Assembly (NCBI GenBank): GCA_002067585.1
Contig: MVQO01000199.1
Location: 1 to 64,000 of the forward strand
Reading direction: 5' to 3'
From: Syntrophorhabdus sp. PtaB.Bin027
GTDB lineage: Bacteria; Desulfobacterota; Syntrophorhabdia; Syntrophorhabdales; Syntrophorhabdaceae
DNA: 64,000 bases
Shown piece after piece: positions 1 to 64,000 of the stretch (position 1 is its first letter; each line of letters begins with the position of its first letter). Under the pieces are notes generated by a model. The model saw only the letters and a program-made list of their open reading frames with translations, was not told the origin of the DNA and did not search any database. Made by a program: the position numbers and the translations under genes.

Positions 1-52
1 CGTTGATCAGACCCTTTGTTTTAAGTATGTCTCCAAGTCTGAATGTAGCCAT
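1..52 (-). CDS. Type IV pilus / type II secretion assembly ATPase, N-terminus only
   Basis: Only the first 17 codons are inside the window. They read MATFRLGDILKTKGLIN, the pattern with which GspE/PilB/MshE ATPases begin (R-L-G-D-x-L-x-x-x-G-L-I, the N-terminal domain of the family). A ribosome binding site (GAGGTAA) lies 5 bases before the ATG, and the gene follows the secretin by about 30 bases on the same strand. In MSHA-type and PilMNOPQ operons an assembly ATPase in this region is expected. The family hydrolyses ATP at the inner membrane to drive pilin polymerisation. The assignment rests on a short sequence plus context; the Walker motifs lie outside the window. Confidence 0.5.
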   Translation of the reverse strand, partial: MATFRLGDILKTKGLIN

Positions 53-81
53 AGGGTTACCTCAATCTCAGATCGCTCCTC

Positions 82-1722
82 TTAAAGCAATACAGGCTGA
101 AGGATTATTACAAGTTCTGTGTTAACCTCTCCCCTGTCCGAGCTTCTGAAAAGACCACCCAGAAGTGGTAATTTTCCGAGAAACGGGGTCTGGTTCTCTT
201 TCACCCGTTCACTTCTCCGTGTAAGGCCTCCAATAACAACCACCTGTCCATCCCTGACCTTTGCAGTTGTGCTCAACTCCCGCAAATCAACAGTGGGAAG
301 GGATATCTGAAGTTGATTGGCCATGCTGCCAATATTCTTTGTGTCAAGGGTAATAAGTTCTGATACGATTGGTGTTATGGTGAGGGAAATTTCTCCCACA
401 TCATCAACAAAGGGTACGATGCCTATGGTAATACCTGAAAGAATGCTCGAGGTGCCAACAGTAAAGGTAACAACAGGGTTCGTTCCCTGGAGGGTGGTGC
501 TTTCAATTTGAGAAATATATGCAGTATTCCTTCCTACTGTTAACATCGCTGTTTGACCATTCATCATGTTGATACGGGGGTTCGAAAGAAGCCTGACATC
601 ACCCTGCTGTTCCAGGGCATTTACCAGACCTTTAATGTTAATCGAATCTATAGTGCCGTGTGAAAGCGTTCTCGTTATGCCATCATCCCCGGTACCAATA
701 CTGAATACTGGCGAGGTTGAGGACACAACTGATGAGAAGCCGGTGCTTCCAAGGCCGACTGAGCCGCTCCATTTTCCACCAAGACTAAAAGTAAGATTCC
801 AGTCAATACCAAACTGGTACCCCTGTGACAGGGTTACTTCTATCACCTTTGCCTCAATAAGAACCTGCCTGGTCATTACCTTCCTGATTCTATTGAGGAA
901 TTGTGCAATTTTTTCAAGATTATTCTTCGTTGCTGTTACAATTATTGTGCCCGTAAGCCTGTTTATTGTGAAGTGCTCATCTGCTGTTCTGGGACCTTTC
1001 CCAGGCGGACCAGATGAGCCTGCAGTACCCTGACCCAGAAGGTTTGCAATTGATTGTTCCACTGAATCCCAGAATTTGAATGTTGCTTCATCGCTTTTCA
1101 GAGTCTGTGAGATAGTACCCTTGATCTCTGTGGAAGCTGTTCCGGTTGTGGCTGCTGAGGCGCCACCGCCAGTAGATACAGGAGCAATATTACCCGTTAC
1201 CCCTCCGAAGATATTCCCACCGACCTCAACATTGTAGCTCTGTACCACGGGAGGGATTCCAATCTCAAAAACCTTTGTGTCATAAGCCTTAACAAACAGC
1301 ATAGTATCTTTGATCATATAGAAATAACCGGCAGAGGAAAGGAGGGTGTGCAAAGCATCTTCAGCAGAAACATTTCTCAAAGATATAGTTACCGGTGTTT
1401 CCGGGACCACCCCTTTCTCCATAACGACATTCAGATTCGTTGCCTCTGCTATCACATGGAGCACATCTTGCAAAGGGGTGTTTCGGGCAACCACATCTAC
1501 AATCCTCGTTTTTAAAGGAGAGATTTCCTCGGTCACAGGAATGAATTCAGGGGCACGCATCTCAACCGTCCTAGAAGGTTCCGCCTTCACCTGCTTTGTT
1601 TCAGACGGTATTTCAATCGCCTTTTTGACTGTGTAAGAGGAACAGGCAGACATCAGGAGGAAGAAAAAAATGACCACGGAGTGATACAAAAACCGCTTCA
1701 ACCTTACCGTATCTTTAACCAC
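82..1722 (-). CDS. mshL: Secretin, MshL/PilQ-like outer-membrane pilus channel
   Basis: A 546-residue protein that should form the outer-membrane ring through which the pilus leaves the cell. The N-terminus has a hydrophobic signal ending in a lipobox-like L-M-S-A-C (Cys27), so it is probably a lipoprotein. Residues about 80-145 resemble an STN/secretin N0 domain, followed by a Gly/Thr/Ser-rich linker. An N1-type secretin domain follows (VLIEAKVIEVTLSQGYQFGI). The C-terminal barrel carries the hallmarks LLSNPRINMMNGQTA and VVVIGGLTRR. Length and organisation fit MshL better than the larger PilQ. It overlaps the upstream PilP-like gene by 19 bases, so translation is probably coupled. The exact subfamily (MshL, PilQ or GspD) is inferred from gene order. 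Confidence 0.85.
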   Translation of the reverse strand: MVKDTVRLKRFLYHSVVIFFFLLMSACSSYTVKKAIEIPSETKQVKAEPSRTVEMRAPEFIPVTEEISPLKTRIVDVVARNTPLQDVLHVIAEATNLNVVMEKGVVPETPVTISLRNVSAEDALHTLLSSAGYFYMIKDTMLFVKAYDTKVFEIGIPPVVQSYNVEVGGNIFGGVTGNIAPVSTGGGASAATTGTASTEIKGTISQTLKSDEATFKFWDSVEQSIANLLGQGTAGSSGPPGKGPRTADEHFTINRLTGTIIVTATKNNLEKIAQFLNRIRKVMTRQVLIEAKVIEVTLSQGYQFGIDWNLTFSLGGKWSGSVGLGSTGFSSVVSSTSPVFSIGTGDDGITRTLSHGTIDSINIKGLVNALEQQGDVRLLSNPRINMMNGQTAMLTVGRNTAYISQIESTTLQGTNPVVTFTVGTSSILSGITIGIVPFVDDVGEISLTITPIVSELITLDTKNIGSMANQLQISLPTVDLRELSTTAKVRDGQVVVIGGLTRRSERVKENQTPFLGKLPLLGGLFRSSDRGEVNTELVIILQPVLL

Positions 1723-2135
1723 TGCTCTCCCTCCCTGTTTTTTATTAACACTCCATTTCTTTCAATACGGGCAACTCTGCCCTGGCTGATTCCATCACCC
1801 TCTCTCACAACAAGATTATCAATGATGGCTATTCTCTTATCGCCACGAATCAAAACAAGGGAAACGTGTTGCTGTTCACGTGGGGCAATATCTGAAAGTT
1901 TTACTGACGGATAGCTCTTTTTCTCTGACAAATGTTGGTCCATGGGGTTTTTAAGGGCTGGCACCGCGGTGAAATGGCGTTCCTTCATCACAATTTTCTC
2001 CTGCCTGAATAACAAAATACCCCTTTCAACAGGCGTAAGATGGAGGCCAAAATTAATATGTGACATACCAATCACAACAAGAACAATTGCGATTGCAGAG
2101 CAGGCAACAAGTATGAAAAATTGTCTATCTGTCAT
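1704..2135 (-). CDS. PilP/MshK-like pilus assembly protein
   Basis: A 143-residue protein with one membrane segment near the N-terminus (about residues 5-25) and a periplasmic part ending in a short beta-rich module (RVARIERNGVLIKNREGEQW). That module resembles the HR domain of GspC/PilP/MshK, which binds the secretin N0 domain. It sits between the PilO-like gene (4-base overlap upstream) and the secretin (19-base overlap downstream), the position of mshK/pilP. It probably links the inner-membrane platform to the secretin. No lipobox is visible, unlike canonical PilP, so it is closer to MshK/GspC. Function is assigned mostly from position and architecture. Confidence 0.6.
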   Translation of the reverse strand: MTDRQFFILVACSAIAIVLVVIGMSHINFGLHLTPVERGILLFRQEKIVMKERHFTAVPALKNPMDQHLSEKKSYPSVKLSDIAPREQQHVSLVLIRGDKRIAIIDNLVVREGDGISQGRVARIERNGVLIKNREGEQWLKIR

Positions 2136-2734
2136 AACTTACCAGGTATCTTTTTTGTAGGTTCTGCCTGGGTATCGAACGTCGCTTTCGGAAATTTGAG
2201 GATTCCTTTGAGCTCAAAAAAAGTAGCACTTGTAACCTGGTCATCGCTTCTTTGAATCCTTATTCCCGTTATTCCAAAGAAAGGAAACTTCAAAGACTGA
2301 AGGTAGCCGGCAAAATTGACAAAAGAAGTATAATCTTTCAGAACAGAACGAATTACAACAGAAAGCTGCAGGTCAGCACCCTTATCCTCTATGTTCACGA
2401 CCGTTATTTCAGAGGACCCAGCTTTTGCTTTCAAATCATCAAGGGCGATCAGCATATGCTCCTTATCTGATAACCCCGAAGAATCATGAGGAAGCATTGC
2501 CTTTACCCTTACTAATGACTTTTCAATATCATCGATAGCAGTTCGAACCTTTATATACTTTATGTTGAATTCCTGGAGTTTATCAAGCGTTGCGTATAGT
2601 GAATCAACATACTCTTTCATCGCGATAGCACCTGCCAGGGTCATCAACATGATTATTCCTGTCAGCCCGTAAATGAGCAAGGACTTCCAGAGTCTTCTTT
2701 TAGTCTGTTGGAATGTTAACTTCAGTGCTTCCAT
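2132..2734 (-). CDS. PilO/MshJ-like inner-membrane pilus platform protein
   Basis: A 200-residue protein with a short basic cytoplasmic tail, one membrane helix (about residues 17-40), a coiled-coil stretch (DKLQEFNIKYIKVRTAIDDI) and an alpha/beta periplasmic domain. This is the PilO/GspM/MshJ arrangement. These proteins dimerise with PilN-type partners and join the cytoplasmic actin-like PilM to the secretin. The gene overlaps the PilM/N-like gene by 13 bases and the PilP-like gene by 4 bases, which supports a single transcript. Family members diverge strongly, so the call depends on architecture and gene order. Confidence 0.6.
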   Translation of the reverse strand: MEALKLTFQQTKRRLWKSLLIYGLTGIIMLMTLAGAIAMKEYVDSLYATLDKLQEFNIKYIKVRTAIDDIEKSLVRVKAMLPHDSSGLSDKEHMLIALDDLKAKAGSSEITVVNIEDKGADLQLSVVIRSVLKDYTSFVNFAGYLQSLKFPFFGITGIRIQRSDDQVTSATFFELKGILKFPKATFDTQAEPTKKIPGKL

Positions 2735-4080
2735 GTCGTCTCTATGTTAAAATCCTTACTGGTTAAATCGAGTTTCTCAACCAGAACTTGCCCACTTTTG
2801 GCTGACTTCATATCATCTGCCAACTTTCGAAAACAGGATTGAAGGTCACCGTATGTATTTGCTGTAATATGACCCTTGACCCTGATTGTCAGTTCTTCGC
2901 CCGGATTTATGATTTCAATCTCTTCTACTCTCACTTTATCGCGATTCAAAATTTGAAGGGTTGCAAGGGCCTTCTGAATATCCGGCTTTGCTGACTCTGC
3001 ATTCAAATAATTGATATAGGGAAGAACTGCCTGAAGGTCCTTGTTTCGTGATTCCAATTCTTCATAAACCCTTCTTTTACTGCCAATTTCTGCCTTGATA
3101 GGATCTATCATTCCACGTATTTGACGCACCTGGTTCCATCCTGAGATAATGTAGCCAAGACATAAAAGTGAAACGATCACGAAGGCTACTGAGGCATACC
3201 GCATAAAATGCTCCTGTGATACTGCACGCTGATACAGTTTCGGAAGAAGGCTTTCCCTTACATGTCCTTTTACCAGAAATAATCCAGCCACAGGTATTAC
3301 AAACCCGGTTATGTCCCCCCCTGTGGCCATAACCCCTGGCGGATATCGGAAGATTGTCGTCGGGAGTGTTAATCCTTCTACGGTGGAAACCTCATCTTTT
3401 GCAGTGTTTACTATAATGAGTTCTTCTGGGTGTTCACGCAGTGTCTGGCGGGCATAGTTGACTGTCATGTTGACATTGGTTACATCATACCGGTCTATAC
3501 CCCTTCCCCGCGACTGAATACTCCTCACAAAAGTGAGCTTTCCCTCCCTTACAAGGAATAAAGTTTTGTAATCCCCTTTGTCGATCATAAACATGGCTGT
3601 CTTATCCTTCACATTATCCAGACCAACAACAAGACAGGAGAGAACAAAAACATCAGCATACAGACGCTTGACCCTCTTTCCGAATCTACTGAACCTTTCA
3701 AGGATAGGGTTTATTTCGGTGGAATCCACTGCAAAAACAAACGTTTCCCTCACAGGTCTCCCTTCGTGAACCTTCTCTTTTAAGATTGTGGAAAAGAAAA
3801 CAAAGTTCTTGAGTTCAGGTGCATTTTTTTTAATCTCTGCCTCAATCAGGGTGTCAACGTATTTCATCTCAACTCGTGGCAAAAGAAGGACATCCTGATA
3901 AAAGGTCTGAAAGCTGAAAAGGACAATGAAATCCTTGGTCTTTTCACGGGCTAAAAAGGCATCGAATTCATCTTCCTTCACTGTGAAGGTTCGCGTAATA
4001 ACCAAAGCTCCATTTCTTTGGGAACCGTAGGATACTTTGGCATACCCACTTTCAAAACTTACAGCTATCTGTTTACTCAA
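2722..4080 (-). CDS. PilM-PilN-like fusion (MshI/GspL type) pilus platform protein
   Basis: A 452-residue protein. Residues 1 to about 285 are soluble and look like the actin-fold PilM/GspL/MshI cytoplasmic domain. A membrane helix follows at about 295-314 (FVIVSLLCLGYIISGW), then a coiled coil and a PilN-like periplasmic domain. It joins the roles of PilM and PilN, as MshI and GspL do. The start is TTG at 4080; no ATG lies before the first conserved strand (QIAVSFESGYAKVSY), and GGTG is the only weak ribosome binding site. It is the first gene of the minus-strand pilus operon, with a good sigma-70 promoter about 50 bases upstream. Confidence 0.65.
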   Translation of the reverse strand: MSKQIAVSFESGYAKVSYGSQRNGALVITRTFTVKEDEFDAFLAREKTKDFIVLFSFQTFYQDVLLLPRVEMKYVDTLIEAEIKKNAPELKNFVFFSTILKEKVHEGRPVRETFVFAVDSTEINPILERFSRFGKRVKRLYADVFVLSCLVVGLDNVKDKTAMFMIDKGDYKTLFLVREGKLTFVRSIQSRGRGIDRYDVTNVNMTVNYARQTLREHPEELIIVNTAKDEVSTVEGLTLPTTIFRYPPGVMATGGDITGFVIPVAGLFLVKGHVRESLLPKLYQRAVSQEHFMRYASVAFVIVSLLCLGYIISGWNQVRQIRGMIDPIKAEIGSKRRVYEELESRNKDLQAVLPYINYLNAESAKPDIQKALATLQILNRDKVRVEEIEIINPGEELTIRVKGHITANTYGDLQSCFRKLADDMKSAKSGQVLVEKLDLTSKDFNIETTWKH

Positions 4081-4129
4081 CAGTGTTCACCAGGAATGGA
4101 AGTTTATTTTGAGAACTGTTTGAATCAAA

Positions 4130-4158
4130 CTTATACCGAGTCCTCTTGGAAGAGTCAA
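4130..4158 (-). promoter_or_regulatory. Sigma-70 type promoter of the pilus operon
   Basis: On the minus strand TTGACT (4158-4153) and TATAAG (4135-4130) are separated by exactly 17 bases, close to the TTGACA/TATAAT consensus. Transcription would start near 4123 and read into the PilM/N-like gene, whose TTG start is at 4080. The region also lies upstream of the divergent pilin gene. Seen directly in sequence; activity is inferred. Confidence 0.6.
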
Positions 4159-4210
4159 GATTATTGTTATGTCGCAATTTCTGTTTTTTATGATACACTT
4201 ATCAACTGTC

Positions 4211-5257
4211 ATGAAAAACTATTTTGGGGAGCGGGGCTTAACACTCATCGAGATGGCCATAGTTCTAGTGATTATTGGGCTTCTTGTGTCTGTTGGCGCA
4301 GCACTCATAGGGCCCCTGACAAAAAGGGCAAAGCTCACAGAAACAAGGGAGATTGTCAAAAACGCATTCGAATCAATCCTTGGTTTCGCCATAGCCAATA
4401 AGAGATTACCGAATCAATTGTCTGACCTCGGCATCAAAACCAGTGATGCATACCTCAATAATCTTATTTATTACAAAGCGTATGCTGATACACCTCCCAG
4501 TTACAACCTGTGCACATCTGTTGGCACCTACGTAACTGTCAACGACCAGGGAGTGGGAAAAACAAATGTGGCATTTTTAGTCTTCAGTGCCGGAGAAAAC
4601 CGTGTAAACAATACAGGCACTGCTTCACCATTTTCCATACAGATACCGGGGGTGGGCGGATATGATGACGTAGCTCTTTATATGGATATAGGCACGTTAC
4701 GCCAGAAAGCATGTAACGTACTCCGTATTGTTACAGATAGCCTGCCAACAGCTACAGAAGAGACCGTATATCCAACCTCTGCACTTGAGGCTACTGATGG
4801 CACGCTTCCGTACACATGGACCATCACATCCGGTGCTTTACCTCCCGGTCTTACCCTAATACCAGGCACAGGAGTTATAGCCGGCACTCCTATCAATGAT
4901 GGAAGCTACAAATTCACCATTCAGGTAACAGATAGCGATAACCCCCAAAGAACAGCCTCAAAAAGCCTGGCAATTACTGTGAACCCTGACAAACCACGGA
5001 TTACAACTGAATTTCTTACCTATGGTACAGTAGGCCAGCCTTACCCAAGCAGCACCTTGAGTGCGAGTGGTGGGGCTGCACCCTATTCGTGGACTCTTGC
5101 AGGGGGAAGCAACCTCCCTCCCGGGTTATCGCTCTCCTCTGGAGGAATCATTTCAGGAAGACCTGCCAGTCCTGGAACATTTGCCTTCACAGTTACTGTA
5201 ATTGATGGTCGATCAAGAATGGCAACGAAGAATCTTTCAATTGCAGTCTACCCATAG
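4211..5257 (+). CDS. Type IV pilin-like protein with two C-terminal Ig-like (He_PIG) domains
   Basis: A 348-residue protein starting MKNYFGERG, a 9-residue leader followed by LTLIEMAIVLVIIGLL. This is a class III prepilin peptidase site with Gly at -1 and Glu at +5, then the hydrophobic pilin helix. I chose ATG 4211 rather than 4169 because it gives this typical short leader; neither has a clear ribosome binding site. After a pilin-like domain to about residue 180 come two repeats (about 185-260 and 262-348) of the putative-Ig He_PIG type: G-x-x-P-Y-x-W, L-P-P-G-L-x-L, G-x-I-x-G-x-P, F-T-V. Such domains are common in surface adhesins. It is transcribed away from the pilus operon. It is probably a tip or minor pilin; abundance and role are unknown. 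Confidence 0.75.
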   Translation: MKNYFGERGLTLIEMAIVLVIIGLLVSVGAALIGPLTKRAKLTETREIVKNAFESILGFAIANKRLPNQLSDLGIKTSDAYLNNLIYYKAYADTPPSYNLCTSVGTYVTVNDQGVGKTNVAFLVFSAGENRVNNTGTASPFSIQIPGVGGYDDVALYMDIGTLRQKACNVLRIVTDSLPTATEETVYPTSALEATDGTLPYTWTITSGALPPGLTLIPGTGVIAGTPINDGSYKFTIQVTDSDNPQRTASKSLAITVNPDKPRITTEFLTYGTVGQPYPSSTLSASGGAAPYSWTLAGGSNLPPGLSLSSGGIISGRPASPGTFAFTVTVIDGRSRMATKNLSIAVYP

Positions 5258-5486
5258 GGAGACAGCATAAACTCAATGAGCAATCCCAACTGACATCGAC
5301 ATCATTATCATCGAACAACAGGGGTAGCATACTACTGTCATGTTCCCTCTGGGCAAGCCCTCGCATTACCCAATCTGGGCAGACAACCACTTTGAGCTGA
5401 CATATTTCGAGCAGCCTCAGGAAGTAGGGCCTCTTCTCCCTCAAATAGCACATGTACAAGCCCTACCAAAAAAAGTTTTTATTATT

Positions 5487-5720
5487 TTATGTTTTTCTGG
5501 TGAAGATTATCCGATACCGTTCAGGGTCAGCATCATAACAGGCAGTACATCCACTTTCCTCACAGCTTGCCTGGTCAATTTCATCTTTGGATGGGAGAGG
5601 CTCAAGATGGACCTCAAAACCTATTTCCTTATACATTTCCACCATTTCTGACAGCCTTGGCTCGCATGCGATAAACCTTCTTTCCCATCCCTCTGCCACA
5701 AGTTGTTCGTCCCGGTTCAT
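5487..5720 (-). CDS. Small conserved-looking protein with Cys cluster, unknown function
   Basis: A 77-residue acidic protein, last gene of the ugd-uxs run on the minus strand (35 bases after uxs). It has an amphipathic N-terminal half (MVEMYKEIGFEVHLEPLP) and a C-terminal cluster CEESGCTACYDADPERYRI (spacing C-x4-C-x2-C), suggesting metal or redox chemistry. The strand-like ending YRIIFTRK is clean. I do not recognise a characterised family. Codon use and the short intergenic gap favour a real gene. An AAGG-type ribosome binding site precedes the ATG. Confidence 0.6.
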   Translation of the reverse strand: MNRDEQLVAEGWERRFIACEPRLSEMVEMYKEIGFEVHLEPLPSKDEIDQASCEESGCTACYDADPERYRIIFTRKT

Positions 5721-5755
5721 ATAAAAACCTTCTCTATTTCTCTATCTTATCTACA

Positions 5756-6760
5756 CTATCTGTTATTTCTGAAATATTCTATCGTCATTTCAAGTCCCTC
5801 ATCAAGGCTTATCTTCGGTGTCCAATCGAGGAGTTGTTTTGCCTTTGCAATATCAGGGCATCTTCTTTTCGGATCATCCTCGGGAAGGTCTTCATATACT
5901 ATGGCAGACTTCGACTGTGAAAGCGTTACCACCTTCTGAGCGATGTCTTTGATGGTGACCTCGTGAGGGTTCCCGATGTTGATTGGCCCTGGCATGCCTG
6001 AGAGGTGGGGCTTGGTGTAGTCCCTGCTTTTTTTATGTGAGCCTGTTTCGAAATCCATCATGCGGATCATACCTTCAATCAGGTCGTCTATGTAGCAGAA
6101 CGACCTGGTTTGCAATCCGTCGCCATAGATAGTGATGGGCTTGTTGTGAAGAGCCTGTATAATAAAGTTACTTATTACGCGTCCGTCGTCTGGGCGCATC
6201 CTCGGGCCATAGGTATTGAAAATCCGAATGACCTTTATGTCTACGCTGTTCTGTCTGAGATAGTCAAAGAAGAGTGTCTCTGCAACCCTCTTGCCTTCGT
6301 CGTAGCAGCTTCTTTTGCCGATGGGATTTACGCTCCCCCAGTACTCTTCCTTTTGCGGGTGTACTTCTGGATCACCGTATACTTCACTGGTGGAAGCCTG
6401 GAGAATCCGTGCCCGAACCCTCTTCGCAAGGCCGAGCATGTTTAGGGCTCCCAAGACATTCACCTTTGTTGTCTTCACGGGATTGTACTGATAGTGGATG
6501 GGGCTTGCAGGACAGGCAAGGTTAAAGATCCAGTCCACCTCGAGCAGGATGGGCTGCGTCACATCGTGGGTGATAAGCTCGAAACGGGGGTTTGGGAGGA
6601 GGTGGAGGATATTCTGCTTGGTTCCCGTAAAGAAATTGTCAAGGCACAAGACTTCGTGGCCATCTGATATGAGCCTCTCACAGAGGTGAGAGCCAATGAA
6701 TCCGGCACCTCCTGTTACAAGTATCCTCTGAGGGGTTTTATATGATCTGAATTTATACAC
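5756..6760 (-). CDS. uxs: UDP-glucuronate decarboxylase (UDP-xylose synthase)
   Basis: An extended short-chain dehydrogenase that converts UDP-glucuronate to UDP-xylose using bound NAD. The Rossmann motif [10 protein letters not shown] is near the N-terminus. The family signature surrounds the catalytic residues: [14 protein letters not shown], then Y-D-E-G-K with the catalytic Tyr and Lys. NTYGPRM follows. I chose the GTG at 6760 ([17 protein letters not shown]): GGGAGG lies just before it and it overlaps the ugd stop by 8 bases. An ATG at 6835 would add 25 unlike residues inside ugd. Coupling with ugd gives a two-step route from UDP-glucose to UDP-xylose. Confidence 0.9.
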
Positions 6761-8081
6761 GGGGCCTCCCGATGCAGATATAGCGGAAGCCGTGCCGCGC
6801 CATTGTTTTCGGGTTGTACTGGTTCCTCCCATCAAAAATGACCGGCTCTTTCATCAGGCCTTTCATCCTCTCAAAATCAGGTTCTCTGAAGGACAACCAC
6901 TCAGTGACGAGTATAAGGCCGTCAGCACCTTCCAGTACCTCATACTGGTTCTTGCCGAATTGTACATTCTGATTGCCCGAGAACAACGGTTTTGCCGAAT
7001 CCATGGCCTTTGGGTCAAATACATGGCACAGAGCCCCCTGTCCGGTGAGGGTTTTCACGATATACTGGGAGGGAGCCTCTCTCATATCATCGGTATTCGG
7101 TTTGAAGGCTAATCCCCAGACAGCAAACTTCTTACCCTTAATGTCATTCTTATAGAAGTCCTTCACCGCCTCGGTAAAGGATACCTTCTGATTCTCATTT
7201 ACATCCATGACACTTTCAAGAATGGATGGGTTATAGCCGAGATCTCGGGAGGTCTTTACGAGGGCACGGACATCCTTGGGGAAACAGGATCCCCCGAACC
7301 CGACACCGGGAAAGAGGAATTTTGGGCCAATCCGTGAATCACTCCCCAGACCCCTCATGACCATCATGATATCAGCACCGAGCCTATCGCAGATATTTGC
7401 CATCTGGTTCATGAAGGATATCCTCGTCGCAAGCATGGAATTGGCTGCGTATTTTGTCATTTCACTGGACCTGACGTCCATGACGATGAAGGGAGCACCG
7501 GTCCGTGTAAAAGGGGCGTAGAGCTCCCTGAGGATTTCTTCCACCCTGTCATGTTCGACACCGATGATCACCCGCTCGGGCTTCATGCAGTCATCAACAG
7601 CAACACCTTCTTTAAGAAATTCAGGGTTGGAGGCAATGTCAAAAGATACATTACGGCCTGCCTTCTCAAGCTCCTCCTGTATGGCAGCCTTGACCATATC
7701 ACAGGTTCCCACAGGAACGGTTGACTTGACAACCACAATCCGGTACTTTTCCATTGCTTTCCCGATATCGTGAGCAACCTTCATCACATATTTCAAGTCA
7801 GCGGACCCGTCGTGGTCCTGTGGCGTATTTACAGCAATAATGAGGATGAGTCCATGATCAACAGCCTCTTTTATATCTGTGGTGAACCGAAGCCTTCCTT
7901 CCTTAATGTTGTTCTTTACCAGCTCTTCCAGTTGAGGCTCGTAAATGGGGATTATCCCCTCCCTGAGCTTGTTTATCTTTTCACTGTCCACATCCATGCA
8001 CATGACATCATTGCCTGTCTCTGCAAAACAGGAACCTGATACCAAGCCAACATAACCGACCCCAATCACAGAAATGCGCAT
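6753..8081 (-). CDS. ugd: UDP-glucose 6-dehydrogenase
   Basis: A 442-residue NAD-dependent enzyme that oxidises UDP-glucose twice to UDP-glucuronate. The N-terminal NAD-binding motif is [15 protein letters not shown]. The catalytic cysteine lies in [13 protein letters not shown], and the C-terminal UDP-binding domain contains [18 protein letters not shown]. The length is normal for bacterial Ugd. A perfect GGAGGT sits 6 bases before the ATG. It is first in a three-gene minus-strand set (ugd, uxs, small Cys protein) supplying nucleotide sugars for surface polysaccharide, which fits the glycan locus 30 kb away. Confidence 0.95.
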
Positions 8082-8412
8082 ATGACCTCCAAATTTTCTT
8101 TATTTACCGTGCATTACTCAGGTAAGTCAACATCTATTGTGTGAAGCAAACCTCCATGGTAAAATAATCTACCCTATCAAAAGCCAGCAAAAAGCATACC
8201 AAACATGATGACTGTATCTCCAGACAAGAATATTCTTCACTGAGATTTATTCATCTGGCTCTCTTCTTCCATCTTGCGCCCCTTTTATACTCTATTATCT
8301 CTTTTCTTTCTCAAAGTCTCTTGTTTTGTTGCCTGTCACCCATGGGTTATCATCTCCAATAAGTCAATATTTATTGCTATACAAACGATATTATGTTAAC
8401 ATATTCCACGAG
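8082..8412. other. Divergent intergenic region between ugd and rimP
   Basis: About 330 AT-rich bases with no credible gene. It must hold promoters for ugd (leftward) and the rimP operon (rightward). A leftward TTGACT lies at 8131-8126 with a poor -10 17 bases on. Two similar stretches, AAGTCAACATCTATTG near 8126 and AAGTCAATATTTATTG near 8362, could be a duplicated regulatory site. No tRNA or known riboswitch was recognised. Confidence 0.5.
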
Positions 8413-8436
8413 GTGGGCTTGACCCGCTTTTTTATT
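8413..8436 (+). terminator. Stem-loop plus T-run just before rimP (attenuator-like)
   Basis: GTGGG (8413-8417) can pair with CCCGC (8423-8427) around the loop CTTGA, followed by TTTTTTATT. It lies 10-20 bases before the rimP ATG. No upstream plus-strand gene needs a terminator here, so this may attenuate the nusA-infB operon. In enterobacteria NusA autoregulates this operon through leader terminators. The hairpin is short (5 pairs, one G-T). Confidence 0.45.
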
Positions 8437-8446
8437 ATCATGACGT

Positions 8447-8911
8447 ATGATACCCCAACGGGAAATAATAGAGCAACTTCAAGATATACTCTTGCCTGTT
8501 CTTCAGGATTATGCTTTAGAGCTTGTTGAGATCGAATTTAAGCCCTCAGGAAAAAGATGGCTGCTGCGGTTATATATTGACAAAGAAGGGGGGGTTACGA
8601 TTGCAGACTGTGAAAATGTGAGCAGGGAGTTTGGAAGGATCCTCGACGTTGAGGATATTATCGATCACCCTTACAGTCTTGAGGTTTCTTCCCCCGGACT
8701 GACAAGGCCATTGAAGAAATGGGAGGATTTCCAGAGAAACAGGGGAAAACTCTGCAAAATAGTAACAAGAGAAAAGATTGACGACAAAAATGAATTCCAC
8801 GGAACAATCATGGATGCCAGTGAGGATACAATTGAAATAAAAGGAACAAATAATGTATTTACCATCCCAATATATGCTATAAAAAAAGCAAATTTGGAGT
8901 TTGAATTTTAA
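8447..8911 (+). CDS. rimP: Ribosome maturation factor RimP
   Basis: A 154-residue protein needed for maturation of the 30S subunit. Family features are ALELVEIEFKPSGKRWLLRL (N-terminal alpha/beta domain), DVEDIIDHPYSLEVSSPGL (the most conserved block) and a C-terminal SH3-like barrel (FHGTIMDASEDTIEI). The length is typical. The ATG has no clear ribosome binding site. It opens the rimP-nusA-infB operon; nusA starts 9 bases after its stop. Confidence 0.95.
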   Translation: MIPQREIIEQLQDILLPVLQDYALELVEIEFKPSGKRWLLRLYIDKEGGVTIADCENVSREFGRILDVEDIIDHPYSLEVSSPGLTRPLKKWEDFQRNRGKLCKIVTREKIDDKNEFHGTIMDASEDTIEIKGTNNVFTIPIYAIKKANLEFEF

Positions 8912-8920
8912 GAGGTTATC

Positions 8921-10255
8921 ATGTATTTTGACTTAAACTACATTATTGAGCAGGTTGGAAAAGAAAAGGGCATCCCAAAAGAAACACTTATCGAAGCCCT
9001 TGAAGAAGCAATCCTGATTGCATCAAAGAAAAAGTTTGGAAATCATCTCGACTTAGAGGCCCGCTATAACGAAGAACTGGGTGAAATAGAGGTGTTCCAG
9101 TTTAAAACAGTGGTGGAGGAAGTCACTGAGAATGATATGGAAATCTCTCTTACGGACGCCAAAAATCATGACCCCGAATGTCAGGTAGGTGACAGTATCG
9201 GTATAAAAATGGATACAAGTTCTCTTGGCAGGATCGCAGCACAAACTGCGAAACAGGTCATAGTCCAGAAAGTTAGGAACGCTGAAAGCGATGTTATCTA
9301 CAATGAGTACAAAGACAAAATAGGTGAAATATCGACAGGAGTAGTCCAGCGAATTGAAAAAAATCATTACATAATTAACCTTGGAAAAACAGAGGCCATA
9401 CTCCCCATGAAAGAGATAATTCCAGGTGAAGCATTCAGGCAGAGGGACAGGGTTAAGGCCTACATCCTTGATATAGAGAAAACTCAGAAGGGGTGCACCA
9501 TTCATATGTCCCGGACACATCCCAATTTTCTGGCTAAACTCTTTGAACAGGAAGTGCCAGAAATTCAGGAAGGTATCATTAAGATTATTGGTGCTGCGCG
9601 CGAACCTGGAGAACGTGCAAAAATTTCAGTTTACAGTGAAGATCCAGATGTAGATCCTATTGGTGCCTGTGTGGGAGTTAAAGGGTCCAGGGTGCAGACC
9701 GTTGTCCAGGAACTAAGGGGCGAAAAGATTGATATCATTCCTTTTAGCAAGGATCCTGCAAAATTTGTGTGCAATACCCTCGCACCGGCAAGGGTATCAA
9801 AAGTATACTTAAATGAAGAAGAGCACGCTATGGAAATCATAGTCAACGATGATCAACTTTCTCTCGCTATAGGCAAGAAAGGGCAAAATGTTCGTCTCGC
9901 ATCACGGCTGACTGGATGGAAGATAGACATTAACAGCGAGTCTGAATTAGAGCTGACTTCAAGGAAGGTTATCGACGAATTGATTGAAAATTTGAAGATA
10001 AGCGAGATTCTTGCCAGAATCCTCTATGATGAATACTTGAGAGAACCACACGATATTGCAAAGCTCACACCTGAAGAAATGAACAAGATAACGAGCATAT
10101 CCATCGATGACTGTGTTCGGATTATTGAACAGGCAAGGTTGATCAGGGATATAGAATCTCGTGAAAAGGAGGCTGAAGCAGTTACCGAAAAGGAAAACAT
10201 CGTTGTTCCGGCGCTGAAAGATGACGAAGCAACCGATCAAGCTTCAACACAGTAA
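8921..10255 (+). CDS. nusA: Transcription termination/antitermination factor NusA
   Basis: A 444-residue RNA polymerase-binding factor controlling pausing, termination and antitermination. Visible parts are the N-terminal RNAP-binding domain (residues 1-130), an S1 domain (IGEISTGVVQRIEKNHYII), and two KH domains (VDPIGACVGVKGSRVQTVVQ and LSLAIGKKGQNVRLASRLTG). A single short C-terminal helical region (TPEEMNKITSI) follows. The tandem acidic repeats of enterobacterial NusA are lacking, as is usual outside Gammaproteobacteria. Operon with rimP and infB. Confidence 0.97.
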   Translation: MYFDLNYIIEQVGKEKGIPKETLIEALEEAILIASKKKFGNHLDLEARYNEELGEIEVFQFKTVVEEVTENDMEISLTDAKNHDPECQVGDSIGIKMDTSSLGRIAAQTAKQVIVQKVRNAESDVIYNEYKDKIGEISTGVVQRIEKNHYIINLGKTEAILPMKEIIPGEAFRQRDRVKAYILDIEKTQKGCTIHMSRTHPNFLAKLFEQEVPEIQEGIIKIIGAAREPGERAKISVYSEDPDVDPIGACVGVKGSRVQTVVQELRGEKIDIIPFSKDPAKFVCNTLAPARVSKVYLNEEEHAMEIIVNDDQLSLAIGKKGQNVRLASRLTGWKIDINSESELELTSRKVIDELIENLKISEILARILYDEYLREPHDIAKLTPEEMNKITSISIDDCVRIIEQARLIRDIESREKEAEAVTEKENIVVPALKDDEATDQASTQ

Positions 10256-10290
10256 TTAAATTTTTTGTTAAACGCAAGGAAGGACAGAAC

Positions 10291-12879
10291 ATGGCAAAAG
10301 TTAAAATCACCACACTTACCGACAAAATAAGTGATGATGAGATTCTTACAAGGCTTAAAGGCCTCGGTGTAAAAATCAAAGATAAAGCAAAAGAAGAACC
10401 TACCCTTGCAAAAAAGGATGACGAAAAATTGACATCTTCCGGCGAAACTATGGTGGAAAAACGGGTAGCATCAACGATAATACGCAGGCGCGTCAAGCCA
10501 CCGCAACCCCAAAAAGAGAAAGCAGAGGTTGTAGAAGAAGAAGTAAAGCCAGAGGAAAAAAAGCCCGAAAAGAAAGAAACGGTCGTCAGGAGGGCTTCCA
10601 GAAAGGCTGAAAAGGTTGAGGAAAAGAAGGAAATTGTTCAACCTCAGGATCAACCTGAAATCATCAAGATAGAAAAAATTGAAAAAAAAGAAGAACATGT
10701 TGCCCCTGTATTGACTGAACGTGATGAGGACGAAGAACAAAACGAAGAGGCTTTAAAGGGCGACATCGAGATCATCGGCGAAGAGAAAAAGAAAGAGATA
10801 ACAAAGGTACTTGAAGAGGCTTATAAACAGGATCTCGAAAAAGATTTTACCCTTGTTGAGTCCGAACCTGATGAGGGAATAGAGGAAAAGAAAAAGAGGA
10901 AAACTGAAAGACTTCTTAAAAAGATAGAAGAACAGGATGCAGAGGAGACTAAGCTTAAGAAAAAAGGAATCCTCAAGAGAAAAGTCGTCATCAAAGAGGA
11001 AGATCTCTATACCTTTAGAAGGCAGAAAGCCCGTCCTATACCTGGCAGGAAAGACAGGAAGGAAAAACCTGAAGAGAAGAAAATAGAGGAAAAAGTAGCT
11101 GAGCTTAAACCTACAAAGAAGATAGTCAAAGTTGGGGAAGAAATCCAGATTGGTGAACTCGCAAAACGAATGAATGTAAAAGCCCAGGATATAATCAAAA
11201 AACTTCTCCCCCTTGGCATAATTGCAACAGTCAATCAAGACATTGATTTTGATACTGCTTATCTCGTAGGAACAGAACTCGGTTTTGAGATTGAAAAGAT
11301 CATCTCCATTGAAGAGGAATTTTTTGCCCGCGAAGAAGAGGGCAAGGAAAATGAAAAGAATCTCCATCCAAGGCCACCTGTTGTCACTATCATGGGCCAC
11401 GTAGACCACGGTAAAACCTTACTTCTTGATACCATCAGGCATTCAAATATTGCCGAACGAGAAGCAGGCGGCATTACCCAGCATATAGGGGCCTATGTGG
11501 TCGACGTAAATGGAAAGGAAATCGTATTTGTGGACACCCCTGGCCATGAGGCCTTCACAGCAATGAGAGCACGGGGTGCACGTGTTACAGACATCGTTGT
11601 CCTCGTTGTAGCGGCAGACGACGGAGTTATGCCTCAGACAATTGAAGCCATCAACCATGCAAAGGCGGCAAATGTTCCAATTATTGTAGCTGTCAACAAA
11701 ATTGACAGACAGAATGCGAATATCGACAAAGTTTTGAAGGAGCTTGCCGAACAGGGGCTGGTCCCAGAGGAGTGGGGCGGCACCACATTGTTGGCAAAAA
11801 TATCGGCAAAAAAGAAAATAGGCATTACGGAGCTGCTGGAACTAATCATACTGCAGGCAGAAATGCTCGAATTAAAGGCCAATCCTGATATGCGTGCAAG
11901 TGGTATCATCATTGAGTCAGAGTTGGACAAGGGCCAGGGTCCCGTGGGTACGGTCATCATCCAGGAAGGCACATTGAAAATACAGGATCCCTTTATTGCC
12001 GGCACAATGTTCGGCAGGGTTCGCGCAATGATAGATGATAAAGGTAAAAGAATCCAAAAGGCACCTCCCTCGACACCGGTTCTTGTTGTCGGATTTCAGG
12101 ACGTGCCCCATGGTGGTGACCGGTTTATAGCCACCACTGAAGAACGGTATGCAAAAGAACTGTCCCGCTATCGGCAGGAAAAGCTTCGAGAGAGGGAGAC
12201 TGCAAAGAGTTCAAGGACTACCCTTGAAGAACTCTATTCTAAGATGGGTAAGTCAGAAAAAATACAGCTTGGCGTTATTATAAAAGCAGATGTGAGAGGA
12301 ACAATAGATGCCATAACAGAGGCCCTCAAAAAATTGTCAAATGATCTCGTTGAAATTCAGATAATTCATGGTGGTGCAGGAGCAATAACCGAGACAGATG
12401 TAAACCTTGCCATGGCCTCAGGTGCAATCATAATTGGTTTTAACGTGAAGCCCATTGGAAAAGCCCAGGCTCTTGCCGAGCAGGAAAAGATTGAAATAAG
12501 AACGTATTCGATCATCTATGATATGATTGATGATGTCAAGAAGGCTATGGAAGGCCTTCTTGAACCTAAACTCGTTGAAACGGACATTGGAAAAGCAGAG
12601 GTGAGAAAAGTTTTCGCAGTATCGAAAATAGGTACTGTAGCGGGTTCATATATCTTGGAAGGAAAGGTAACACGAAATGCAATGGCCCGCGTTATGAGGA
12701 ACAGCAACCATCTCTTTACAGGCAAGATTTCCTCTCTCAAGAGGTTTAAAGATGATGTAAAAGAGGTTCAGGCAGGTTATGAGTGTGGTATATCACTTGA
12801 AGGATTTAATGATTTGCAAGAAGGCGATAGCCTTGAGTTTTTTGTTCAGGAAAAAGAAAGGCAGACTCTTGATGGTTGA
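10291..12879 (+). CDS. infB: Translation initiation factor IF-2
   Basis: An 862-residue GTPase that places initiator tRNA on the 30S subunit. Residues 1 to about 280 are a very charged Lys/Glu-rich linker. IF2_N follows at about 284-335 ([20 protein letters not shown]). G-domain motifs are GHVDHGKT (about 368), DTPGHEAF and NKID. The C-terminal half carries the IF-2 beta-barrel and C2 domains ([17 protein letters not shown]). The low-complexity N-terminus is normal for IF-2. Its stop overlaps a possible TTG start of the next gene. Confidence 0.97.
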
Positions 12880-12884
12880 AACAG

Positions 12885-13184
12885 ATGATCGTCGGTATTT
12901 CTACCATAGAAATATTCTTTCCTGAAAACCAATCCTTAAAAGATAAAAGGCAGGCACTGAAAAAAATTGTCGAAAAGACACGGACAAAATTCAGTATTTC
13001 GATTATGGAGATAAATCAGAATAACCTCTGGCAAAGGGCTCAAATAGGATTTTCTGTGGTAGGAGTAAAACGTGACCACGTTTACAGAATGATTGACAAT
13101 GTTCACGAATATGTAGAATCCCTTTACATTGGCACAATAATCGACACCAAGACAGAAATTATCGTGATGGGTAATGAGATATAG
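12885..13184 (+). CDS. DUF503 family protein (YlxP-like)
   Basis: A 99-residue protein, MIVGISTIEIFFPENQSLKD then KRQALKKIVEKTRTKFSIS, matching the DUF503/YlxP family. Its members sit between infB and rbfA in many bacteria and are thought to have a ribosome-related role. The family usually begins M-x-V-G, so I place the start at ATG 12885; a TTG at 12876 overlapping the infB stop would add three residues. It overlaps rbfA by 11 bases. Biochemical function is not established. Confidence 0.85.
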   Translation: MIVGISTIEIFFPENQSLKDKRQALKKIVEKTRTKFSISIMEINQNNLWQRAQIGFSVVGVKRDHVYRMIDNVHEYVESLYIGTIIDTKTEIIVMGNEI

Positions 13185-13524
13185 AAAGCTGCGTCTCCAG
13201 GATCAATTACGTGAAGAAATATCCTTCATCATTCAACGGGAGATAAAAGACCCCCGTGTTGGATTTGTAACGATACTGGAAGTAAAGATGTCAAATGATT
13301 TGAAGATCGCAAAGGTGTATTGTTCGGTATATGGCGAAGATGAAGACAAGAAGAAGACTATTGAAGCGCTTCAGAGATCAAAGGGTTACATTAAATTCCG
13401 CCTCGGAAAGAGGATTCAACTGAAGTACATGCCCGATCTAACATTTCTCATTGACAACACCTTTGAAAAAGCGGCACGCATAGAAGAGATACTCAGGAAG
13501 GAAGTTTATGTTCAGGAAGATTAA
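13174..13524 (+). CDS. rbfA: Ribosome-binding factor A
   Basis: A 116-residue KH-fold protein that binds the 30S subunit during 16S rRNA maturation and cold adaptation. Family signatures are REEISFIIQREIKDPRVGFV, the central LKIAKVYCSVYG and LKYMPDLTFLIDNTFEKAARI. It overlaps DUF503 (11 bases) and nrnA (17 bases), so all three are probably translationally coupled. Confidence 0.95.
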   Translation: MRYRKLRLQDQLREEISFIIQREIKDPRVGFVTILEVKMSNDLKIAKVYCSVYGEDEDKKKTIEALQRSKGYIKFRLGKRIQLKYMPDLTFLIDNTFEKAARIEEILRKEVYVQED

Positions 13525-14458
13525 ACAGATAATCGATGGAGGCAACAAATTTCTCATTACCACGCACATTGACCCAGATGGAGATGCAATTGGTTCCTGT
13601 TTTTCTCTTTATTGGGCCCTTGATGGGCTTCAAAAAAATCCTTTTGTTTATATGCGAGACAGAGTGCCGTATATGTATGAATTCCTCCCCAAACCAACAC
13701 AACTGTTTTATAATGAACCCCCGGATGGGACATATGATGGTATTTTCATCCTTGATTGCGGAAATTTTTTTAGAGTTGGCAATGGCCATGAGAGATTGAA
13801 ATCGCAAGGACCGATTATAAATATTGATCACCATGCCACAAGCGAGAAGTTCGGTATCATAAATATTATCAATCAAAACTCATCATCTACAGGAGAGATC
13901 CTCTATAATATATATGATGCATTGATGATCCCAATTTCCTATAACATTGCGGTAAATCTCTATACCGCAATCTTCACTGACACCGGTTCTTTTAGATATC
14001 CCAATACGAATTCTGAGGCATTTCTCATTTGTGAAAAGATGACAAAATTCGGTGTCTCTCCCGCTCATGTAGCTCAGATGGTTTATGAAAACCACCCCAA
14101 GGAACGATTCGTCCTCCTCGGAGAGGTTCTTTCATCGCTCGAAACCTACGAAAACGACACCATAGCCCTAGCTGTGGTAACTAAGGAGATGTTCCACAAA
14201 ACAAATACTGCCAAAGAATACACCGAGGGTTTTGTGGAATTTATCAAAGAGATTCGCGGGGTCAATGTTGCGATTCTTATGAAAGAACTATCTGATAATC
14301 AATACAAGATAAGTATGAGGTCGAAAGGCGATACAGACGTAGCCCTGATTTGCAATCACTTTGGGGGAGGTGGCCACCGGAACGCTGCAGGTTGCACAAT
14401 AAACGGAAGCATTATCCAGATAAAAGACAGGCTAAAGGAGGCACTTACAAAACCGTGA
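13508..14458 (+). CDS. nrnA: Bifunctional oligoribonuclease / PAP phosphatase NrnA
   Basis: A 316-residue DHH/DHHA1 phosphoesterase. Metal ligands are visible in HIDPDGDAIGS, FILDCGNF and NIDHHATSEKFG. The DHHA1 substrate motif is GGGGHRNAAGC. NrnA degrades short RNA to mononucleotides and dephosphorylates 3'-phosphoadenosine 5'-phosphate. That second activity may matter here, because PAP is the by-product of any PAPS-dependent sulfation (see the CysDN pair at 38-40 kb). Its stop overlaps the truB GTG start (GTGA). Confidence 0.92.
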   Translation: MFRKIKQIIDGGNKFLITTHIDPDGDAIGSCFSLYWALDGLQKNPFVYMRDRVPYMYEFLPKPTQLFYNEPPDGTYDGIFILDCGNFFRVGNGHERLKSQGPIINIDHHATSEKFGIINIINQNSSSTGEILYNIYDALMIPISYNIAVNLYTAIFTDTGSFRYPNTNSEAFLICEKMTKFGVSPAHVAQMVYENHPKERFVLLGEVLSSLETYENDTIALAVVTKEMFHKTNTAKEYTEGFVEFIKEIRGVNVAILMKELSDNQYKISMRSKGDTDVALICNHFGGGGHRNAAGCTINGSIIQIKDRLKEALTKP

Positions 14459-15339
14459 ATGGTTTTCTAGTGATAGATAAGAATACGGGCATGACATCCT
14501 ATGATGTTATACGGAGATTAAAGAAGCTCCATCCATTCAACAAGATAGGCTATATAGGCACCCTGGACAGGAATGCAACTGGTATCCTGCCTGTTGCATT
14601 CAATAATGGTGTGAAGTTGATACCCTTTCTTGAAAACAGCGAGAAGACCTATAGAGCCACGTTTCTGCTCGGTGTTACCACTGACACTCTCGACATTGAG
14701 GGCAAGGTTTTGAGCAGTGTTGATGTAAAGGAGTTTAAAAGAGACATCCTTGCGAGAGAATTGAACAAGTTTAAAGGTAAAATCGTGCAACAAATCCCTG
14801 CGTACTCGTCAAAAAAAGTCAATCGCAAGCCATTATATAAACTTGCAAGAAAAGGTATTGCAGTGGAGCCTCACTTGAAGGAGGTTGAGATTTTCAGCAT
14901 CAAGTTTCTCGATTACAATCACCCGTACCTGGATGTGGAAGTCACCTGTTCAAAGGGCACTTACATTAGGGCTCTATCCCAGGAATTTGGAGCAAACCTC
15001 GGTTGCGGGTCTACATTGTATTCACTGAAGAGAACCAAGCATGGTGAGTTTACTGAGGATATGGCAGTAAATATTGAACATTTCAAAATAGAAGAAGACG
15101 TGTTACACTATGCTATGTCACTCGAAGCAATTCTAAAGACACTCAGGGAGACTGTAGTCGAAACAGCCCTTGAGAAATTTCTGAAACACGGTATGCCCAT
15201 ACCGCTATCCGGCGATACAAAAGAATGGCAGAACGGAGAATATACAAAGCTGCTAAACAAGAAAGGGAATCTCATCGGCATCGGTATGGCTGATACATTT
15301 TCAAAAACGATAAAAATTAAAAGGTTAATCAATATTTAA
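14455..15339 (+). CDS. truB: tRNA pseudouridine(55) synthase TruB
   Basis: A 294-residue enzyme making pseudouridine 55 in the T-loop of tRNAs. The catalytic aspartate lies in [19 protein letters not shown]; canonical enzymes read G-H-x-G-T-L-D, so the usual His is Tyr-Ile here. Later motifs are [19 protein letters not shown] (family: Q-x-P-P-x-Y-S-A) and [15 protein letters not shown]. The start is GTG 14455 inside the nrnA stop, with AGGAGG 13 bases upstream. The longer reading from 14350 would lie in nrnA. The Leu-Asp catalytic pair is intact. Confidence 0.93.
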
Positions 15340-15349
15340 GGAGGAATTA

Positions 15350-15619
15350 ATGGCATTAACACCGACACAGAAAAAAAATATCATCGATGGATATCGCATC
15401 CATGAAAAAGATACCGGCTCTCCTGAGGTACAGATAGCGCTCCTTACAGAAAGAATAAAATCTCTCACCGAGCACTTCAAAAAATTCGGGAAGGACCATA
15501 ATTCACGAAGGGGTTTACTCGTGCTGGTAGGCAGCAGGAGAAGATTACTTACCTATTTGAAGGAAAAGAACGTCGACAGATATAAAAAGATTATTGAGAG
15601 ACTCGGGCTCAGGAAATAA
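15350..15619 (+). CDS. rpsO: 30S ribosomal protein S15
   Basis: An 89-residue protein of standard S15 length. Motifs are [35 protein letters not shown] and [13 protein letters not shown], which contact 16S rRNA helices 20-22. A strong AAGGAGG site precedes the ATG. It sits between truB and pnp, the common rpsO-pnp pairing. No obvious terminator lies between it and pnp. Confidence 0.98.
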
Positions 15620-15647
15620 AAACATATAATATCAGGAAGGAAACTCC

Positions 15648-17735
15648 ATGGAAGAACAGATTACCATTGACTACGCCGGCAGACAATTAACAATCAGTAC
15701 TGGTGCCCTTGCAAAACAGGCTGATGGCAGCGTTGTTGTGCGATATGGCGACGCTGTCGTACTTGTGACAGTAGTTGTCGACAAAAGGGCATCAGCAAAA
15801 GATTTTCTACCGTTAACTGTAAATTACCACGAAATGTCATATGCAGCAGGCAAATTTCCCGGGGGTTTCTTCAAGCGCGAAGGAAGGCCGTCAGAAAGGG
15901 AAATATTGATGTCACGTCTTATTGACAGACCTCTGAGACCGCTTTTTCCCAAAGGATTTACCAACGAGGTTCAGGTTATTGCCACTGTTCTCTCAGCAGA
16001 TCAGGAAAATGACCCGGCTATTATGGGAATCCTTGGCGCTTCTTGTGCACTCACCATTTCTGAAATTCCCTTTGACGGACCCCTCGCCGGCGTTAAAGTG
16101 GGACGTAAAAATGGTTCTTTTGTTATCAACCCTACCCCCCTTGACCTTGAAGAAAGCGAACTGGACGTAGTCGTGACAGGAAACAAGGAAGCTATTATCA
16201 TGGTTGAAGGGCAAGCAAAATTTGTAAACTGTGAAGACCTTATCGAGGCAATACATTTCGGCCATCAGAAACTTATTCCTTTAATAGAAATACAGGAACA
16301 ACTTAAAGAAAAAGTGGGCAGACAAAAATGGGAAGTTATTGTTGATAGCAGGCTCGATGCTCTTGTACAGGAGTTAAAAGGAAAGGCGGAAGAGGATATC
16401 CTCAAGGCTTTCTCTGCTTCCGGAAAACAGGAAAGATCAAAGAAACAGAACGATGTTTTTGATGGATTGATCAGCGTATACCCGGACATCGAAGAAGCCC
16501 TCATGAAAACGGCCTTTGAGGAAATTACTCGTGACATTTTGAGGAAACAGCTCTTTGCCACATCAAGGAGGATTGATGGGAGAACATGGGAAGACATACG
16601 TCCTCTATCATGCCAGGCTGGTATCTTACCCAGAACACACGGCTCTGCATTGTTTACAAGAGGAGAGACCCAGGCTCTTGCACTTACTACCTTCGGAACA
16701 TCTGAAGATGAGCAAAAGGTAGAATCGCTTATGGAGGGAGAAACCTTCAAAACCTTTATGCTTCATTATAACTTTACACCTTTCTCTGTAGGCGAGGTAG
16801 CGATGCTGAGGGGACCGACACGGCGCGAGATAGGACATGGCAACCTTGCGGAACGCGCCCTCACCCCCATTCTTCCTCCAAAGGAAGACTTTCCTTATAC
16901 AATCCGAATAGTTTCTGAAATTCTGGAATCGAACGGTTCATCATCGATGGCCACTGTGTGCAGCGGTTGCCTTTCCCTAATGGATGCCGGAGTCCCCATT
17001 AAAGAGCCTGTAGCCGGAATTGCCATGGGTCTTGTCAAGGAAGGTGATAACGAAATCATCCTTTCTGATATCCTCGGCGATGAAGACCATCTGGGAGATA
17101 TGGATTTCAAAATTGCTGGAACAAGGGACGCTATCACCGCAATTCAGATGGATATCAAGATCAAGGGCATTTCTAAAGAGACTATGCAGAAAGCGGTTGT
17201 CCAGGGTCAGAAGGGAATTAGAACGATCCTGGATGCAATGGCACAAACCCTTGAAAAACCGCGTGAAACAATGTCTCCCTATGCACCAAGAATTTTCACC
17301 ATTCGAATTAAACCTGACAAGATTCGAGATGTGATTGGTCCGGGTGGAAAGATTATCAGAGGTATTGTGGAGCAAACCGGGGTAAAGATCGATATAGAGG
17401 ATGACGGTATGGTAAAAATAGCCTCTATTGATGAAGGGTCTGCAAACCAGGCTATTGATATTATCAAGAAATTGACCAAGGAAGCAGAACTTGGTGAGAT
17501 TTATACAGGTAAGATAAAGAAGATTATCGATTCAGGAGTAATCGTGGAGATACTTCCAGGGGTTGAGGGATACGTCCATGTAAGCCAGCTCGCTGAGGGT
17601 TATGTCAAAAAGGCCACTGATGTAGTGAAAGAGCGGGAAGAGATAACTGTCAAGGTCATAGAGATTGACCCTACCAATGGAAGGATTAAACTTTCAAGGA
17701 AGGCAGCCCTAAAGGAACAGAAAGCACAGGAATAA
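15648..17735 (+). CDS. pnp: Polyribonucleotide nucleotidyltransferase (PNPase)
   Basis: A 695-residue 3'-5' phosphorolytic exoribonuclease. It has two RNase PH domains (first: AAGKFPGGFFKREGRPSERE; second: RTHGSALFTRGETQALALTT), the helical linker, a KH domain at about 550-610 (DVIGPGGKIIRGIVEQTGVK) and a C-terminal S1 domain (GEIYTGKIKKIIDSGVIVE). Length and order are normal. It is cotranscribed with rpsO and spaced 16 bases from the M16 peptidase gene. Confidence 0.97.
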   Translation: MEEQITIDYAGRQLTISTGALAKQADGSVVVRYGDAVVLVTVVVDKRASAKDFLPLTVNYHEMSYAAGKFPGGFFKREGRPSEREILMSRLIDRPLRPLFPKGFTNEVQVIATVLSADQENDPAIMGILGASCALTISEIPFDGPLAGVKVGRKNGSFVINPTPLDLEESELDVVVTGNKEAIIMVEGQAKFVNCEDLIEAIHFGHQKLIPLIEIQEQLKEKVGRQKWEVIVDSRLDALVQELKGKAEEDILKAFSASGKQERSKKQNDVFDGLISVYPDIEEALMKTAFEEITRDILRKQLFATSRRIDGRTWEDIRPLSCQAGILPRTHGSALFTRGETQALALTTFGTSEDEQKVESLMEGETFKTFMLHYNFTPFSVGEVAMLRGPTRREIGHGNLAERALTPILPPKEDFPYTIRIVSEILESNGSSSMATVCSGCLSLMDAGVPIKEPVAGIAMGLVKEGDNEIILSDILGDEDHLGDMDFKIAGTRDAITAIQMDIKIKGISKETMQKAVVQGQKGIRTILDAMAQTLEKPRETMSPYAPRIFTIRIKPDKIRDVIGPGGKIIRGIVEQTGVKIDIEDDGMVKIASIDEGSANQAIDIIKKLTKEAELGEIYTGKIKKIIDSGVIVEILPGVEGYVHVSQLAEGYVKKATDVVKEREEITVKVIEIDPTNGRIKLSRKAALKEQKAQE

Positions 17736-17751
17736 TTCCAAATATCTATAA

Positions 17752-19011
17752 ATGTACAGGAAAACAATTCTTGAAAACGGCCTTACAGTAGTTACTGAAT
17801 CAATCCCTTATTTTTCTACAGTATCACTGGGTATGTGGTGGAAAACAGGGGGGAGATTTGAGAACGAAGCAAACAACGGTATTTCTCATTTTATCGAGCA
17901 CATGCTCTTTAAAGGTACCCTGAAACGGTCGGCCTACGACATTGCCAAGGAAATCGATGCTGTGGGTGGAGCCATCAATGCCTTTACCGGTAAGGAATAT
18001 ACCTGTCTCTATGCCCGCGTGTTAAGAAAAGACACTGATATAGCCCTGGATATTCTCTCTGATATGTATAAGAATCCCCTGTTCCAGGAAGACGACCTTG
18101 AAAAGGAAAAGTATGTTATCGCCCAGGAAATAAAAATGATTGAGGACAGCCCTGAAGAGTATATTTACGAGATGTTTAATGCCTCATATTTTAAAGGCCA
18201 CTCGCTCGGTCTTCCCATCCTGGGAAAACAGGAGAATGTGGAGAAATTCACCCGCCATGAGCTACGTGACCATTTTCACCGACATTATGCCCTGTACAAC
18301 CTGGTAATTACTGCTTCGGGCAGAATTGATCATGATGTCTTTGTTCAGAAGGTTTCAAAATTCTTTAATTGCAATCAAAGCCATGGACCAACGCCAGAAA
18401 CAATGGCAGTACCAAGCCCTTGTGCAGGTTTCCATATTTATGAGAAGGATCTTGAGCACGTGTATCTGTGCATTGGCACAGATGGAGTAAGTCAGGTTGA
18501 TAACAGGCGCTATAGACTCTATCTTCTGAATGCCATTATGGGGGGAAGCATGAGTTCCCACCTTTTCCAGGAGGTTCGTGAAAAAAGAGGCCTTGTTTAT
18601 AATATTTACTCTTATGTGAATTGCTACCACGATGCAGGAACCTTCGGAATTTCAACATCAACATCCCATGAATCTGTTGAAGAAGTCCTCACCCTGATAA
18701 AACAGGAAATGATCAGAATCAGAGATACGGGGATTACCGATGCTGAACTGTCTTTTTCAAAGGAACACCTGAAGGGCAACCTTTTTATCTCCCTTGAAGG
18801 CTCTGAAACACGTATGGGCAGACTTGCAAAAAACGAGATCTATTTTGGCAATTACATACCTTTGAAAGACACCCTGCGAGAAATAGACAAAATCACCAAG
18901 TATGAAGTTGATCAAATCGGTAATTCAATCTTCAAAAACCCTGAAAACATATCCCTGACCATACTTGGTAATGTCAACAGGGAGCGGATAGAAGTGCTAT
19001 GGAAAGGTTAG
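17752..19011 (+). CDS. M16 family zinc peptidase (processing-peptidase-like)
   Basis: A 419-residue single-unit M16 peptidase. The inverted zinc motif HFIEH is at residues 46-50, with the third ligand Glu in the helix near EEYIYEMFNASYF. The C-terminal family block is REKRGLVYNIYSYVNCYHDA. Bacterial members of this type often sit next to pnp and dut. The natural substrate is unknown. No signal peptide is visible, so it is probably cytoplasmic. The stop lies 13 bases inside dut. Confidence 0.9.
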   Translation: MYRKTILENGLTVVTESIPYFSTVSLGMWWKTGGRFENEANNGISHFIEHMLFKGTLKRSAYDIAKEIDAVGGAINAFTGKEYTCLYARVLRKDTDIALDILSDMYKNPLFQEDDLEKEKYVIAQEIKMIEDSPEEYIYEMFNASYFKGHSLGLPILGKQENVEKFTRHELRDHFHRHYALYNLVITASGRIDHDVFVQKVSKFFNCNQSHGPTPETMAVPSPCAGFHIYEKDLEHVYLCIGTDGVSQVDNRRYRLYLLNAIMGGSMSSHLFQEVREKRGLVYNIYSYVNCYHDAGTFGISTSTSHESVEEVLTLIKQEMIRIRDTGITDAELSFSKEHLKGNLFISLEGSETRMGRLAKNEIYFGNYIPLKDTLREIDKITKYEVDQIGNSIFKNPENISLTILGNVNRERIEVLWKG

Positions 19012-19439
19012 AGGTTGTTATCAAAAAGAAGGATGGTGCTATCCTTCCTTCTTATGGCACTGAGGCATCTTCAGGGCTTGACCTTGCGGCCTTTCTCGAT
19101 AAACCTGTGGTACTTGCACCATTCGCACGGGCACTGATTCCGACAGGAATTTACATCGCTATTCCCGAAGGTTTTGAGGCAGAGATACGGCCACGAAGTG
19201 GTATCGCCCATAAATACGGCGTCACTGTGCTTAATACTCCCGGCACTATTGACTCTGATTATCGTGGAGAAGTCAATGTATTGCTCATCAATCTTGGTGA
19301 TCAACCTTTCACCGTCAACAACGGTGACAGGGTGGCACAGATTATCTTCAAGACCATTGTGACCATCGACTGGAGAGTAACGGAGGAACTCCCTGACACA
19401 AAAAGGGGTCATGGTGGTTTTGGGTCAACAGGGAAATGA
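18999..19439 (+). CDS. dut: dUTP diphosphatase
   Basis: A 146-residue trimeric dUTPase that hydrolyses dUTP to dUMP, keeping uracil out of DNA and feeding dTMP synthesis. The five family motifs are present: ASSGLDLAA, RPRSGIAHKYGV, NTPGTIDSDYRGE, VNNGDRVAQ and the C-terminal RGHGGFGSTGK. The length is normal. The gene overlaps the M16 peptidase by 13 bases. Confidence 0.97.
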   Translation: MERLEVVIKKKDGAILPSYGTEASSGLDLAAFLDKPVVLAPFARALIPTGIYIAIPEGFEAEIRPRSGIAHKYGVTVLNTPGTIDSDYRGEVNVLLINLGDQPFTVNNGDRVAQIIFKTIVTIDWRVTEELPDTKRGHGGFGSTGK

Positions 19440-19587
19440 TGAGAGTTAATGGTTCAAAGCTCAGGTTTCTGTGTTCAGCACGATTCAGCCAATCCTGTTT
19501 TCGTTTCACCCCTTTAAATGTCAGGATATTTCAAACAAAACTCCAAACTCACATTCCCATCCTGTATTTTGTGGTATGGTACCTGGC

Positions 19588-20457
19588 ATGAACCTTTACT
19601 ATGCCCTCGACAACTTCATCACTTACCTCACTGCAGAAAGAGGCGCATCACCCCACACTGTTGATGCCTATAACAGAGATATAATCAGCTTTATTAGATT
19701 TCTTGAAGAGAAAGGCCTTTCCCTCTCTGAAAGGACTGAAAGATCCTTCATTGAAATTTACATAGCCCACATGAGGGAGCTTGGAAAGAAGACAAGGACC
19801 ATTGTTCGTGCAATTTCTGCATTAAGAGGTTTATTCAATTTTCTCCTTGCAGATGGGATTATTACCCATAACCCTCTCGAAGATATCGAAATACCAAAAT
19901 ATTCTCCCCCTGTTCCTGAGGTTTTGAGTGAACAAGAAGTATTAGAGCTTCTCCAGCTTCCCAATGGGTCAAAAACCTCACTAAGAGACCGCATGATCCT
20001 TGAACTTCTTTATGCAACCGGTTTGAGAGTCTCTGAACTGATCAAATTGAAAAAAAGTGACATCAACCTCGATGGGGGGTTTGTCATAGCCTCGGGCAAG
20101 AGGTCCAAGGAAAGAGTGGTCCCCCTTAATATCTACTCCAAAAATACGATAAAGGCCTATCTTGAAGAAGAAAAACCCCAGGGGGCTTATCTTCTACCAA
20201 ACAAACGGGGTGGCATGCTTACCAGACAAGCCATATGGAAGATTATCAGGAAGTATGCTACAAAAATGGCAAGAGACAATGTGTCACCACATACTATGAG
20301 GCATACCTTTGCAACCCATCTCCTTGAGGGGGGTGCTGATCTGCGATCAGTACAGATATTGCTTGGCCATGAAGACATTTCTACTACCCAGATATATACC
20401 CACGTGGACAGCAAGAGGTTAAGAGAAATTCACAAAAAACATCATCCCAGAGGCTGA
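19588..20457 (+). CDS. xerD: XerD-like tyrosine recombinase
   Basis: A 289-residue site-specific recombinase. The N-terminal SAM-like DNA-binding domain reads NFITYLTAERGASPHTVDAY. The catalytic set is visible: Arg in ATGLRVSELIKLK, Lys in the beta-hairpin, HTMRHTFATHLL (H-x-x-R), LLGHEDISTTQIYTHV (His and nucleophilic Tyr). The size fits XerC/XerD enzymes that resolve chromosome dimers at dif. I chose ATG 19588; the frame open back to 19471 lacks family similarity. The position inside a housekeeping series, without integration hallmarks, favours a Xer function over a phage integrase. XerC versus XerD cannot be decided firmly. Confidence 0.88.
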   Translation: MNLYYALDNFITYLTAERGASPHTVDAYNRDIISFIRFLEEKGLSLSERTERSFIEIYIAHMRELGKKTRTIVRAISALRGLFNFLLADGIITHNPLEDIEIPKYSPPVPEVLSEQEVLELLQLPNGSKTSLRDRMILELLYATGLRVSELIKLKKSDINLDGGFVIASGKRSKERVVPLNIYSKNTIKAYLEEEKPQGAYLLPNKRGGMLTRQAIWKIIRKYATKMARDNVSPHTMRHTFATHLLEGGADLRSVQILLGHEDISTTQIYTHVDSKRLREIHKKHHPRG

Positions 20458-23096
20458 TGAAAGTCATAACAAGCCATCACAATGCTGATTTTGATTCGCT
20501 CTCCTCAATGGTGGCTGCAAAAAAACTGTACCCTGATGCCCTTCTTGTCTTTCCCGGTTCACAGGAAAAAACCCTCAGAGATTTTCTGATTCATTCCACC
20601 CTTTATGTATACGACATAGCAAAGATAAAAAATATCAATTATGATGAGGTTGATACCCTCATTCTTGTGGATACACGTCAGAAATCAAGGATTGGGGACC
20701 TCGCAAAGGTTGTTGATAAGGATAGCGTAAAAATTCACATTTATGATCACCATCCCCCTTCAAGTGATGACATAAAGGGGGATCTGGAGATTATAAAAAA
20801 CACTGGTGCAACTGCGACAATTATCATCCATATCCTGAAGGATAGAGGTATACCCATATCCCCAGAAGAAGCGACCATCATGATGCTCGGCCTCTATGAA
20901 GAAACAGGAAGCTTTCAGTACCCTTCCACAACAACCCAGGATTTCGATGCAGCCTCTTTCCTATTGTCCAAAGGGGCAAATGTGAATCTTGTGGCAGATA
21001 TGCTTGTAAAAGAACTAACACCTGAGCAGGTTTTCATGCTCAATGATCTCATCAGTAATGCAACTGTATACAGTATTAACGGCGTCGATATTGTCATTAC
21101 AGAAGGCTCTACAGAAAAGTACGTTGGAGACCTCGCTGTTGTGGTCCACAAGTTCCGGGACATGGAGAATATCAATGTTGTTTTCGCACTTTTCAGGATG
21201 GAGGACAGGATCTATATCATAGCGCGAAGCAGGATCCCTGAGGTGGATGTGGGTCATATCCTTTCTCTACTTGGAGGCGGTGGCCACAAAGAGGCAGGGT
21301 CATCGACCATCAAAGACATGACCATCATTGAGGCACAGGAAAAACTCCTCAAATATCTCAGACACAATGTGAAGCCCCTCTGGAAAGCCAAAGACATTAT
21401 GTTCTTTCCTGTCAAGTCAATTGATGCACGTTGTCCCATCAGCGAAGCAAAGAGCATCATGGTGAAATATAACATCAATGCCCTGCCCGTCCTGAATGAA
21501 GACCGGATTGTTGGGATAATTTCCCGTCAAATTGTGGAAAAGGCAGCCTTTCATAAACTTGAAAATCTACCTGTCCAGGAGTATATGTCTACTGATGCCT
21601 CCACAGTCAAATCGGATGACTCCATCGAAAGGGCGAAGGAGATTATAATTGGAGGAAACCAAAGGTTCCTGCCGGTGACAAAAGATGGAAAGCTGGTCGG
21701 TGCAATTACCAGGACTGACCTTCTGAGAGTGCTTGAAGAGGAGATATCCAAAAGTGTTCGCGGAAAGATGGAATTCCAAGAAACCTATCAGAAAAGGAAA
21801 AACGTTCGGAAACTCATGGAAGAACGTCTTGACAAAAGAACATTAAAAAGGCTGAGGGAAATAGGAAACCTTGCAGATTCTCTCGGGTATCATGCCTTTT
21901 TGGTTGGCGGTTTCGTGAGAGACCTTCTCCTCCGGATTGAGACATACGATATAGATATAGTCATTGAGGGCGACGGGCTCGTGTTTGCTGAGGAGATGGC
22001 TAAGCATTTCGACATCAAAGTGAAACCACACAAGGAGTTCTCAACAGCAAAAGTCACTTACTCTGATGGCTTCAAAATAGACATTGCTACGGCCCGACTC
22101 GAATATTACAGGGCGCCTGCCGCACTTCCTGTTGTCGAGCATAGTTCCCTTAAGCTCGATCTTCACAGGCGCGATTTTACGATCAATACACTCGCCATAT
22201 CTTTGAACAAAAACACCTTCGGCCTTCTTATTGATTTTTTTGGTGCCCAGAGGGACATCAAGGAAAAGGCCATAAGAGTACTTCATAGCCTGAGCTTTGT
22301 TGAGGATCCCACCAGGGTTTTCAGGGCAATCAGATTTGAGCACCGGTTTGGCTTTCAGATTGGCAAGCACACCCTTAGCCTGATCAGAAATGCAATAAAA
22401 ATGGATTTCCTCTCCAAGCTGAAAGGCAAACGAATATGGACCGAACTCTCCCTCATGATGTTGGAAGAGGCCCCTGAAAAAATCCTGAAACGGCTGCAAG
22501 AACTCAATCTTCTTAAATTCATCTCACCTGACCTCAAATTTGATAGGGAAAAAGAGAGATTATTTCAACAGATGCATGCCGTTCGCCAGTGGTACGAACT
22601 TCTTTATAAAGGTAAACCCTGTGACACTCAAGCCCTCTTTGTCCTTGGTCTTCTTGACCGGATGAGCCCTGAACAAGTTGATGATTTCTGTGAAAGGACA
22701 GAGATGACAGAATCATTCAGAAGAAGAACTGTAGAAAACACTAAACGATATCGGGATGCTATGGCAAAGTTGCCACTTGCCATCTATACGGGAAAAAAGA
22801 GTGAGATTCACAAGGTGCTTGAAATGCTTTCTCAAGAAACCATGCTTTTCATTATGGCAAAAACAAAGTCAGAGGAGATAAAAAAATCAATCTCAAATTA
22901 TGTGACATATAAAGATGTTTTAAGGCCAACTTTCACTGGCGAAGACCTTAAGAGATTAGGTATCAAAGAGGGTCCCATTTATAGGGAAATCTTGGAAACT
23001 TTAAAGGATGCAAAGATAGATCTAAACCTGAAAACAAAAGATGATGAAGAAACCTTCGTAAAAAAGTATATTATAGATCACAATATTACTGTATGA
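20457..23096 (+). CDS. DHH phosphoesterase - CBS pair - CCA-adding-type nucleotidyltransferase fusion
   Basis: An 879-residue multidomain protein. Residues 1 to about 300 are a DHH/DHHA1 phosphoesterase (HHNADFDSLSSM, LVDTRQKS, DHHPP near 95, GGGGHKEAGS near 273). Residues about 314-440 are two CBS domains, which often bind adenosyl ligands. From about 475 onward is a class II tRNA nucleotidyltransferase/poly(A) polymerase (FLVGGFVRDLLL, YDIDIVIEGDG, RRDFTINTLA, DPTRVFRAIRFEHRF). This fusion is known in Deltaproteobacteria, Aquificae and related groups. In some species it provides only the A-adding half of CCA addition. The ATG overlaps the xerD stop by one base. Confidence 0.92.
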   Translation: MKVITSHHNADFDSLSSMVAAKKLYPDALLVFPGSQEKTLRDFLIHSTLYVYDIAKIKNINYDEVDTLILVDTRQKSRIGDLAKVVDKDSVKIHIYDHHPPSSDDIKGDLEIIKNTGATATIIIHILKDRGIPISPEEATIMMLGLYEETGSFQYPSTTTQDFDAASFLLSKGANVNLVADMLVKELTPEQVFMLNDLISNATVYSINGVDIVITEGSTEKYVGDLAVVVHKFRDMENINVVFALFRMEDRIYIIARSRIPEVDVGHILSLLGGGGHKEAGSSTIKDMTIIEAQEKLLKYLRHNVKPLWKAKDIMFFPVKSIDARCPISEAKSIMVKYNINALPVLNEDRIVGIISRQIVEKAAFHKLENLPVQEYMSTDASTVKSDDSIERAKEIIIGGNQRFLPVTKDGKLVGAITRTDLLRVLEEEISKSVRGKMEFQETYQKRKNVRKLMEERLDKRTLKRLREIGNLADSLGYHAFLVGGFVRDLLLRIETYDIDIVIEGDGLVFAEEMAKHFDIKVKPHKEFSTAKVTYSDGFKIDIATARLEYYRAPAALPVVEHSSLKLDLHRRDFTINTLAISLNKNTFGLLIDFFGAQRDIKEKAIRVLHSLSFVEDPTRVFRAIRFEHRFGFQIGKHTLSLIRNAIKMDFLSKLKGKRIWTELSLMMLEEAPEKILKRLQELNLLKFISPDLKFDREKERLFQQMHAVRQWYELLYKGKPCDTQALFVLGLLDRMSPEQVDDFCERTEMTESFRRRTVENTKRYRDAMAKLPLAIYTGKKSEIHKVLEMLSQETMLFIMAKTKSEEIKKSISNYVTYKDVLRPTFTGEDLKRLGIKEGPIYREILETLKDAKIDLNLKTKDDEETFVKKYIIDHNITV

Positions 23097-23836
23097 ACCT
23101 TATATTCCCCAGCCTTGAAATCAAGATGGAGTGTTATGAAGGACCACTGGCAGTCCTCATAACCCTGATTAAAAAAAATAAGGTAAGTATCTGGGACATC
23201 CCCCTATCAACCATCACAGAACGGTTTCTCCAGTATGTTGACCTTGTCACTGAAATGAACCTCAAAATAGCTGAAGATTTCATTGAAATAGCCTCCCTTC
23301 TTATTTACATCAAATCGAGGATGCTTCTTCCCACAAATGGAGAGGACAAAGAGGAAGAAGATCCCCGGGATGAACTTATTGACAGAATTCTTGAGTATGA
23401 AAGACTCCGGGTAATGGTTGATTCCATTGATGGTCTTCCCATGCTGGATAGGGATATCTTCACGAGAGGAAAAACTGTTGTGGAGGCGGAAACAGATTTT
23501 GACCTCCTGGCCTTGTGCAGCATATTCCTTGAAATAATGAAGAGTAAAGAGGAAAAATACATTGAAATCAAAGAGATACGACCAACAATTGAAGAAAAAC
23601 TTAATATGTTGAAGGCAATCCTTGAAACTTCAGGAATTTATGTTTGGAATTTCGATGAAACGATTGAACAACCAGAAAAAATCGCTACCGTTTTAAGCAT
23701 TCTTGAACTCACCAAGGTTAGAATGGCAACCATTGTCCAACGCAGACCCTTTGGAAAAATCATTATTAGAAAGCGAGATGACCACGGCAACATACCCTCT
23801 CAACGAATAACAAACACTTCCATTGTTGGCAAATGA
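23093..23836 (+). CDS. scpA: Segregation and condensation protein A
   Basis: A 247-residue kleisin that bridges SMC heads in the bacterial condensin. Family features are the N-terminal YEGPLAVLITLIKKNKVSIW (usual F-E-G-P-L-D-L-L-L), DFIEIASLLIYIKSRMLLP and a winged-helix C-terminus. It overlaps the preceding gene by 4 bases. The usual partner scpB is not next to it; the following gene is a transporter, so scpB must lie elsewhere. Confidence 0.9.
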   Translation: MNLIFPSLEIKMECYEGPLAVLITLIKKNKVSIWDIPLSTITERFLQYVDLVTEMNLKIAEDFIEIASLLIYIKSRMLLPTNGEDKEEEDPRDELIDRILEYERLRVMVDSIDGLPMLDRDIFTRGKTVVEAETDFDLLALCSIFLEIMKSKEEKYIEIKEIRPTIEEKLNMLKAILETSGIYVWNFDETIEQPEKIATVLSILELTKVRMATIVQRRPFGKIIIRKRDDHGNIPSQRITNTSIVGK

Positions 23837-23921
23837 GTATAATCTAAAAATCAGTCTTGATTTATCAACATACAAATAAGAAAGATGTTGATAAGAATAA
23901 CATCATTTGATATCCCATACC

Positions 23922-24845
23922 ATGCCTGCATCGATTCATTTCAATGATATTTTACTGGTTTTTGTGGTCATCTCTTCCATGGCCTTAGCTGTTATTTTTC
24001 CAGACTTCGGTTTCAGATTCAGGATGCTACCCTACTACTGTCTGATGATCATTTTCTTTCTCAGTTACCTTTCCATCGACATTGCTTCAATATGGACCAC
24101 ACTTAAGAGTCACAGCACTGAAATTACTGTGTTTTCAATAACAAAGCTGGTTGTTCTGCCTGTTGTTTTTTATTTTGCCTTCTATTTCATCGCACCCAGT
24201 TATGCCCTTTCTGCCCTGCTTCTGACTGGAGTTTCAGTAGGTGTCGTTGCTCCAATGATTTCAAACATGGTACATGGCAACAGTGCTCTGGTTCTGGTTA
24301 TAGTGGTAATTACATCTGTGGCTGCTCCTTTCACTCTGCCAGCCGTTGTTAAAATAATAGCTTCTAAGGATGTGACCATCTCCTTTATGTCCATGCTGCA
24401 GATGTTAGCTACGGTTATTTTTGTTCCCATTATAGTTGTTGAAATCATTCGCCACCTCCTGCCAAGACTTGTGAAACCGATTCTTAAAATCAGGTTCCCT
24501 GCCTCTCTTGTGCTGTTTGCTGTGATCAATCTTGGGGTTTTTTACCGTTACGCATCTTTTTTTAAAAACGAACCATGGGTAATTTTAATGTCTGCCATTG
24601 TAGTCTTTGTCCTGGCAGCAATCTACTGTGCAATTGGCATAGTATTTTTCCGTAAATCGTCGTTGGAGGATAAACTAGCAGGCGCAGTCATGCTCGGTAA
24701 TCTCAATAATGTACTCATAATTGTTTTTTCCTCTGAATTTTTTGGTCCTGTGGAGCCGCTGGTCGCTGCCATGTATACCATTCCTTTCTGGGTGATCGTG
24801 ATCCCCCTTCGTTATTATAGGAATCGGATGACACGAGCTATATAG
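23922..24845 (+). CDS. Bile acid:sodium symporter (BASS/SBF-like) family membrane protein
   Basis: A 307-residue very hydrophobic protein with about 9-10 membrane segments. The repeat layout and stretches such as LLTGVSVGVVAPMISNMVHG and GAVMLGNLNNVLIIVFSSEF resemble the BASS/SBF-like transporter fold. Substrate is unknown. I chose ATG 23922; a TTG at 23907 would add five residues. It stands alone, 85 bases after scpA. An AEC-type permease with the same overall size is an alternative. Confidence 0.6.
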   Translation: MPASIHFNDILLVFVVISSMALAVIFPDFGFRFRMLPYYCLMIIFFLSYLSIDIASIWTTLKSHSTEITVFSITKLVVLPVVFYFAFYFIAPSYALSALLLTGVSVGVVAPMISNMVHGNSALVLVIVVITSVAAPFTLPAVVKIIASKDVTISFMSMLQMLATVIFVPIIVVEIIRHLLPRLVKPILKIRFPASLVLFAVINLGVFYRYASFFKNEPWVILMSAIVVFVLAAIYCAIGIVFFRKSSLEDKLAGAVMLGNLNNVLIIVFSSEFFGPVEPLVAAMYTIPFWVIVIPLRYYRNRMTRAI

Positions 24846-25264
24846 TCAGTTCAATAAAGGCCATCTTGAATGCAGTTTCTTTTCAACATTCCCTTGCATC
24901 ATAAAATACAGAGCATTAGTTTCTTCCAGTCAAGACCGCGGTACTAAAATATACATACGGTATATGAATGAAAAATGCACTCACCCACGTTTGAAAGAAG
25001 GGTTCCCTATATGTTGTTTGCTTCTTCGAGCCACTAGTGACATTAACACATGTGTTGGAACCTATGCAGCCAATTCCATGCGCTTAATTGGTAGACTTGA
25101 ACATTTTTGCCCATTGAATCTATAATGTTTGCGACCGTTACGGGTTGACAATACTGGGCATTTTCAAAAGACAATATGAACAATACCAACAACAACAACA
25201 ACAACACAGGGTGGAAAGCAAGCGAAGAGACTAAGGGATTCAACCATACTGACAAAAAACAATG
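24846..25264. other. Gene-poor spacer with small palindromes
   Basis: About 420 bases with no convincing gene on either strand. It contains a perfect 12-base palindrome AACACATGTGTT (25045-25056), a stem CCAATT...AATTGG (25070-25091) and a short AAC microsatellite near 25185-25206. A minus-strand reading frame here is a low-complexity artefact of that repeat. Confidence 0.5.
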
Positions 25265-25296
25265 TGCCTCACAAATTTGAGGCAATCTGCTATACT
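25265..25296 (+). promoter_or_regulatory. Promoter with overlapping inverted repeat upstream of uspA
   Basis: TATACT (25291-25296) is a good -10. CTCACA (25268-25273), 17 bases upstream, is a partial -35. A perfect dyad TGCCTCA-N6-TGAGGCA (25265-25271 and 25278-25284) overlaps the -35 and spacer, where a repressor would block RNA polymerase. The uspA ATG is 38 bases beyond the -10. The repeat is seen directly; a binding protein is inferred. Confidence 0.5.
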
Positions 25297-25333
25297 TATA
25301 GGTTAGATATATATTCAAAGGAGATGATGTTAA

Positions 25334-25783
25334 ATGTTAATGCCAACCAAAATTTTAGTACCAACGGATTTTTCCACTTACTCTGATAAAGCTCTCCGTC
25401 AGGCCTTTGATATTGCAAAACAGTATAATGCCAAGGTTTATGTGATCCATGTGGTCCATGAAAAAATAACTGACACTATTGATGATTATGGAATAACCTA
25501 TCCATCATATGTGAAAGAGATTGAAGGGAAGATGATCGACGAGGCAAAGAAAAAAATGAAGGAACAGATAGATAAATTTCCTCAATCAAAAGAACTTGAG
25601 ATCGAAAGCGATGTTCAGATCGGCAATATCTCTGAAGCTATCCTTCAAGAAGAAAAAAACAAAGGGATAGATCTCATAGTAATTGCGTCTCTCGGCAGAT
25701 CTGGTATTGCAAAATATCTCATCGGAAGTGTGGCCCGGAATGTCCTGAAAGGAGCAAAATGCCCAGTCTTGCTGACAAAATGA
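25334..25783 (+). CDS. Universal stress protein UspA family
   Basis: A 149-residue single Usp domain. It starts MPTKILVPTDFSTYSDKALR and has the ATP-binding-type C-terminal motif G-x2-G-x9-G-x-V-A in LIVIASLGRSGIAKYLIGSV. Usp proteins are stress-linked cytoplasmic nucleotide binders. An AGGAGA ribosome binding site lies about 10 bases upstream. It is monocistronic, with its own promoter and operator-like dyad. Confidence 0.92.
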   Translation: MLMPTKILVPTDFSTYSDKALRQAFDIAKQYNAKVYVIHVVHEKITDTIDDYGITYPSYVKEIEGKMIDEAKKKMKEQIDKFPQSKELEIESDVQIGNISEAILQEEKNKGIDLIVIASLGRSGIAKYLIGSVARNVLKGAKCPVLLTK

Positions 25784-26101
25784 AAGATAATGCTATGATT
25801 AAGGAGTTATCATCTGAAAGATTCACACACAACAACTGAAAAATATGTAAGTGGAAGATTCTTTATGTTTTTTCATTAAATGCATTGACAACACCGCTCC
25901 TTGTCCTCAATCTGTAGGGAACTGTTGAAATAATCCTTAACTGAAGTTGCGATAGAATGGGAGCATTGTAGCCTGGTGCTGGCTATGTGTGAATTATCAG
26001 AAGTAAGATTCGTATGCAACAATACTTTATTGTATCCAGATTAGTTTTCGATAATATATTATAATGAAATGGTATAGACTTACCCTGTCTTACGAAATGA
26101 G
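25784..26101. other. Spacer between uspA and ppnN
   Basis: About 318 AT-rich bases with no gene on either strand and no clear hairpin terminator. TATAAT at 26060-26065, about 40 bases before the ppnN start, is the best -10 candidate, but no good -35 stands 16-18 bases upstream. Confidence 0.45.
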
Positions 26102-27484
26102 ATGCTTATGAAATACGACACAGTGGATGCGCGAATATCACCGGAAGGCCGTTTGAATGTTTTATCAAAGGTCGAGGTAAATAGGCTGCTCGACACCAGT
26201 CACGGTGGGTTGTACCGGCTGTTTAGAAATTGCTCGCTTGCAGTGCTTAATTCCGGTAATTACCTCGATGATGGCAAAGAACTTCTGGAACGCTATAGAT
26301 CATTTGATATCCGCATTATTCAGGAAGAGCGTGGCATAAAATTGGAAGTCAAGAATGCACCGGCCACAGCCTTTGTGGATGGAAGGATAATAAGGGGGAT
26401 AAACGAGCACCTTTTTGCAGTCCTCCGAGACGTTATATACACCAACGATGAAATAGGCTGTAACCCGAAATTAAATTTAGAATCTTCAGCCGGTATCACC
26501 AATGCAGTATTCCATATCCTGCGCAACGCCAATATCCTTCGCCCAACACGAAATCCCCGTTTGGTTGTATGCTGGGGCGGACATTCAATTTCACAGTTGG
26601 AGTATGACTACAGCAAATTGGTTGGGTACCAGTTGGGCTTGCGTGGCCTTGACGTTTGTACTGGGTGTGGCCATGGTGCCATGAAGGGTCCCATGAAGGG
26701 TGCCGCAGTCGGACATGCAAAGCAGCGGATTAACGACGGTCATTACCTCGGCGTCTCTGAGCCAGGGATAATAGCTGCTGAGCCTCCCAACCCTATTGTG
26801 AACGATCTTGTAATCCTCCCGGACATCGAGAAGCGCCTGGAGAGCTTCGTGCGGATAGCTCATGCCGTGGTGGTCTTTCCCGGAGGTGCAGGGACTGCAG
26901 AGGAAATCTTTTACCTTCTCGGCATCCTCATGTGCTCAGACAACGCAAATATCCCTTTCCCATTAATATTTACCGGCCCCAAAAGCTCAAAAGGCTATTT
27001 CAACCAGATCAACCAGTTCATCGGTCATACATTAGGCCCTGAAGCCCAGACCCGTTACAAGATTATTATTGACAATCCTTTGGCTGTCGCTCGTGAAGTC
27101 CAGGCTGGGATAAGGCAGGTGAGAGAGTTCCGTAAGAATACTGATGATGCATACTACTTCAACTGGCTTCTCAAGATTGACACGGAATTTCAAAAACCAT
27201 TTGTTGCGACCCATGAAAATATAAAGAACCTCGAATTACACAAGAATATGGAAAGGTCTTTACTTGCCTCGAACCTGCGCCGCCTTTTTTCAAGTGTAGT
27301 ATCGGGCAATGTGAAAGATGAAGGGATTAGGATCGTTGAACAGCACGGTCCATTCGAAATTCACGGAGACATGGAAATTATAGAATCTCTGGACTCCCTG
27401 TTGACTTCATTTGTGGAGCAACAGCGTATGAGGCTTCCGGGAACAAAATATGTCCCCTCTTATCGCATTATAAGAAAGTCTTGA
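26102..27484 (+). CDS. ppnN: Pyrimidine/purine nucleotide 5'-monophosphate nucleosidase PpnN (YgdH)
   Basis: A 460-residue protein closely matching E. coli PpnN in length and layout. The N-terminal domain has LYRLFRNCSLAVLNSGNYLD and FVDGRIIRGINEHLFAVLRD. The central LOG/Rossmann domain has GGHSISQLEYDYSK and the catalytic-loop motif PGGAGTAEEIFYLLGIL (near residue 260). A C-terminal domain follows. The enzyme cleaves nucleotide monophosphates to base and ribose-5-phosphate, and in E. coli it is stimulated by (p)ppGpp. It is a single gene with a strong shared terminator downstream. Alternative start ATG 26108. Confidence 0.9.
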   Translation: MLMKYDTVDARISPEGRLNVLSKVEVNRLLDTSHGGLYRLFRNCSLAVLNSGNYLDDGKELLERYRSFDIRIIQEERGIKLEVKNAPATAFVDGRIIRGINEHLFAVLRDVIYTNDEIGCNPKLNLESSAGITNAVFHILRNANILRPTRNPRLVVCWGGHSISQLEYDYSKLVGYQLGLRGLDVCTGCGHGAMKGPMKGAAVGHAKQRINDGHYLGVSEPGIIAAEPPNPIVNDLVILPDIEKRLESFVRIAHAVVVFPGGAGTAEEIFYLLGILMCSDNANIPFPLIFTGPKSSKGYFNQINQFIGHTLGPEAQTRYKIIIDNPLAVAREVQAGIRQVREFRKNTDDAYYFNWLLKIDTEFQKPFVATHENIKNLELHKNMERSLLASNLRRLFSSVVSGNVKDEGIRIVEQHGPFEIHGDMEIIESLDSLLTSFVEQQRMRLPGTKYVPSYRIIRKS

Positions 27485-27572
27485 CCGTCAAGACTGGGTA
27501 CGGAAGGTGTACAATCACCAATAAGTCGTCGCTCTCAGAAAGCAGCACATAGCGTGGTGATTCAACGCAAAC

Positions 27573-27598
27573 AAAAAGGGGACCATGGTCCCCTTTTT
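27573..27598. terminator. Perfect palindromic bidirectional terminator
   Basis: A 26-base perfect palindrome: AAAAAGGGGACCA (27573-27585) followed by its exact reverse complement. The GC-rich stem is flanked by A-run and T-run, so it terminates on both strands. It lies between the convergent ppnN and the secreted-protein gene. Confidence 0.85.
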
Positions 27599-27614
27599 GT
27601 TCTTCGTGGTTCGC

Positions 27615-27935
27615 TTACTTCTTTGCCGGTGCAGGGGCAGGGGCCGGTGCAGGGGCAGGAGCCGGTGTTGCGGCAGGCTTCGCCTCCTCTTTTTTGGCCT
27701 CTTCCTTCTTCGGTTCAGCTTTCTTAGCAGGTTTTTTTACCTTCTTAGCTGCTTTTTTCTCTACTGCTGGTTTTTCAGCCTTCTCTACAGCCTTCTCTGG
27801 AGCCGGAGCCTTCTCAGCAGCCACTGCCGCTGGTTTATCAGCCGGTTTCGCCTCAGGTTTTGCCTGTGCAAACACGGTTGTGACGAACGCAACGCTGATA
27901 AGCAGTGCGAGTACTAACATAAGAGCTTTCTTCAT
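27615..27935 (-). CDS. Secreted Lys/Ala/Pro-rich low-complexity protein
   Basis: A 106-residue protein with a classic signal peptide (MKKALMLVLALLISVAFVTT, then V-F-A-Q-A with likely cleavage after AFA/VFA). The mature part is almost only Lys, Ala, Pro, Glu and Val and ends in an (Ala-Pro) run plus Lys-Lys. It resembles Ala/Lys/Pro-rich periplasmic or wall-binding tails and histone-like tails. No fold or function can be assigned. A perfect ribosome binding site (AAGGAGGTGA) lies 6 bases before the ATG, suggesting high expression. Its control region carries a sigma-54-like promoter and twin dyads. Confidence 0.75.
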   Translation of the reverse strand: MKKALMLVLALLISVAFVTTVFAQAKPEAKPADKPAAVAAEKAPAPEKAVEKAEKPAVEKKAAKKVKKPAKKAEPKKEEAKKEEAKPAATPAPAPAPAPAPAPAKK

Positions 27936-27985
27936 ATCTTTTCACCTCCTTCCTTGGATTAGTTAATCTTCTTTAAACTTGATAT

Positions 27986-27999
27986 GCACATGACATGCC
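27986..27999 (-). promoter_or_regulatory. Candidate sigma-54 promoter of the Lys/Ala/Pro-rich gene
   Basis: On the minus strand TTGGCATG-N4-GTGCA places GG (27999-27998) and GC (27987-27986) exactly 10 bases apart. This is the -24/-12 spacing of sigma-54 promoters (consensus TTGGCACG-N4-TTGCA, two mismatches). Transcription would start near 27975, leaving a 40-base leader with a strong ribosome binding site. Confidence 0.5.
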
Positions 28000-28063
28000 A
28001 AAGAAATAAAGATATAAATACTAATTAAATCATTATGATAGAAGATCGCAGGAAAAAGAGAAG

Positions 28064-28120
28064 AAATCCTTAGTCGGAATTATCCGACTAAGGATTTAAT
28101 ACAATCGGATATTTCCGACT
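28064..28120 (-). promoter_or_regulatory. Twin dyads, candidate enhancer-binding sites
   Basis: Dyad 1 is a perfect inverted repeat: 15-base arms at 28064-28078 and 28083-28097 around ATTA. Its inner part is AGTCGGA-N4-TCCGACT. Dyad 2 is AATCGGA-N4-TCCGACT (28103-28109 and 28114-28120). Their centres are 31 bases apart, about three helical turns. They lie about 105 and 135 bases upstream of the predicted start of the sigma-54-like promoter, the usual place for NtrC-family activator sites. Dyad 1 followed by a T-rich stretch could also act as a minus-strand terminator. Confidence 0.5.
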
Positions 28121-28270
28121 CTACGGATACAATAAATTCTTTTTATTTTTATTATGAGAAGTTAGCCTGAGCATATGCGCTCAAAAGGGCTGTTCAGCTC
28201 CAGAACTAATTTATACAAGTGTAACAAAAAATATAAGACGACTATAGGTAAATGCTAAATAACAAAAGAT

Positions 28271-28286
28271 ATACCGGTTGCGGTAT
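28271..28286 (-). terminator. Short stem-loop after the cytidylate-kinase-like gene
   Basis: ATACCG and CGGTAT pair around a 4-base loop immediately downstream of the stop at 28290. A T-rich stretch (ATCTTTTGTTA) follows on the minus strand. A weak intrinsic terminator of 6 pairs. Confidence 0.4.
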
Positions 28287-28289
28287 GTT

Positions 28290-29090
28290 TTATCGATAAT
28301 GCAGTGCAAACTCTACAGGGACCGAACCAGCAAGTTTCTTGACCTCCGTTTCCACCTTTTTGCGCTCATCAGGATTGTGGACAATACCGGTAACGAGAAG
28401 CCTCCCTTCTCCAGGGATAACGTCAAATACTGGTATAAAAAGGGTTGGGTGTGTAACGATGCCGGCTCTAACCTTTTTCGCAAGGGCTTTCATCTGGAGG
28501 GCTTCCATCGCTGTGTCGGTTTTAAGTTTATCCTTTTCCAAAAGGGCGGCTCTTATTGTCCCCATCATGTCATGGACCGGAATAACGCCCACATCAAAAA
28601 AAAGATCATAGCTAGATGGTTCATCAATATTTTTTCCATATATAAAATGAACCGCCCGTGACATCTCTTTGTCCACTTTTTTTACAAAAAGCTCTGCAGC
28701 ACTCCTGCTCAGGTTTTCCCTCTTCATCACTTCCTCAAGCCTTTGCTCGATTGGCGCCACAATTCTGACATTCAATGCAAAGGGCACTTCCCTCAGAAGG
28801 AAATTTCCTCCCCTTCCCACAATGATAACATTGTCCTTGAGTGCATAATTTAAAATGATACTCTGGCTCAGTATCACAAAACCAGCGAAAGACCGGTCAA
28901 ATCTCTCCCAGAGGTTTGGGTAATGTTCGTCGAATTCCTTGCCAAACGCTTCCCACTGACTGCCCTGAGCACTTAGGTCTTCCAGGATCTTTCGCCTATC
29001 TACATATTCATAATCCCACAAACGCGCCATAGTTTGTGGAATCTCCCTATCAATACTTCCGAGTTGCCTCGATATGGTCAAGACTGCCAT
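28290..29090 (-). CDS. Cytidylate kinase-like family protein with C-terminal BON-like domain
   Basis: A 266-residue protein. Residues 1 to about 190 follow the cytidylate-kinase-2 family (SRQLGSIDREIPQTMARLW, YVDRRKILEDLS, VIIVGRGGNFLL, ENLSRSAAELFVKKVDKEMS). The usual N-terminal Gly-rich P-loop (G-S-G-G-x-x-I) is altered to G-S-I-D-R-E-I, so kinase activity is uncertain. Residues about 200-266 form a beta-alpha-beta module (GEGRLLVTGIVHNPDERKKV) reminiscent of a BON domain. It starts 41 bases inside the terC-like gene, so translation is probably coupled. Confidence 0.7.
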   Translation of the reverse strand: MAVLTISRQLGSIDREIPQTMARLWDYEYVDRRKILEDLSAQGSQWEAFGKEFDEHYPNLWERFDRSFAGFVILSQSIILNYALKDNVIIVGRGGNFLLREVPFALNVRIVAPIEQRLEEVMKRENLSRSAAELFVKKVDKEMSRAVHFIYGKNIDEPSSYDLFFDVGVIPVHDMMGTIRAALLEKDKLKTDTAMEALQMKALAKKVRAGIVTHPTLFIPVFDVIPGEGRLLVTGIVHNPDERKKVETEVKKLAGSVPVEFALHYR

Positions 29091-29835
29091 AACTGGCGAC
29101 CTCCTTATGTTTTGTGCAGACCAGGGATTCTTCCTCCTGTTCCCTTTTTACTTTCATTCTTATCCAGAGTTTCCCTACCAGAACTACGGCAATAGCGCCT
29201 GCGGCTTCCACAACATACTGGGTGATTTTGCCTGTGTGGAGAAAAGACTGCACGTATGGGTCGGTAATTATCATTTCACCTGAGACCTTTCCCAGCACCA
29301 TGGCTCCAAGATAGACAATGATTGGGTATTTGTCCATCAGGGTTGAAAGTAGATTGCTTGTAAATACGATAAAGGGGATGCTGAGGATTAGCCCAAATAT
29401 GATCAAAAGATTATTACCATGAGATGCCCCTGCAACAGCAAGCATATTATCTAAACTCATGACAATATCTGCAACAACTATCGTCACCATAGCCTGCCAG
29501 ATGGTTTTTGGCTCTTTCTTGGCTCCTTCATCCGGTGCACCTTCAATGAAAAGCTTTAATGCTATCCACATAATAAGTGCACCGCCGCAGAACTTCAATC
29601 CTTTTATGCCGAGTAGCTGGGCAACAAGGATTGTGAGGGCTACCCTCAATATAATTGCACCGCCTGCACCTAAGGCAATACCGAGCGACCTTTGTTTCCT
29701 TGGAAGGTTTCGTACAGCCATTGCGATAACAACAGCATTATCCCCTGCCAGGACAAGGTCAATAAGAACAACCATTAAGAAACCGCTTATGAACTCCCAT
29801 GTAAAATTAAAATATCCAAAGCTTCCAAAATTCAT
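29050..29835 (-). CDS. TerC/YjbE family integral membrane protein
   Basis: A 261-residue protein with about seven membrane helices. The two TerC hallmark segments, each with charged residues in the membrane, are VLIDLVLAGDNAVVIAMAV and VADIVMSLDNMLAVAGAS. The family (TerC, Alx, YjbE/MeeY) exports Mn2+ and possibly assists metalation of exported proteins. The C-terminal tail after the last helix is short and charged. It is first gene of a two-gene unit with the cytidylate-kinase-like gene. Confidence 0.88.
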   Translation of the reverse strand: MNFGSFGYFNFTWEFISGFLMVVLIDLVLAGDNAVVIAMAVRNLPRKQRSLGIALGAGGAIILRVALTILVAQLLGIKGLKFCGGALIMWIALKLFIEGAPDEGAKKEPKTIWQAMVTIVVADIVMSLDNMLAVAGASHGNNLLIIFGLILSIPFIVFTSNLLSTLMDKYPIIVYLGAMVLGKVSGEMIITDPYVQSFLHTGKITQYVVEAAGAIAVVLVGKLWIRMKVKREQEEESLVCTKHKEVASYGSLDHIEATRKY

Positions 29836-30647
29836 AATATTTACCCCTTCACCAATTTTGTATTTAAACTATTCCAACGTCCATCCTGTTTGGTATTTCC
29901 ACATAAATACTCTATATTTTATTTAACCTGGATGCTTCTTACCGTCCATCAGGGCAAATCTGATTTTTGACTTCTGAAAACCTGATATCAGGGTTATCAT
30001 CAGGATGAGGGTTCACAACTCTACAATTCTTAATCACATTGGCCTGGCATGCTCCAATAATTGAACATTAAACGGATTATCAGGTTGGGGCATCAAATCC
30101 ACGTATAGTCACTGTTCTGGTAAGCACACCGGGCCCGGTACTACCTTTAGAAGTAAAAAATCAGGTTATTCCCTATGTTCAGGTCTTTTCTGAAATGATA
30201 TTTTCATAAGAGCAAATTGGAGTCATGATCAAACCTGGAGCAAGTACAAACTGCCAAAACATACAACTTCTTGCTGTCCTATTCATATCTCCATAGTAGC
30301 TAATGGCACTTCACTCCCTCCGGGCGTTTTTTCACATCCCCCGAAACCCCCTATAATGCTATTGAAACGATAAATCGCCCGGAGGCCCCATTCTTAACAT
30401 TTGCTTTAGAATTGCCGATAATATAAATACCAAACGCCTCCTTTCCTCCGGGTATCCACCATATCCTGCCCACATGTAAAACCATTATACCCGGAGGTTT
30501 GCTGCAACGATCTTATAACAACTAAAGATACACTCTTTGGGTATAGGTGAATGTTTCTCAACCTTTAAAGTAAACGCACTCGCTTTCTGCCATAGGCTCA
30601 TCTGAAGGGTGTACCTGCAAAATCGGTCGATCTGTGTGCTATTTTTT
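29836..30647. other. 812-base gene-poor region left of a decayed gene
   Basis: No convincing coding frame on either strand. It contains the 12-base palindrome ACCGGGCCCGGT (30128-30139) and two inverted CCTCCGGG pairs (separate entry). The leftmost part must hold the promoter of the terC-like gene. A 62-codon minus frame at 30485-30673 has no family look. Confidence 0.5.
30317..30497. repeat. Two inverted pairs of CCTCCGGG repeats
   Basis: Pair 1: CCTCCGGGCG (30317-30326) and its exact reverse complement (30376-30385). Pair 2: CCTCCGGGTAT (30445-30455) and its exact reverse complement (30487-30497). Four copies of the CCTCCGGG core in 180 bases make two long-loop hairpins of similar design. 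This resembles a REP/REPIN-like or MITE-like element or a structured RNA. No protein accounts for it. Confidence 0.55.
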
Positions 30648-31478
30648 TTATGAGGAAAAGGTAAATTTCCCAAGCAAATACTTCAGGAAATCGTATCTCT
30701 CCCTGGCAGGAAGGGCTTTGTATAGGTTTGTTGCAATCAATATGCGGATAACTTTTTTAATCTCGCTTTTTCTCACAACAAAACCTTCTGTATCAGGGTA
30801 AGCTGGACAGGCATCTTCGTATCTCATACCTGAGATAATTATCGGGCATACTTCTGTTTTTCATATTGACAGTTATCACATACATGGTATCTGTCGTAAG
30901 AACGAGACAAGACAGTTTGCGTTTGTGAACCATGTTCTTAAAAGTATTTAAACTTCGCAAAATCATGGAGCCTCTTAGACGGTCTATAGCAACAGCTATA
31001 CTGCTCTGCACCCTATCTATCCATGTTCATGGTAACAATATGCTTGAGTGATGCTCTGTTAAGGATATGGATAAGGTTCTTCCGGTCAAGGGGTATTACA
31101 CGACGGATAATCCTGTGTTTTTCGGTGTAACGGTATTTCATTGCTTCAGGCATGAAGCTGTCCACAACAAACATGAGGACCCTTATCTTCAATAGAGAGG
31201 GTGTATATATGTCTCACATCCGGGGATATCAGTCTTTGATACAAACCCCTCGATCTTTTGCTGTCCAACACCAGAAGAATCGATAGCCATTCACCTCTTT
31301 TCCCGGGCGACATATATCATGCCCTCTTCATGTTCAATGAATACTACTTCATCAAAAAAATAATCGATATATGTCTTATTGAAGAAGAGCCGTCCTGAGT
31401 CTTGCCCTGATCAATAGAACCTGATCAAATCCTCCCTCTATCCCTGAAGACGGTAAAACACATATCCTTCAATATCTA
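30648..31478 (-). pseudogene. Decayed protein gene with several frameshifts, family unknown
   Basis: Reading the minus strand across frames gives coherent protein-like blocks in order: LLDIEGYVFYRLQG, GRLFFNKTYIDYFFDEVVFI, VGQQKIEGFVSKTDIPG, FVVDSFMPEAMKYRYTEKHR, VQSSIAVAIDRLRGSMILRS, CLVLTTDTMYVITVNMKNRS, then an intact 59-codon end (30827-30648) with YEDACPAYPDTEGFVVRKSE and LPARERYDFLKYLLGKF. Two stops and at least three frameshifts separate them, so the gene is dead or badly assembled. I do not recognise the family. Faint further coding-like remnants continue upstream to about 31790. Confidence 0.5.
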
Positions 31479-31843
31479 ATAATCCCTTTTGATATTAGCG
31501 AGCAATCCTTCTGTGCCCTGGGGTGATACCAATCTTCTGCCTCGATATCCTCTATACTGTCCTTGTGTGTGATCTGGGAATAAAGGCTAATGATAATGCT
31601 TCTGCTATATGTTCACGGACCGGTTGCCTTTATAGCGCTCTGTTGTCTTTGCAAACTGGCATTATGGATTACGTTTTAATGCCTCTGAGAATATGGTGTG
31701 TATACTCTCTTCATGGGCTACGCATCCTTTCCAGAATTCGGGTTTCGCTGGCTTCATTATCCTACAAACATAAGGAACAGATCACTCATTTGTGAAGCTT
31801 GTCGGATATTACTGATAAAAAGCGCTTAATGACATAAATTATG

Positions 31844-31872
31844 TTTACTCTCAACTGTTCCCTGATTATTAT
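31844..31872 (+). promoter_or_regulatory. Sigma-70 type promoter of sppA
   Basis: TTTACT (31844-31849) and TATTAT (31867-31872) with 17-base spacing, 28 bases before the sppA ATG. A GGAGG ribosome binding site lies between. Confidence 0.45.
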
Positions 31873-31900
31873 ATAGGAGCTGAGTGGAGGTCACAGACAG

Positions 31901-32767
31901 ATGACACGGATAAAAAAAGCTTTTCTTGTAATTTTCATTCTTATTGCAGTAATTTTTGTGGTTTCTTTTCTGACTGGTATCTTCGGCCGTGGATTAGGCG
32001 ACAAGATCGGGGTTGTGGAGATAGAAGGCGTCATTACTGATGGAAAAGATACTATGGAGGACATAGTCAAATTCAAGGAAGATGACGGCATAAAAGGTGT
32101 CATCGTCAGAATCAACTCTCCCGGAGGGTCCGTTGGGCCAAGTCAGGAAATCTATAGGGAACTGAAGAAACTATCTGTAAAGAAGAAGGTTTATATCTCT
32201 GCGAGTTCAGTATGTGCTTCCGGTGGATATTATATCGCAAGCGCTGGAGAAAAAATATTTGCTAACCCATCAACAATTACCGGTAGCATTGGCGTTATCA
32301 TGGAACAGGTTGTTGCTGAAGATCTTATGAAAAAGATTGGTATCCAACCTAATACAATCAAAGCAGGACAATTCAAGGATGTGGGGTCACCGTTTAGAAA
32401 AATGAAGGACGATGAGAGGGCATATTTTCAACAGATTCTTGACAGCATCCATGAACAGTTCATTAAAGATGTTGCAGAAGGTCGTAAGATGTCTGTTGAA
32501 CAAGCGAAGAAACTTTCTGATGGTCGTGTATACACTGGTTCTCAGGCAAAAGAACTTGGTCTGGTTGATAGTATCGGAACATTTTATGACACTGTGGACG
32601 ACATGAAAAAGACCCTTGGCATAAAAGGAAAGCCGGTACTTGTCCACGGAAAAAGGCCATTCTCGTTTCTCAAGTGGCTCATATCTTCTGTAACTGAGAC
32701 AATAATACGATATTACAATTCAGCCCCAGCGCGTTATTACAACTACAAGTTTATGCCTAACCTTTAA
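31901..32767 (+). CDS. sppA: Signal peptide peptidase SppA, short form
   Basis: A 288-residue membrane-anchored serine protease that degrades signal peptide remnants. The N-terminal anchor is at about residues 7-26. Catalytic Ser107 lies in ASSVCASGGYYIASAGEKI and Lys159 in KAGQFKDVGSPF. The 52-residue Ser-Lys spacing matches the B. subtilis-type short SppA, not the doubled E. coli form. Other family marks are RINSPGGSVG and GRVYTGSQAKELGLVDSIG. It has its own promoter and stands alone. Confidence 0.93.
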   Translation: MTRIKKAFLVIFILIAVIFVVSFLTGIFGRGLGDKIGVVEIEGVITDGKDTMEDIVKFKEDDGIKGVIVRINSPGGSVGPSQEIYRELKKLSVKKKVYISASSVCASGGYYIASAGEKIFANPSTITGSIGVIMEQVVAEDLMKKIGIQPNTIKAGQFKDVGSPFRKMKDDERAYFQQILDSIHEQFIKDVAEGRKMSVEQAKKLSDGRVYTGSQAKELGLVDSIGTFYDTVDDMKKTLGIKGKPVLVHGKRPFSFLKWLISSVTETIIRYYNSAPARYYNYKFMPNL

Positions 32768-33115
32768 AATCAAAAGCGAGCCCTGATCAGAACAAAATAA
32801 ATTTGGTTTTTAAGGGCTTTCAGCGCCTTGGAAAAATCATATACAGAAAAAAGGGTATATTTTTGGTACTCTTCGAATTTCTGGTATTATGCCTTTTCTT
32901 AATTTTAGTTTATAAGGGTAATAAATTTGTTTATAAAATTGATTTCGCAACATAAGGAGAGGCGGTATGGTAAACACCGGTAAATTCAATTTATTCCATC
33001 AATACTCCTGTACCTGCATGAGAGTGAAAAAAGATTCTCTAAACCAATATTTACAATCTATACGAGACCCGTATCATTTTTTTTTACAATTTAATCGGGA
33101 TCCATTAAAAAAATA
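32768..33115. other. Spacer between sppA and the RHH/pst operon
   Basis: About 350 AT-rich bases with no gene on either strand. AGCCCT (about 32777) can pair with AGGGCT (about 32813) over a long loop, a weak terminator candidate for sppA. No repeat resembling a Pho box was found before the promoter at 33116. Confidence 0.45.
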
Positions 33116-33167
33116 TTGACACATTAGGACAGGCCTGCTACACTCAAATATGAGCCATATATGAGTG
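33116..33167 (+). promoter_or_regulatory. Sigma-70 promoter and RHH-operator-like repeats before the regulator/pst operon
   Basis: TTGACA (33116-33121) and TACACT (33139-33144) are 17 bases apart. Just downstream are two direct repeats ATATGAG (33148-33154 and 33159-33165), exactly 11 bases apart, within an outer inverted repeat CACTCA/TGAGTG (33141-33146, 33162-33167). Ribbon-helix-helix dimers typically bind such tandem sites one helical turn apart. The repeats cover the transcription start and the ATG at 33161, so the mRNA would be almost leaderless. Confidence 0.55.
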
Positions 33168-33379
33168 CACAAGAAAGAGTAACGATAAAAATACCGAAAC
33201 CGCTATACAACAGGATAAGCGAAATCATTGAAGAGACCGGGTTCAGTTCAGTAACAGACTTTATTGTGTATGTATTGCGGGATGTCATTGCAATGAGGTC
33301 TGAAGACTCATCAAGAAATTTGAACCGATCAGAGATTGAATCCATTCGACAGAGGCTGAAATCATTGGGGTACCTGTAG
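33161..33379 (+). CDS. Ribbon-helix-helix (CopG-like) small regulator
   Basis: A 72-residue protein with an RHH fold: strand RVTIKIPKPLYNRI, then helices SEIIEETGFSSVTDFIVYVL. The C-terminal tail ends RQRLKSLGYL. It probably binds DNA as a dimer; the direct repeats over its own start codon are the natural operator. It overlaps pstS by one base (TAGTG), so it belongs to the pst operon and may replace the missing PhoU/PhoB type control. There is no ribosome binding site, only a leader of about 10 bases. Confidence 0.75.
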   Translation: MSAQERVTIKIPKPLYNRISEIIEETGFSSVTDFIVYVLRDVIAMRSEDSSRNLNRSEIESIRQRLKSLGYL

Positions 33380-34335
33380 TGAAAACAACAATTGTTATCT
33401 TATTTTGTATCATCTTAGTTATTGTAACTTTTTGCCCATCTCCAATTGTTGCATCATCTCCTACTGAGAACCTTAAAGGCACCATTCGGATATCTGGTGC
33501 CTGGGCACTTTATCCCATGATGGTGAAGTGGAGTGAAGAATTTCGTAAGATGAATGCCAATGTGCGCATTGATATTTCTGCCGGAGGGGCTGGAAAAGGC
33601 ATAGCAGATGCCTTGGCTGGCATGGTTGATATTGGGATGGTCTCTCGGGACATCAGACCGGAAGAGATAAAGCCAGGGACCACATATATTCCTGTGGTTA
33701 AGGACGCTGTCTTTCCCACCATCAGTACAAACAACCCTGTGCTCAGGGAAATTAGCAAAAAAGGTATGAAAAAGAAAACCTTCAAAGAGCTCTGGACTAT
33801 TGACAAGTCCCTCACCTGGGGGGAAATATCAGGAACCTCGATAAAGAATGCTGTGCAAGTTTACACCCGCTCTGATTCCTGCGGGGCTGCCGAGACGTGG
33901 GCCCACTACCTGGGCAAAAAACAAGAAGACCTTAAAGGTGTAGGCGTATACGGTGATCCAGGCCTCGCTGATGCGGTGAAACGCGATGCTTATGGTGTGG
34001 GTTATAACAATCTCAATTATGCCTACGATGCCAAGACAGGCCTTCCGGTTGCTGGCATCCAGATAATCGCAATCGATGTCAATGAAAACGGCAAGATTGA
34101 TACTAACGAAGATCTCAGTACAAAAGAAAAAGCAATCAAAGCAGTCATCTCTGGTACATACCCTTCTCCACCTGCCCGTGACCTCTACCTTATAACAAAA
34201 GAAAACTTTAAAGAACCCTCAAAAACCTTTGTAAAATGGATATTGACCGATGGACAAAAATATGTCAGCGAGGTGGGTTATATTAAGATCACACAAAAAC
34301 AGATCATCGAGTCTTTGAAAAAAATAGGAAAATAA
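33379..34335 (+). CDS. pstS: Phosphate ABC transporter substrate-binding protein (PstS-like)
   Basis: A 318-residue periplasmic binding protein with a signal peptide (MKTTIVILFCIILVIVTFCP, cleavage after about residue 26). The PstS/PBP-like pattern is visible: IRISGAWALYPMM, ISAGGAGKGIADALAGMVD, MVSRDI, VYTRSDSCGAAETWAHYLG. The start is GTG at 33379 overlapping the regulator's stop. Phosphate is the likely ligand because pstCAB follow. Sequence detail in the ligand loops (A-W-A rather than S-G-S) leaves room for another oxyanion. Confidence 0.85.
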   Translation: MKTTIVILFCIILVIVTFCPSPIVASSPTENLKGTIRISGAWALYPMMVKWSEEFRKMNANVRIDISAGGAGKGIADALAGMVDIGMVSRDIRPEEIKPGTTYIPVVKDAVFPTISTNNPVLREISKKGMKKKTFKELWTIDKSLTWGEISGTSIKNAVQVYTRSDSCGAAETWAHYLGKKQEDLKGVGVYGDPGLADAVKRDAYGVGYNNLNYAYDAKTGLPVAGIQIIAIDVNENGKIDTNEDLSTKEKAIKAVISGTYPSPPARDLYLITKENFKEPSKTFVKWILTDGQKYVSEVGYIKITQKQIIESLKKIGK

Positions 34336-34355
34336 GGAGATAGGAAAATCTTTTT

Positions 34356-35246
34356 GTGGATCTAAGAAAATTCAAAGACACTTTTTCTACCCTATCTATC
34401 CGGCTATCACTGGTTTTTGTCAATACTTTAGCTTTTGTTATTGCCATTATTCTTTACATAAAAGCAAAGCCTATTCTGGTCAAAGTATCTCTCTCACACC
34501 TTCTCTTTTCCACGTCTTGGCATCCCATTAGAGGTGACTTTGGATTTTTTCCATTCATTATCGGTACCCTGGGGGTAACTGCAATCGCTATGATCCTTGC
34601 AGTGCCAGTTTGCCTGCTGAGCGCCATCTACCTCTCTGAATATGCCCACAAGCGTTTTCGAGCTTTTGTGAGGCTTGTTGTTGACATCCTTGCAGGTATT
34701 CCATCAGTTATCTATGGTCTCTGCGGGGTTATAGCCATTGTTCCCCTGGTAAGATTTCTTGGACAAGCCATAGGTAGCCCTACCACCGGTTATAGCCTGC
34801 TCGCTGGGGGTATCATCCTCGCTATCATGGTTGCACCTGTTATCATCTCGGTAGCTCTTGAGGTCTTCAGAACCATTCCCCAGGCAGCCCGCGAAAATTC
34901 CCTAGCCCTTGGTATCACCACATGGGAGATGATAAAGCATGTAATCCTAAGAAGCTCTCTCCATGGAATTATCGCGGCCATAGTCCTTGGGTTTGCCCGT
35001 GCATTTGGAGAAACCATAGCGGTTCTCATGGTAGTGGGCAACGTGGCAAAGATACCTGATTCCTTCTTTGCCCCTGCTTACCCCCTCCCCGCTCTTATTG
35101 CAAACAATTATGGAGAGATGATGTCCATACCACTCTACGACTCAGCTCTCATGTTTTCCGCACTCCTCCTTATGCTCGTTGTTGGTGGCTTTAGCCTAGC
35201 AGCTCATATCATCCTGCTCAGGATTGAACGAAGAGGATACGCATGA
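34356..35246 (+). CDS. pstC: Phosphate ABC transporter permease PstC
   Basis: A 296-residue permease with about six membrane helices. The ABC permease EAA loop is ENSLALGITTWEMIKHVILR. PstC-type marks are VDILAGIPSVIYGLCGV and FARAFGETIAVLMVVGN. The GTG start at 34356 has a distant ribosome binding site (AAGGAG about 15 bases upstream). It overlaps pstA by 4 bases. Confidence 0.9.
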   Translation: MDLRKFKDTFSTLSIRLSLVFVNTLAFVIAIILYIKAKPILVKVSLSHLLFSTSWHPIRGDFGFFPFIIGTLGVTAIAMILAVPVCLLSAIYLSEYAHKRFRAFVRLVVDILAGIPSVIYGLCGVIAIVPLVRFLGQAIGSPTTGYSLLAGGIILAIMVAPVIISVALEVFRTIPQAARENSLALGITTWEMIKHVILRSSLHGIIAAIVLGFARAFGETIAVLMVVGNVAKIPDSFFAPAYPLPALIANNYGEMMSIPLYDSALMFSALLLMLVVGGFSLAAHIILLRIERRGYA

Positions 35247-36091
35247 GAGCGAGACGCATTGAAGAAACCATTTTCAAGGGCCTTATGCTCGCATCTCTTG
35301 TTCTTGTTCTCATAATGCTTGCCGGGATTATTGTCATTACTGTGTACAAGGGGGCACCAGCCCTTACCCTCTCAATGCTTGTAGAGACACCGAAAGGTGG
35401 TTATTACCTGGGTAAAGAAGGTGGCATAGCCAATGCGATTGTTGGATCTCTGCTCCTTGCACTCGGTGCATCGTTCTGCTCTATCCTCATAGCCATCCCC
35501 GTGGCCTTTGGCCTTCAAAAAGAATACACCAGTTGGCGTTATGCCGGATTCACGAAACTTGTTCTTGATGTGCTGTGGGGCACACCATCCATCGTATATG
35601 GTGCTTTTGGATTTGTCGTCATGGTTTACTTCGGACTCCGTGCCTCCCTTCTCGGAGGTATTATCGTGCTGACCCTCCTCATGCTTCCCATTATGGTACG
35701 ATCAATGGAGGAGATTATACGGACCATTCCTCTTGAATTAAAGGAAATTTCATACGCCATGGGCACCACTAAGATAGAAACAACACTGGCAGTAGTTCTG
35801 CGGCAGGCCTTGCCAGGCATCGTAACAGCTGTCCTCCTTGCTTTTGGACGAGGTATTGGGGATGCGGCATCAATCCTTTTCACGGCAGGTTACACTGACT
35901 TTATCCCCCGATCGATTTTCGATCCTGTTGCTTCCCTTCCCCTCGCAGTCTTTTTTCAAATAGGGACACCTATACCGGAAGTCCAGGAACGGGCGTATGC
36001 TTCAGCGCTTGTGTTACTTCTCATTGTACTTTGTGTAAGTTTGATATCCCGCATCTTGAGCCACAGATTTTCAAAAAATATTGTGAGGTAG
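35243..36091 (+). CDS. pstA: Phosphate ABC transporter permease PstA
   Basis: A 282-residue partner permease with six helices. Motifs are DVLWGTPSIVYGAFGFVVM, the EAA loop LKEISYAMGTTKIETTLAVV and FGRGIGDAASILFTAGYTD. The ATG overlaps the pstC stop (ATGA). It lies 10 bases before pstB. Confidence 0.9.
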   Translation: MRARRIEETIFKGLMLASLVLVLIMLAGIIVITVYKGAPALTLSMLVETPKGGYYLGKEGGIANAIVGSLLLALGASFCSILIAIPVAFGLQKEYTSWRYAGFTKLVLDVLWGTPSIVYGAFGFVVMVYFGLRASLLGGIIVLTLLMLPIMVRSMEEIIRTIPLELKEISYAMGTTKIETTLAVVLRQALPGIVTAVLLAFGRGIGDAASILFTAGYTDFIPRSIFDPVASLPLAVFFQIGTPIPEVQERAYASALVLLLIVLCVSLISRILSHRFSKNIVR

Positions 36092-36101
36092 ATAACAACC
36101 T

Positions 36102-36917
36102 ATGCCCCATATTAGCTTAAAAAATCTATCCATCGCATATGGTCACCACAGGGTGCTCCAGGACGTTACGGTTAATATCCCTGATAAGCAGATAACAGTC
36201 ATTATCGGTCCCTCTGGATGTGGGAAAACTACCCTTTTGAAAAGTCTGAATCGCCTCCTCGACCTTAACGAAGATGTAAAGGTGACCGGGGATGTACTTA
36301 TAGACGGTGTAAACACATATGATGGTAATGCCGACATCCTTGCTCTTAGAAAGAAGATGGGCTTCCTCTCTCAAAGACCTTACCCCCTTCCTATGTCTAT
36401 TTATGAAAACATTGCTTTTGGCCCAAAGGTACACCGGATGTCAAAAGACAGAATAGTCCAGCAAATTAACGATCTTGAAGGTCGTATGGTCCAAGTGCCT
36501 TCGAAAAAAAATGGCCAGATGGATATTCTTGTTGAATCATATTTGCGACTTGCGGGACTCTGGGAAGAGGTAAAAGACAGACTCCATACTCCTGCATCGA
36601 GGCTCTCTATAGGGCAGCAACAGAGGCTTGCCCTTGCCCGTGCACTGGCTGTGGAACCGGAAGCCATCCTAGCCGATGAGCCTACGTCAGCCCTCGATCC
36701 CCTGTCAGCGCAGCTAATTGAAAAACAGTTTAAATTCCTCAAGAAAAATTACACTATAGTGGTAGTGACCCATATATTACGTCAGGCTCGGAGAATTGCT
36801 GACTATGTGATCTTCCTCTATCTTGGAGAGCTTGTTGAGCACGGGCCTGCTGAGAAAGTTTTTGACAACCCTTCAGATGAAAGGACGCGGGCATACGTGT
36901 CAGGGGAAATAAGTTAA
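36102..36917 (+). CDS. pstB: Phosphate ABC transporter ATP-binding protein PstB
   Basis: A 271-residue ATPase. It has Walker A GPSGCGKTTLLKSLNRLLDL, Q-loop FLSQRPYPLP, signature LSIGQQQRLALARAL, Walker B AILADEPTSALDP and H-loop VVVTH. The LNRL-x-D-L and P-x-P-M-S-I-Y-E-N blocks are characteristic of PstB. The operon ends here: no phoU follows, and the next gene starts 128 bases on. Confidence 0.95.
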   Translation: MPHISLKNLSIAYGHHRVLQDVTVNIPDKQITVIIGPSGCGKTTLLKSLNRLLDLNEDVKVTGDVLIDGVNTYDGNADILALRKKMGFLSQRPYPLPMSIYENIAFGPKVHRMSKDRIVQQINDLEGRMVQVPSKKNGQMDILVESYLRLAGLWEEVKDRLHTPASRLSIGQQQRLALARALAVEPEAILADEPTSALDPLSAQLIEKQFKFLKKNYTIVVVTHILRQARRIADYVIFLYLGELVEHGPAEKVFDNPSDERTRAYVSGEIS

Positions 36918-37045
36918 TGAGATAAGCAAATTGCAAGGAATAATAGGCGATAGAGAGATGGAAAAGATACAATGCACGGAAGATGAGGAGTTTAACGAAA
37001 AAAAGTTGAAAAACAAGGGCAAAGTTCACTATACAGGAAAATAAC

Positions 37046-38320
37046 ATGCAGAAGAAAGCACTTATAGTTGGTATTGACGGTGTTCCTTTCGGCTTAATCA
37101 CCAGAATGATGGAGCAGGGACACATGAAAGAATTGAAGCATATGTGCGAAGGAGATTACACAATTCACAAGATGCACGCATCCTATCCTGACATTTCCAG
37201 CGTGTCGTGGACATCATTCATGACAGGCGCTAATCCTGCTGAGCACGGTATTTATGGCTTTACTGACCTTAAGCCAAATTCTTATGACCTTTACTTCCCC
37301 AACTCTCGTGACATTAAAGCACCCACCTTCTGGCAGACCCTCCAGAAACAAAAAAAAATAAAACGGGTTCTTGTTCTGAACATCCCGAATACCTACCCTG
37401 CCTTTCCCATCGATGGTCTTCTCGTATCTGGATTCGTTGCTATCGATTTTAACAAAGCAGTCTACCCTACCTCTTATGTTGCTCCTTTACAGCGTATGGG
37501 ATACGTTATTGATGTGGACCTCATGAAGGCAAGGCAGGATAAGGATGGGTTCTACCAAGATCTCATGGATAGCCTGGCTGTAAGAGAAAAGGTGTCCATC
37601 AACCTTATCACTGAGGAAGAGTGGGACATAGCTACAATCTGCATAACAGAGACTGACAGGCTTCACCATTTTTTCTTCGATAAAAAAGATACTCCTGTAT
37701 TTCACGATTTCTACAAAAGAGTTGACACCTTCATTGGTAATATTTACAGGGCATTTGAAAAGAAATATGGCAAAGATTTTCTCTTTCTCGTCCTCTCTGA
37801 TCATGGTTTCACCGAACAGGTTGCAGAAGTGAATCTTAACGCCCTGCTCAGGGACAGTGGATATCTCGTAACAGATGAAAGTAGAGATTACTATGATAAA
37901 ATTGAAAAGGGGACTATAGCTTTTGCCATGGATCCGGGGCGTATATATATCCATTACGAAAAGAAATTCCCCCGTGGCCAGGTAAAATCCTCTGAAACAG
38001 AACAGATTAAAAAAGCGCTGAAAGCGGTTTTCCTAGAACTCGCTGACACTAATGGCACAAAAGTCATCAAGGAAGTTGTCGATAAGGAAGAGATTTACAA
38101 GGGGCCTTACTATGATAACGCACCTGACCTGATATGCATTTCAAATGAAGGATACGACCTCAAGGGGAATTTGAGGAGAAAGGAGGTTTTCTCATCAGAC
38201 ATTTTCAAAGGTATGCACACAGGTGAGGACGCAACCCTTATAACACCAAAAAACATAACCTTTGATCAACAGGTGACTATAGAAAACCCCCCTAACATAA
38301 TTATGAACTATTTTTTATGA
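37046..38320 (+). CDS. AlkP-superfamily phosphodiesterase/nucleotide pyrophosphatase (1 of 3)
   Basis: A 424-residue protein of the type I phosphodiesterase/nucleotide pyrophosphatase group. The metal site is outlined by ALIVGIDGVP (first Asp), SSVSWTSFMTGANPAEHGIYG (nucleophile region, Ser or Thr), TETDRLHHFFF (Asp, His), LVLSDHGF (Asp, His) and a C-terminal G-M-H-T-G block. It is smaller than the two paralogues in this window and lacks their LGYF tail. No signal peptide, so it is probably cytoplasmic. It heads a unit with cysD and cysN (19-base gap), suggesting the substrate could be a nucleotide such as APS or a nucleotide-activated intermediate. Substrate unknown. Confidence 0.75.
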   Translation: MQKKALIVGIDGVPFGLITRMMEQGHMKELKHMCEGDYTIHKMHASYPDISSVSWTSFMTGANPAEHGIYGFTDLKPNSYDLYFPNSRDIKAPTFWQTLQKQKKIKRVLVLNIPNTYPAFPIDGLLVSGFVAIDFNKAVYPTSYVAPLQRMGYVIDVDLMKARQDKDGFYQDLMDSLAVREKVSINLITEEEWDIATICITETDRLHHFFFDKKDTPVFHDFYKRVDTFIGNIYRAFEKKYGKDFLFLVLSDHGFTEQVAEVNLNALLRDSGYLVTDESRDYYDKIEKGTIAFAMDPGRIYIHYEKKFPRGQVKSSETEQIKKALKAVFLELADTNGTKVIKEVVDKEEIYKGPYYDNAPDLICISNEGYDLKGNLRRKEVFSSDIFKGMHTGEDATLITPKNITFDQQVTIENPPNIIMNYFL

Positions 38321-38339
38321 TACAGGAAGGAGGTCTTGG

Positions 38340-39143
38340 ATGGATCATTTAGACGCGCTCGAAAACAAAAGTATCTACATCATCAGAGAAGCGTACTACC
38401 GTTTTAAGAATATTGCCATGCTATGGTCTGTAGGCAAGGATTCTACTACATTGTTATGGCTCATACGAAAGGCATTTTTTGGCAAGATTCCTTTCCCCAT
38501 AATCCACATCGACACGAGCTACAAGTTTCCTGATATGTATGAGTTCAGAGACAGGCTTGCTCGTGAATGGAATTTTCCCCTTATTGTAGGAAGGAATGAG
38601 GAAAAACTTGCAGCGGGCATGAGCCCATCTTCTGGCATGAAGCTGGAGTGCTGCACAGAACTTAAGACAAATGCCTTAAAGCAGGTTATTGACAAATACA
38701 AGTTTAAAGCAATATTTCTGGGTATCAGGCGGGATGAGCACGGTATCAGAGCTAAGGAACGGTATTTCTCTCCCAGGGATGACCAGTTCCAGTGGAATTA
38801 TGAGAATCAGCCTGCAGAGATATGGGACCAATATAAATCATACCTGGACAAAGAGGAGCATTACCGGGTTCATCCGATTCTTCATTTCACAGAACTCGAT
38901 ATCTGGAAATATATCCAGCGTGAGAAACTGCCAATCATTCATCTCTACCTGGCAAAAGAAGGAAAAAGATATCGCAGCATCGGATGTGTACCCTGTTGTT
39001 CTCCTATTGAATCAAGTGCCACAACCATCGAAGATATGATTAATGAGGTGGCAGCATCAAAAACATCGGAACGGGCTGGAAGGGCACAGGACAAGGAAAA
39101 CATATATACCATGCAAAAACTGCGGGCATTAGGATACATGTAG
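38340..39143 (+). CDS. cysD: Sulfate adenylyltransferase subunit 2-like (CysD) PP-loop protein
   Basis: A 267-residue CysD-like enzyme that with CysN makes adenosine phosphosulfate from ATP and sulfate. The PP-loop is MLWSVGKDSTTLLWLIRKAF (E. coli has S-I-G-K-D-S). HIDTSYKFPDMYEFRD and GIRRDEHGIRAKERYFSPRD follow the CysD pattern. The C-terminal part, however, has RSIGCVPCCSPIESSATT, a Cys-rich stretch more like PAPS/APS reductases. The protein is shorter than E. coli CysD (302). GGAAGGAGG precedes the ATG, and cysN follows after 10 bases. The end is MQKLRALGYM, where E. coli CysD has a related GYF tail. Confidence 0.8.
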   Translation: MDHLDALENKSIYIIREAYYRFKNIAMLWSVGKDSTTLLWLIRKAFFGKIPFPIIHIDTSYKFPDMYEFRDRLAREWNFPLIVGRNEEKLAAGMSPSSGMKLECCTELKTNALKQVIDKYKFKAIFLGIRRDEHGIRAKERYFSPRDDQFQWNYENQPAEIWDQYKSYLDKEEHYRVHPILHFTELDIWKYIQREKLPIIHLYLAKEGKRYRSIGCVPCCSPIESSATTIEDMINEVAASKTSERAGRAQDKENIYTMQKLRALGYM

Positions 39144-39153
39144 GAGGAAGGAA

Positions 39154-40371
39154 ATGGAAGAAAAAGCATTACCCATCGTAATAACAGGCCACATTGACCA
39201 CGGGAAGAGCACTCTTATCGGTAGGCTTCTCTATGATACTGGAATTTTGAAAGAAGACCGATACCAAGAGATCACTGCTTCTTCCTCGCTCCTTGGTAAA
39301 GAAACTGAGTTTGCCTTTGTTCTCGACGCCCTTGAAGAAGAACGGGAAAAAGGTATAACCATAGATACGACACAGATCTATTTTCAGACACCGAAGAGGA
39401 AATATGTAATCATAGATGCACCTGGCCATAAGGAATTTCTTCGTAACATGATTACAGGCGCCTCCTATGCAGATGCTGCCGTTCTCATCATTGACTCGAA
39501 TGAGGGTATAATGGAGCAGACAAAACGTCATGGTTATCTCCTGAGTATGGTAGGCATCAAAGACATCTGCGTTCTCATAAATAAAATGGATCTTGTGGGT
39601 TACTCGAAGGACATCTATGACAGGGTTGTTGCCGGTATGAAGGATTTCTTTGGAAATCTATCATTGCGACCCAGGTTCTACATCCCCATATCAGCTCTCA
39701 AAGGGAACAATGTTGCCAAAAGGGACCCCTCCATCACCTGGTATGAGGGCCCATGTCTTTTTGAGGCCCTTGATGAGCTTGAATTTAAGACCTTTGAAGA
39801 ACGGCCATTTCGTTTTCCGGTTCAGGATGTCTACCGCATTGGCAATGAAAAGATCGTGGCAGGAAGGATTGAATCAGGCGAAGTCGCTGTTGGTGAAACT
39901 GTGTATCTCTTGTCTAAAGGTTTAAGAGTCAAGATTAAAGAGATAAGGAAATTCCTGGAAGACAATATTAAAACTGCTTCCTATGGTGAATCAATCGGTC
40001 TCATTGTAGAAGGTGCAAACGGAATTAAACGAGGCGATATTCTTTCAGGTGACAACAACGTCAGGACAGTAAAGGATTTTGATGCTAACCTTTTCTGGTT
40101 CTATGGAGAATACAACAAGGGAGACAAGATCCAGATTAAGTGTACTACACAGGAGAGCTATTGTTCTCTCTCAATAACTGAAAAGTTTGATCCTGCCACC
40201 ATGGACAAGAAAAAAGAGGGTTTACATCACCTCGAAATCGGAGAAATAGCCAAGGCAAAGATCAAACTACGCAAGAAAATAGCCATCGATACCTTCTCTT
40301 ACATTCCTGAGATGGGAAGGTTTATCCTAGAAAAGAATGGCATACCGGTTGGTGGAGGAATAATCGTCTGA
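39154..40371 (+). CDS. cysN: Sulfate adenylyltransferase subunit 1-like (CysN) GTPase
   Basis: A 405-residue translation-factor-type GTPase. It has G1 GHIDHGKSTLIGRLLYDTG, the CysN-type switch EREKGITIDTTQIYF, DAPGHKEFLRNMITGASYA and NKMD. It is followed by two beta-barrel domains. GTP hydrolysis drives APS synthesis by CysD. No APS kinase (CysC) domain is fused. No CysH, CysC or sulfite reductase gene is in the window, so the APS is probably used for sulfation or another local purpose rather than shown assimilation. Last gene of the plus-strand AlkP-cysD-cysN unit. Confidence 0.85.
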   Translation: MEEKALPIVITGHIDHGKSTLIGRLLYDTGILKEDRYQEITASSSLLGKETEFAFVLDALEEEREKGITIDTTQIYFQTPKRKYVIIDAPGHKEFLRNMITGASYADAAVLIIDSNEGIMEQTKRHGYLLSMVGIKDICVLINKMDLVGYSKDIYDRVVAGMKDFFGNLSLRPRFYIPISALKGNNVAKRDPSITWYEGPCLFEALDELEFKTFEERPFRFPVQDVYRIGNEKIVAGRIESGEVAVGETVYLLSKGLRVKIKEIRKFLEDNIKTASYGESIGLIVEGANGIKRGDILSGDNNVRTVKDFDANLFWFYGEYNKGDKIQIKCTTQESYCSLSITEKFDPATMDKKKEGLHHLEIGEIAKAKIKLRKKIAIDTFSYIPEMGRFILEKNGIPVGGGIIV

Positions 40372-40404
40372 TAGCATTTTAGAGATCTTAAGATGAAAGA
40401 GCTT

Positions 40405-40773
40405 TTATTGCACGGTGTCCGTCCGGGCCTTCTTCATACTCTCAAGTTCGTTTCGGAGAATGGCATATTGTTGCGAAAGATCCTTTAATCTGTTTGTGAG
40501 TTTTGATATAACCACTGAAAAATGAAGGCTTATGAGAATAAGGAACATAAAGGCAAACAAGAACAGGGTTGATACATTAGAAACCGCGCCAATAAAATGG
40601 GATATCCATTTCAGCAGATCAAACCATACCATAAGGACCAGGATACCGAACCACGTTGCAAACCATAGCTGTGAATATTCTTCCCTCAGCTTTCGTCTTC
40701 TCACAAGATCCACAACGAGTAGAAGCATGGCAATACAAATCACAAACGTGACTATTTTAATACGAAAAGACAT
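40405..40773 (-). CDS. DUF2304 small membrane protein
   Basis: A 122-residue protein with three membrane helices and a C-terminal coiled coil (LTNRLKDLSQQYAILRNELE). The R-R-R-K-L-R-E-x-Y-S-x-L-W pattern after the first helix is typical of DUF2304. These proteins are usually next to GT2 dolichyl-phosphate-mannose-synthase-like enzymes in glycan loci, as here. It probably acts as a membrane partner of the glycosyltransferase. Last gene of a minus-strand five-gene unit. Confidence 0.75.
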   Translation of the reverse strand: MSFRIKIVTFVICIAMLLLVVDLVRRRKLREEYSQLWFATWFGILVLMVWFDLLKWISHFIGAVSNVSTLFLFAFMFLILISLHFSVVISKLTNRLKDLSQQYAILRNELESMKKARTDTVQ

Positions 40774-40799
40774 ACTTACCTCCTCTTAAAACATCTCTC

Positions 40800-41531
40800 T
40801 CACCGTCTTAAAAGTGTCACAATAATAGACAGGAACATCTTAAAAATATAATATAACGGTTTAAGTCCGCTGTGCATTGACTTGTCATCAGGGCTAGGGA
40901 ACATCCTTACAGGAACCTCTTTTATTCTGAACCCTGCCCGATGAAGCATAATTATTACGTCGGCATCTGGATAGTCAATAGGAAATTTGTCACCGGCAAG
41001 AAGATGGAACGCTCTGCGGTTCATTGCCTGATAGCCTGATGTCGGATCGGTAACCTTTTGCCCTGTAAAAAATGTGGCAATAGCGCTGAAGAGCCTCATA
41101 CCGATCATCCTGACCACCGGTGCTCTATAAGCAGGCCAATCAAGACCTTCTTTCTGAGAAATAAGAAAACGCGACCCAATGGTGATATCTGCAGTTCCAC
41201 TTTGAACAGGGTTAATAAGATCATAAATACAGGTGGGGTCATGCTGGCCATCACCGTCTAGTTGCACAAGAAAATTGTATCTATTTCTTGTTGCATATAT
41301 ATAACCGGTCTGAAGTGCGCCACCATAACCCAGACTGAAAGGATTTGAGATTACTGACGCACCAGCGTCAAGAGCCCTTGCCCTCGTATCATCACTGGAT
41401 CCGTCATCAATCACTAACACGTCAAAATACGGGTAATTGGCTTTAATCTGTGTGACAATAGGTGCGATGTGGGCACCTTCATTATGGGCAGGGATGATCA
41501 CAATTGTCCTTTCAAGCTCATTTTCGACCAT
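40800..41531 (-). CDS. GT2 glycosyltransferase, polyprenyl-phosphate sugar synthase-like
   Basis: A 243-residue soluble GT-A enzyme. It begins IVIIPAHNEGAHI, with VLVIDDGSSDDT (nucleotide binding), LVQLDGDGQHDP (D-x-D metal site) and a QKVTDPTSGYQAMNR block. The similarity is to dolichyl/undecaprenyl-phosphate mannose or glucose synthases. It lacks C-terminal membrane helices, which fits a partnership with the DUF2304 protein. The product would feed membrane enzymes such as the GT39 protein at 47.6-49.2 kb. Overlaps the acyltransferase by 14 bases. Confidence 0.85.
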   Translation of the reverse strand: MVENELERTIVIIPAHNEGAHIAPIVTQIKANYPYFDVLVIDDGSSDDTRARALDAGASVISNPFSLGYGGALQTGYIYATRNRYNFLVQLDGDGQHDPTCIYDLINPVQSGTADITIGSRFLISQKEGLDWPAYRAPVVRMIGMRLFSAIATFFTGQKVTDPTSGYQAMNRRAFHLLAGDKFPIDYPDADVIIMLHRAGFRIKEVPVRMFPSPDDKSMHSGLKPLYYIFKMFLSIIVTLLRR

Positions 41532-42075
41532 CCGACCTCACCACGCTTCTATTATTGTCTGGACCTGCTTTGAGTTCTTTTAAGGATTTTATCGGTTGTG
41601 CTGGATTACCTGCCACCCACATGTAGTCTTCGATGTCTTTCGTTACCACTGAACCAGGGCCAATAAGTGCACCCTCCCCTATGGTAACACCTGGTAGGAT
41701 AATTGCCCCAACCCCCACAAAAGCACCCTTTCCAATTTTTACATTCTCAATTTTTTTACCACCGACGATATCTCGTTGCAATGGCGTAGGATTGTAATGG
41801 GCAAGTATCTTGACCTCCCTTGTCAGCCAAGCCCCTTCCTCGATTTCCACCATGTCTGGATGAATGGAATCGATAACCACGTGGTAGGCAATGAAGACAC
41901 TCCAGACATTTTTTATGCGTACTCCCCTCATCTTGTGAAGGAGTGCTGTAATAAAAGATGGATACGGAACATGATAGGCTATCAGTCCCATAATGGCTTT
42001 ATAAAGATCGCCAAAAGAAAAGAACAGTCGGTTTGCCTTTTTATATTGTTCCATCATCCAGTTATCGTCATTCAA
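41518..42075 (-). CDS. Left-handed beta-helix (hexapeptide) acyltransferase, WcaF-like
   Basis: A 185-residue O-acetyltransferase-like protein. Hexapeptide repeats are visible in the second half (VKIGKGAFVGVGAIILPGVT, IGEGALIGPGSVVTKDI). The catalytic-type His lies near IDSIHPDMVEIEEGAWLT or ILAHYNPTP. The C-terminal WVAGNPAQPIK is the usual closing motif. It probably acetylates a sugar residue of the surface glycan. It overlaps neighbours on both sides (14 and 8 bases). Confidence 0.8.
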   Translation of the reverse strand: MNDDNWMMEQYKKANRLFFSFGDLYKAIMGLIAYHVPYPSFITALLHKMRGVRIKNVWSVFIAYHVVIDSIHPDMVEIEEGAWLTREVKILAHYNPTPLQRDIVGGKKIENVKIGKGAFVGVGAIILPGVTIGEGALIGPGSVVTKDIEDYMWVAGNPAQPIKSLKELKAGPDNNRSVVRSDGRK

Positions 42076-43738
42076 AATATCCCAGGCTTTTCAAGTGGGC
42101 CTTCAATTCCTCTTCCTCTTCTTTGGTGTAGACCTCACCTGTTGCAAAACTACATGTATTCAAATCACCTGTTTCGATAGGGTTTTGTTCAAGAATCTCC
42201 TTCTCAATAGCATCCTTTAGTACCATGCCGTCCATGTCAGGGTCAACGGGTAAACCCATAAGATATAGAATGGTCGGTGCAATGTCCATGATATTACCAT
42301 TTATAATCGTGGAGTTACTCTTTAACCCAGCGCCCTTCACCATGAGAATTCCATCCATCCTGTGAGAGCTGGAAAGTCCACGAGAGTAATCAAGGGTACG
42401 ATGGGAGGCGAATTCATACTCGCCAAATGCAACTATTTCAAGTCCCTTTGGCAAAAAAACAATATCTGGTGCCGTTAATGTGTGAGGTCCAGAATAGAGT
42501 TCTTCTTTTCTGTAAATCTCTTCGATGACATGATGTCCTGTCTCTGGGTCTGTAAGACCCCTCAATTCTTTAATTATTTCTTCCCTTACAGCTTTGTATT
42601 CTTCGCCTCTCCTGATAATTCCCCCTGGCTCTCTCCCTTCTAAGTTTACATATATTTGGCCTGCTGTGCTTCCAATAGCATAGGCTTTTGAAGTACCCCA
42701 ATCAACATCCTCGAAGGAGAGAAAAAACTTCTTAAGCCATGAAGAACCTTGACCGAAGCGAGTCTTGTGCTTTAGTCGTCCTAGACCAACTGAAAGTAAA
42801 ATATGGTAGAAGGTCATGGGTGACACACCAAGGCGAAATAAAAGGTGCTTGAATCTTGTCATGACCCTTTTCCTTAATTTTAAGAAACCTTTTTTAATGA
42901 GAAAATTATTAACATAAAAAAGCTTTTTTAAAGCCCCGGCACCGTGATCGGACATAACAACGAGAATAGCATTTTCTCTTTCGCACCAGTCCATCACATC
43001 ACAAAGAATACTGTCCATGTACTCATAGAACTGGGGAATGACATCGATATAACGTTCCTCGTATTGTCCATGACGGAAATGCCGCCTATCATAAGTGTGC
43101 CAGAGTTCGTGCTGTAAAACATCGATCCCCTGATACACAGCAACGAAAAGATCCCAATCTTCCTGACTGAGAAGAAAATCCATGGCTTGCTTTTGTTTTG
43201 ATGTAACCTCATACAAATGTTTCAAAAATCGATCTTCCTGTTTTCTTGAATATGATTCTGTAATATGGATCTGGTATTTCCCTGCCACCCTATCAAGCTC
43301 TTTAGCTATAGAAAAAGGATGGGTGAAATCATTCCTACCTGAAGGTGTCAGCATTCCTGAAACCATTATTCCGTTCACAGGATCAGGAGGATACGTCACC
43401 GGGACATTAAAGATACAAACCTTCCTGTCAGCCTCTGTCGCAATGGTCCAGAATGCCTTCCCGTTGCGCATTCGTGCACTGATGGGTGAAAGTTCATAGC
43501 TTCCTTCTTTACGGTAAATAAAATCGAAAATGCCATGTTTGCCAGGATTCTTACCAGTCATGAAGGAAGACCAAGCAGAACCTGTAATAGGAGGAATTGT
43601 TGTTCTCAGCTTCCCGGAGGCCCCCCCATCCTTAAGTGCCTTAAATGAGGGCAACCTGCCCCTATCGATCAACGACTCAATTATCTCGGGACTCGCACCA
43701 TCTAGACCAAGAACAAAAACCTTTTGGTTCAAAGCCAT
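42068..43738 (-). CDS. AlkP-superfamily phosphodiesterase (2 of 3)
   Basis: A 556-residue cytoplasmic-looking AlkP/NPP family protein. Metal-site segments are KVFVLGLDGASPEIIESL, PPITGSAWSSFMTGKNPGKHG (nucleophile region), YQGIDVLQHELW, ILVVMSDHGAG and SSHRMDGILMVKG. The C-terminus is EELKAHLKSLGYFE. Members near O-antigen and capsule genes are thought to act on nucleotide-sugar or lipid-phosphate substrates, but this is not established. It forms a unit with the acyltransferase, GT2 and DUF2304 genes downstream (8-base overlap). Confidence 0.75.
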   Translation of the reverse strand: MALNQKVFVLGLDGASPEIIESLIDRGRLPSFKALKDGGASGKLRTTIPPITGSAWSSFMTGKNPGKHGIFDFIYRKEGSYELSPISARMRNGKAFWTIATEADRKVCIFNVPVTYPPDPVNGIMVSGMLTPSGRNDFTHPFSIAKELDRVAGKYQIHITESYSRKQEDRFLKHLYEVTSKQKQAMDFLLSQEDWDLFVAVYQGIDVLQHELWHTYDRRHFRHGQYEERYIDVIPQFYEYMDSILCDVMDWCERENAILVVMSDHGAGALKKLFYVNNFLIKKGFLKLRKRVMTRFKHLLFRLGVSPMTFYHILLSVGLGRLKHKTRFGQGSSWLKKFFLSFEDVDWGTSKAYAIGSTAGQIYVNLEGREPGGIIRRGEEYKAVREEIIKELRGLTDPETGHHVIEEIYRKEELYSGPHTLTAPDIVFLPKGLEIVAFGEYEFASHRTLDYSRGLSSSHRMDGILMVKGAGLKSNSTIINGNIMDIAPTILYLMGLPVDPDMDGMVLKDAIEKEILEQNPIETGDLNTCSFATGEVYTKEEEEELKAHLKSLGYFE

Positions 43739-43791
43739 TTCTACAAAATCTCCACACAGAAAACTACCCTGGAATACTTTTACCAGGCAAC

Positions 43792-44847
43792 TTATCTACT
43801 CTCAGCAAATAAGCCGCTTTTCAGGATTCCTGATCTAGCAAACATTGCCAGGTTTATTGCAAGGGTAATTGCCACAATAATCAACGATACCAGAATCCTT
43901 TGTCCAACAGCAAAAGCAACTGCCTCCGGATGGGAAGCGCCGATGAATTTAAGTGCCCCATAAGATCCCATCTCAATGACGCCCAGGCCACCAGGAGTGA
44001 CATTAATAAAACCGGCAAGCTGAACAAGAGAAGCAGCAAAAAATACATCAAAGAATGTGAATGTGATCCCGAATACCACTCCAACAGCATAGAAACGAAG
44101 GGCAATAAAGATATACTTTATAAAACTCCACGCCAATACAGAACATAGTGTATTTTTTTTTATTGGAATATATTCCAGGACTGCGGCAGGATCAGTCCTT
44201 TTCCATCTCTTAAGAATCGGTAATCTCAGAACCAGGTTGATGGCACGAGAATATAGAACTATTAGATATGGAAGGATCTCGTTATTCTTCCACAAAAATA
44301 AACCAAAAACCATCCCAACTATTCCAACTGGGATGATGAGCATTCCCAGTTTATTTTTACCCAGTAACATAAGAAAAGTTGATATAATGATCACCAGTAG
44401 CACAACGACATCAAAAAGCCTGTCGAGGAACACTGACAACAATGCAGTAGAGGTCTTTACCTCTTTGTATTGCTTCATAAAAAATATTCTTACACCAACA
44501 AGGCTCACATCGCTGGGCACAAAAAGACCCACTGCATAACTATTCATCAGCCATTGATAGAAGTGCAAAAAATCCAGACGCTTATTGGGTAATTCAGACA
44601 ACAGAGACTTCAGAACTTTCAACCACCGAATGTTATGTATAAAAGTAAAACAAGCCGTAAAGAAAAAAACAAGACCTATCGCAGGCCGGCTAACAACCGA
44701 AATCTTGATAACATCTGATAATCCCCAGTAGTAGACGCCGATGACTAAGAGAAAAAGCGCGAGAAGCCACTGCCACACAACCCGGTTCATTCTTGACAAA
44801 CCTTTTTCACCCTGTATCTCGGCTTTTTTGGTAATAACATGATACAC
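43792..44847 (-). CDS. Lysylphosphatidylglycerol synthase TM-domain / flippase-like protein
   Basis: A 351-residue polytopic protein (about 8 helices) of the LPG_synthase_TM/UPF0104 family. VDVSLVGVRIFFMKQYKEVK-type text around SDVSLVGVRI, DRLFDVVVLLVI and INVTPGGLGVIEMGSYGAL are the usual family blocks. Members near glycan genes are proposed lipid or glycolipid translocases. The soluble aminoacyl-transfer domain of MprF is absent. It is first of the minus-strand five-gene unit and divergent from the MBOAT gene. Confidence 0.8.
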   Translation of the reverse strand: MYHVITKKAEIQGEKGLSRMNRVVWQWLLALFLLVIGVYYWGLSDVIKISVVSRPAIGLVFFFTACFTFIHNIRWLKVLKSLLSELPNKRLDFLHFYQWLMNSYAVGLFVPSDVSLVGVRIFFMKQYKEVKTSTALLSVFLDRLFDVVVLLVIIISTFLMLLGKNKLGMLIIPVGIVGMVFGLFLWKNNEILPYLIVLYSRAINLVLRLPILKRWKRTDPAAVLEYIPIKKNTLCSVLAWSFIKYIFIALRFYAVGVVFGITFTFFDVFFAASLVQLAGFINVTPGGLGVIEMGSYGALKFIGASHPEAVAFAVGQRILVSLIIVAITLAINLAMFARSGILKSGLFAESR

Positions 44848-44910
44848 ATATTACCATATTCCCTTGGAAAACTGAGAAAGAAAAGAAGGATCACAGGATC
44901 ACATAAAGAT

Positions 44911-44940
44911 TTGGCATTGATTTAGTACCTGTTTGATAAT
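44911..44940 (+). promoter_or_regulatory. Sigma-70 type promoter of the first MBOAT-SGNH unit
   Basis: TTGGCA (44911-44916) and GATAAT (44935-44940), each one mismatch from consensus, with 18-base spacing. They lie 37 bases before the GTG start at 44977 in the divergent gap after the flippase-like gene. Confidence 0.45.
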
Positions 44941-44976
44941 ACTATATTTCTTTATACTTAAAAGGAATATCGGTCA

Positions 44977-46428
44977 GTGCTTTTCAATTCATATGTATTT
45001 ATTCTTCTTTTTCTTCCCTTAACTTTATTTATTTATTTCTTTTTGAACAGAAAAAAACTGATTCTGGCCTCAAAGGCCTGGCTTGTACTTGCCTCTCTCT
45101 TTTTTTATGGGTGGTGGAATCCAGTCTACATTCCTCTCATCCTTGGAAGCATCCTCTTTAATTATGGGATAGGGTTGACTCTTACAAGGGCCAAGCAATC
45201 CCAATCTAGGCTTTTTTTGATCATTGGAATTCTAGGCAATCTGATATTATTAGCTTATTTCAAATATACGGATTTCTTTATAAACAATATCAACCATATA
45301 ACCGGCAGTCACATAAGACTGCTCCAGATAGCCCTGCCGTTGGGCATTAGCTTCTTCACATTCACCCAGATTGCATATCTTGTGGATGTATACAGACGTA
45401 TGGCCAAGGAATACAGCGTGCTCAACTATTTTCTTTTTGTCACATTTTTTCCTCACCTTCTTGCAGGCCCAATCATCCACCATAAGGAGATGATGCCTCA
45501 GTTTGACCGATTAAAAAATAAGCTTTTAAATAATAAGAACCTTGTTCATGGTCTCCTCCTTTTTTTTGTTGGCCTGTTCAAAAAGGTGAGTATTGCAGAT
45601 ACCCTTGCTGTATGGGTCGACCAGGGTTTCGACCACGCTGTCATCCTAAATATTGTGGAGGCTTGGACTGTCTCCCTTTCCTATTCTCTTCAACTTTATT
45701 TTGACTTCTCAGGTTATACCGATATGGCACTCGGTTCTTCTCTCATGTTCAACATAAGGCTCCCTATCAATTTCAATACTCCTTACAGATCGATCAACAT
45801 ACAGGAATTCTGGCGTAGATGGCATATAACTTTGGGCAGATTTATCAGGGATTACGTCTATATACCCTTGGGTGGAAACAGGGTATCTGAAATACGGATT
45901 ATCATAAACCTTATGATCACCTTCTTCATCATCGGTTTGTGGCATGGAGCTGGTTGGACATTCGTCTGCTGGGGACTGATGCATGGACTTGCCATTGTGG
46001 TACAAAGAACCTGGAAAAGGTTGAACATACACCTTCCAAAACCTCTTGCCTGGCTTCTTACATTCAATTTTGTTAATTTTTCATGGATTTTTTTTAGGGC
46101 AAGAAACTTTGATGATGCTATCAAAGTGGTGAAAGGTATGTTTGGTGCCCATGGCCTGGGGGTAACCGGTTATATCAACCATGCCTTTGAGTCTTTTAAG
46201 ACGTTTCGAGCTACTCTAAAATATTGGCTGGAAAATATTGACGGAAATATTTACACCCTTGTTTTCATTATCATCTGTCTTATGTTGTCCATTTATTTTC
46301 GTAATTCAAACGACATGGAACAGCGATTTTCTCCAACATGGAAGAATGCCTGTATGCTGGGTTTACTTTCATTGTACGCCATGCTTAATCTGCAAAAGGC
46401 AAGTCAATTCATATATTTTATTTTTTAA
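44977..46428 (+). CDS. MBOAT O-acyltransferase, AlgI/PatA-like (module 1)
   Basis: A 483-residue membrane protein with about 11-12 helices. Family hallmarks are FFPHLLAGPIIHHKEMMPQF, YFDFSGYTDMALG, EFWRRWHITLGRFIRDYVYI and the catalytic His in IGLWHGAGWTFVCWG (near residue 321). AlgI-type MBOATs move an acyl group across the membrane to acylate polysaccharide. A GTG start with AAGGAA upstream is used. An SGNH-type partner follows after 5 bases, the usual two-component arrangement. Confidence 0.92.
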   Translation: MLFNSYVFILLFLPLTLFIYFFLNRKKLILASKAWLVLASLFFYGWWNPVYIPLILGSILFNYGIGLTLTRAKQSQSRLFLIIGILGNLILLAYFKYTDFFINNINHITGSHIRLLQIALPLGISFFTFTQIAYLVDVYRRMAKEYSVLNYFLFVTFFPHLLAGPIIHHKEMMPQFDRLKNKLLNNKNLVHGLLLFFVGLFKKVSIADTLAVWVDQGFDHAVILNIVEAWTVSLSYSLQLYFDFSGYTDMALGSSLMFNIRLPINFNTPYRSINIQEFWRRWHITLGRFIRDYVYIPLGGNRVSEIRIIINLMITFFIIGLWHGAGWTFVCWGLMHGLAIVVQRTWKRLNIHLPKPLAWLLTFNFVNFSWIFFRARNFDDAIKVVKGMFGAHGLGVTGYINHAFESFKTFRATLKYWLENIDGNIYTLVFIIICLMLSIYFRNSNDMEQRFSPTWKNACMLGLLSLYAMLNLQKASQFIYFIF

Positions 46429-46433
46429 TAAAC

Positions 46434-47624
46434 ATGAAAAAGTATAGTCAATTTTTAAAAGTGTATTTCTTATTCATCGCAATTATCGCGTTCCCATTAT
46501 TCTTGAATTTTCTTTTTATAACAAATGCTCACGAACATACACCGTACAAAAAAATAGTAAAAATCCAGCGGGGAAAAAATGCAATATACGGAACTGCACT
46601 CAATCAGATTACTTTTGCGTACAAAATTGAGCTTGTGCGGAGTGTAAAACCAACCCTTATTGCCCTTGGATCTTCACGTGTTTTGGAATTGCGAGAAGAG
46701 TTCTTTGAAGTACCTTTTGTCAATTGCGGTGGAGCAATGAACAACCTCGAAGAAGGAAGGCTTTTCCTGACTGAATTGTTCCGTTACCATAGACCGGAAA
46801 TTATAATACTAGGCCTTGATTTCTGGTGGTTCAGCGATCAGTTTACCCATCGGAAAACCTTTGACTACCATAGAAACACAGGCACTGATCTAACCTTTGG
46901 TAAATTAATAAAACCATACGAATTTTTAATATCGTCAAAAATAGAACTAAGGGATTATATAAGCATTCTCTTGTTCAAGAATGATAGAAATCATATAACA
47001 AACTTTAATAACCTAGGCCTAATAGCAATCAAGAGATCGGACGGATTCAGGAAGGATGGCTCCTACCTGTATGCAAACGCTATCACTGGATTTGCTCCAA
47101 AAGGACAGAGGATTACCGGCTTTAATGACAGGCTTGACTCAAAAAGGCGTTTTGAGTTCGGAGCAGACATTTCACAAAATAGAATAGCGATACTGAATGA
47201 AATATTAAAACTGTGTATGAATTATAATGTAAAACCAATTTTGATCATTCCGCCTGTTACGACCTTTGTGTATCAGCGCATACTATCACGACCTGAAAAA
47301 TACGGTTACGTTTTCAAGTTTCAAGAATATGTCAAATCCTTACCTTTTGAGAATTACGATTATCACGACATAAGAAAGGCCGCATCCTGTAACTGTGAAT
47401 GTATTGACGGTTTTCACATTGGGGATGTGGCTTATCAGAAGATTCTTTTGGATATTCTCAAGCAAAACCATGACTCGGTAATTGCTGCTTTCGTTAATAA
47501 TAACCTTCTAGAACGAACAGTACGTCAGAATGAAGGGAAGGTTATGACCATTTTTCCGAATGATGAGGGTAAATTTAACTACGAGGAGACAGACTTTCTG
47601 GAGCTTGGTTGCAGAAAAAACTGA
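46434..47624 (+). CDS. SGNH/AlgJ-like periplasmic O-acyltransferase partner (module 1)
   Basis: A 396-residue protein with one N-terminal membrane anchor (FLFIAIIAFPLFLNFLFI) and a periplasmic domain. SGNH-like features are IALGSSRVLELREEFF (Ser near residue 80) and the C-terminal DGFHIGDVAY (Asp-x-x-His). It probably takes the acyl group delivered by the MBOAT and transfers it to the glycan, as AlgJ/AlgX, PatB or DltD-type partners do. Only these motifs are recognisable; overall similarity is low. It is convergent with the GT39 gene. Confidence 0.6.
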   Translation: MKKYSQFLKVYFLFIAIIAFPLFLNFLFITNAHEHTPYKKIVKIQRGKNAIYGTALNQITFAYKIELVRSVKPTLIALGSSRVLELREEFFEVPFVNCGGAMNNLEEGRLFLTELFRYHRPEIIILGLDFWWFSDQFTHRKTFDYHRNTGTDLTFGKLIKPYEFLISSKIELRDYISILLFKNDRNHITNFNNLGLIAIKRSDGFRKDGSYLYANAITGFAPKGQRITGFNDRLDSKRRFEFGADISQNRIAILNEILKLCMNYNVKPILIIPPVTTFVYQRILSRPEKYGYVFKFQEYVKSLPFENYDYHDIRKAASCNCECIDGFHIGDVAYQKILLDILKQNHDSVIAAFVNNNLLERTVRQNEGKVMTIFPNDEGKFNYEETDFLELGCRKN

Positions 47625-47638
47625 TAAACCAAAGCGCA

Positions 47639-49207
47639 TTACCTCTCTTGAAAACTGAACACAAAAATCTTCTGGTTCCTCTTTTGCTTTACATATATAA
47701 GATCAAAGTTATTTTCCTTTAAACGATTGACAAAGTTTGTGTTGTCGGCCATAACATCCATATCGATAATAAGGTATTTTGCCTGTTTATCGGTTGCTTT
47801 TTCTAAAAGATTGTCATAACTGTAATCCTGAACATTGATCCAATCCATGTCTCCATAAAATGCTTCATGGGGTAGCCTGCTGATTACAGGGCCTTTTTGA
47901 AGATTGTTCTTCATCCAGATACCAACCTCTTTTCGAATTACTCTGTGTTTCCGCGAATTCATTCTCTCAACAACCCCTTGTGTGAACAAAATAATCATTA
48001 TAAAAATGAGGAAAATAGTACCCACATGATTACGCATGAATGCAATGGTGGTTTTATTTCTAACAAAATCAGAAATCCTTATAAGCCCGTAGGCTGCCCA
48101 TGGCAAGGCTATGACTATGAGATGAGAAGTATGTCTTTTTGTTATCCAAAAAAATGGTAGAACCATTGCAAAGAAGAAGAAAAAATAACTGAGTATGTAG
48201 AGGTCTATCCTCCAGAGGGTTCTATCGTGTCTTCTTCTTACCAATCCTATGAGGGCAAGCAGAAAGAGGACTGGGTTCAATGCTTGTTGATATTTAAATA
48301 GAGCCAGAACAAATCCGGCCAATAATTTCTTTGAGATTGATACCGGTTCCCTCACAATTGATTTGATGCTAATTTTTCTCTTATTCGTGGGAATCTCCGG
48401 TCCAGATTCTGTCTCCTTGTCTTGTTGAATTATCGTATTTGTGTTCTTCTCCAACATCTCGATTGAAATTGAAGCCTTTCTGGAAATCTCCCACCTGCCG
48501 AATTCCTTCCGCAAAGCAACCAGGTATGGAGACGAAAATATGATGAAGAAAATGATTGCCGTAACAGCAAGGGTCAGTCTTTTCAATAGATTCCGTTTCT
48601 CACCAGGTGGATTGATCAAAAGTATCCAAAGAAAAAAAATGAACATGAATCCTATGGCCTCAGGACGTGTTAAATATGAAATTGTTGTACTCAAACTGAA
48701 TAAAACTACTGTTATTAATTTTCCTTTCTCAAAAGCCATCCATCCCAGATAGACTGATAGGGCAATAAAGAAATAATAAACAGAATCACTCAGCACAGAA
48801 CCGGAATAGAAATAGAGGGTTGGCTGAACGACCGACAGAAGTGAAGCAATTTTTCCAGTTCTTTCATCAAAAACCTTTCTTGCAAAGAAGTATATTGGAA
48901 CCACTACTGCAGCTCCGAAAATCCACGAAACCAAAACCCCAGCAAGTTCATAATTACCTACTAATTTGTTCAAAACCATAATGCAGAACGAATAAACCGG
49001 AGGAGCGACACCTCCAGTCCAATCTCCTTGCAACATGGATTTTGCAGCGCGAATATATTCATAACTATCGTTGTGTATTATTCCTGCTATAAAAAGAACA
49101 GGTAGCCTAATGATAATAGTGAAACTCAACAAAACAACGATCCATGGCAAAGGAAAGATATTTAAGACTTTTTGTTGAGAGTCCATATAGTTAGTTTCAT
49201 GAACCAT
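47639..49207 (-). CDS. GT39/ArnT-like membrane glycosyltransferase
   Basis: A 522-residue protein with about 10-12 membrane helices. The first periplasmic loop has IIHNDSYEYIRAAKSMLQGD, the acidic motif of GT-C enzymes of the PMT/ArnT family. The next helices contain LSDSVYYFFIALSVYLG. These enzymes transfer a sugar from a polyprenyl phosphate donor on the outer face of the inner membrane; the GT2 protein of this locus is a plausible donor maker. The C-terminal 90 residues are soluble. The start at 49207 is uncertain (ATG 49186 is an alternative); neither has a ribosome binding site. Confidence 0.8.
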   Translation of the reverse strand: MVHETNYMDSQQKVLNIFPLPWIVVLLSFTIIIRLPVLFIAGIIHNDSYEYIRAAKSMLQGDWTGGVAPPVYSFCIMVLNKLVGNYELAGVLVSWIFGAAVVVPIYFFARKVFDERTGKIASLLSVVQPTLYFYSGSVLSDSVYYFFIALSVYLGWMAFEKGKLITVVLFSLSTTISYLTRPEAIGFMFIFFLWILLINPPGEKRNLLKRLTLAVTAIIFFIIFSSPYLVALRKEFGRWEISRKASISIEMLEKNTNTIIQQDKETESGPEIPTNKRKISIKSIVREPVSISKKLLAGFVLALFKYQQALNPVLFLLALIGLVRRRHDRTLWRIDLYILSYFFFFFAMVLPFFWITKRHTSHLIVIALPWAAYGLIRISDFVRNKTTIAFMRNHVGTIFLIFIMIILFTQGVVERMNSRKHRVIRKEVGIWMKNNLQKGPVISRLPHEAFYGDMDWINVQDYSYDNLLEKATDKQAKYLIIDMDVMADNTNFVNRLKENNFDLIYVKQKRNQKIFVFSFQER

Positions 49208-49270
49208 GCGTTAATATAGCCACAGGTATCTTTCTAAAACAACATTTTTCCTGAATCCTTTCTGACAGAA

Positions 49271-49290
49271 TAGCTTAGGGAGATAAGCTA
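49271..49290. repeat. Inverted repeat at the left edge of the IS relic zone
   Basis: TAGCTTA (49271-49277) and TAAGCTA (49284-49290) form a perfect 7-base stem around GGGAGA. It lies just upstream of the glycosyltransferase gene and left of several transposase fragments. It may be an old element end or a hairpin; no T-run follows. Confidence 0.35.
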
Positions 49291-49559
49291 ACCCACCTCA
49301 TGCAGCTTGACTCAATTTTTCATAAAATCGGGTAGTATTTTTCCTGAAATCTGACGTTTTCCAACCACTGTTTTTTAAAACCTGGGTAGTGGAGACCAGC
49401 CCGTGCTGATTTTCTGAGGGTACCTGGCGCTAAACTCAGTGATGACCGGATCTACAGTACCCTTGACACTCTCCTGCCCCATAGAGATTAATTGTATGTA
49501 CAGTTCCAGAAACGCTATAACAAACTCTTCGAGCTACCTTTGTCTCCTCTTTTATAACA

Positions 49560-49800
49560 TTGACCCCACGTATTTTGAGGAGGATATGTATGGCAACTCC
49601 CGTGTATAAAAAAATACTGCCGCGACAGTCATCCTGATTCTCCCCAGTATGTATCGGTCTGGTGACAGCAAAGGAAGGGCTGCCCGTACCATTTAGATAT
49701 TTGACGGCAGTCATGCAAAGACGAAGAAGTTCGTTCCCGCGCTCATCTTTGAGAAACTCTGGAAGGAACGGGTAGTTGACAGGGTGGCCTCCAATATCAA
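49560..49800 (+). pseudogene. Transposase N-terminal relic, IS1634-like
   Basis: Across frames the plus strand gives SPQYVSVW, then in one frame KKFVPALIFEKLWKERVVDR near 49720-49780. This matches the G-x-A-L-I-F-E-x-L-W-x-E block near the N-terminus of IS1634-type DDE transposases. Stops interrupt it, and the rest of the transposase is absent. The assignment rests on one motif. Confidence 0.3.
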
Positions 49801-49936
49801 CGGGTTGTTGTCCAACACAACTTTTGCACAGGCCATTATAGAAAGTCCAGAGCACCAGCTACCAACCGTAATATTTACCGGTCACACTTTTTCTACGGAT
49901 AGAGAAACGGTAAATCCAATGCTCATTCCAAAGATT

Positions 49937-50484
49937 CTACCTGCAGCTCTGCCACAGAGATGTAATTGGTTTGAGGTAATGCCATGCTTTTATCGGTCTT
50001 GTTGTGTACCAAAGCAATATCTCGATGTTCTGGATTATACAGATAAGATATGCTGAATGACATCTTTCCAGAGACCCCTCCACCCTGCCAGGTCGAAATC
50101 GTTCTGTCCATTCCGTTTGCAGAAGCGTTCCATAAAGCGTTGACGGGTTTTGTATATCTCCAGGCTTTGCTTAGCGCACCGAATCTTGAGTTCACACGCT
50201 GCGCAGTCTTTCTTTTTTGCCATATATGCAATAGTGTGACGGTGGGAATGATAGCCTTTACACACGAGATCATTCCCGGCAGCACATCGGTAGGTATTTA
50301 TTGATTCTTCGCAAACAAAGACCTCTTCCAGATAAATATCGCTTCCGCAAACAGGTATGTTTGTTCCGTATTTTCTCAGAAGAATATAGGGTGATATGTA
50401 CTTATCATGACAGGCTGAGTGGCTCTCAATAGTCCATAACTGGCTGTCGACTACAACTATCCCGGGTTGTACACCGATATTCAC
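49937..50484 (-). pseudogene. DDE transposase C-terminal relic, IS1182-like
   Basis: The minus strand reads GVQPGIVVVDSQLWTIES (DDE strand with Asp), then GYHSHRHTIAYMAKKKDCAA plus C-E-L-K-I-R-C (Cys motif of the family), then FDLAGWRGLWK. A frameshift near 50035 leads to AYLICIIQNIEILL, the expected final helix, before a stop at 49937. The N-terminal half is missing. This is the tail of an IS1182/IS5-superfamily transposase, cut at its start by the IS3-like relic. Confidence 0.6.
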
Positions 50485-50487
50485 CGT

Positions 50488-51084
50488 ATGGGCATCAAGG
50501 CTCTCTACAAGAACCTTCGTCTCTTAAAACCTGAATCCCGGTCACATGATCTATCCTTACCGCTTAAGAGGGCTCGACATTAACGAAGCAAATTCCGTGT
50601 GGTATCCCGATATATAACCTGCATCCCCATGGCAAAAGGTTTCTGCAATCTTGTTTCCTCCATGGATTGGGCAAGGAGGAAGGTATTATCTGGAGGATAT
50701 CCAAACACCCGGGATGATTCCTTCTGCATTGAGACCCTTGAAGAAGCACTGCAAAAATATGGAACACCCGATATCTGCAACACCGACCAGGGAAGCCAGT
50801 TTACATCGGATAGCTTCATGGGGATACTCAAGACCCATGGAATAAAAATCAGCATGGACGGACAGGACCGGTGGAGGGATAACATCATTATCGAGCGTTT
50901 CTGGAAAACTGTGAAATACGAAGAGATCTTCTTGAAAGCATATGCATCAATCAGTCATGCGAAAAAGGAGCTTATGAAGTTTTTTGATCGGTACAACACA
51001 CGGCGGCCCCACTAGGGTCTCAACGACAGGATTCCGGATGATGTGTACTGGCAAACCCTGCCGGAAGTAAAGGATGCGATATAA
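50488..51084 (+). pseudogene. IS3-family transposase OrfB relic
   Basis: From about 50488 the plus strand gives RMGIKALYKNLRLLKPES. After a frameshift near 50540 it gives GHMIYPYRLRGLDINEANSV, and after a two-base insertion near 50608 ITCIPMAKGFCNLVSSMDWA through DICNTDQGSQFTSDSFMGIL and IIERFWKTVKYEEIFLKAYA to DRYNTRRPH. This is the IS3/IS2-group integrase core with Asp and Glu of the DDE triad visible. An in-frame TAG at 51013 stands where Gln is expected; the true end is GLNDRIPDDVYWQTLP with a stop at 51084. OrfA is absent, so the element is dead. Confidence 0.85.
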
Positions 51085-51229
51085 CCATGAGGACGAGCCA
51101 CTGAAAACCTCCTCTAAACTGCCCAAAAGATCTTGACCATCTCTTACACCTATAAATGTCTTGATGTTATTTGCCATTTCCATCATACTATAACTTCGTT
51201 TTTATTTAATTGATTATACAGGTAATTAT

Positions 51230-52795
51230 ATGAATTCGACTAAAAAAGTAATGGTAATTGGCCTTGATGGAATGTCTCTTAGCCTCACTTCTCACCTTAT
51301 TGATTTAGGAATTATGCCGAATCTCAAAGCCCTTTTCAAGCGGGGAACGTACGGAAAACTGAGGTCCGTTATCCCGCCTATAACACCTGCAGCATGGACG
51401 TCATTCCAGACAGGCAAGTATCCAAACAAACACGGGGTCGTAAATTTCTTTGTGGAAAAACCATGGACTTATGAGTATGAGTTCACGAACAGCACCTGCA
51501 TCGTCGGAAAGACACTCTGGAAAATCCTGAGCGATGCAGATAAAAAACCGATTATCGTGAACGTCCCCCTGACTTACCCTCCTGAAGCCATCAATGGAAT
51601 CATTATCCCTGGCTTTGATACACCTGAAACGTCTGATGATTGCATTCATCCCAGGGGCCTCTTAAAAACTATAGAGAATCATATAGGGCGCTACGACTTC
51701 TACCGGATGTGGTGGAATGATGCTGTCTTCAAGCAGAATGGCCTAGCTGGACTCATACGTGAACTGCTTCAAATAACCGACAGCCAGGTTGAAGGAGTCA
51801 AGTTTTTAATGAAGGAATTTGACTGGAATTTCTTCATGTACCATTTTCAGGTTACCGACGCATTGCAACATCACGCTTTTCACCTCATCGACCCATCCAG
51901 ACATGGTCTCGACATGGCCGAAAAAGAACAGCAAAAAATTATTCTGGAGTTTTACGAGAATATCGATCGAAAAATAGGTGAACTCCTTGAAGGGATCGAC
52001 CGGGATACCTGCGTGTGTGTTCTTTCCGACCATGGATTTCTTTCATTGCACAAAGCGTTCTATCTTAACCACTGGCTATACCAACAGGGATATCTTGTGA
52101 AAAACAATCGCTATTTTCTTATCAAACAACTGGATAACCTTGTTCATTTATCAAAAAAATTCAAACTTCCATTTTTGCGCAACATGAAATACCCTCTCCG
52201 GAAAAATCCTATTCGCACCCTCCGGAAAATAGATTATAAACGGACCCAAGCTTATGCGTATTGCTACTTGGTAAATTATGCGTTTCTCTTCCTGAACAAG
52301 AACCTGAAGATCAACGAAGAGGCATTAAAAAAGGATTTGAAGGAAATACAGTACAATGGAGAGCACATTGTTAGGAATGTTTACCGGTGGTATACCGGAG
52401 AGGCATCCAGCGATTTCAATCCTGATTTGGTCGTTGAATGTATTGAGGGATATTCAATAATGCAAAAAATACCGTCAAAAAAACGCCCTTTTGCATTCGA
52501 CCTATCCAACGATAGCAATCATGCAATAAACGGCATGTTTTGCTTAGCAGGCAGCAATATCAAGAAACAGCATACTGCAGTTGCGGAAATAGTCGATGTC
52601 TTCCCCACCATTCTTCACCTGTTGGATATCCCTATTCCTGACGATATTGATGGAACTATTATAACTGATGCTTTTGAGTCATATGAAGGGACTAGATATG
52701 TGACCTCTGACATGTCACCAACCTCTTACATAGAAGCAGGCACTGAAGATTTTGAAAAAGTTGCTAATCGTTTGAAGGACCTGGGTTACTTTTGA
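51230..52795 (+). CDS. AlkP-superfamily phosphodiesterase (3 of 3)
   Basis: A 521-residue paralogue of the protein at 42.1-43.7 kb. Metal-site segments are KVMVIGLDGMSLSLTSHLID, PPITPAAWTSFQTGKYPNKHG, FQVTDALQHHAFHLID, CVCVLSDHGFLSLHKAF and SNHAINGMFCLAG. In the nucleophile segment Thr or Ser follows Trp (A-W-T-S-F), as in the other two copies. The end is KVANRLKDLGYF. A weak AGGT ribosome binding site lies 7 bases before the ATG. It precedes the two nucleotidyltransferase-fold genes and may share their transcript. Substrate unknown. Confidence 0.75.
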   Translation: MNSTKKVMVIGLDGMSLSLTSHLIDLGIMPNLKALFKRGTYGKLRSVIPPITPAAWTSFQTGKYPNKHGVVNFFVEKPWTYEYEFTNSTCIVGKTLWKILSDADKKPIIVNVPLTYPPEAINGIIIPGFDTPETSDDCIHPRGLLKTIENHIGRYDFYRMWWNDAVFKQNGLAGLIRELLQITDSQVEGVKFLMKEFDWNFFMYHFQVTDALQHHAFHLIDPSRHGLDMAEKEQQKIILEFYENIDRKIGELLEGIDRDTCVCVLSDHGFLSLHKAFYLNHWLYQQGYLVKNNRYFLIKQLDNLVHLSKKFKLPFLRNMKYPLRKNPIRTLRKIDYKRTQAYAYCYLVNYAFLFLNKNLKINEEALKKDLKEIQYNGEHIVRNVYRWYTGEASSDFNPDLVVECIEGYSIMQKIPSKKRPFAFDLSNDSNHAINGMFCLAGSNIKKQHTAVAEIVDVFPTILHLLDIPIPDDIDGTIITDAFESYEGTRYVTSDMSPTSYIEAGTEDFEKVANRLKDLGYF

Positions 52796-52937
52796 ATGCA
52801 CGTAAAACATTTCGCAAATTTAAGTTGTCGTGAACTTGAGATAAGGTACCTCATATTACGATAGCAGGCATAATCCCAGTGTCAGGGTGGATTATGAAAG
52901 TCTTATAGATCTGGGTTTTAATGAGAAGGGACTATTT

Positions 52938-53960
52938 ATGAATAACGTGTTGGATTTACAACAGCGCTTTAGAAGAAACATATACAAATATGTGAACGGA
53001 GATTTTCTTTCGTGGAAAGATACTTTACTTTCGACCATATCTCCCTCAGTTCCGTTTTACAGACATGCAAAGAGAATCTTCCACCAATACATGAAAAGCT
53101 ATTCGTTTTCGTCTAGAGGGTTATCACCTGACATCGTGACGATAGATGCCTACCAGGGCAAGAACCCTCATGTGCTCCGAATGATGGATTTTATCTGCGA
53201 CTTAAAAGAGGATCTTGTGGGAGCTTATCTCCATGGCAGCTTGGGAACTTACGAAGAAACCCCTTTCAGCGATTTCGACGCGCTCGTAATCTTGAGGAAC
53301 GAAATATTTAAAGATCCTGAAAGGCTTGCACGCACTGCCTATATAATTTATTGTGCCCAATCGATCATGTTCGACTTTGATCCCATACAGCATCATGGAT
53401 GGGTTGTCCTCTCAGAGGCAGACCTGGAGTCTTACCCTCAAGATCGGTTTCCAAAGGAATTGTTTCATTATGCAAAATCCCTCTTCCCTAATCATGGGAG
53501 GTCGTTGAGCATTAGTTGCAAAAACTCAGCACAGAACGTTAGGCAAAGTTTCGACAATTTATGTCAAAGTGCATTAAAGAGGATTGAGCAGAGGGAATCT
53601 ATACGCAATGTATATGAATTAAAAATCCTTTTAAGCCAGTTTATGTTACTGCCAAGTCTCTATGTTGAGATGCGTGATGGAAAAGGTATATACAAGAAGT
53701 TTAGTTTTGAGGCAGCCCGCGTCGATTTTGAAACCAAGGACTGGTCAATCATGGATGATGTGTCCTCGATACGTGCAAATTGGTCTTACCATATCTCACC
53801 CTCCTTTCACCGGTTAATATCAAAGCCGACAAAGCACTCGAGGCTTCTTGCAAAAAAATTTTCTCCTCCCGTACCCAAAGAAATTCAAAGGTTCCTGACA
53901 GACGATTTTTACCAGAGAATGTCGCGTCTCATAACATTAATGGCAAGCAAACCTCGATGA
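52938..53960 (+). CDS. Nucleotidyltransferase-fold protein A of a tandem pair
   Basis: A 340-residue protein. Residues about 99-114 read YLHGSLGTYEETPFSDFDAL, the Pol-beta-type nucleotidyltransferase signature (h-G-S-x10-D-x-D). A later FDFDPIQHHGW could give the third carboxylate. The C-terminal half is helical with a basic tail. I chose ATG 52938, with AAGGGA 8 bases upstream; a GTG at 52887 would add 17 residues. The role in a glycan locus is unclear: it could nucleotidylate a small molecule, lipid or protein. It is not recognisable as a sugar-nucleotide pyrophosphorylase or as MNT/HEPN. It overlaps gene B by 4 bases. Confidence 0.65.
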   Translation: MNNVLDLQQRFRRNIYKYVNGDFLSWKDTLLSTISPSVPFYRHAKRIFHQYMKSYSFSSRGLSPDIVTIDAYQGKNPHVLRMMDFICDLKEDLVGAYLHGSLGTYEETPFSDFDALVILRNEIFKDPERLARTAYIIYCAQSIMFDFDPIQHHGWVVLSEADLESYPQDRFPKELFHYAKSLFPNHGRSLSISCKNSAQNVRQSFDNLCQSALKRIEQRESIRNVYELKILLSQFMLLPSLYVEMRDGKGIYKKFSFEAARVDFETKDWSIMDDVSSIRANWSYHISPSFHRLISKPTKHSRLLAKKFSPPVPKEIQRFLTDDFYQRMSRLITLMASKPR

Positions 53961-54937
53961 CTTTCCGGTTCAAAAACACACCTCAGTTTATTCCTTTAGA
54001 GGTTTACGAAAATGAAATCACTACAATGATTGAAAGGTTGAATGAGCATAAGAACATTGTATCGGTCTATCAAGTGGGAACTGTCCAACATCCTGGCATA
54101 TCTGATATCGACATGTTGGTGGTCCTCAAAGACGATGCAGAGTTTTATCAGAATCCTTTGAAAAATTCATCTGTGACTGGGCGCTATCTATTTGTTCACC
54201 CTCTTCTAGGTGTAACCAAAACTGATTTTATGGAGGCGCAACATTTTAATTTCTTTCGTAATTGGCGTCTTCTTTTGGGTGAACAATTGATTACAGGGGA
54301 AAACAAATTCTCCAGTGACGAGATTGCTTGCTTACAAATCCAGATTGCCCTTGAATATTTGCTTTCCAACTATATACAGTTGACTGTTATGAAATTACAC
54401 AGGATTGTCAATATCCGAGCCCTTCTGTTAAATATGAAAGCAATGCTTTACGACCTTCGACTACTCAACGTTTCATCTGGACCTTTATATGATCTTTTAG
54501 AGAGACTTGTTGCTTGGCGTGATAGGTGGTTTGAAGAGCAACCACATTACAAAGATTTGACCAGATGGATCAACTTATGCTACCTCGAACTTGGTTCATT
54601 CCTTCAAAAACAACTGCAAATGCATCGTTTTTATCTTCCTAAATGGGGCAACCTTCATGTCACAAAAAACGTTGTTCTATCTCCAAATGAGTCTTTTTCA
54701 TGCAAATGTCAGGGAATGCCACTACCTGTTGCATTTGCCTTTCTCGGAAAAAAGTATCTCAAACTTCAACGGAAACTCAATAAGGTTACCATCTTCCTTC
54801 CTATACAAAGGGAAAAAATTCCTTCCATACTTATTCGTAAGTTTAACCTCGAATCAAAGATGGTTCAATTCAATCTTGATAAACCATTTTTGACTCTGAG
54901 GAGTACACTCAATTTTTTGCGAAAAGTACATCGATAG
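53957..54937 (+). CDS. Nucleotidyltransferase-fold protein B of a tandem pair
   Basis: A 326-residue protein whose ATG overlaps the stop of gene A (ATGA). Residues about 40-57 read VGTVQHPGISDIDMLVVLKD, a G-T-x5-G-x-S-D-I-D-x-x-V-V signature of the nucleotidyltransferase fold. The rest is mostly helical, with a long basic C-terminus (FLGKKYLKLQRKLNKVTIFL). The two proteins are only distantly alike, suggesting a heteromer or successive steps. The frame is open back to 53780, but that part lies inside gene A and is not family-like. Function unknown. Confidence 0.6.
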   Translation: MTFRFKNTPQFIPLEVYENEITTMIERLNEHKNIVSVYQVGTVQHPGISDIDMLVVLKDDAEFYQNPLKNSSVTGRYLFVHPLLGVTKTDFMEAQHFNFFRNWRLLLGEQLITGENKFSSDEIACLQIQIALEYLLSNYIQLTVMKLHRIVNIRALLLNMKAMLYDLRLLNVSSGPLYDLLERLVAWRDRWFEEQPHYKDLTRWINLCYLELGSFLQKQLQMHRFYLPKWGNLHVTKNVVLSPNESFSCKCQGMPLPVAFAFLGKKYLKLQRKLNKVTIFLPIQREKIPSILIRKFNLESKMVQFNLDKPFLTLRSTLNFLRKVHR

Positions 54938-54970
54938 AGCCACGAGACAAGTATTAGGCTCAAGCCTCAG

Positions 54971-56071
54971 CTAGTTCTCACTGTGCAGGTCCCTCATAAA
55001 TTTGATCAAATCATTTTTTGTCCTCTCCAGGCTAAATGCATGTGCAACACGTAACCCGTTTTCAATGCATTTATTTCTGAACTCAACATTCCTGATGAAG
55101 GATTCAATGCCTTCAGCAATCTTTTCGGGGCTATGAGTTGGTACAAAATACGCAAAGTCTTTATTTTCATTGAAGTTTCTGTAGGTTGAAATATCCGTAA
55201 GTATAGATGGAACCCCAGATGCTAGCGCCTCAATGGCAGGGAGACCAAACCCCTCTCCTTCAAGAGACGAAGAGATAAAGATATCTGCGTCACGGTAGAG
55301 TTCTGCCATTTCTTTCTCCTTCACTCCTGTAAGAAACTGATGGACAAGATCACCTTCTTTTTCTCGTCGTGATGGAATACCGGGCGATACCCTTATGAGC
55401 TCAACCTCGATACCTTTTTGTTTCAAGAACTCCACAGCATCAAGGGTATCAACAATACCTTTGAATCCCACGTCTGCAGAACCTACTGATAAAATACGAA
55501 TCTTTCTGTTGGCTCCCCATACCTTTTCAGGATATGGATGAAAGATATTAAGATCGATTCCATTCTGGATGAGTGCACATTTTTGATGGTACTTGCTCTC
55601 TAGGAGCTCCACAAGATGTTTTGATACAGCGGCTTTGAATGTGGGCAGAGCGTAGACCGCTTCAATCTGACGTATCCTTTTTCTAAACTTCAATATATCC
55701 AAACGACTTTCCAACAGAGAAAGGAAACCTTTTCTCTGGTAACGCTCGGTGACCGATTCCCCTGAAATTCTTGAAAGGTAATCTATGGGTTCATAACCCT
55801 GGCACAGATGTACTAGTTTTCTAATACCTTTGGAAAAAAGCATTTTTACATCATGATAAATTGATGCAACTATAATGTCAAAATCAGACAAATACCGAAA
55901 GCTCTCAGGGTCAAAGACAACCGGCTTTACCTTTAAGTCCCATGAATCCTTCACCCTGTTCGTAAATAAAGTAACATCGTAGCCATCTTCCTTCAGCATC
56001 TGTACATGCTGCAAGACTACCTTGACGCCTCCAGACACACCAATGTTTCTAATAAAATAAGCTACCCTCAT
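54971..56071 (-). CDS. GT4 family glycosyltransferase
   Basis: A 366-residue GT-B enzyme. The N-terminal domain starts RVAYFIRNIGVSGGVKVVLQ (donor/acceptor loop G-G). The C-terminal half has ILSVGSADVGFKGIVDTLDA and the retaining GT4 E-x7-E motif in SSSLEGEGFGLPAIEALASG. It probably transfers a hexose in assembly of the surface glycan. It stands alone on the minus strand between the nucleotidyltransferase pair and the second MBOAT module. The 238 bases upstream hold divergent promoters that I could not place firmly. Confidence 0.88.
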   Translation of the reverse strand: MRVAYFIRNIGVSGGVKVVLQHVQMLKEDGYDVTLFTNRVKDSWDLKVKPVVFDPESFRYLSDFDIIVASIYHDVKMLFSKGIRKLVHLCQGYEPIDYLSRISGESVTERYQRKGFLSLLESRLDILKFRKRIRQIEAVYALPTFKAAVSKHLVELLESKYHQKCALIQNGIDLNIFHPYPEKVWGANRKIRILSVGSADVGFKGIVDTLDAVEFLKQKGIEVELIRVSPGIPSRREKEGDLVHQFLTGVKEKEMAELYRDADIFISSSLEGEGFGLPAIEALASGVPSILTDISTYRNFNENKDFAYFVPTHSPEKIAEGIESFIRNVEFRNKCIENGLRVAHAFSLERTKNDLIKFMRDLHSEN

Positions 56072-56309
56072 GGAACCACCAACACTGCTTTAAAACATAC
56101 AGTAGTTTAATTCAAAGTTCGGTGGCATCTGCCACACTTTAATATATCAGCTCTTCCCTGCTATGTGCAATTAGAGAATTATGGAGTGTACATTCAACGT
56201 AGATTTTGATGCAATTTCATATGCTTGTATCTCCTGAAAACCTGATCCCCTTTTCGCTTGCTATCCAGCGAGAAGTTTAGTAAAGAAGTTAACATTTGCG
56301 AGTTTCATA

Positions 56310-57773
56310 ATGGATTTATACTCACTTCAATTCTTCGTCTTTCTTTTTATCGTTCTCGCTATCTATTGCCTTGGACATCAACGATTCAGATGGATCATTC
56401 TGCTCGGAGCAAGCTATTATTTCTATGGTACCTTTAAGTTTCAGTACCTATTCCTCCTCGCCTTTTCTACTATAGTAGCTTATTTTGTGGCCTTACTCAT
56501 GGAAAAACAGATGAGTCCATCAGGCAAGAGAATGCTTCTTCTTGCAGGCTGTATCTGCAATTTGGGTGTTCTTTTCGTATTTAAATACTTCAACTTCTTT
56601 AGCAGTTCCGTTACTGGTATTTTCGGTGATCCACGTCATTCTTCTCCGAACCATCTGCTCCGACTTGTTGTCCCCGTGGGAATCTCATTCTATATATTCC
56701 AGGTAGTTAGCTACATGATCGATGTGTACCGAGGAGATAAAACTGCTGAGAGGCATATTGGTGCGTTTGCTCTGTATGTTTCTTTTTTCCCCAAGCTTCT
56801 TGCAGGGCCCATCGAGCGGGCAAAGCAATTTCTGCCCCAGCTTCATGAATACCATAAGTGGGACTGGGAACGGGCAACGAATGGATTTAAACTCATGGTT
56901 TGGGGGTTATTTAAAAAGCTGGTGGTCGCTGATCGCCTTGCTGTGTTTGTCGATATGGTTTTCAATAATCCTGCTGCCCACATGGGGCCCAGCTTTGTTC
57001 TTGTTGCTGTATTATACAGCTTTCAGATTTACTGCGATTTTTCAGGCTACACTGATATTGCCATAGGAGTCTCCCAGGTTTTTGGGTTTAAACTTACAGA
57101 TAATTTTAACCGTCCTTACACTGCCCGTTCTGTAGCAGAGTTTTGGCGACGCTGGCATATCTCTTTTTCCACCTGGCTTAGAGACTACCTTTATATACCG
57201 CTTGGCGGAAACCGAGTTGTTCCAACACGGCTTTATATAAATTTAATATTGGTATTCCTTGTCTGTGGTCTATGGCATGGTGCAAGTTGGACCTTTGTTG
57301 CATGGGGGTTCATCCATGGCATCTTCATAGTGAGTGGACTCATTTCCCGGAACCTGCGATTTAAAGTCAACCATGCTTTTGGTCTCGACAGCCACCCTGC
57401 TCTTCAGAAAGGTTTTCAGAATTGCATCACCTTTGCTCTTGTCTCGGTTGCCTGGATTTTTTTCAGGGCTGAATCACTCCATGATGCAGTCTATATGTTA
57501 ACACATCTGCACACAGGGTGGGTGGATATCCTCAAGGGGAATGGATTTGAATCTATGATCTTACTTGGGAAAGCAAAAAGTCAGCTTATTATTGCCCTTG
57601 CATCCCTTACCTTTGTCTGGGTTATCCATTTTATCGAGAGTCATGAGACCATGCGGCATATGTTGTCTGAAAAACCATTTTATGTGCGCTGGCCGATTTA
57701 TTATCTGATGTTGTCCGCAGTGTTTCTGTTAAGTGCGCCTGGTTCACAGAAATATATTTATTTTCAATTTTAG
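56310..57773 (+). CDS. MBOAT O-acyltransferase, AlgI-like (module 2)
   Basis: A 487-residue membrane protein paralogous to module 1. Hallmarks are SFFPKLLAGPIERAKQFLPQ, YCDFSGYTDIAIGVSQVFG, EFWRRWHISFSTWLRDYLYI and the catalytic His in CGLWHGASWTFVAWG (near residue 320). It is closer to AlgI than module 1 (A-G-P-I-E-R-A). The SGNH partner starts 12 bases after its stop. No ribosome binding site is obvious before the ATG. Confidence 0.93.
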   Translation: MDLYSLQFFVFLFIVLAIYCLGHQRFRWIILLGASYYFYGTFKFQYLFLLAFSTIVAYFVALLMEKQMSPSGKRMLLLAGCICNLGVLFVFKYFNFFSSSVTGIFGDPRHSSPNHLLRLVVPVGISFYIFQVVSYMIDVYRGDKTAERHIGAFALYVSFFPKLLAGPIERAKQFLPQLHEYHKWDWERATNGFKLMVWGLFKKLVVADRLAVFVDMVFNNPAAHMGPSFVLVAVLYSFQIYCDFSGYTDIAIGVSQVFGFKLTDNFNRPYTARSVAEFWRRWHISFSTWLRDYLYIPLGGNRVVPTRLYINLILVFLVCGLWHGASWTFVAWGFIHGIFIVSGLISRNLRFKVNHAFGLDSHPALQKGFQNCITFALVSVAWIFFRAESLHDAVYMLTHLHTGWVDILKGNGFESMILLGKAKSQLIIALASLTFVWVIHFIESHETMRHMLSEKPFYVRWPIYYLMLSAVFLLSAPGSQKYIYFQF

Positions 57774-57785
57774 GAATCAGTGGCC

Positions 57786-58877
57786 ATGAATGGTTATCGC
57801 GCAAAATACCTTCTGTTTTTTCTTCCCTTTATAGCTGCTATTTGTCTTGAGCTGTTTGTTCTCCCTATCCATCAGTTCACCTTCCGAGTCTGGGAATCCC
57901 TTTCTGTTAAACGTTCCTATGGTATCCTGAAAGGTCAATTCTATCCAAATATGAAAATAAAAAAAATAGAGGACGGAGACCTTGCATATTACACTAGATG
58001 TGCAGTGAAAAAGGATGTATTGTGGATCACAGATAAATTCGGTTACAGAAAAGCCAACGTGGCGACAAAAAAACATCCAATTGTTATTGTCGGGGATTCA
58101 AATATTGCCGGAAGCAGCTTAAGCCAGGAAGAGCTTCTTTCAGAGGTACTCGAAAAAAAACTGGGACAAAGTGTCTATCCCCTCGCAGCAGAAAGATTAC
58201 GGGCCCTATTCAAGCATGATCTTATTAGAGAAAACCTTCCGGATATTGTTGTGCTGGCAGGAATAGAACGTGATTTGCCTGAATCACTCCGACCTCTCTC
58301 CGCTAAAGACCTCCGCACTCCTTCAACTCTGGAAGAAGCTCTAAAAAAGTTATGTCTAAGCCCTGCCCTTCAGAACACGGCTGTCCTCGTTGATCGGATT
58401 TTCAAGGCAAACATGCTTAACTATCTGCGTGCCCGTATTAACAGGTCAGGCTCTATGAGTCAACCTGAGCTCACATCAGCACAATGCCCTATCTTTTTCA
58501 TCCAGGGAGTAAATGCGAATAAGGATTCAACGTCTGAAAGGATTGAGCAGGCAGCACAAAGGCTTAAAGAATACAGAGATCTTCTTCATAAAAAACGTGT
58601 GCGATTCATATTTCTTCCTATTCCAAACAAGGAAACCATATTGTATCAATACCTTGGAACACAACAACCTTTATTTCTTGAACAATTGATCAAAAAATCT
58701 CAGAACCTGGGTATTGAGGTCATTGATACCCAGAAAACATTCCATGACTTCTATCAGGCGACACACACTTTTCCCTACCATGCGGACGATAGCCACTGGA
58801 ATGGGCTGGGGGTGAAGATAGCTGCTGACTTGCTCGAAAAACAGATAATGACAAAACCTCTGTCTATTTTCCGCTGA
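57786..58877 (+). CDS. SGNH/AlgJ-like periplasmic acyltransferase partner (module 2)
   Basis: A 363-residue protein with an N-terminal membrane anchor (YLLFFLPFIAAICLELFVLP). Catalytic-type motifs are IVIVGDSNIAGSSLSQEELL (Ser of G-D-S near residue 106) and HADDSHWNGLGVKIAADLL (Asp-x-x-His near 335), as in AlgJ/AlgX-like SGNH proteins. It probably completes acyl transfer begun by the adjacent MBOAT. I chose ATG 57786, 10 bases after AGGA; a GTG at 57780 adds two residues. Its end overlaps the convergent pmbA-like gene by 14 bases. Confidence 0.72.
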   Translation: MNGYRAKYLLFFLPFIAAICLELFVLPIHQFTFRVWESLSVKRSYGILKGQFYPNMKIKKIEDGDLAYYTRCAVKKDVLWITDKFGYRKANVATKKHPIVIVGDSNIAGSSLSQEELLSEVLEKKLGQSVYPLAAERLRALFKHDLIRENLPDIVVLAGIERDLPESLRPLSAKDLRTPSTLEEALKKLCLSPALQNTAVLVDRIFKANMLNYLRARINRSGSMSQPELTSAQCPIFFIQGVNANKDSTSERIEQAAQRLKEYRDLLHKKRVRFIFLPIPNKETILYQYLGTQQPLFLEQLIKKSQNLGIEVIDTQKTFHDFYQATHTFPYHADDSHWNGLGVKIAADLLEKQIMTKPLSIFR

Positions 58878-60165
58878 TCTTCATTCCCTTTATAAAAACA
58901 GATGGCGAACCACAGGTACCGTAAAATTTCAGGTCGTCCCCAACACCCTGAACATTGTTCAGAATATCAAATATGTTTCCGGAAAAAATCACCCCTTTAA
59001 AAGGGCCTTTCTTTCCACCCCGGACAAGATGTCCCACGGTGCCAAGAGAAAAATCACCTGTTATGGGGTTAGCAGTATGGGTGCCCATGAGTTCCTCGAT
59101 GACAACCCCATCAGTCATCATGTCACAGACATTATCGGAACCACCCTCAAGATAAAATCCTCTGCGTCCGCACAATGGTGGTTCTTTTAGGCCGGTCCGA
59201 GCTGCATTACCCGTGGAGGATTTGTTAAGTTTCTTTCCATAATATGTATCATAGAGGAAAGTCTTAAAAACCCCTTTTTCAACAAGTACATTCTCCTGTG
59301 AAGGAACCCCCTCACCGTCGAAGGGAGAAGCACCCATCCCAATCAATCCCGAATCCACAAGAGTGACATTCCCCGAGAAACATCTTTCTCCAATTTTGTC
59401 TTTCAGTTTTGTTTTATTTTTGTAAAGGCTCTCTGCGAGGAAAGATCCTGACAGCACGCTGAGAATTTCACAAGAGGCCTGGGGCGTAAGAATGCCGTCA
59501 TAAATACCTGTTGCAATCTGTTCACTGCCCAAAAATGAGATCGTTTTCTGCGCAACTTCGAATCCAAGGGCATTCATATCTATATCTGCAAAGGAGTGAG
59601 ACCATTTCCAGTCATACCATGACACTTCATCATAGTCTTTTGCAACGCAGAGCGCAAAAACCGAGTAAAGGGTTTTTCTGTTTCTCACACTAAGGCCATT
59701 TGAATTGAAAATTTCTATCTCTATTGCGGTTTCCTGAAGCTCACAGTTCCTTGTCGTGACAATACGTTTGTCATAATCAAGGATCAGGGACTCCATTTCA
59801 ATGAGTCTTGCAATTTTCTCGCTATCATCTATTGCCAGACCGTCAGGATCAAAGAGATCGACTGATGAATAATTTGTATAGGGAGAAGGCAAAACAGCAC
59901 TCGCATCAATCTCGACAAAAGGGCTGAGGAGCTTTGTATTTTCAATCAGTAAATCAGCTGCCTTTTTCCCTTTCTGAAATGTGTAGGTAAAGATCATCTT
60001 TCCCTGTTTAATGCCTCTCAGAGAAATACCCTCCTCTTCATGTATTTCAACTCCATGAAGACCCCTGTCCCTACTTTCAAATTTTTTTGTCTTCTCTTTT
60101 AGGAAGAAAAGCTCGTAACTGTCAAATTCATCTCTTATACGATTTAAGATATGGTCTTTCTCCAT
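58864..60165 (-). CDS. pmbA: TldD/PmbA family metallopeptidase subunit (PmbA-like)
   Basis: A 433-residue protein of the TldD/PmbA family. Recognisable blocks are SLRGIKQGKMIFTYTF, ASPFDGEGVPSQENVLVEKG and ANPITGDFSLGTVGHLVRGG followed by FKGVIFSGNIFDILNNVQGV. The TldD zinc motif (H-E-x3-H) is not visible, which fits PmbA/TldE as the non-catalytic partner. TldD/TldE degrades unfolded peptides and matures some RiPPs. No tldD is next to it in the window. I chose ATG 60165, preceded by AGAGGGGAAGGG, rather than 60207. Confidence 0.87.
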   Translation of the reverse strand: MEKDHILNRIRDEFDSYELFFLKEKTKKFESRDRGLHGVEIHEEEGISLRGIKQGKMIFTYTFQKGKKAADLLIENTKLLSPFVEIDASAVLPSPYTNYSSVDLFDPDGLAIDDSEKIARLIEMESLILDYDKRIVTTRNCELQETAIEIEIFNSNGLSVRNRKTLYSVFALCVAKDYDEVSWYDWKWSHSFADIDMNALGFEVAQKTISFLGSEQIATGIYDGILTPQASCEILSVLSGSFLAESLYKNKTKLKDKIGERCFSGNVTLVDSGLIGMGASPFDGEGVPSQENVLVEKGVFKTFLYDTYYGKKLNKSSTGNAARTGLKEPPLCGRRGFYLEGGSDNVCDMMTDGVVIEELMGTHTANPITGDFSLGTVGHLVRGGKKGPFKGVIFSGNIFDILNNVQGVGDDLKFYGTCGSPSVFIKGMKISGK

Positions 60166-60213
60166 CCCTTCCCCTCTCTCAACACCTACCATATAATGTT
60201 TCACCACACATGG

Positions 60214-60663
60214 TTAGATGCGCCTCATCATTGCAATTTCATCACATTCAGGAAATTTTGGGCAACGAATGCAATCCGACCATATTTTTTGTGGCAATTC
60301 TTTTTTGTCAACAAGTGTGAATCCACACTTCCCAAAAAACTCTTCCTGGTAGGTGAGAAGAAACACTTTGGCTATGTTGAGCTCTTTTGCCTCTTCCATA
60401 CATGCTTCAACAAGCATCCGGCCTATGCCTTTTCCCCTTGATGACTCTGTGACGCAAAGGGATCTTATCTCTGCAAGATCTTCCCAGCATATATGGAGAG
60501 CACCGGCACCAATGACTTTTCCTCGCTCCTCATATACAAAATAATCTCTCATATTGTCATAGAGCTCTCCAAGAGACCTCGCCAGCATCTCTCCTTTGGC
60601 GGCTGCCGAATTAACAATACTGTGGATACTTTTTATGTCTTTAATGGATGCCTTTCGTAGCAT
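60214..60663 (-). CDS. GNAT acetyltransferase, ArgA-like (N-acetylglutamate synthase type)
   Basis: A 149-residue GNAT protein. The acetyl-CoA loop is SRGKGIGRMLVEACMEEAKE, preceded by LAEIRSLCVTESSRG. The C-terminus KIWSDCIRCPKFPECDEIAM is a Cys-containing tail seen in the short ArgA-type synthases of Deltaproteobacteria and others, which make N-acetylglutamate for arginine synthesis. It overlaps recN by 23 bases. A general acetyltransferase role is the alternative. Confidence 0.75.
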   Translation of the reverse strand: MLRKASIKDIKSIHSIVNSAAAKGEMLARSLGELYDNMRDYFVYEERGKVIGAGALHICWEDLAEIRSLCVTESSRGKGIGRMLVEACMEEAKELNIAKVFLLTYQEEFFGKCGFTLVDKKELPQKIWSDCIRCPKFPECDEIAMMRRI

Positions 60664-62260
60664 GGCGAATCATCTCCTCTGCCCTCTGGATTGTTTTTTC
60701 CGTTATTGTTGCCCCGCCCATCATCCGGGCGACTTCCTGGACTCTCTCCAAATTATCAATCTGTTTTATCTCTGTCCTTGCTGATCCTTTTACAAAAACC
60801 TTTTCTACAAGGAAATGTCTGTCAGCGTAAGTAGCAATTTGGGGAAGGTGGGTTATGCATATTACCTGATGTTTCGAAGCTAAATCCTGAAGCCTTTTGC
60901 CCACGAGGTCAGCAACCCTTCCACCAATTCCAGCATCTACCTCATCAAAGATAAGAGTTTTTCCTTCATCTCCCCCTATAACCCTCTTAATTGCCAGCAT
61001 AATTCGTGACAGTTCCCCACCTGAGGCTATTTTTCTCAATGGCTTGAGAGGTTCCCCTGGGTTGGTGCTAATCAAAAAATCGATGTCATCCATCCCGTTC
61101 TCATCGATTGTACCCTTGTTGCTAATTTCCATGTGGAATTGCATCCCTTTCATAGACAAAAAACCAAGTTCATTAACAATGGCTTTTTCAACGGATTTTG
61201 TCCCTTTTTTTCTCTCTTCGCTAAGCCGTTGAGCTAAATGCTGTACCTCCTGAGCGAGAGAAGTTCTCTTTTTCTCAAGGCCATCAATGTCTGTGGTCAG
61301 GGTCTTCAGGTAAGCAAGCCTTTCCCTGGCCGATGCTGCATATTTTTTTATTTCACCATACGACTTACCGTATTTGCTTTTTAATTCATAGATTCTTTGC
61401 AGCCTTTCATCGAGTCTCTGAAGCTCACCAGGATCAAAAACAATCCCTTTCTCTAGTTCTCTGATTTGTAAAGAGATATCTTCCATATCATAGGATATCG
61501 TCTCAATCCTCTCCATCAGTCCCTGTAGTGTATCGATGTCACGGAAGGGTTTGAGGAGGCCAGTAAATCTCTTTATAACTCCATGAACAGACTCTTCCCC
61601 TTCATAGAGGCCTTCATATATTGCATTGAGGCTAGCCTGTATCTTTTCCGCTTCCTTAATGATTTTCAGATTTTCTTTCACACGCTCTTCTTCGTTTTCC
61701 TGGAGAGCTGCCTGATCGATTTCATCAATCTGGAAATCCAACAAAGCCATCTCTTTTTCCTGCCCTTCAATCTCCCTTTTTTTTGCTGAAAGCTCTGATT
61801 CACATCTTCGTAAGGTCTGAACTTTTTCCGAAAGGGTAGTCCTTTCATTGTCAAGATATAAAAGGCTGTCGAGGATACTGATATAATTTTCCCGATCGAG
61901 GAGGTATTGGAACTCATTCTGGCCGTAAATGTTAATAAGTGTATCTCCCAGCTCAGACAGCCTGGTTGTTGTGATGGGCTCACCATTGAGAAAAGACCTT
62001 GATCTTCCATGCGTGCTAACAATGCGCTTTAAAATAAATTCCTGGTCTTTATAAAAAAAATGACCAAGAATCTCCGCCTGGTCAGCCTTTGTCCTGATAA
62101 TATCGCTCGATACTTTTGTTCTCATTAGTGTTGAAAGCGCATTAATGATAATAGATTTTCCTGCCCCGGTTTCTCCGGTTATAACGTTAAAACCGTCACT
62201 GAATTCTATCTGGAGTTCATCGATGATCGCAAACCCTTTTACCTTGAGGAAGGTAAGCAT
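60641..62260 (-). CDS. recN: DNA repair protein RecN
   Basis: A 539-residue SMC-like ATPase for double-strand break repair. The N-terminal MLTFLKVKGFAIIDELQIEF and Walker A VITGETGAGKSIIINAL are followed by a long central coiled coil. The ABC signature is IASGGELSRIMLAIK and Walker B is KTLIFDEVDAGIGGRVADLV, with HLPQIATYADRHF after. The length is slightly below E. coli RecN (553). It starts 3 bases after nadK's stop, as is common. Confidence 0.96.
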   Translation of the reverse strand: MLTFLKVKGFAIIDELQIEFSDGFNVITGETGAGKSIIINALSTLMRTKVSSDIIRTKADQAEILGHFFYKDQEFILKRIVSTHGRSRSFLNGEPITTTRLSELGDTLINIYGQNEFQYLLDRENYISILDSLLYLDNERTTLSEKVQTLRRCESELSAKKREIEGQEKEMALLDFQIDEIDQAALQENEEERVKENLKIIKEAEKIQASLNAIYEGLYEGEESVHGVIKRFTGLLKPFRDIDTLQGLMERIETISYDMEDISLQIRELEKGIVFDPGELQRLDERLQRIYELKSKYGKSYGEIKKYAASARERLAYLKTLTTDIDGLEKKRTSLAQEVQHLAQRLSEERKKGTKSVEKAIVNELGFLSMKGMQFHMEISNKGTIDENGMDDIDFLISTNPGEPLKPLRKIASGGELSRIMLAIKRVIGGDEGKTLIFDEVDAGIGGRVADLVGKRLQDLASKHQVICITHLPQIATYADRHFLVEKVFVKGSARTEIKQIDNLERVQEVARMMGGATITEKTIQRAEEMIRHATKGIH

Positions 62261-62262
62261 TA

Positions 62263-63114
62263 TTACCTTTCACCCCATTTCAGCTTTGTTCTCAGAATCT
62301 CGAAATAACCCTTGGACGAAGATTTGACAAGGCTTACAACATGGGAAGATTCCTTTATTAACATCTCATCTCCAAACTCCAGTGGAAACCCTATTTGCCC
62401 ATCGAGGGTAAGAACCACTTTTTCATCCTTTGACTTTAGTATAGCCTTAATATTCACTTTTTCGGGGAGAATGATGGGCCTGTTCGTGAGCATATGGGGG
62501 CAAATGGGTGTAACAATGATGTTTTTCATTGAAGGATACAGGATTGGTCCTCCTGCTGCCAGTGAATACCCCGTTGATCCGGTGGGCGTTGAGAATATGA
62601 GACCATCAGACTTGAATGTCGTGAGGTATTCTCCATTTACGTGAGTCTCAATGTCTATAATTCTCGCCAAGGCATCCTTTGTTATGACTGCATCGTTCAG
62701 TACGGCAAATTCAAAAACTTTCTCCTTTTCTCTTTTGACTGTCACGGAGAGCATAATGCGCTGGGAGATATCATAATCACCACTAATAACCCTTTCGAGC
62801 ATCTCTGGAAACTCTTCTGGTGATATCTCGGTCAGGAAACCTAGGCCACCTAAATTAACCCCAAGAATTGGCACGTCTTTGCCTTTAAGATTCCGTGCAA
62901 CACTTAAAAGGGTCCCATCACCGCCGAGAACTACGATAAGCTTCGCCCCCTCCCCTACGTGCTCAATCTCAAGCTGTTTCGTATAGTTGAGTTGGCGGGC
63001 TGACTCTTCGTCAACAAATACGTCAATTTTGTGGCCATAAAGCTGAATGATACGGGCAGCTAGGCTGATTGCATCTTCTTTCTGTCTTTTGCATATAACG
63101 TGAATATTATTCAT
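62263..63114 (-). CDS. nadK: NAD kinase
   Basis: A 283-residue enzyme making NADP from NAD and ATP or polyphosphate. Motifs are LIVVLGGDGTLLSVARNLKG (G-G-D-G), LGVNLGGLGFLTEISPEE, the catalytic region TFKSDGLIFSTPTGSTGYSL and ICPHMLTNRPIILPE. The length is typical. It lies between the UroD/MetE-like gene (9-base gap) and recN (2 bases between genes). Confidence 0.96.
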   Translation of the reverse strand: MNNIHVICKRQKEDAISLAARIIQLYGHKIDVFVDEESARQLNYTKQLEIEHVGEGAKLIVVLGGDGTLLSVARNLKGKDVPILGVNLGGLGFLTEISPEEFPEMLERVISGDYDISQRIMLSVTVKREKEKVFEFAVLNDAVITKDALARIIDIETHVNGEYLTTFKSDGLIFSTPTGSTGYSLAAGGPILYPSMKNIIVTPICPHMLTNRPIILPEKVNIKAILKSKDEKVVLTLDGQIGFPLEFGDEMLIKESSHVVSLVKSSSKGYFEILRTKLKWGER

Positions 63115-63123
63115 GCACGACCC

Positions 63124-64000
63124 TCACAGGTATTTCTCTTTTAAATGGCTTGATACAGACGTGAGAAGTTTAAAGGATTTCTCGACCGTAGTCGTTTTAT
63201 CCGCATTCAGAAGGTTACATGTCGCAGGCGCAAGAAGGCTGTTCTGAATGATAAGTTCCCTGTCTATCCCTTTCCTCTCCAGGACCGCCCACATCGACTC
63301 AAGCCTGCCAGCAAGACCCGATGAATCTTCTTTCGAAAATTCTTCAAAATAGGTCGGCACAATCCCCCAACTAATAATGTTACCCTTTCCAAGAAAATCT
63401 TTTACCCTATCATAGGTTACAAAGATTTCACCAAATGCATAGGCATTGAAAGACAGGATTTCAATGTTCAGGGAGAGCAGGAAATCCCAATCCGGTCTAC
63501 CGCAGAGATGTAGCCCACGTGGCCCTTCAACACCATCAAAGAAGACCGTGAGCTCCTCTTTTGCCTTCACATTATCGTAGCCGCACATGGCGTTAAAAAC
63601 AAACTCAAGACCAGGGTCATCTATCCACACGAAAGCCTTTTCATTCTTTGCACGTAATTGGGCATACTGTGCATTGAGTTTTTTTTGGATAATAGTGTAC
63701 GCAAAAGCACGCACTTCATCATTATAAGCTATAGGCTTTCCATTCTCATCTACTATTTTCAGCATAAGGCTGATAGGGCCGATGATTTGACCGCGGATGG
63801 CCTTAAACGAATCAAGCTCAAGCGACAGAAATCGCTGATATACATGCGAGAATCTCTCTGAGAGAATAAAGGTAGTAGGGTCTTTTTCGAGTTCGATGTA
63901 CAAAGGAATGTCATTTATAAACCTATTCGTATCAAAATATATCTGTTGTCGATCCTCATCGATTACCATGCCGGGAAAATATTCCATTGCCTGGACGTAC
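63124..64000 (-). CDS. UroD/MetE-like superfamily protein, 5' end beyond the window
   Basis: The visible 292 codons have no in-frame stop up to the window edge, and the residues before the internal ATG at 63987 (YVQA) look like part of the protein, so the gene continues outside. Blocks such as FKAIRGQIIGPISLML, VWIDDPGLEFVFNAMCGYDN, RGLHLCGRPDWDFLLSLNIE and IISWGIVPTYFEEFSKED fit a TIM-barrel of the uroporphyrinogen decarboxylase/cobalamin-independent methionine synthase superfamily. HLCGRPDW contains the His-x-Cys zinc-type motif, as in methyltransferases. Substrate unknown. It is cotranscribed with nadK. Confidence 0.65.
   Translation of the reverse strand, partial: YVQAMEYFPGMVIDEDRQQIYFDTNRFINDIPLYIELEKDPTTFILSERFSHVYQRFLSLELDSFKAIRGQIIGPISLMLKIVDENGKPIAYNDEVRAFAYTIIQKKLNAQYAQLRAKNEKAFVWIDDPGLEFVFNAMCGYDNVKAKEELTVFFDGVEGPRGLHLCGRPDWDFLLSLNIEILSFNAYAFGEIFVTYDRVKDFLGKGNIISWGIVPTYFEEFSKEDSSGLAGRLESMWAVLERKGIDRELIIQNSLLAPATCNLLNADKTTTVEKSFKLLTSVSSHLKEKYL

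Follow-up and report, generated by a model that had tools for sequence, protein, structure and literature searches.

Two overlapping genes in the genome of Syntrophorhabdus sp. PtaB.Bin027, here called A and B, form a real, conserved two-gene nucleotidyltransferase (NTase) system of known fold that is apparently undescribed. They lie in the window, the 64,000-nucleotide stretch of contig MVQO01000199.1 that we analysed. Gene A (52938..53960, plus strand) encodes a 340-residue NTase with a C-terminal helical domain (HEPN-like, ANT-type); it runs from an ATG at 52938, with an AGAAGG ribosome-binding site upstream, to a TGA at 53958-53960. Gene B (53957..54937, plus strand) encodes a 326-residue NTase that has a helical domain and, at about residues 230-326, an additional C-terminal part; the gene runs from an ATG at 53957 to a stop codon at 54935-54937. 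The 4-base ATGA overlap of stop and start reported in a sequence-only reading of this DNA is real (53957..53960, plus strand). That reading also assigned both genes the signature G-[ST]-x-D-x-D. Both do carry an NTase signature, although this form is loose; the actual one is GS or GT followed at a distance by SDxD (G100-S101...S111-D112-F-D114, or GS-x9-SDFD, in A; G41-T42...PG-I-S49-D50-I-D52, or GT-x6-SDID, in B). The motifs of A are thus HGS (99-101), SDFD (111-114) and DPIQHHG (148-154) together with K229, K253 and R279, and those of B are VGTVQHPGISDID (40-52), H81, R154 and R188. The further claim that the two proteins share little else does not hold at the level of profiles, where they are distant homologues (HHalign E of 1e-5 to 1e-6; 1e-6 over 176 columns, and 1.5e-5 in a second alignment, which places the HHG segment of A opposite H81 of B).

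Plain searches with A and B failed and would suggest an orphan pair. Direct searches of 99 relatives and 297 members of the phylum returned the window's own genome only, peptide-pattern searches of genome contigs and viral contigs recovered no relatives, and there were no matches among plasmids, phages or PDB sequences. A degenerate-DNA scan with the B motif hGSh..PGhSDhDh showed otherwise, matching three viral contigs and 61 stretches of species genomes. Four of these matches (L005, L024, L040 and L059) were judged to be chance and dropped, as were two (L030 and L057) without a full B-like open reading frame. After removal of the chance matches, 58 B-like genes remained, about 56 of them bacterial or archaeal and two on phage contigs. 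The bacterial carriers belong to Bacteroidota, Acidobacteria, Aminicenantes, Planctomycetota, Proteobacteria, Ignavibacteria, Gemmatimonadaceae and Anaerolineae, as well as to the candidate phyla bacteria Peregrinibacteria, Nealsonbacteria and Peribacteria, while the archaeal ones belong to Thermoplasmata, Poseidoniia and Nanohaloarchaea. Cultured carriers include Methylotuvimicrobium buryatense 5G, Gelidibacter sediminis and Rhabdochromatium marinum.

Within this broad range the pair is rare and patchy. Of 326 genomes sampled from the window's phylum, one carried it, and B occurred in 1 of 199 genomes of the family that holds the Winogradskyella genome of locus L031. Profile A did match elsewhere in the window's phylum (E 1e-7 to 1e-11, about 50-80 residues), but these were generic NTase cores; they were not counted because they lack the DPLQHHG part, and the B profile matches none of those genomes. 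The closest match to the window's B shares 62% identity with it, the rest 13-37%. This closest match, L029, is a 3.5-kb contig in a Thermoplasmata metagenome-assembled genome, and it also carries the closest match to the AlkP-superfamily phosphodiesterase gene (51230..52795, plus strand; PF01663) that lies just upstream of A, where the sequence-only reading had placed it. The identities between L029 and the window are 75% for AlkP, 67% for A and 62% for B, which points either to horizontal transfer or to misbinning of the short contig. Transposase remnants just upstream of the AlkP-A-B cassette (49436-51015, with an integrase core at 50599-51012 and broken frames on the other strand) are in keeping with horizontal acquisition.

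The pairing of A with B is far beyond chance. We sought A with an iterative profile grown from A and from the genes just upstream of B in L003 and L004. Of the 58 B loci, each fetched independently, 49 also contained A, whether adjacent to B, one or two genes off, or fused to it. A weak match in L063 was judged to be part of B and is left out of the 49. Whole-genome searches of eight further B genomes found A in five (L014, L027, L033, L050 and L067) and no detectable A in the genomes of L034, L051 and L056; the B of L051 lies near the end of its stretch. In all 40 loci with separate genes, the window not counted, A comes first and on the same strand as B. The spacing is mostly an overlap or a few bases, with a 4-base overlap in at least 11 other loci. 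About ten loci have a gene-sized gap between A and B, mostly filled by a sulfotransferase or methyltransferase gene, and the gap in L044 is wider still. Single-frame fusions of A and B occur in L021, L025, L053, L064 and L050/L101. The conserved pair of divergent NTases proposed from the sequence is therefore borne out, and homologues of A and B are practically never found apart.

In L050 (contig CP053447.1; L101 is the same reading frame), A and B are parts of a very long ignavibacterial protein (open frame of about 2356 residues) that, judged by eye, contains TPR and several glycosyltransferase-like segments as well. A scan with the A motif only, the sole check free of B-motif bias, gave one new pair, L145, in which B again overlaps A. 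This B keeps PGISDLD, but its signature glycine is followed by Glu instead of Ser/Thr. On the phage contig concerned, a methyltransferase gene, glycosyltransferase genes, A and B form one row (350-5373).

A and B have also been inherited together. Their pairwise distances correlate over 33 loci (r=0.909, against a permutation maximum of 0.318, n=2000). Neighbouring genes gave correlations of 0.46-0.80 (GT4 glycosyltransferases), about 0.8 (flippases) and 0.91-0.95 (AsnB, 11 loci). Since AsnB correlates equally well, and since the pair is rare and sits in fast-exchanging glycan loci, part of the A/B signal reflects a shared cassette history.

Nearly all A/B loci are gene clusters that build cell-surface sugars. 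Among 132 same-strand neighbours (most loci cover about 4 kb on each side of the pair) were 34 Glycos_transf_1, 16 polysaccharide flippase and nine Sulfotransfer_3 genes, along with methyltransferases, hexapeptide acyltransferases, a polysaccharide deacetylase, CTP_transf_3 and NeuB. The neighbours across loci include Wzx flippases and NeuA/NeuB, AsnB-type amidotransferases recur in 14 loci, and in L048 A is fused to a GT4-like protein. This setting argues for a role in surface-glycan assembly rather than in reversible signalling. On the phage contig L003, a run of NeuA-like, A, B, SIS and NeuB genes (4023-8159) lies beside capsid-like genes; here a phage carries a nonulosonate cassette that includes the NTase pair.

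The window is no exception. A GT4-type glycosyltransferase gene (54971..56071, minus strand) adjoins B on the opposite strand; it belongs to sequence cluster c0, which neighbours the pair in other loci more often than any other cluster. Around the pair there are also genes for MBOAT acyltransferases, an AlgX-like SGNH protein, a PMT_2 glycosyltransferase, an LPG_synthase_TM protein, a CysD/CysN-like pair and two further AlkP proteins; from these neighbours, this is a surface-glycan cluster. Two MBOAT genes are each followed by an SGNH/AlgX-like partner (44977-47624 and 56310-58877), forming two candidate O-acetylation modules; the partner in 44977-47624 has no Pfam match. At 37046-40371, an AlkP phosphodiesterase gene is followed by PAPS_reduct (CysD-like) and GTP_EFTU (CysN-like) genes, that is, sulfate activation within the glycan cluster, and elsewhere sulfotransferases often lie between A and B.

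What kind of enzymes are these? AlphaFold models of high confidence (pLDDT 94.7 for A and 93.8 for B) show both as an AadA/ANT(9)-like NTase core with a helical substrate domain. The best structural match of A is AadA (Z 11.3, 3.8 A over 218 residues) and that of B is ANT-3,9 (Z 9.0, 3.6 A over 189 residues, with B residues from about 230 on outside the match), although Z below 8, or below about 13 for helical bundles, can reflect a common arrangement. Here the ANT/AadA-type assignment is supported by the NTase core with its signature. AadA and AAD(9), aminoglycoside adenylyltransferases of the ANT(3'')(9)/ANT(9) type, likewise combine an NTase core and a helical substrate-binding domain in one chain, with GS...SDxD. 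They differ from A and B in several respects: none of 42 A and 48 B members searched against Pfam matched the AadA_C domain (PF13427) at E 0.01, A and B always come paired, A has the DPLQHHG motif and B an H-G motif, and they lie in surface-glycan loci instead of resistance cassettes. The AadA1 query of our profile comparison was a 100% match to annotated aadA1 genes. Gene context and the missing family match argue against aminoglycoside resistance.

The residues expected of an active site are well conserved. In A, D112 is present in 40/40 members and D114 in 38/40 (two have Glu); D148, H152, H153, K253 and R279 are present in 42/42 and K229 in 41/42, and none of these residues was part of the retrieval pattern. 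In B, H81 is present in 44/48, R154 in 46/48 and R188 in 44/48, whereas the search pattern itself accounts in part for the invariance of GS, PG and SDxD. Loss of the catalytic aspartates would have spoken against the earlier proposal, and both proteins retain these metal-binding residues. In AadA, Asp47, Asp49 and Glu87 bind Mg, Glu87 being the catalytic base, Arg192 and Lys205 of the helical domain bind the ATP phosphates, and the NTP is bound between the two domains (PMC6065190, PMC4631478). The candidate counterparts of AadA E87, which lies on the third strand, are the invariant D148 and H152-H153 just before that strand in A, and H81 in B.

On the basis of family models, neither protein belongs to a named family. 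A passes the Pfam NTP_transf_2 cut-off barely (21.2 vs 21 bits) and otherwise matches superfamily models only, and B has no match to any Pfam, NCBIfam or PHROG model. Profile and motif tests likewise place the pair outside the named toxin, GlnE/GlnD and LicD families. We did not find a description of the pair in the open-access literature, although this search was limited and an earlier mention is possible. The fold and general chemistry of A and B are already known. Because the pair sits in glycan clusters and has no named protein family, it probably makes a modification of the sugar coat that nobody has described.

We lean, by a small margin over even odds, towards A and B acting as one cytoplasmic NTase on a surface glycan or its precursor. 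A and B would be the two subunits, translationally coupled or in some species fused, of one obligate NTase. As in AadA, Mg-NTP would be bound in a cleft between the NTase core and the helical domain, lined on the core side by S101, D112, D114 and D148/H152/H153 of A, and on the helical side by K229/K253/R279 of A and R154/R188 of B; by the same analogy, the Lys/Arg set of A would hold the NTP. The NMP would then be passed to a hydroxyl group, be it on a growing lipid-linked saccharide, on a precursor sugar or at the end of a glycan, presumably ahead of flipping or export. Of the two, A is the likelier main catalytic subunit. B, which keeps the two Asp and carries His81 in the place of H153 of A, may serve to complete the site or to regulate it. 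A more specific version, which we hold only tentatively and would bet against, is that the pair decorates surface glycans or lipid-linked precursors with NMP, a class of modification that we did not find described, spread horizontally among bacteria, archaea and phages and often beside sulfation and methylation genes.

The main rival reading is a LicD/FKRP-like reaction, in which a CDP-linked donor (CDP-polyol, choline or ethanolamine) would supply a phospho-group, rather than NMP, to the glycan. Proteins of the LicD family, which have the NTase fold, are encoded in capsule loci and use CDP conjugates; with FKRP, they modify surface glycans such as those of capsule and teichoic acid loci (PMC11666461). 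The A/B loci are also surface-glycan loci, some with CTP_transf_3 cytidylyltransferases. Even so, such phosphotransfer seems rather unlikely: a scan of 90 A and B sequences gave no match to LicD (PF04991), structural comparison points first to ANT adenylyltransferases, and genes for CDP-alcohol synthesis are not a recurrent feature of the neighbourhood. LicD and FKRP are also not known as an obligate NTase pair.

Alternatively, the pair could act one step earlier, making an NDP- or NMP-activated sugar or head-group for the glycosyltransferases and leaving the glycan itself untouched. NeuA/NeuB and aminotransferase genes, which serve sugar-precursor synthesis, do adjoin the pair in L003 and L017. 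Yet the neighbouring precursor genes vary from locus to locus while A and B are constant, and known sugar nucleotidylyltransferases have other folds, so we regard this as distinctly unlikely.

GlnE and GlnD offer another precedent for two paralogous NTase units working as one system. Here, one subunit would add a nucleotide and the other remove it by phosphorolysis, thereby regulating a glycan enzyme. The occasional A-B fusions recall this tandem layout, and A weakly matches the structure of the GlnE N-terminal domain (1v4a). This is improbable, though, as the GlnE/GlnD profiles matched no A or B member scanned, the fold is closer to that of small-molecule ANTs, and the neighbourhood is a glycan context with no conserved protein target and no glutamine synthetase or PII partner.

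Even less probable is the write/erase system proposed in the sequence-only reading, in which A and B nucleotidylate a molecule and the upstream AlkP phosphodiesterase strips the group off again. The window and the archaeal contig L029 do share the AlkP-A-B order at high identity. An AlkP relative adjoins the pair in these two loci and in no other, within the roughly 4 kb on each side that most loci span, and two more paralogues lie in the window cluster away from A and B. Without co-conservation the eraser idea is unsupported, and AlkP is better seen as a lineage-specific neighbour than as a conserved part of the system. The three AlkP-superfamily paralogues of the cluster are at 37046-38320, 42068-43738 and 51230-52795, the first two being 27-30% identical to the third.

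Finally, it is barely credible that A and B form a toxin-antitoxin or anti-phage module like MNT-HEPN or CBASS: the fold class is the same (an NTase with a HEPN-like domain, in a two-gene module as in the type VII HepT-MntA and other MNT-HEPN pairs), PADLOC gave weak matches to candidate models and the pair is present in phage contigs, but A and B each carry both domains, B has no PADLOC match, and the neighbours are glycan rather than defence genes. The MNT-HEPN case was rejected on two further grounds: the Rx4-6H RNase motif is not conserved in A (R279 is invariant, with no conserved His 4-6 residues after it), and A falls far below the MntA family cut-off (profile P0001, 12.6 vs 60 bits; 3/42 A members match, weakly).

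A two-gene enzyme thus occurs from CPR bacteria to archaea and phages, with one of its subunits, B, lacking a named family. As long as the B family is unnamed, a step in the tailoring of surface sugars is missing from genome annotation. If A and B do add nucleotides or phospho-groups, capsules, O-antigens and archaeal glycans would need to be read differently, and the charge of these coats, their use as phage receptors and their recognition would all be affected.
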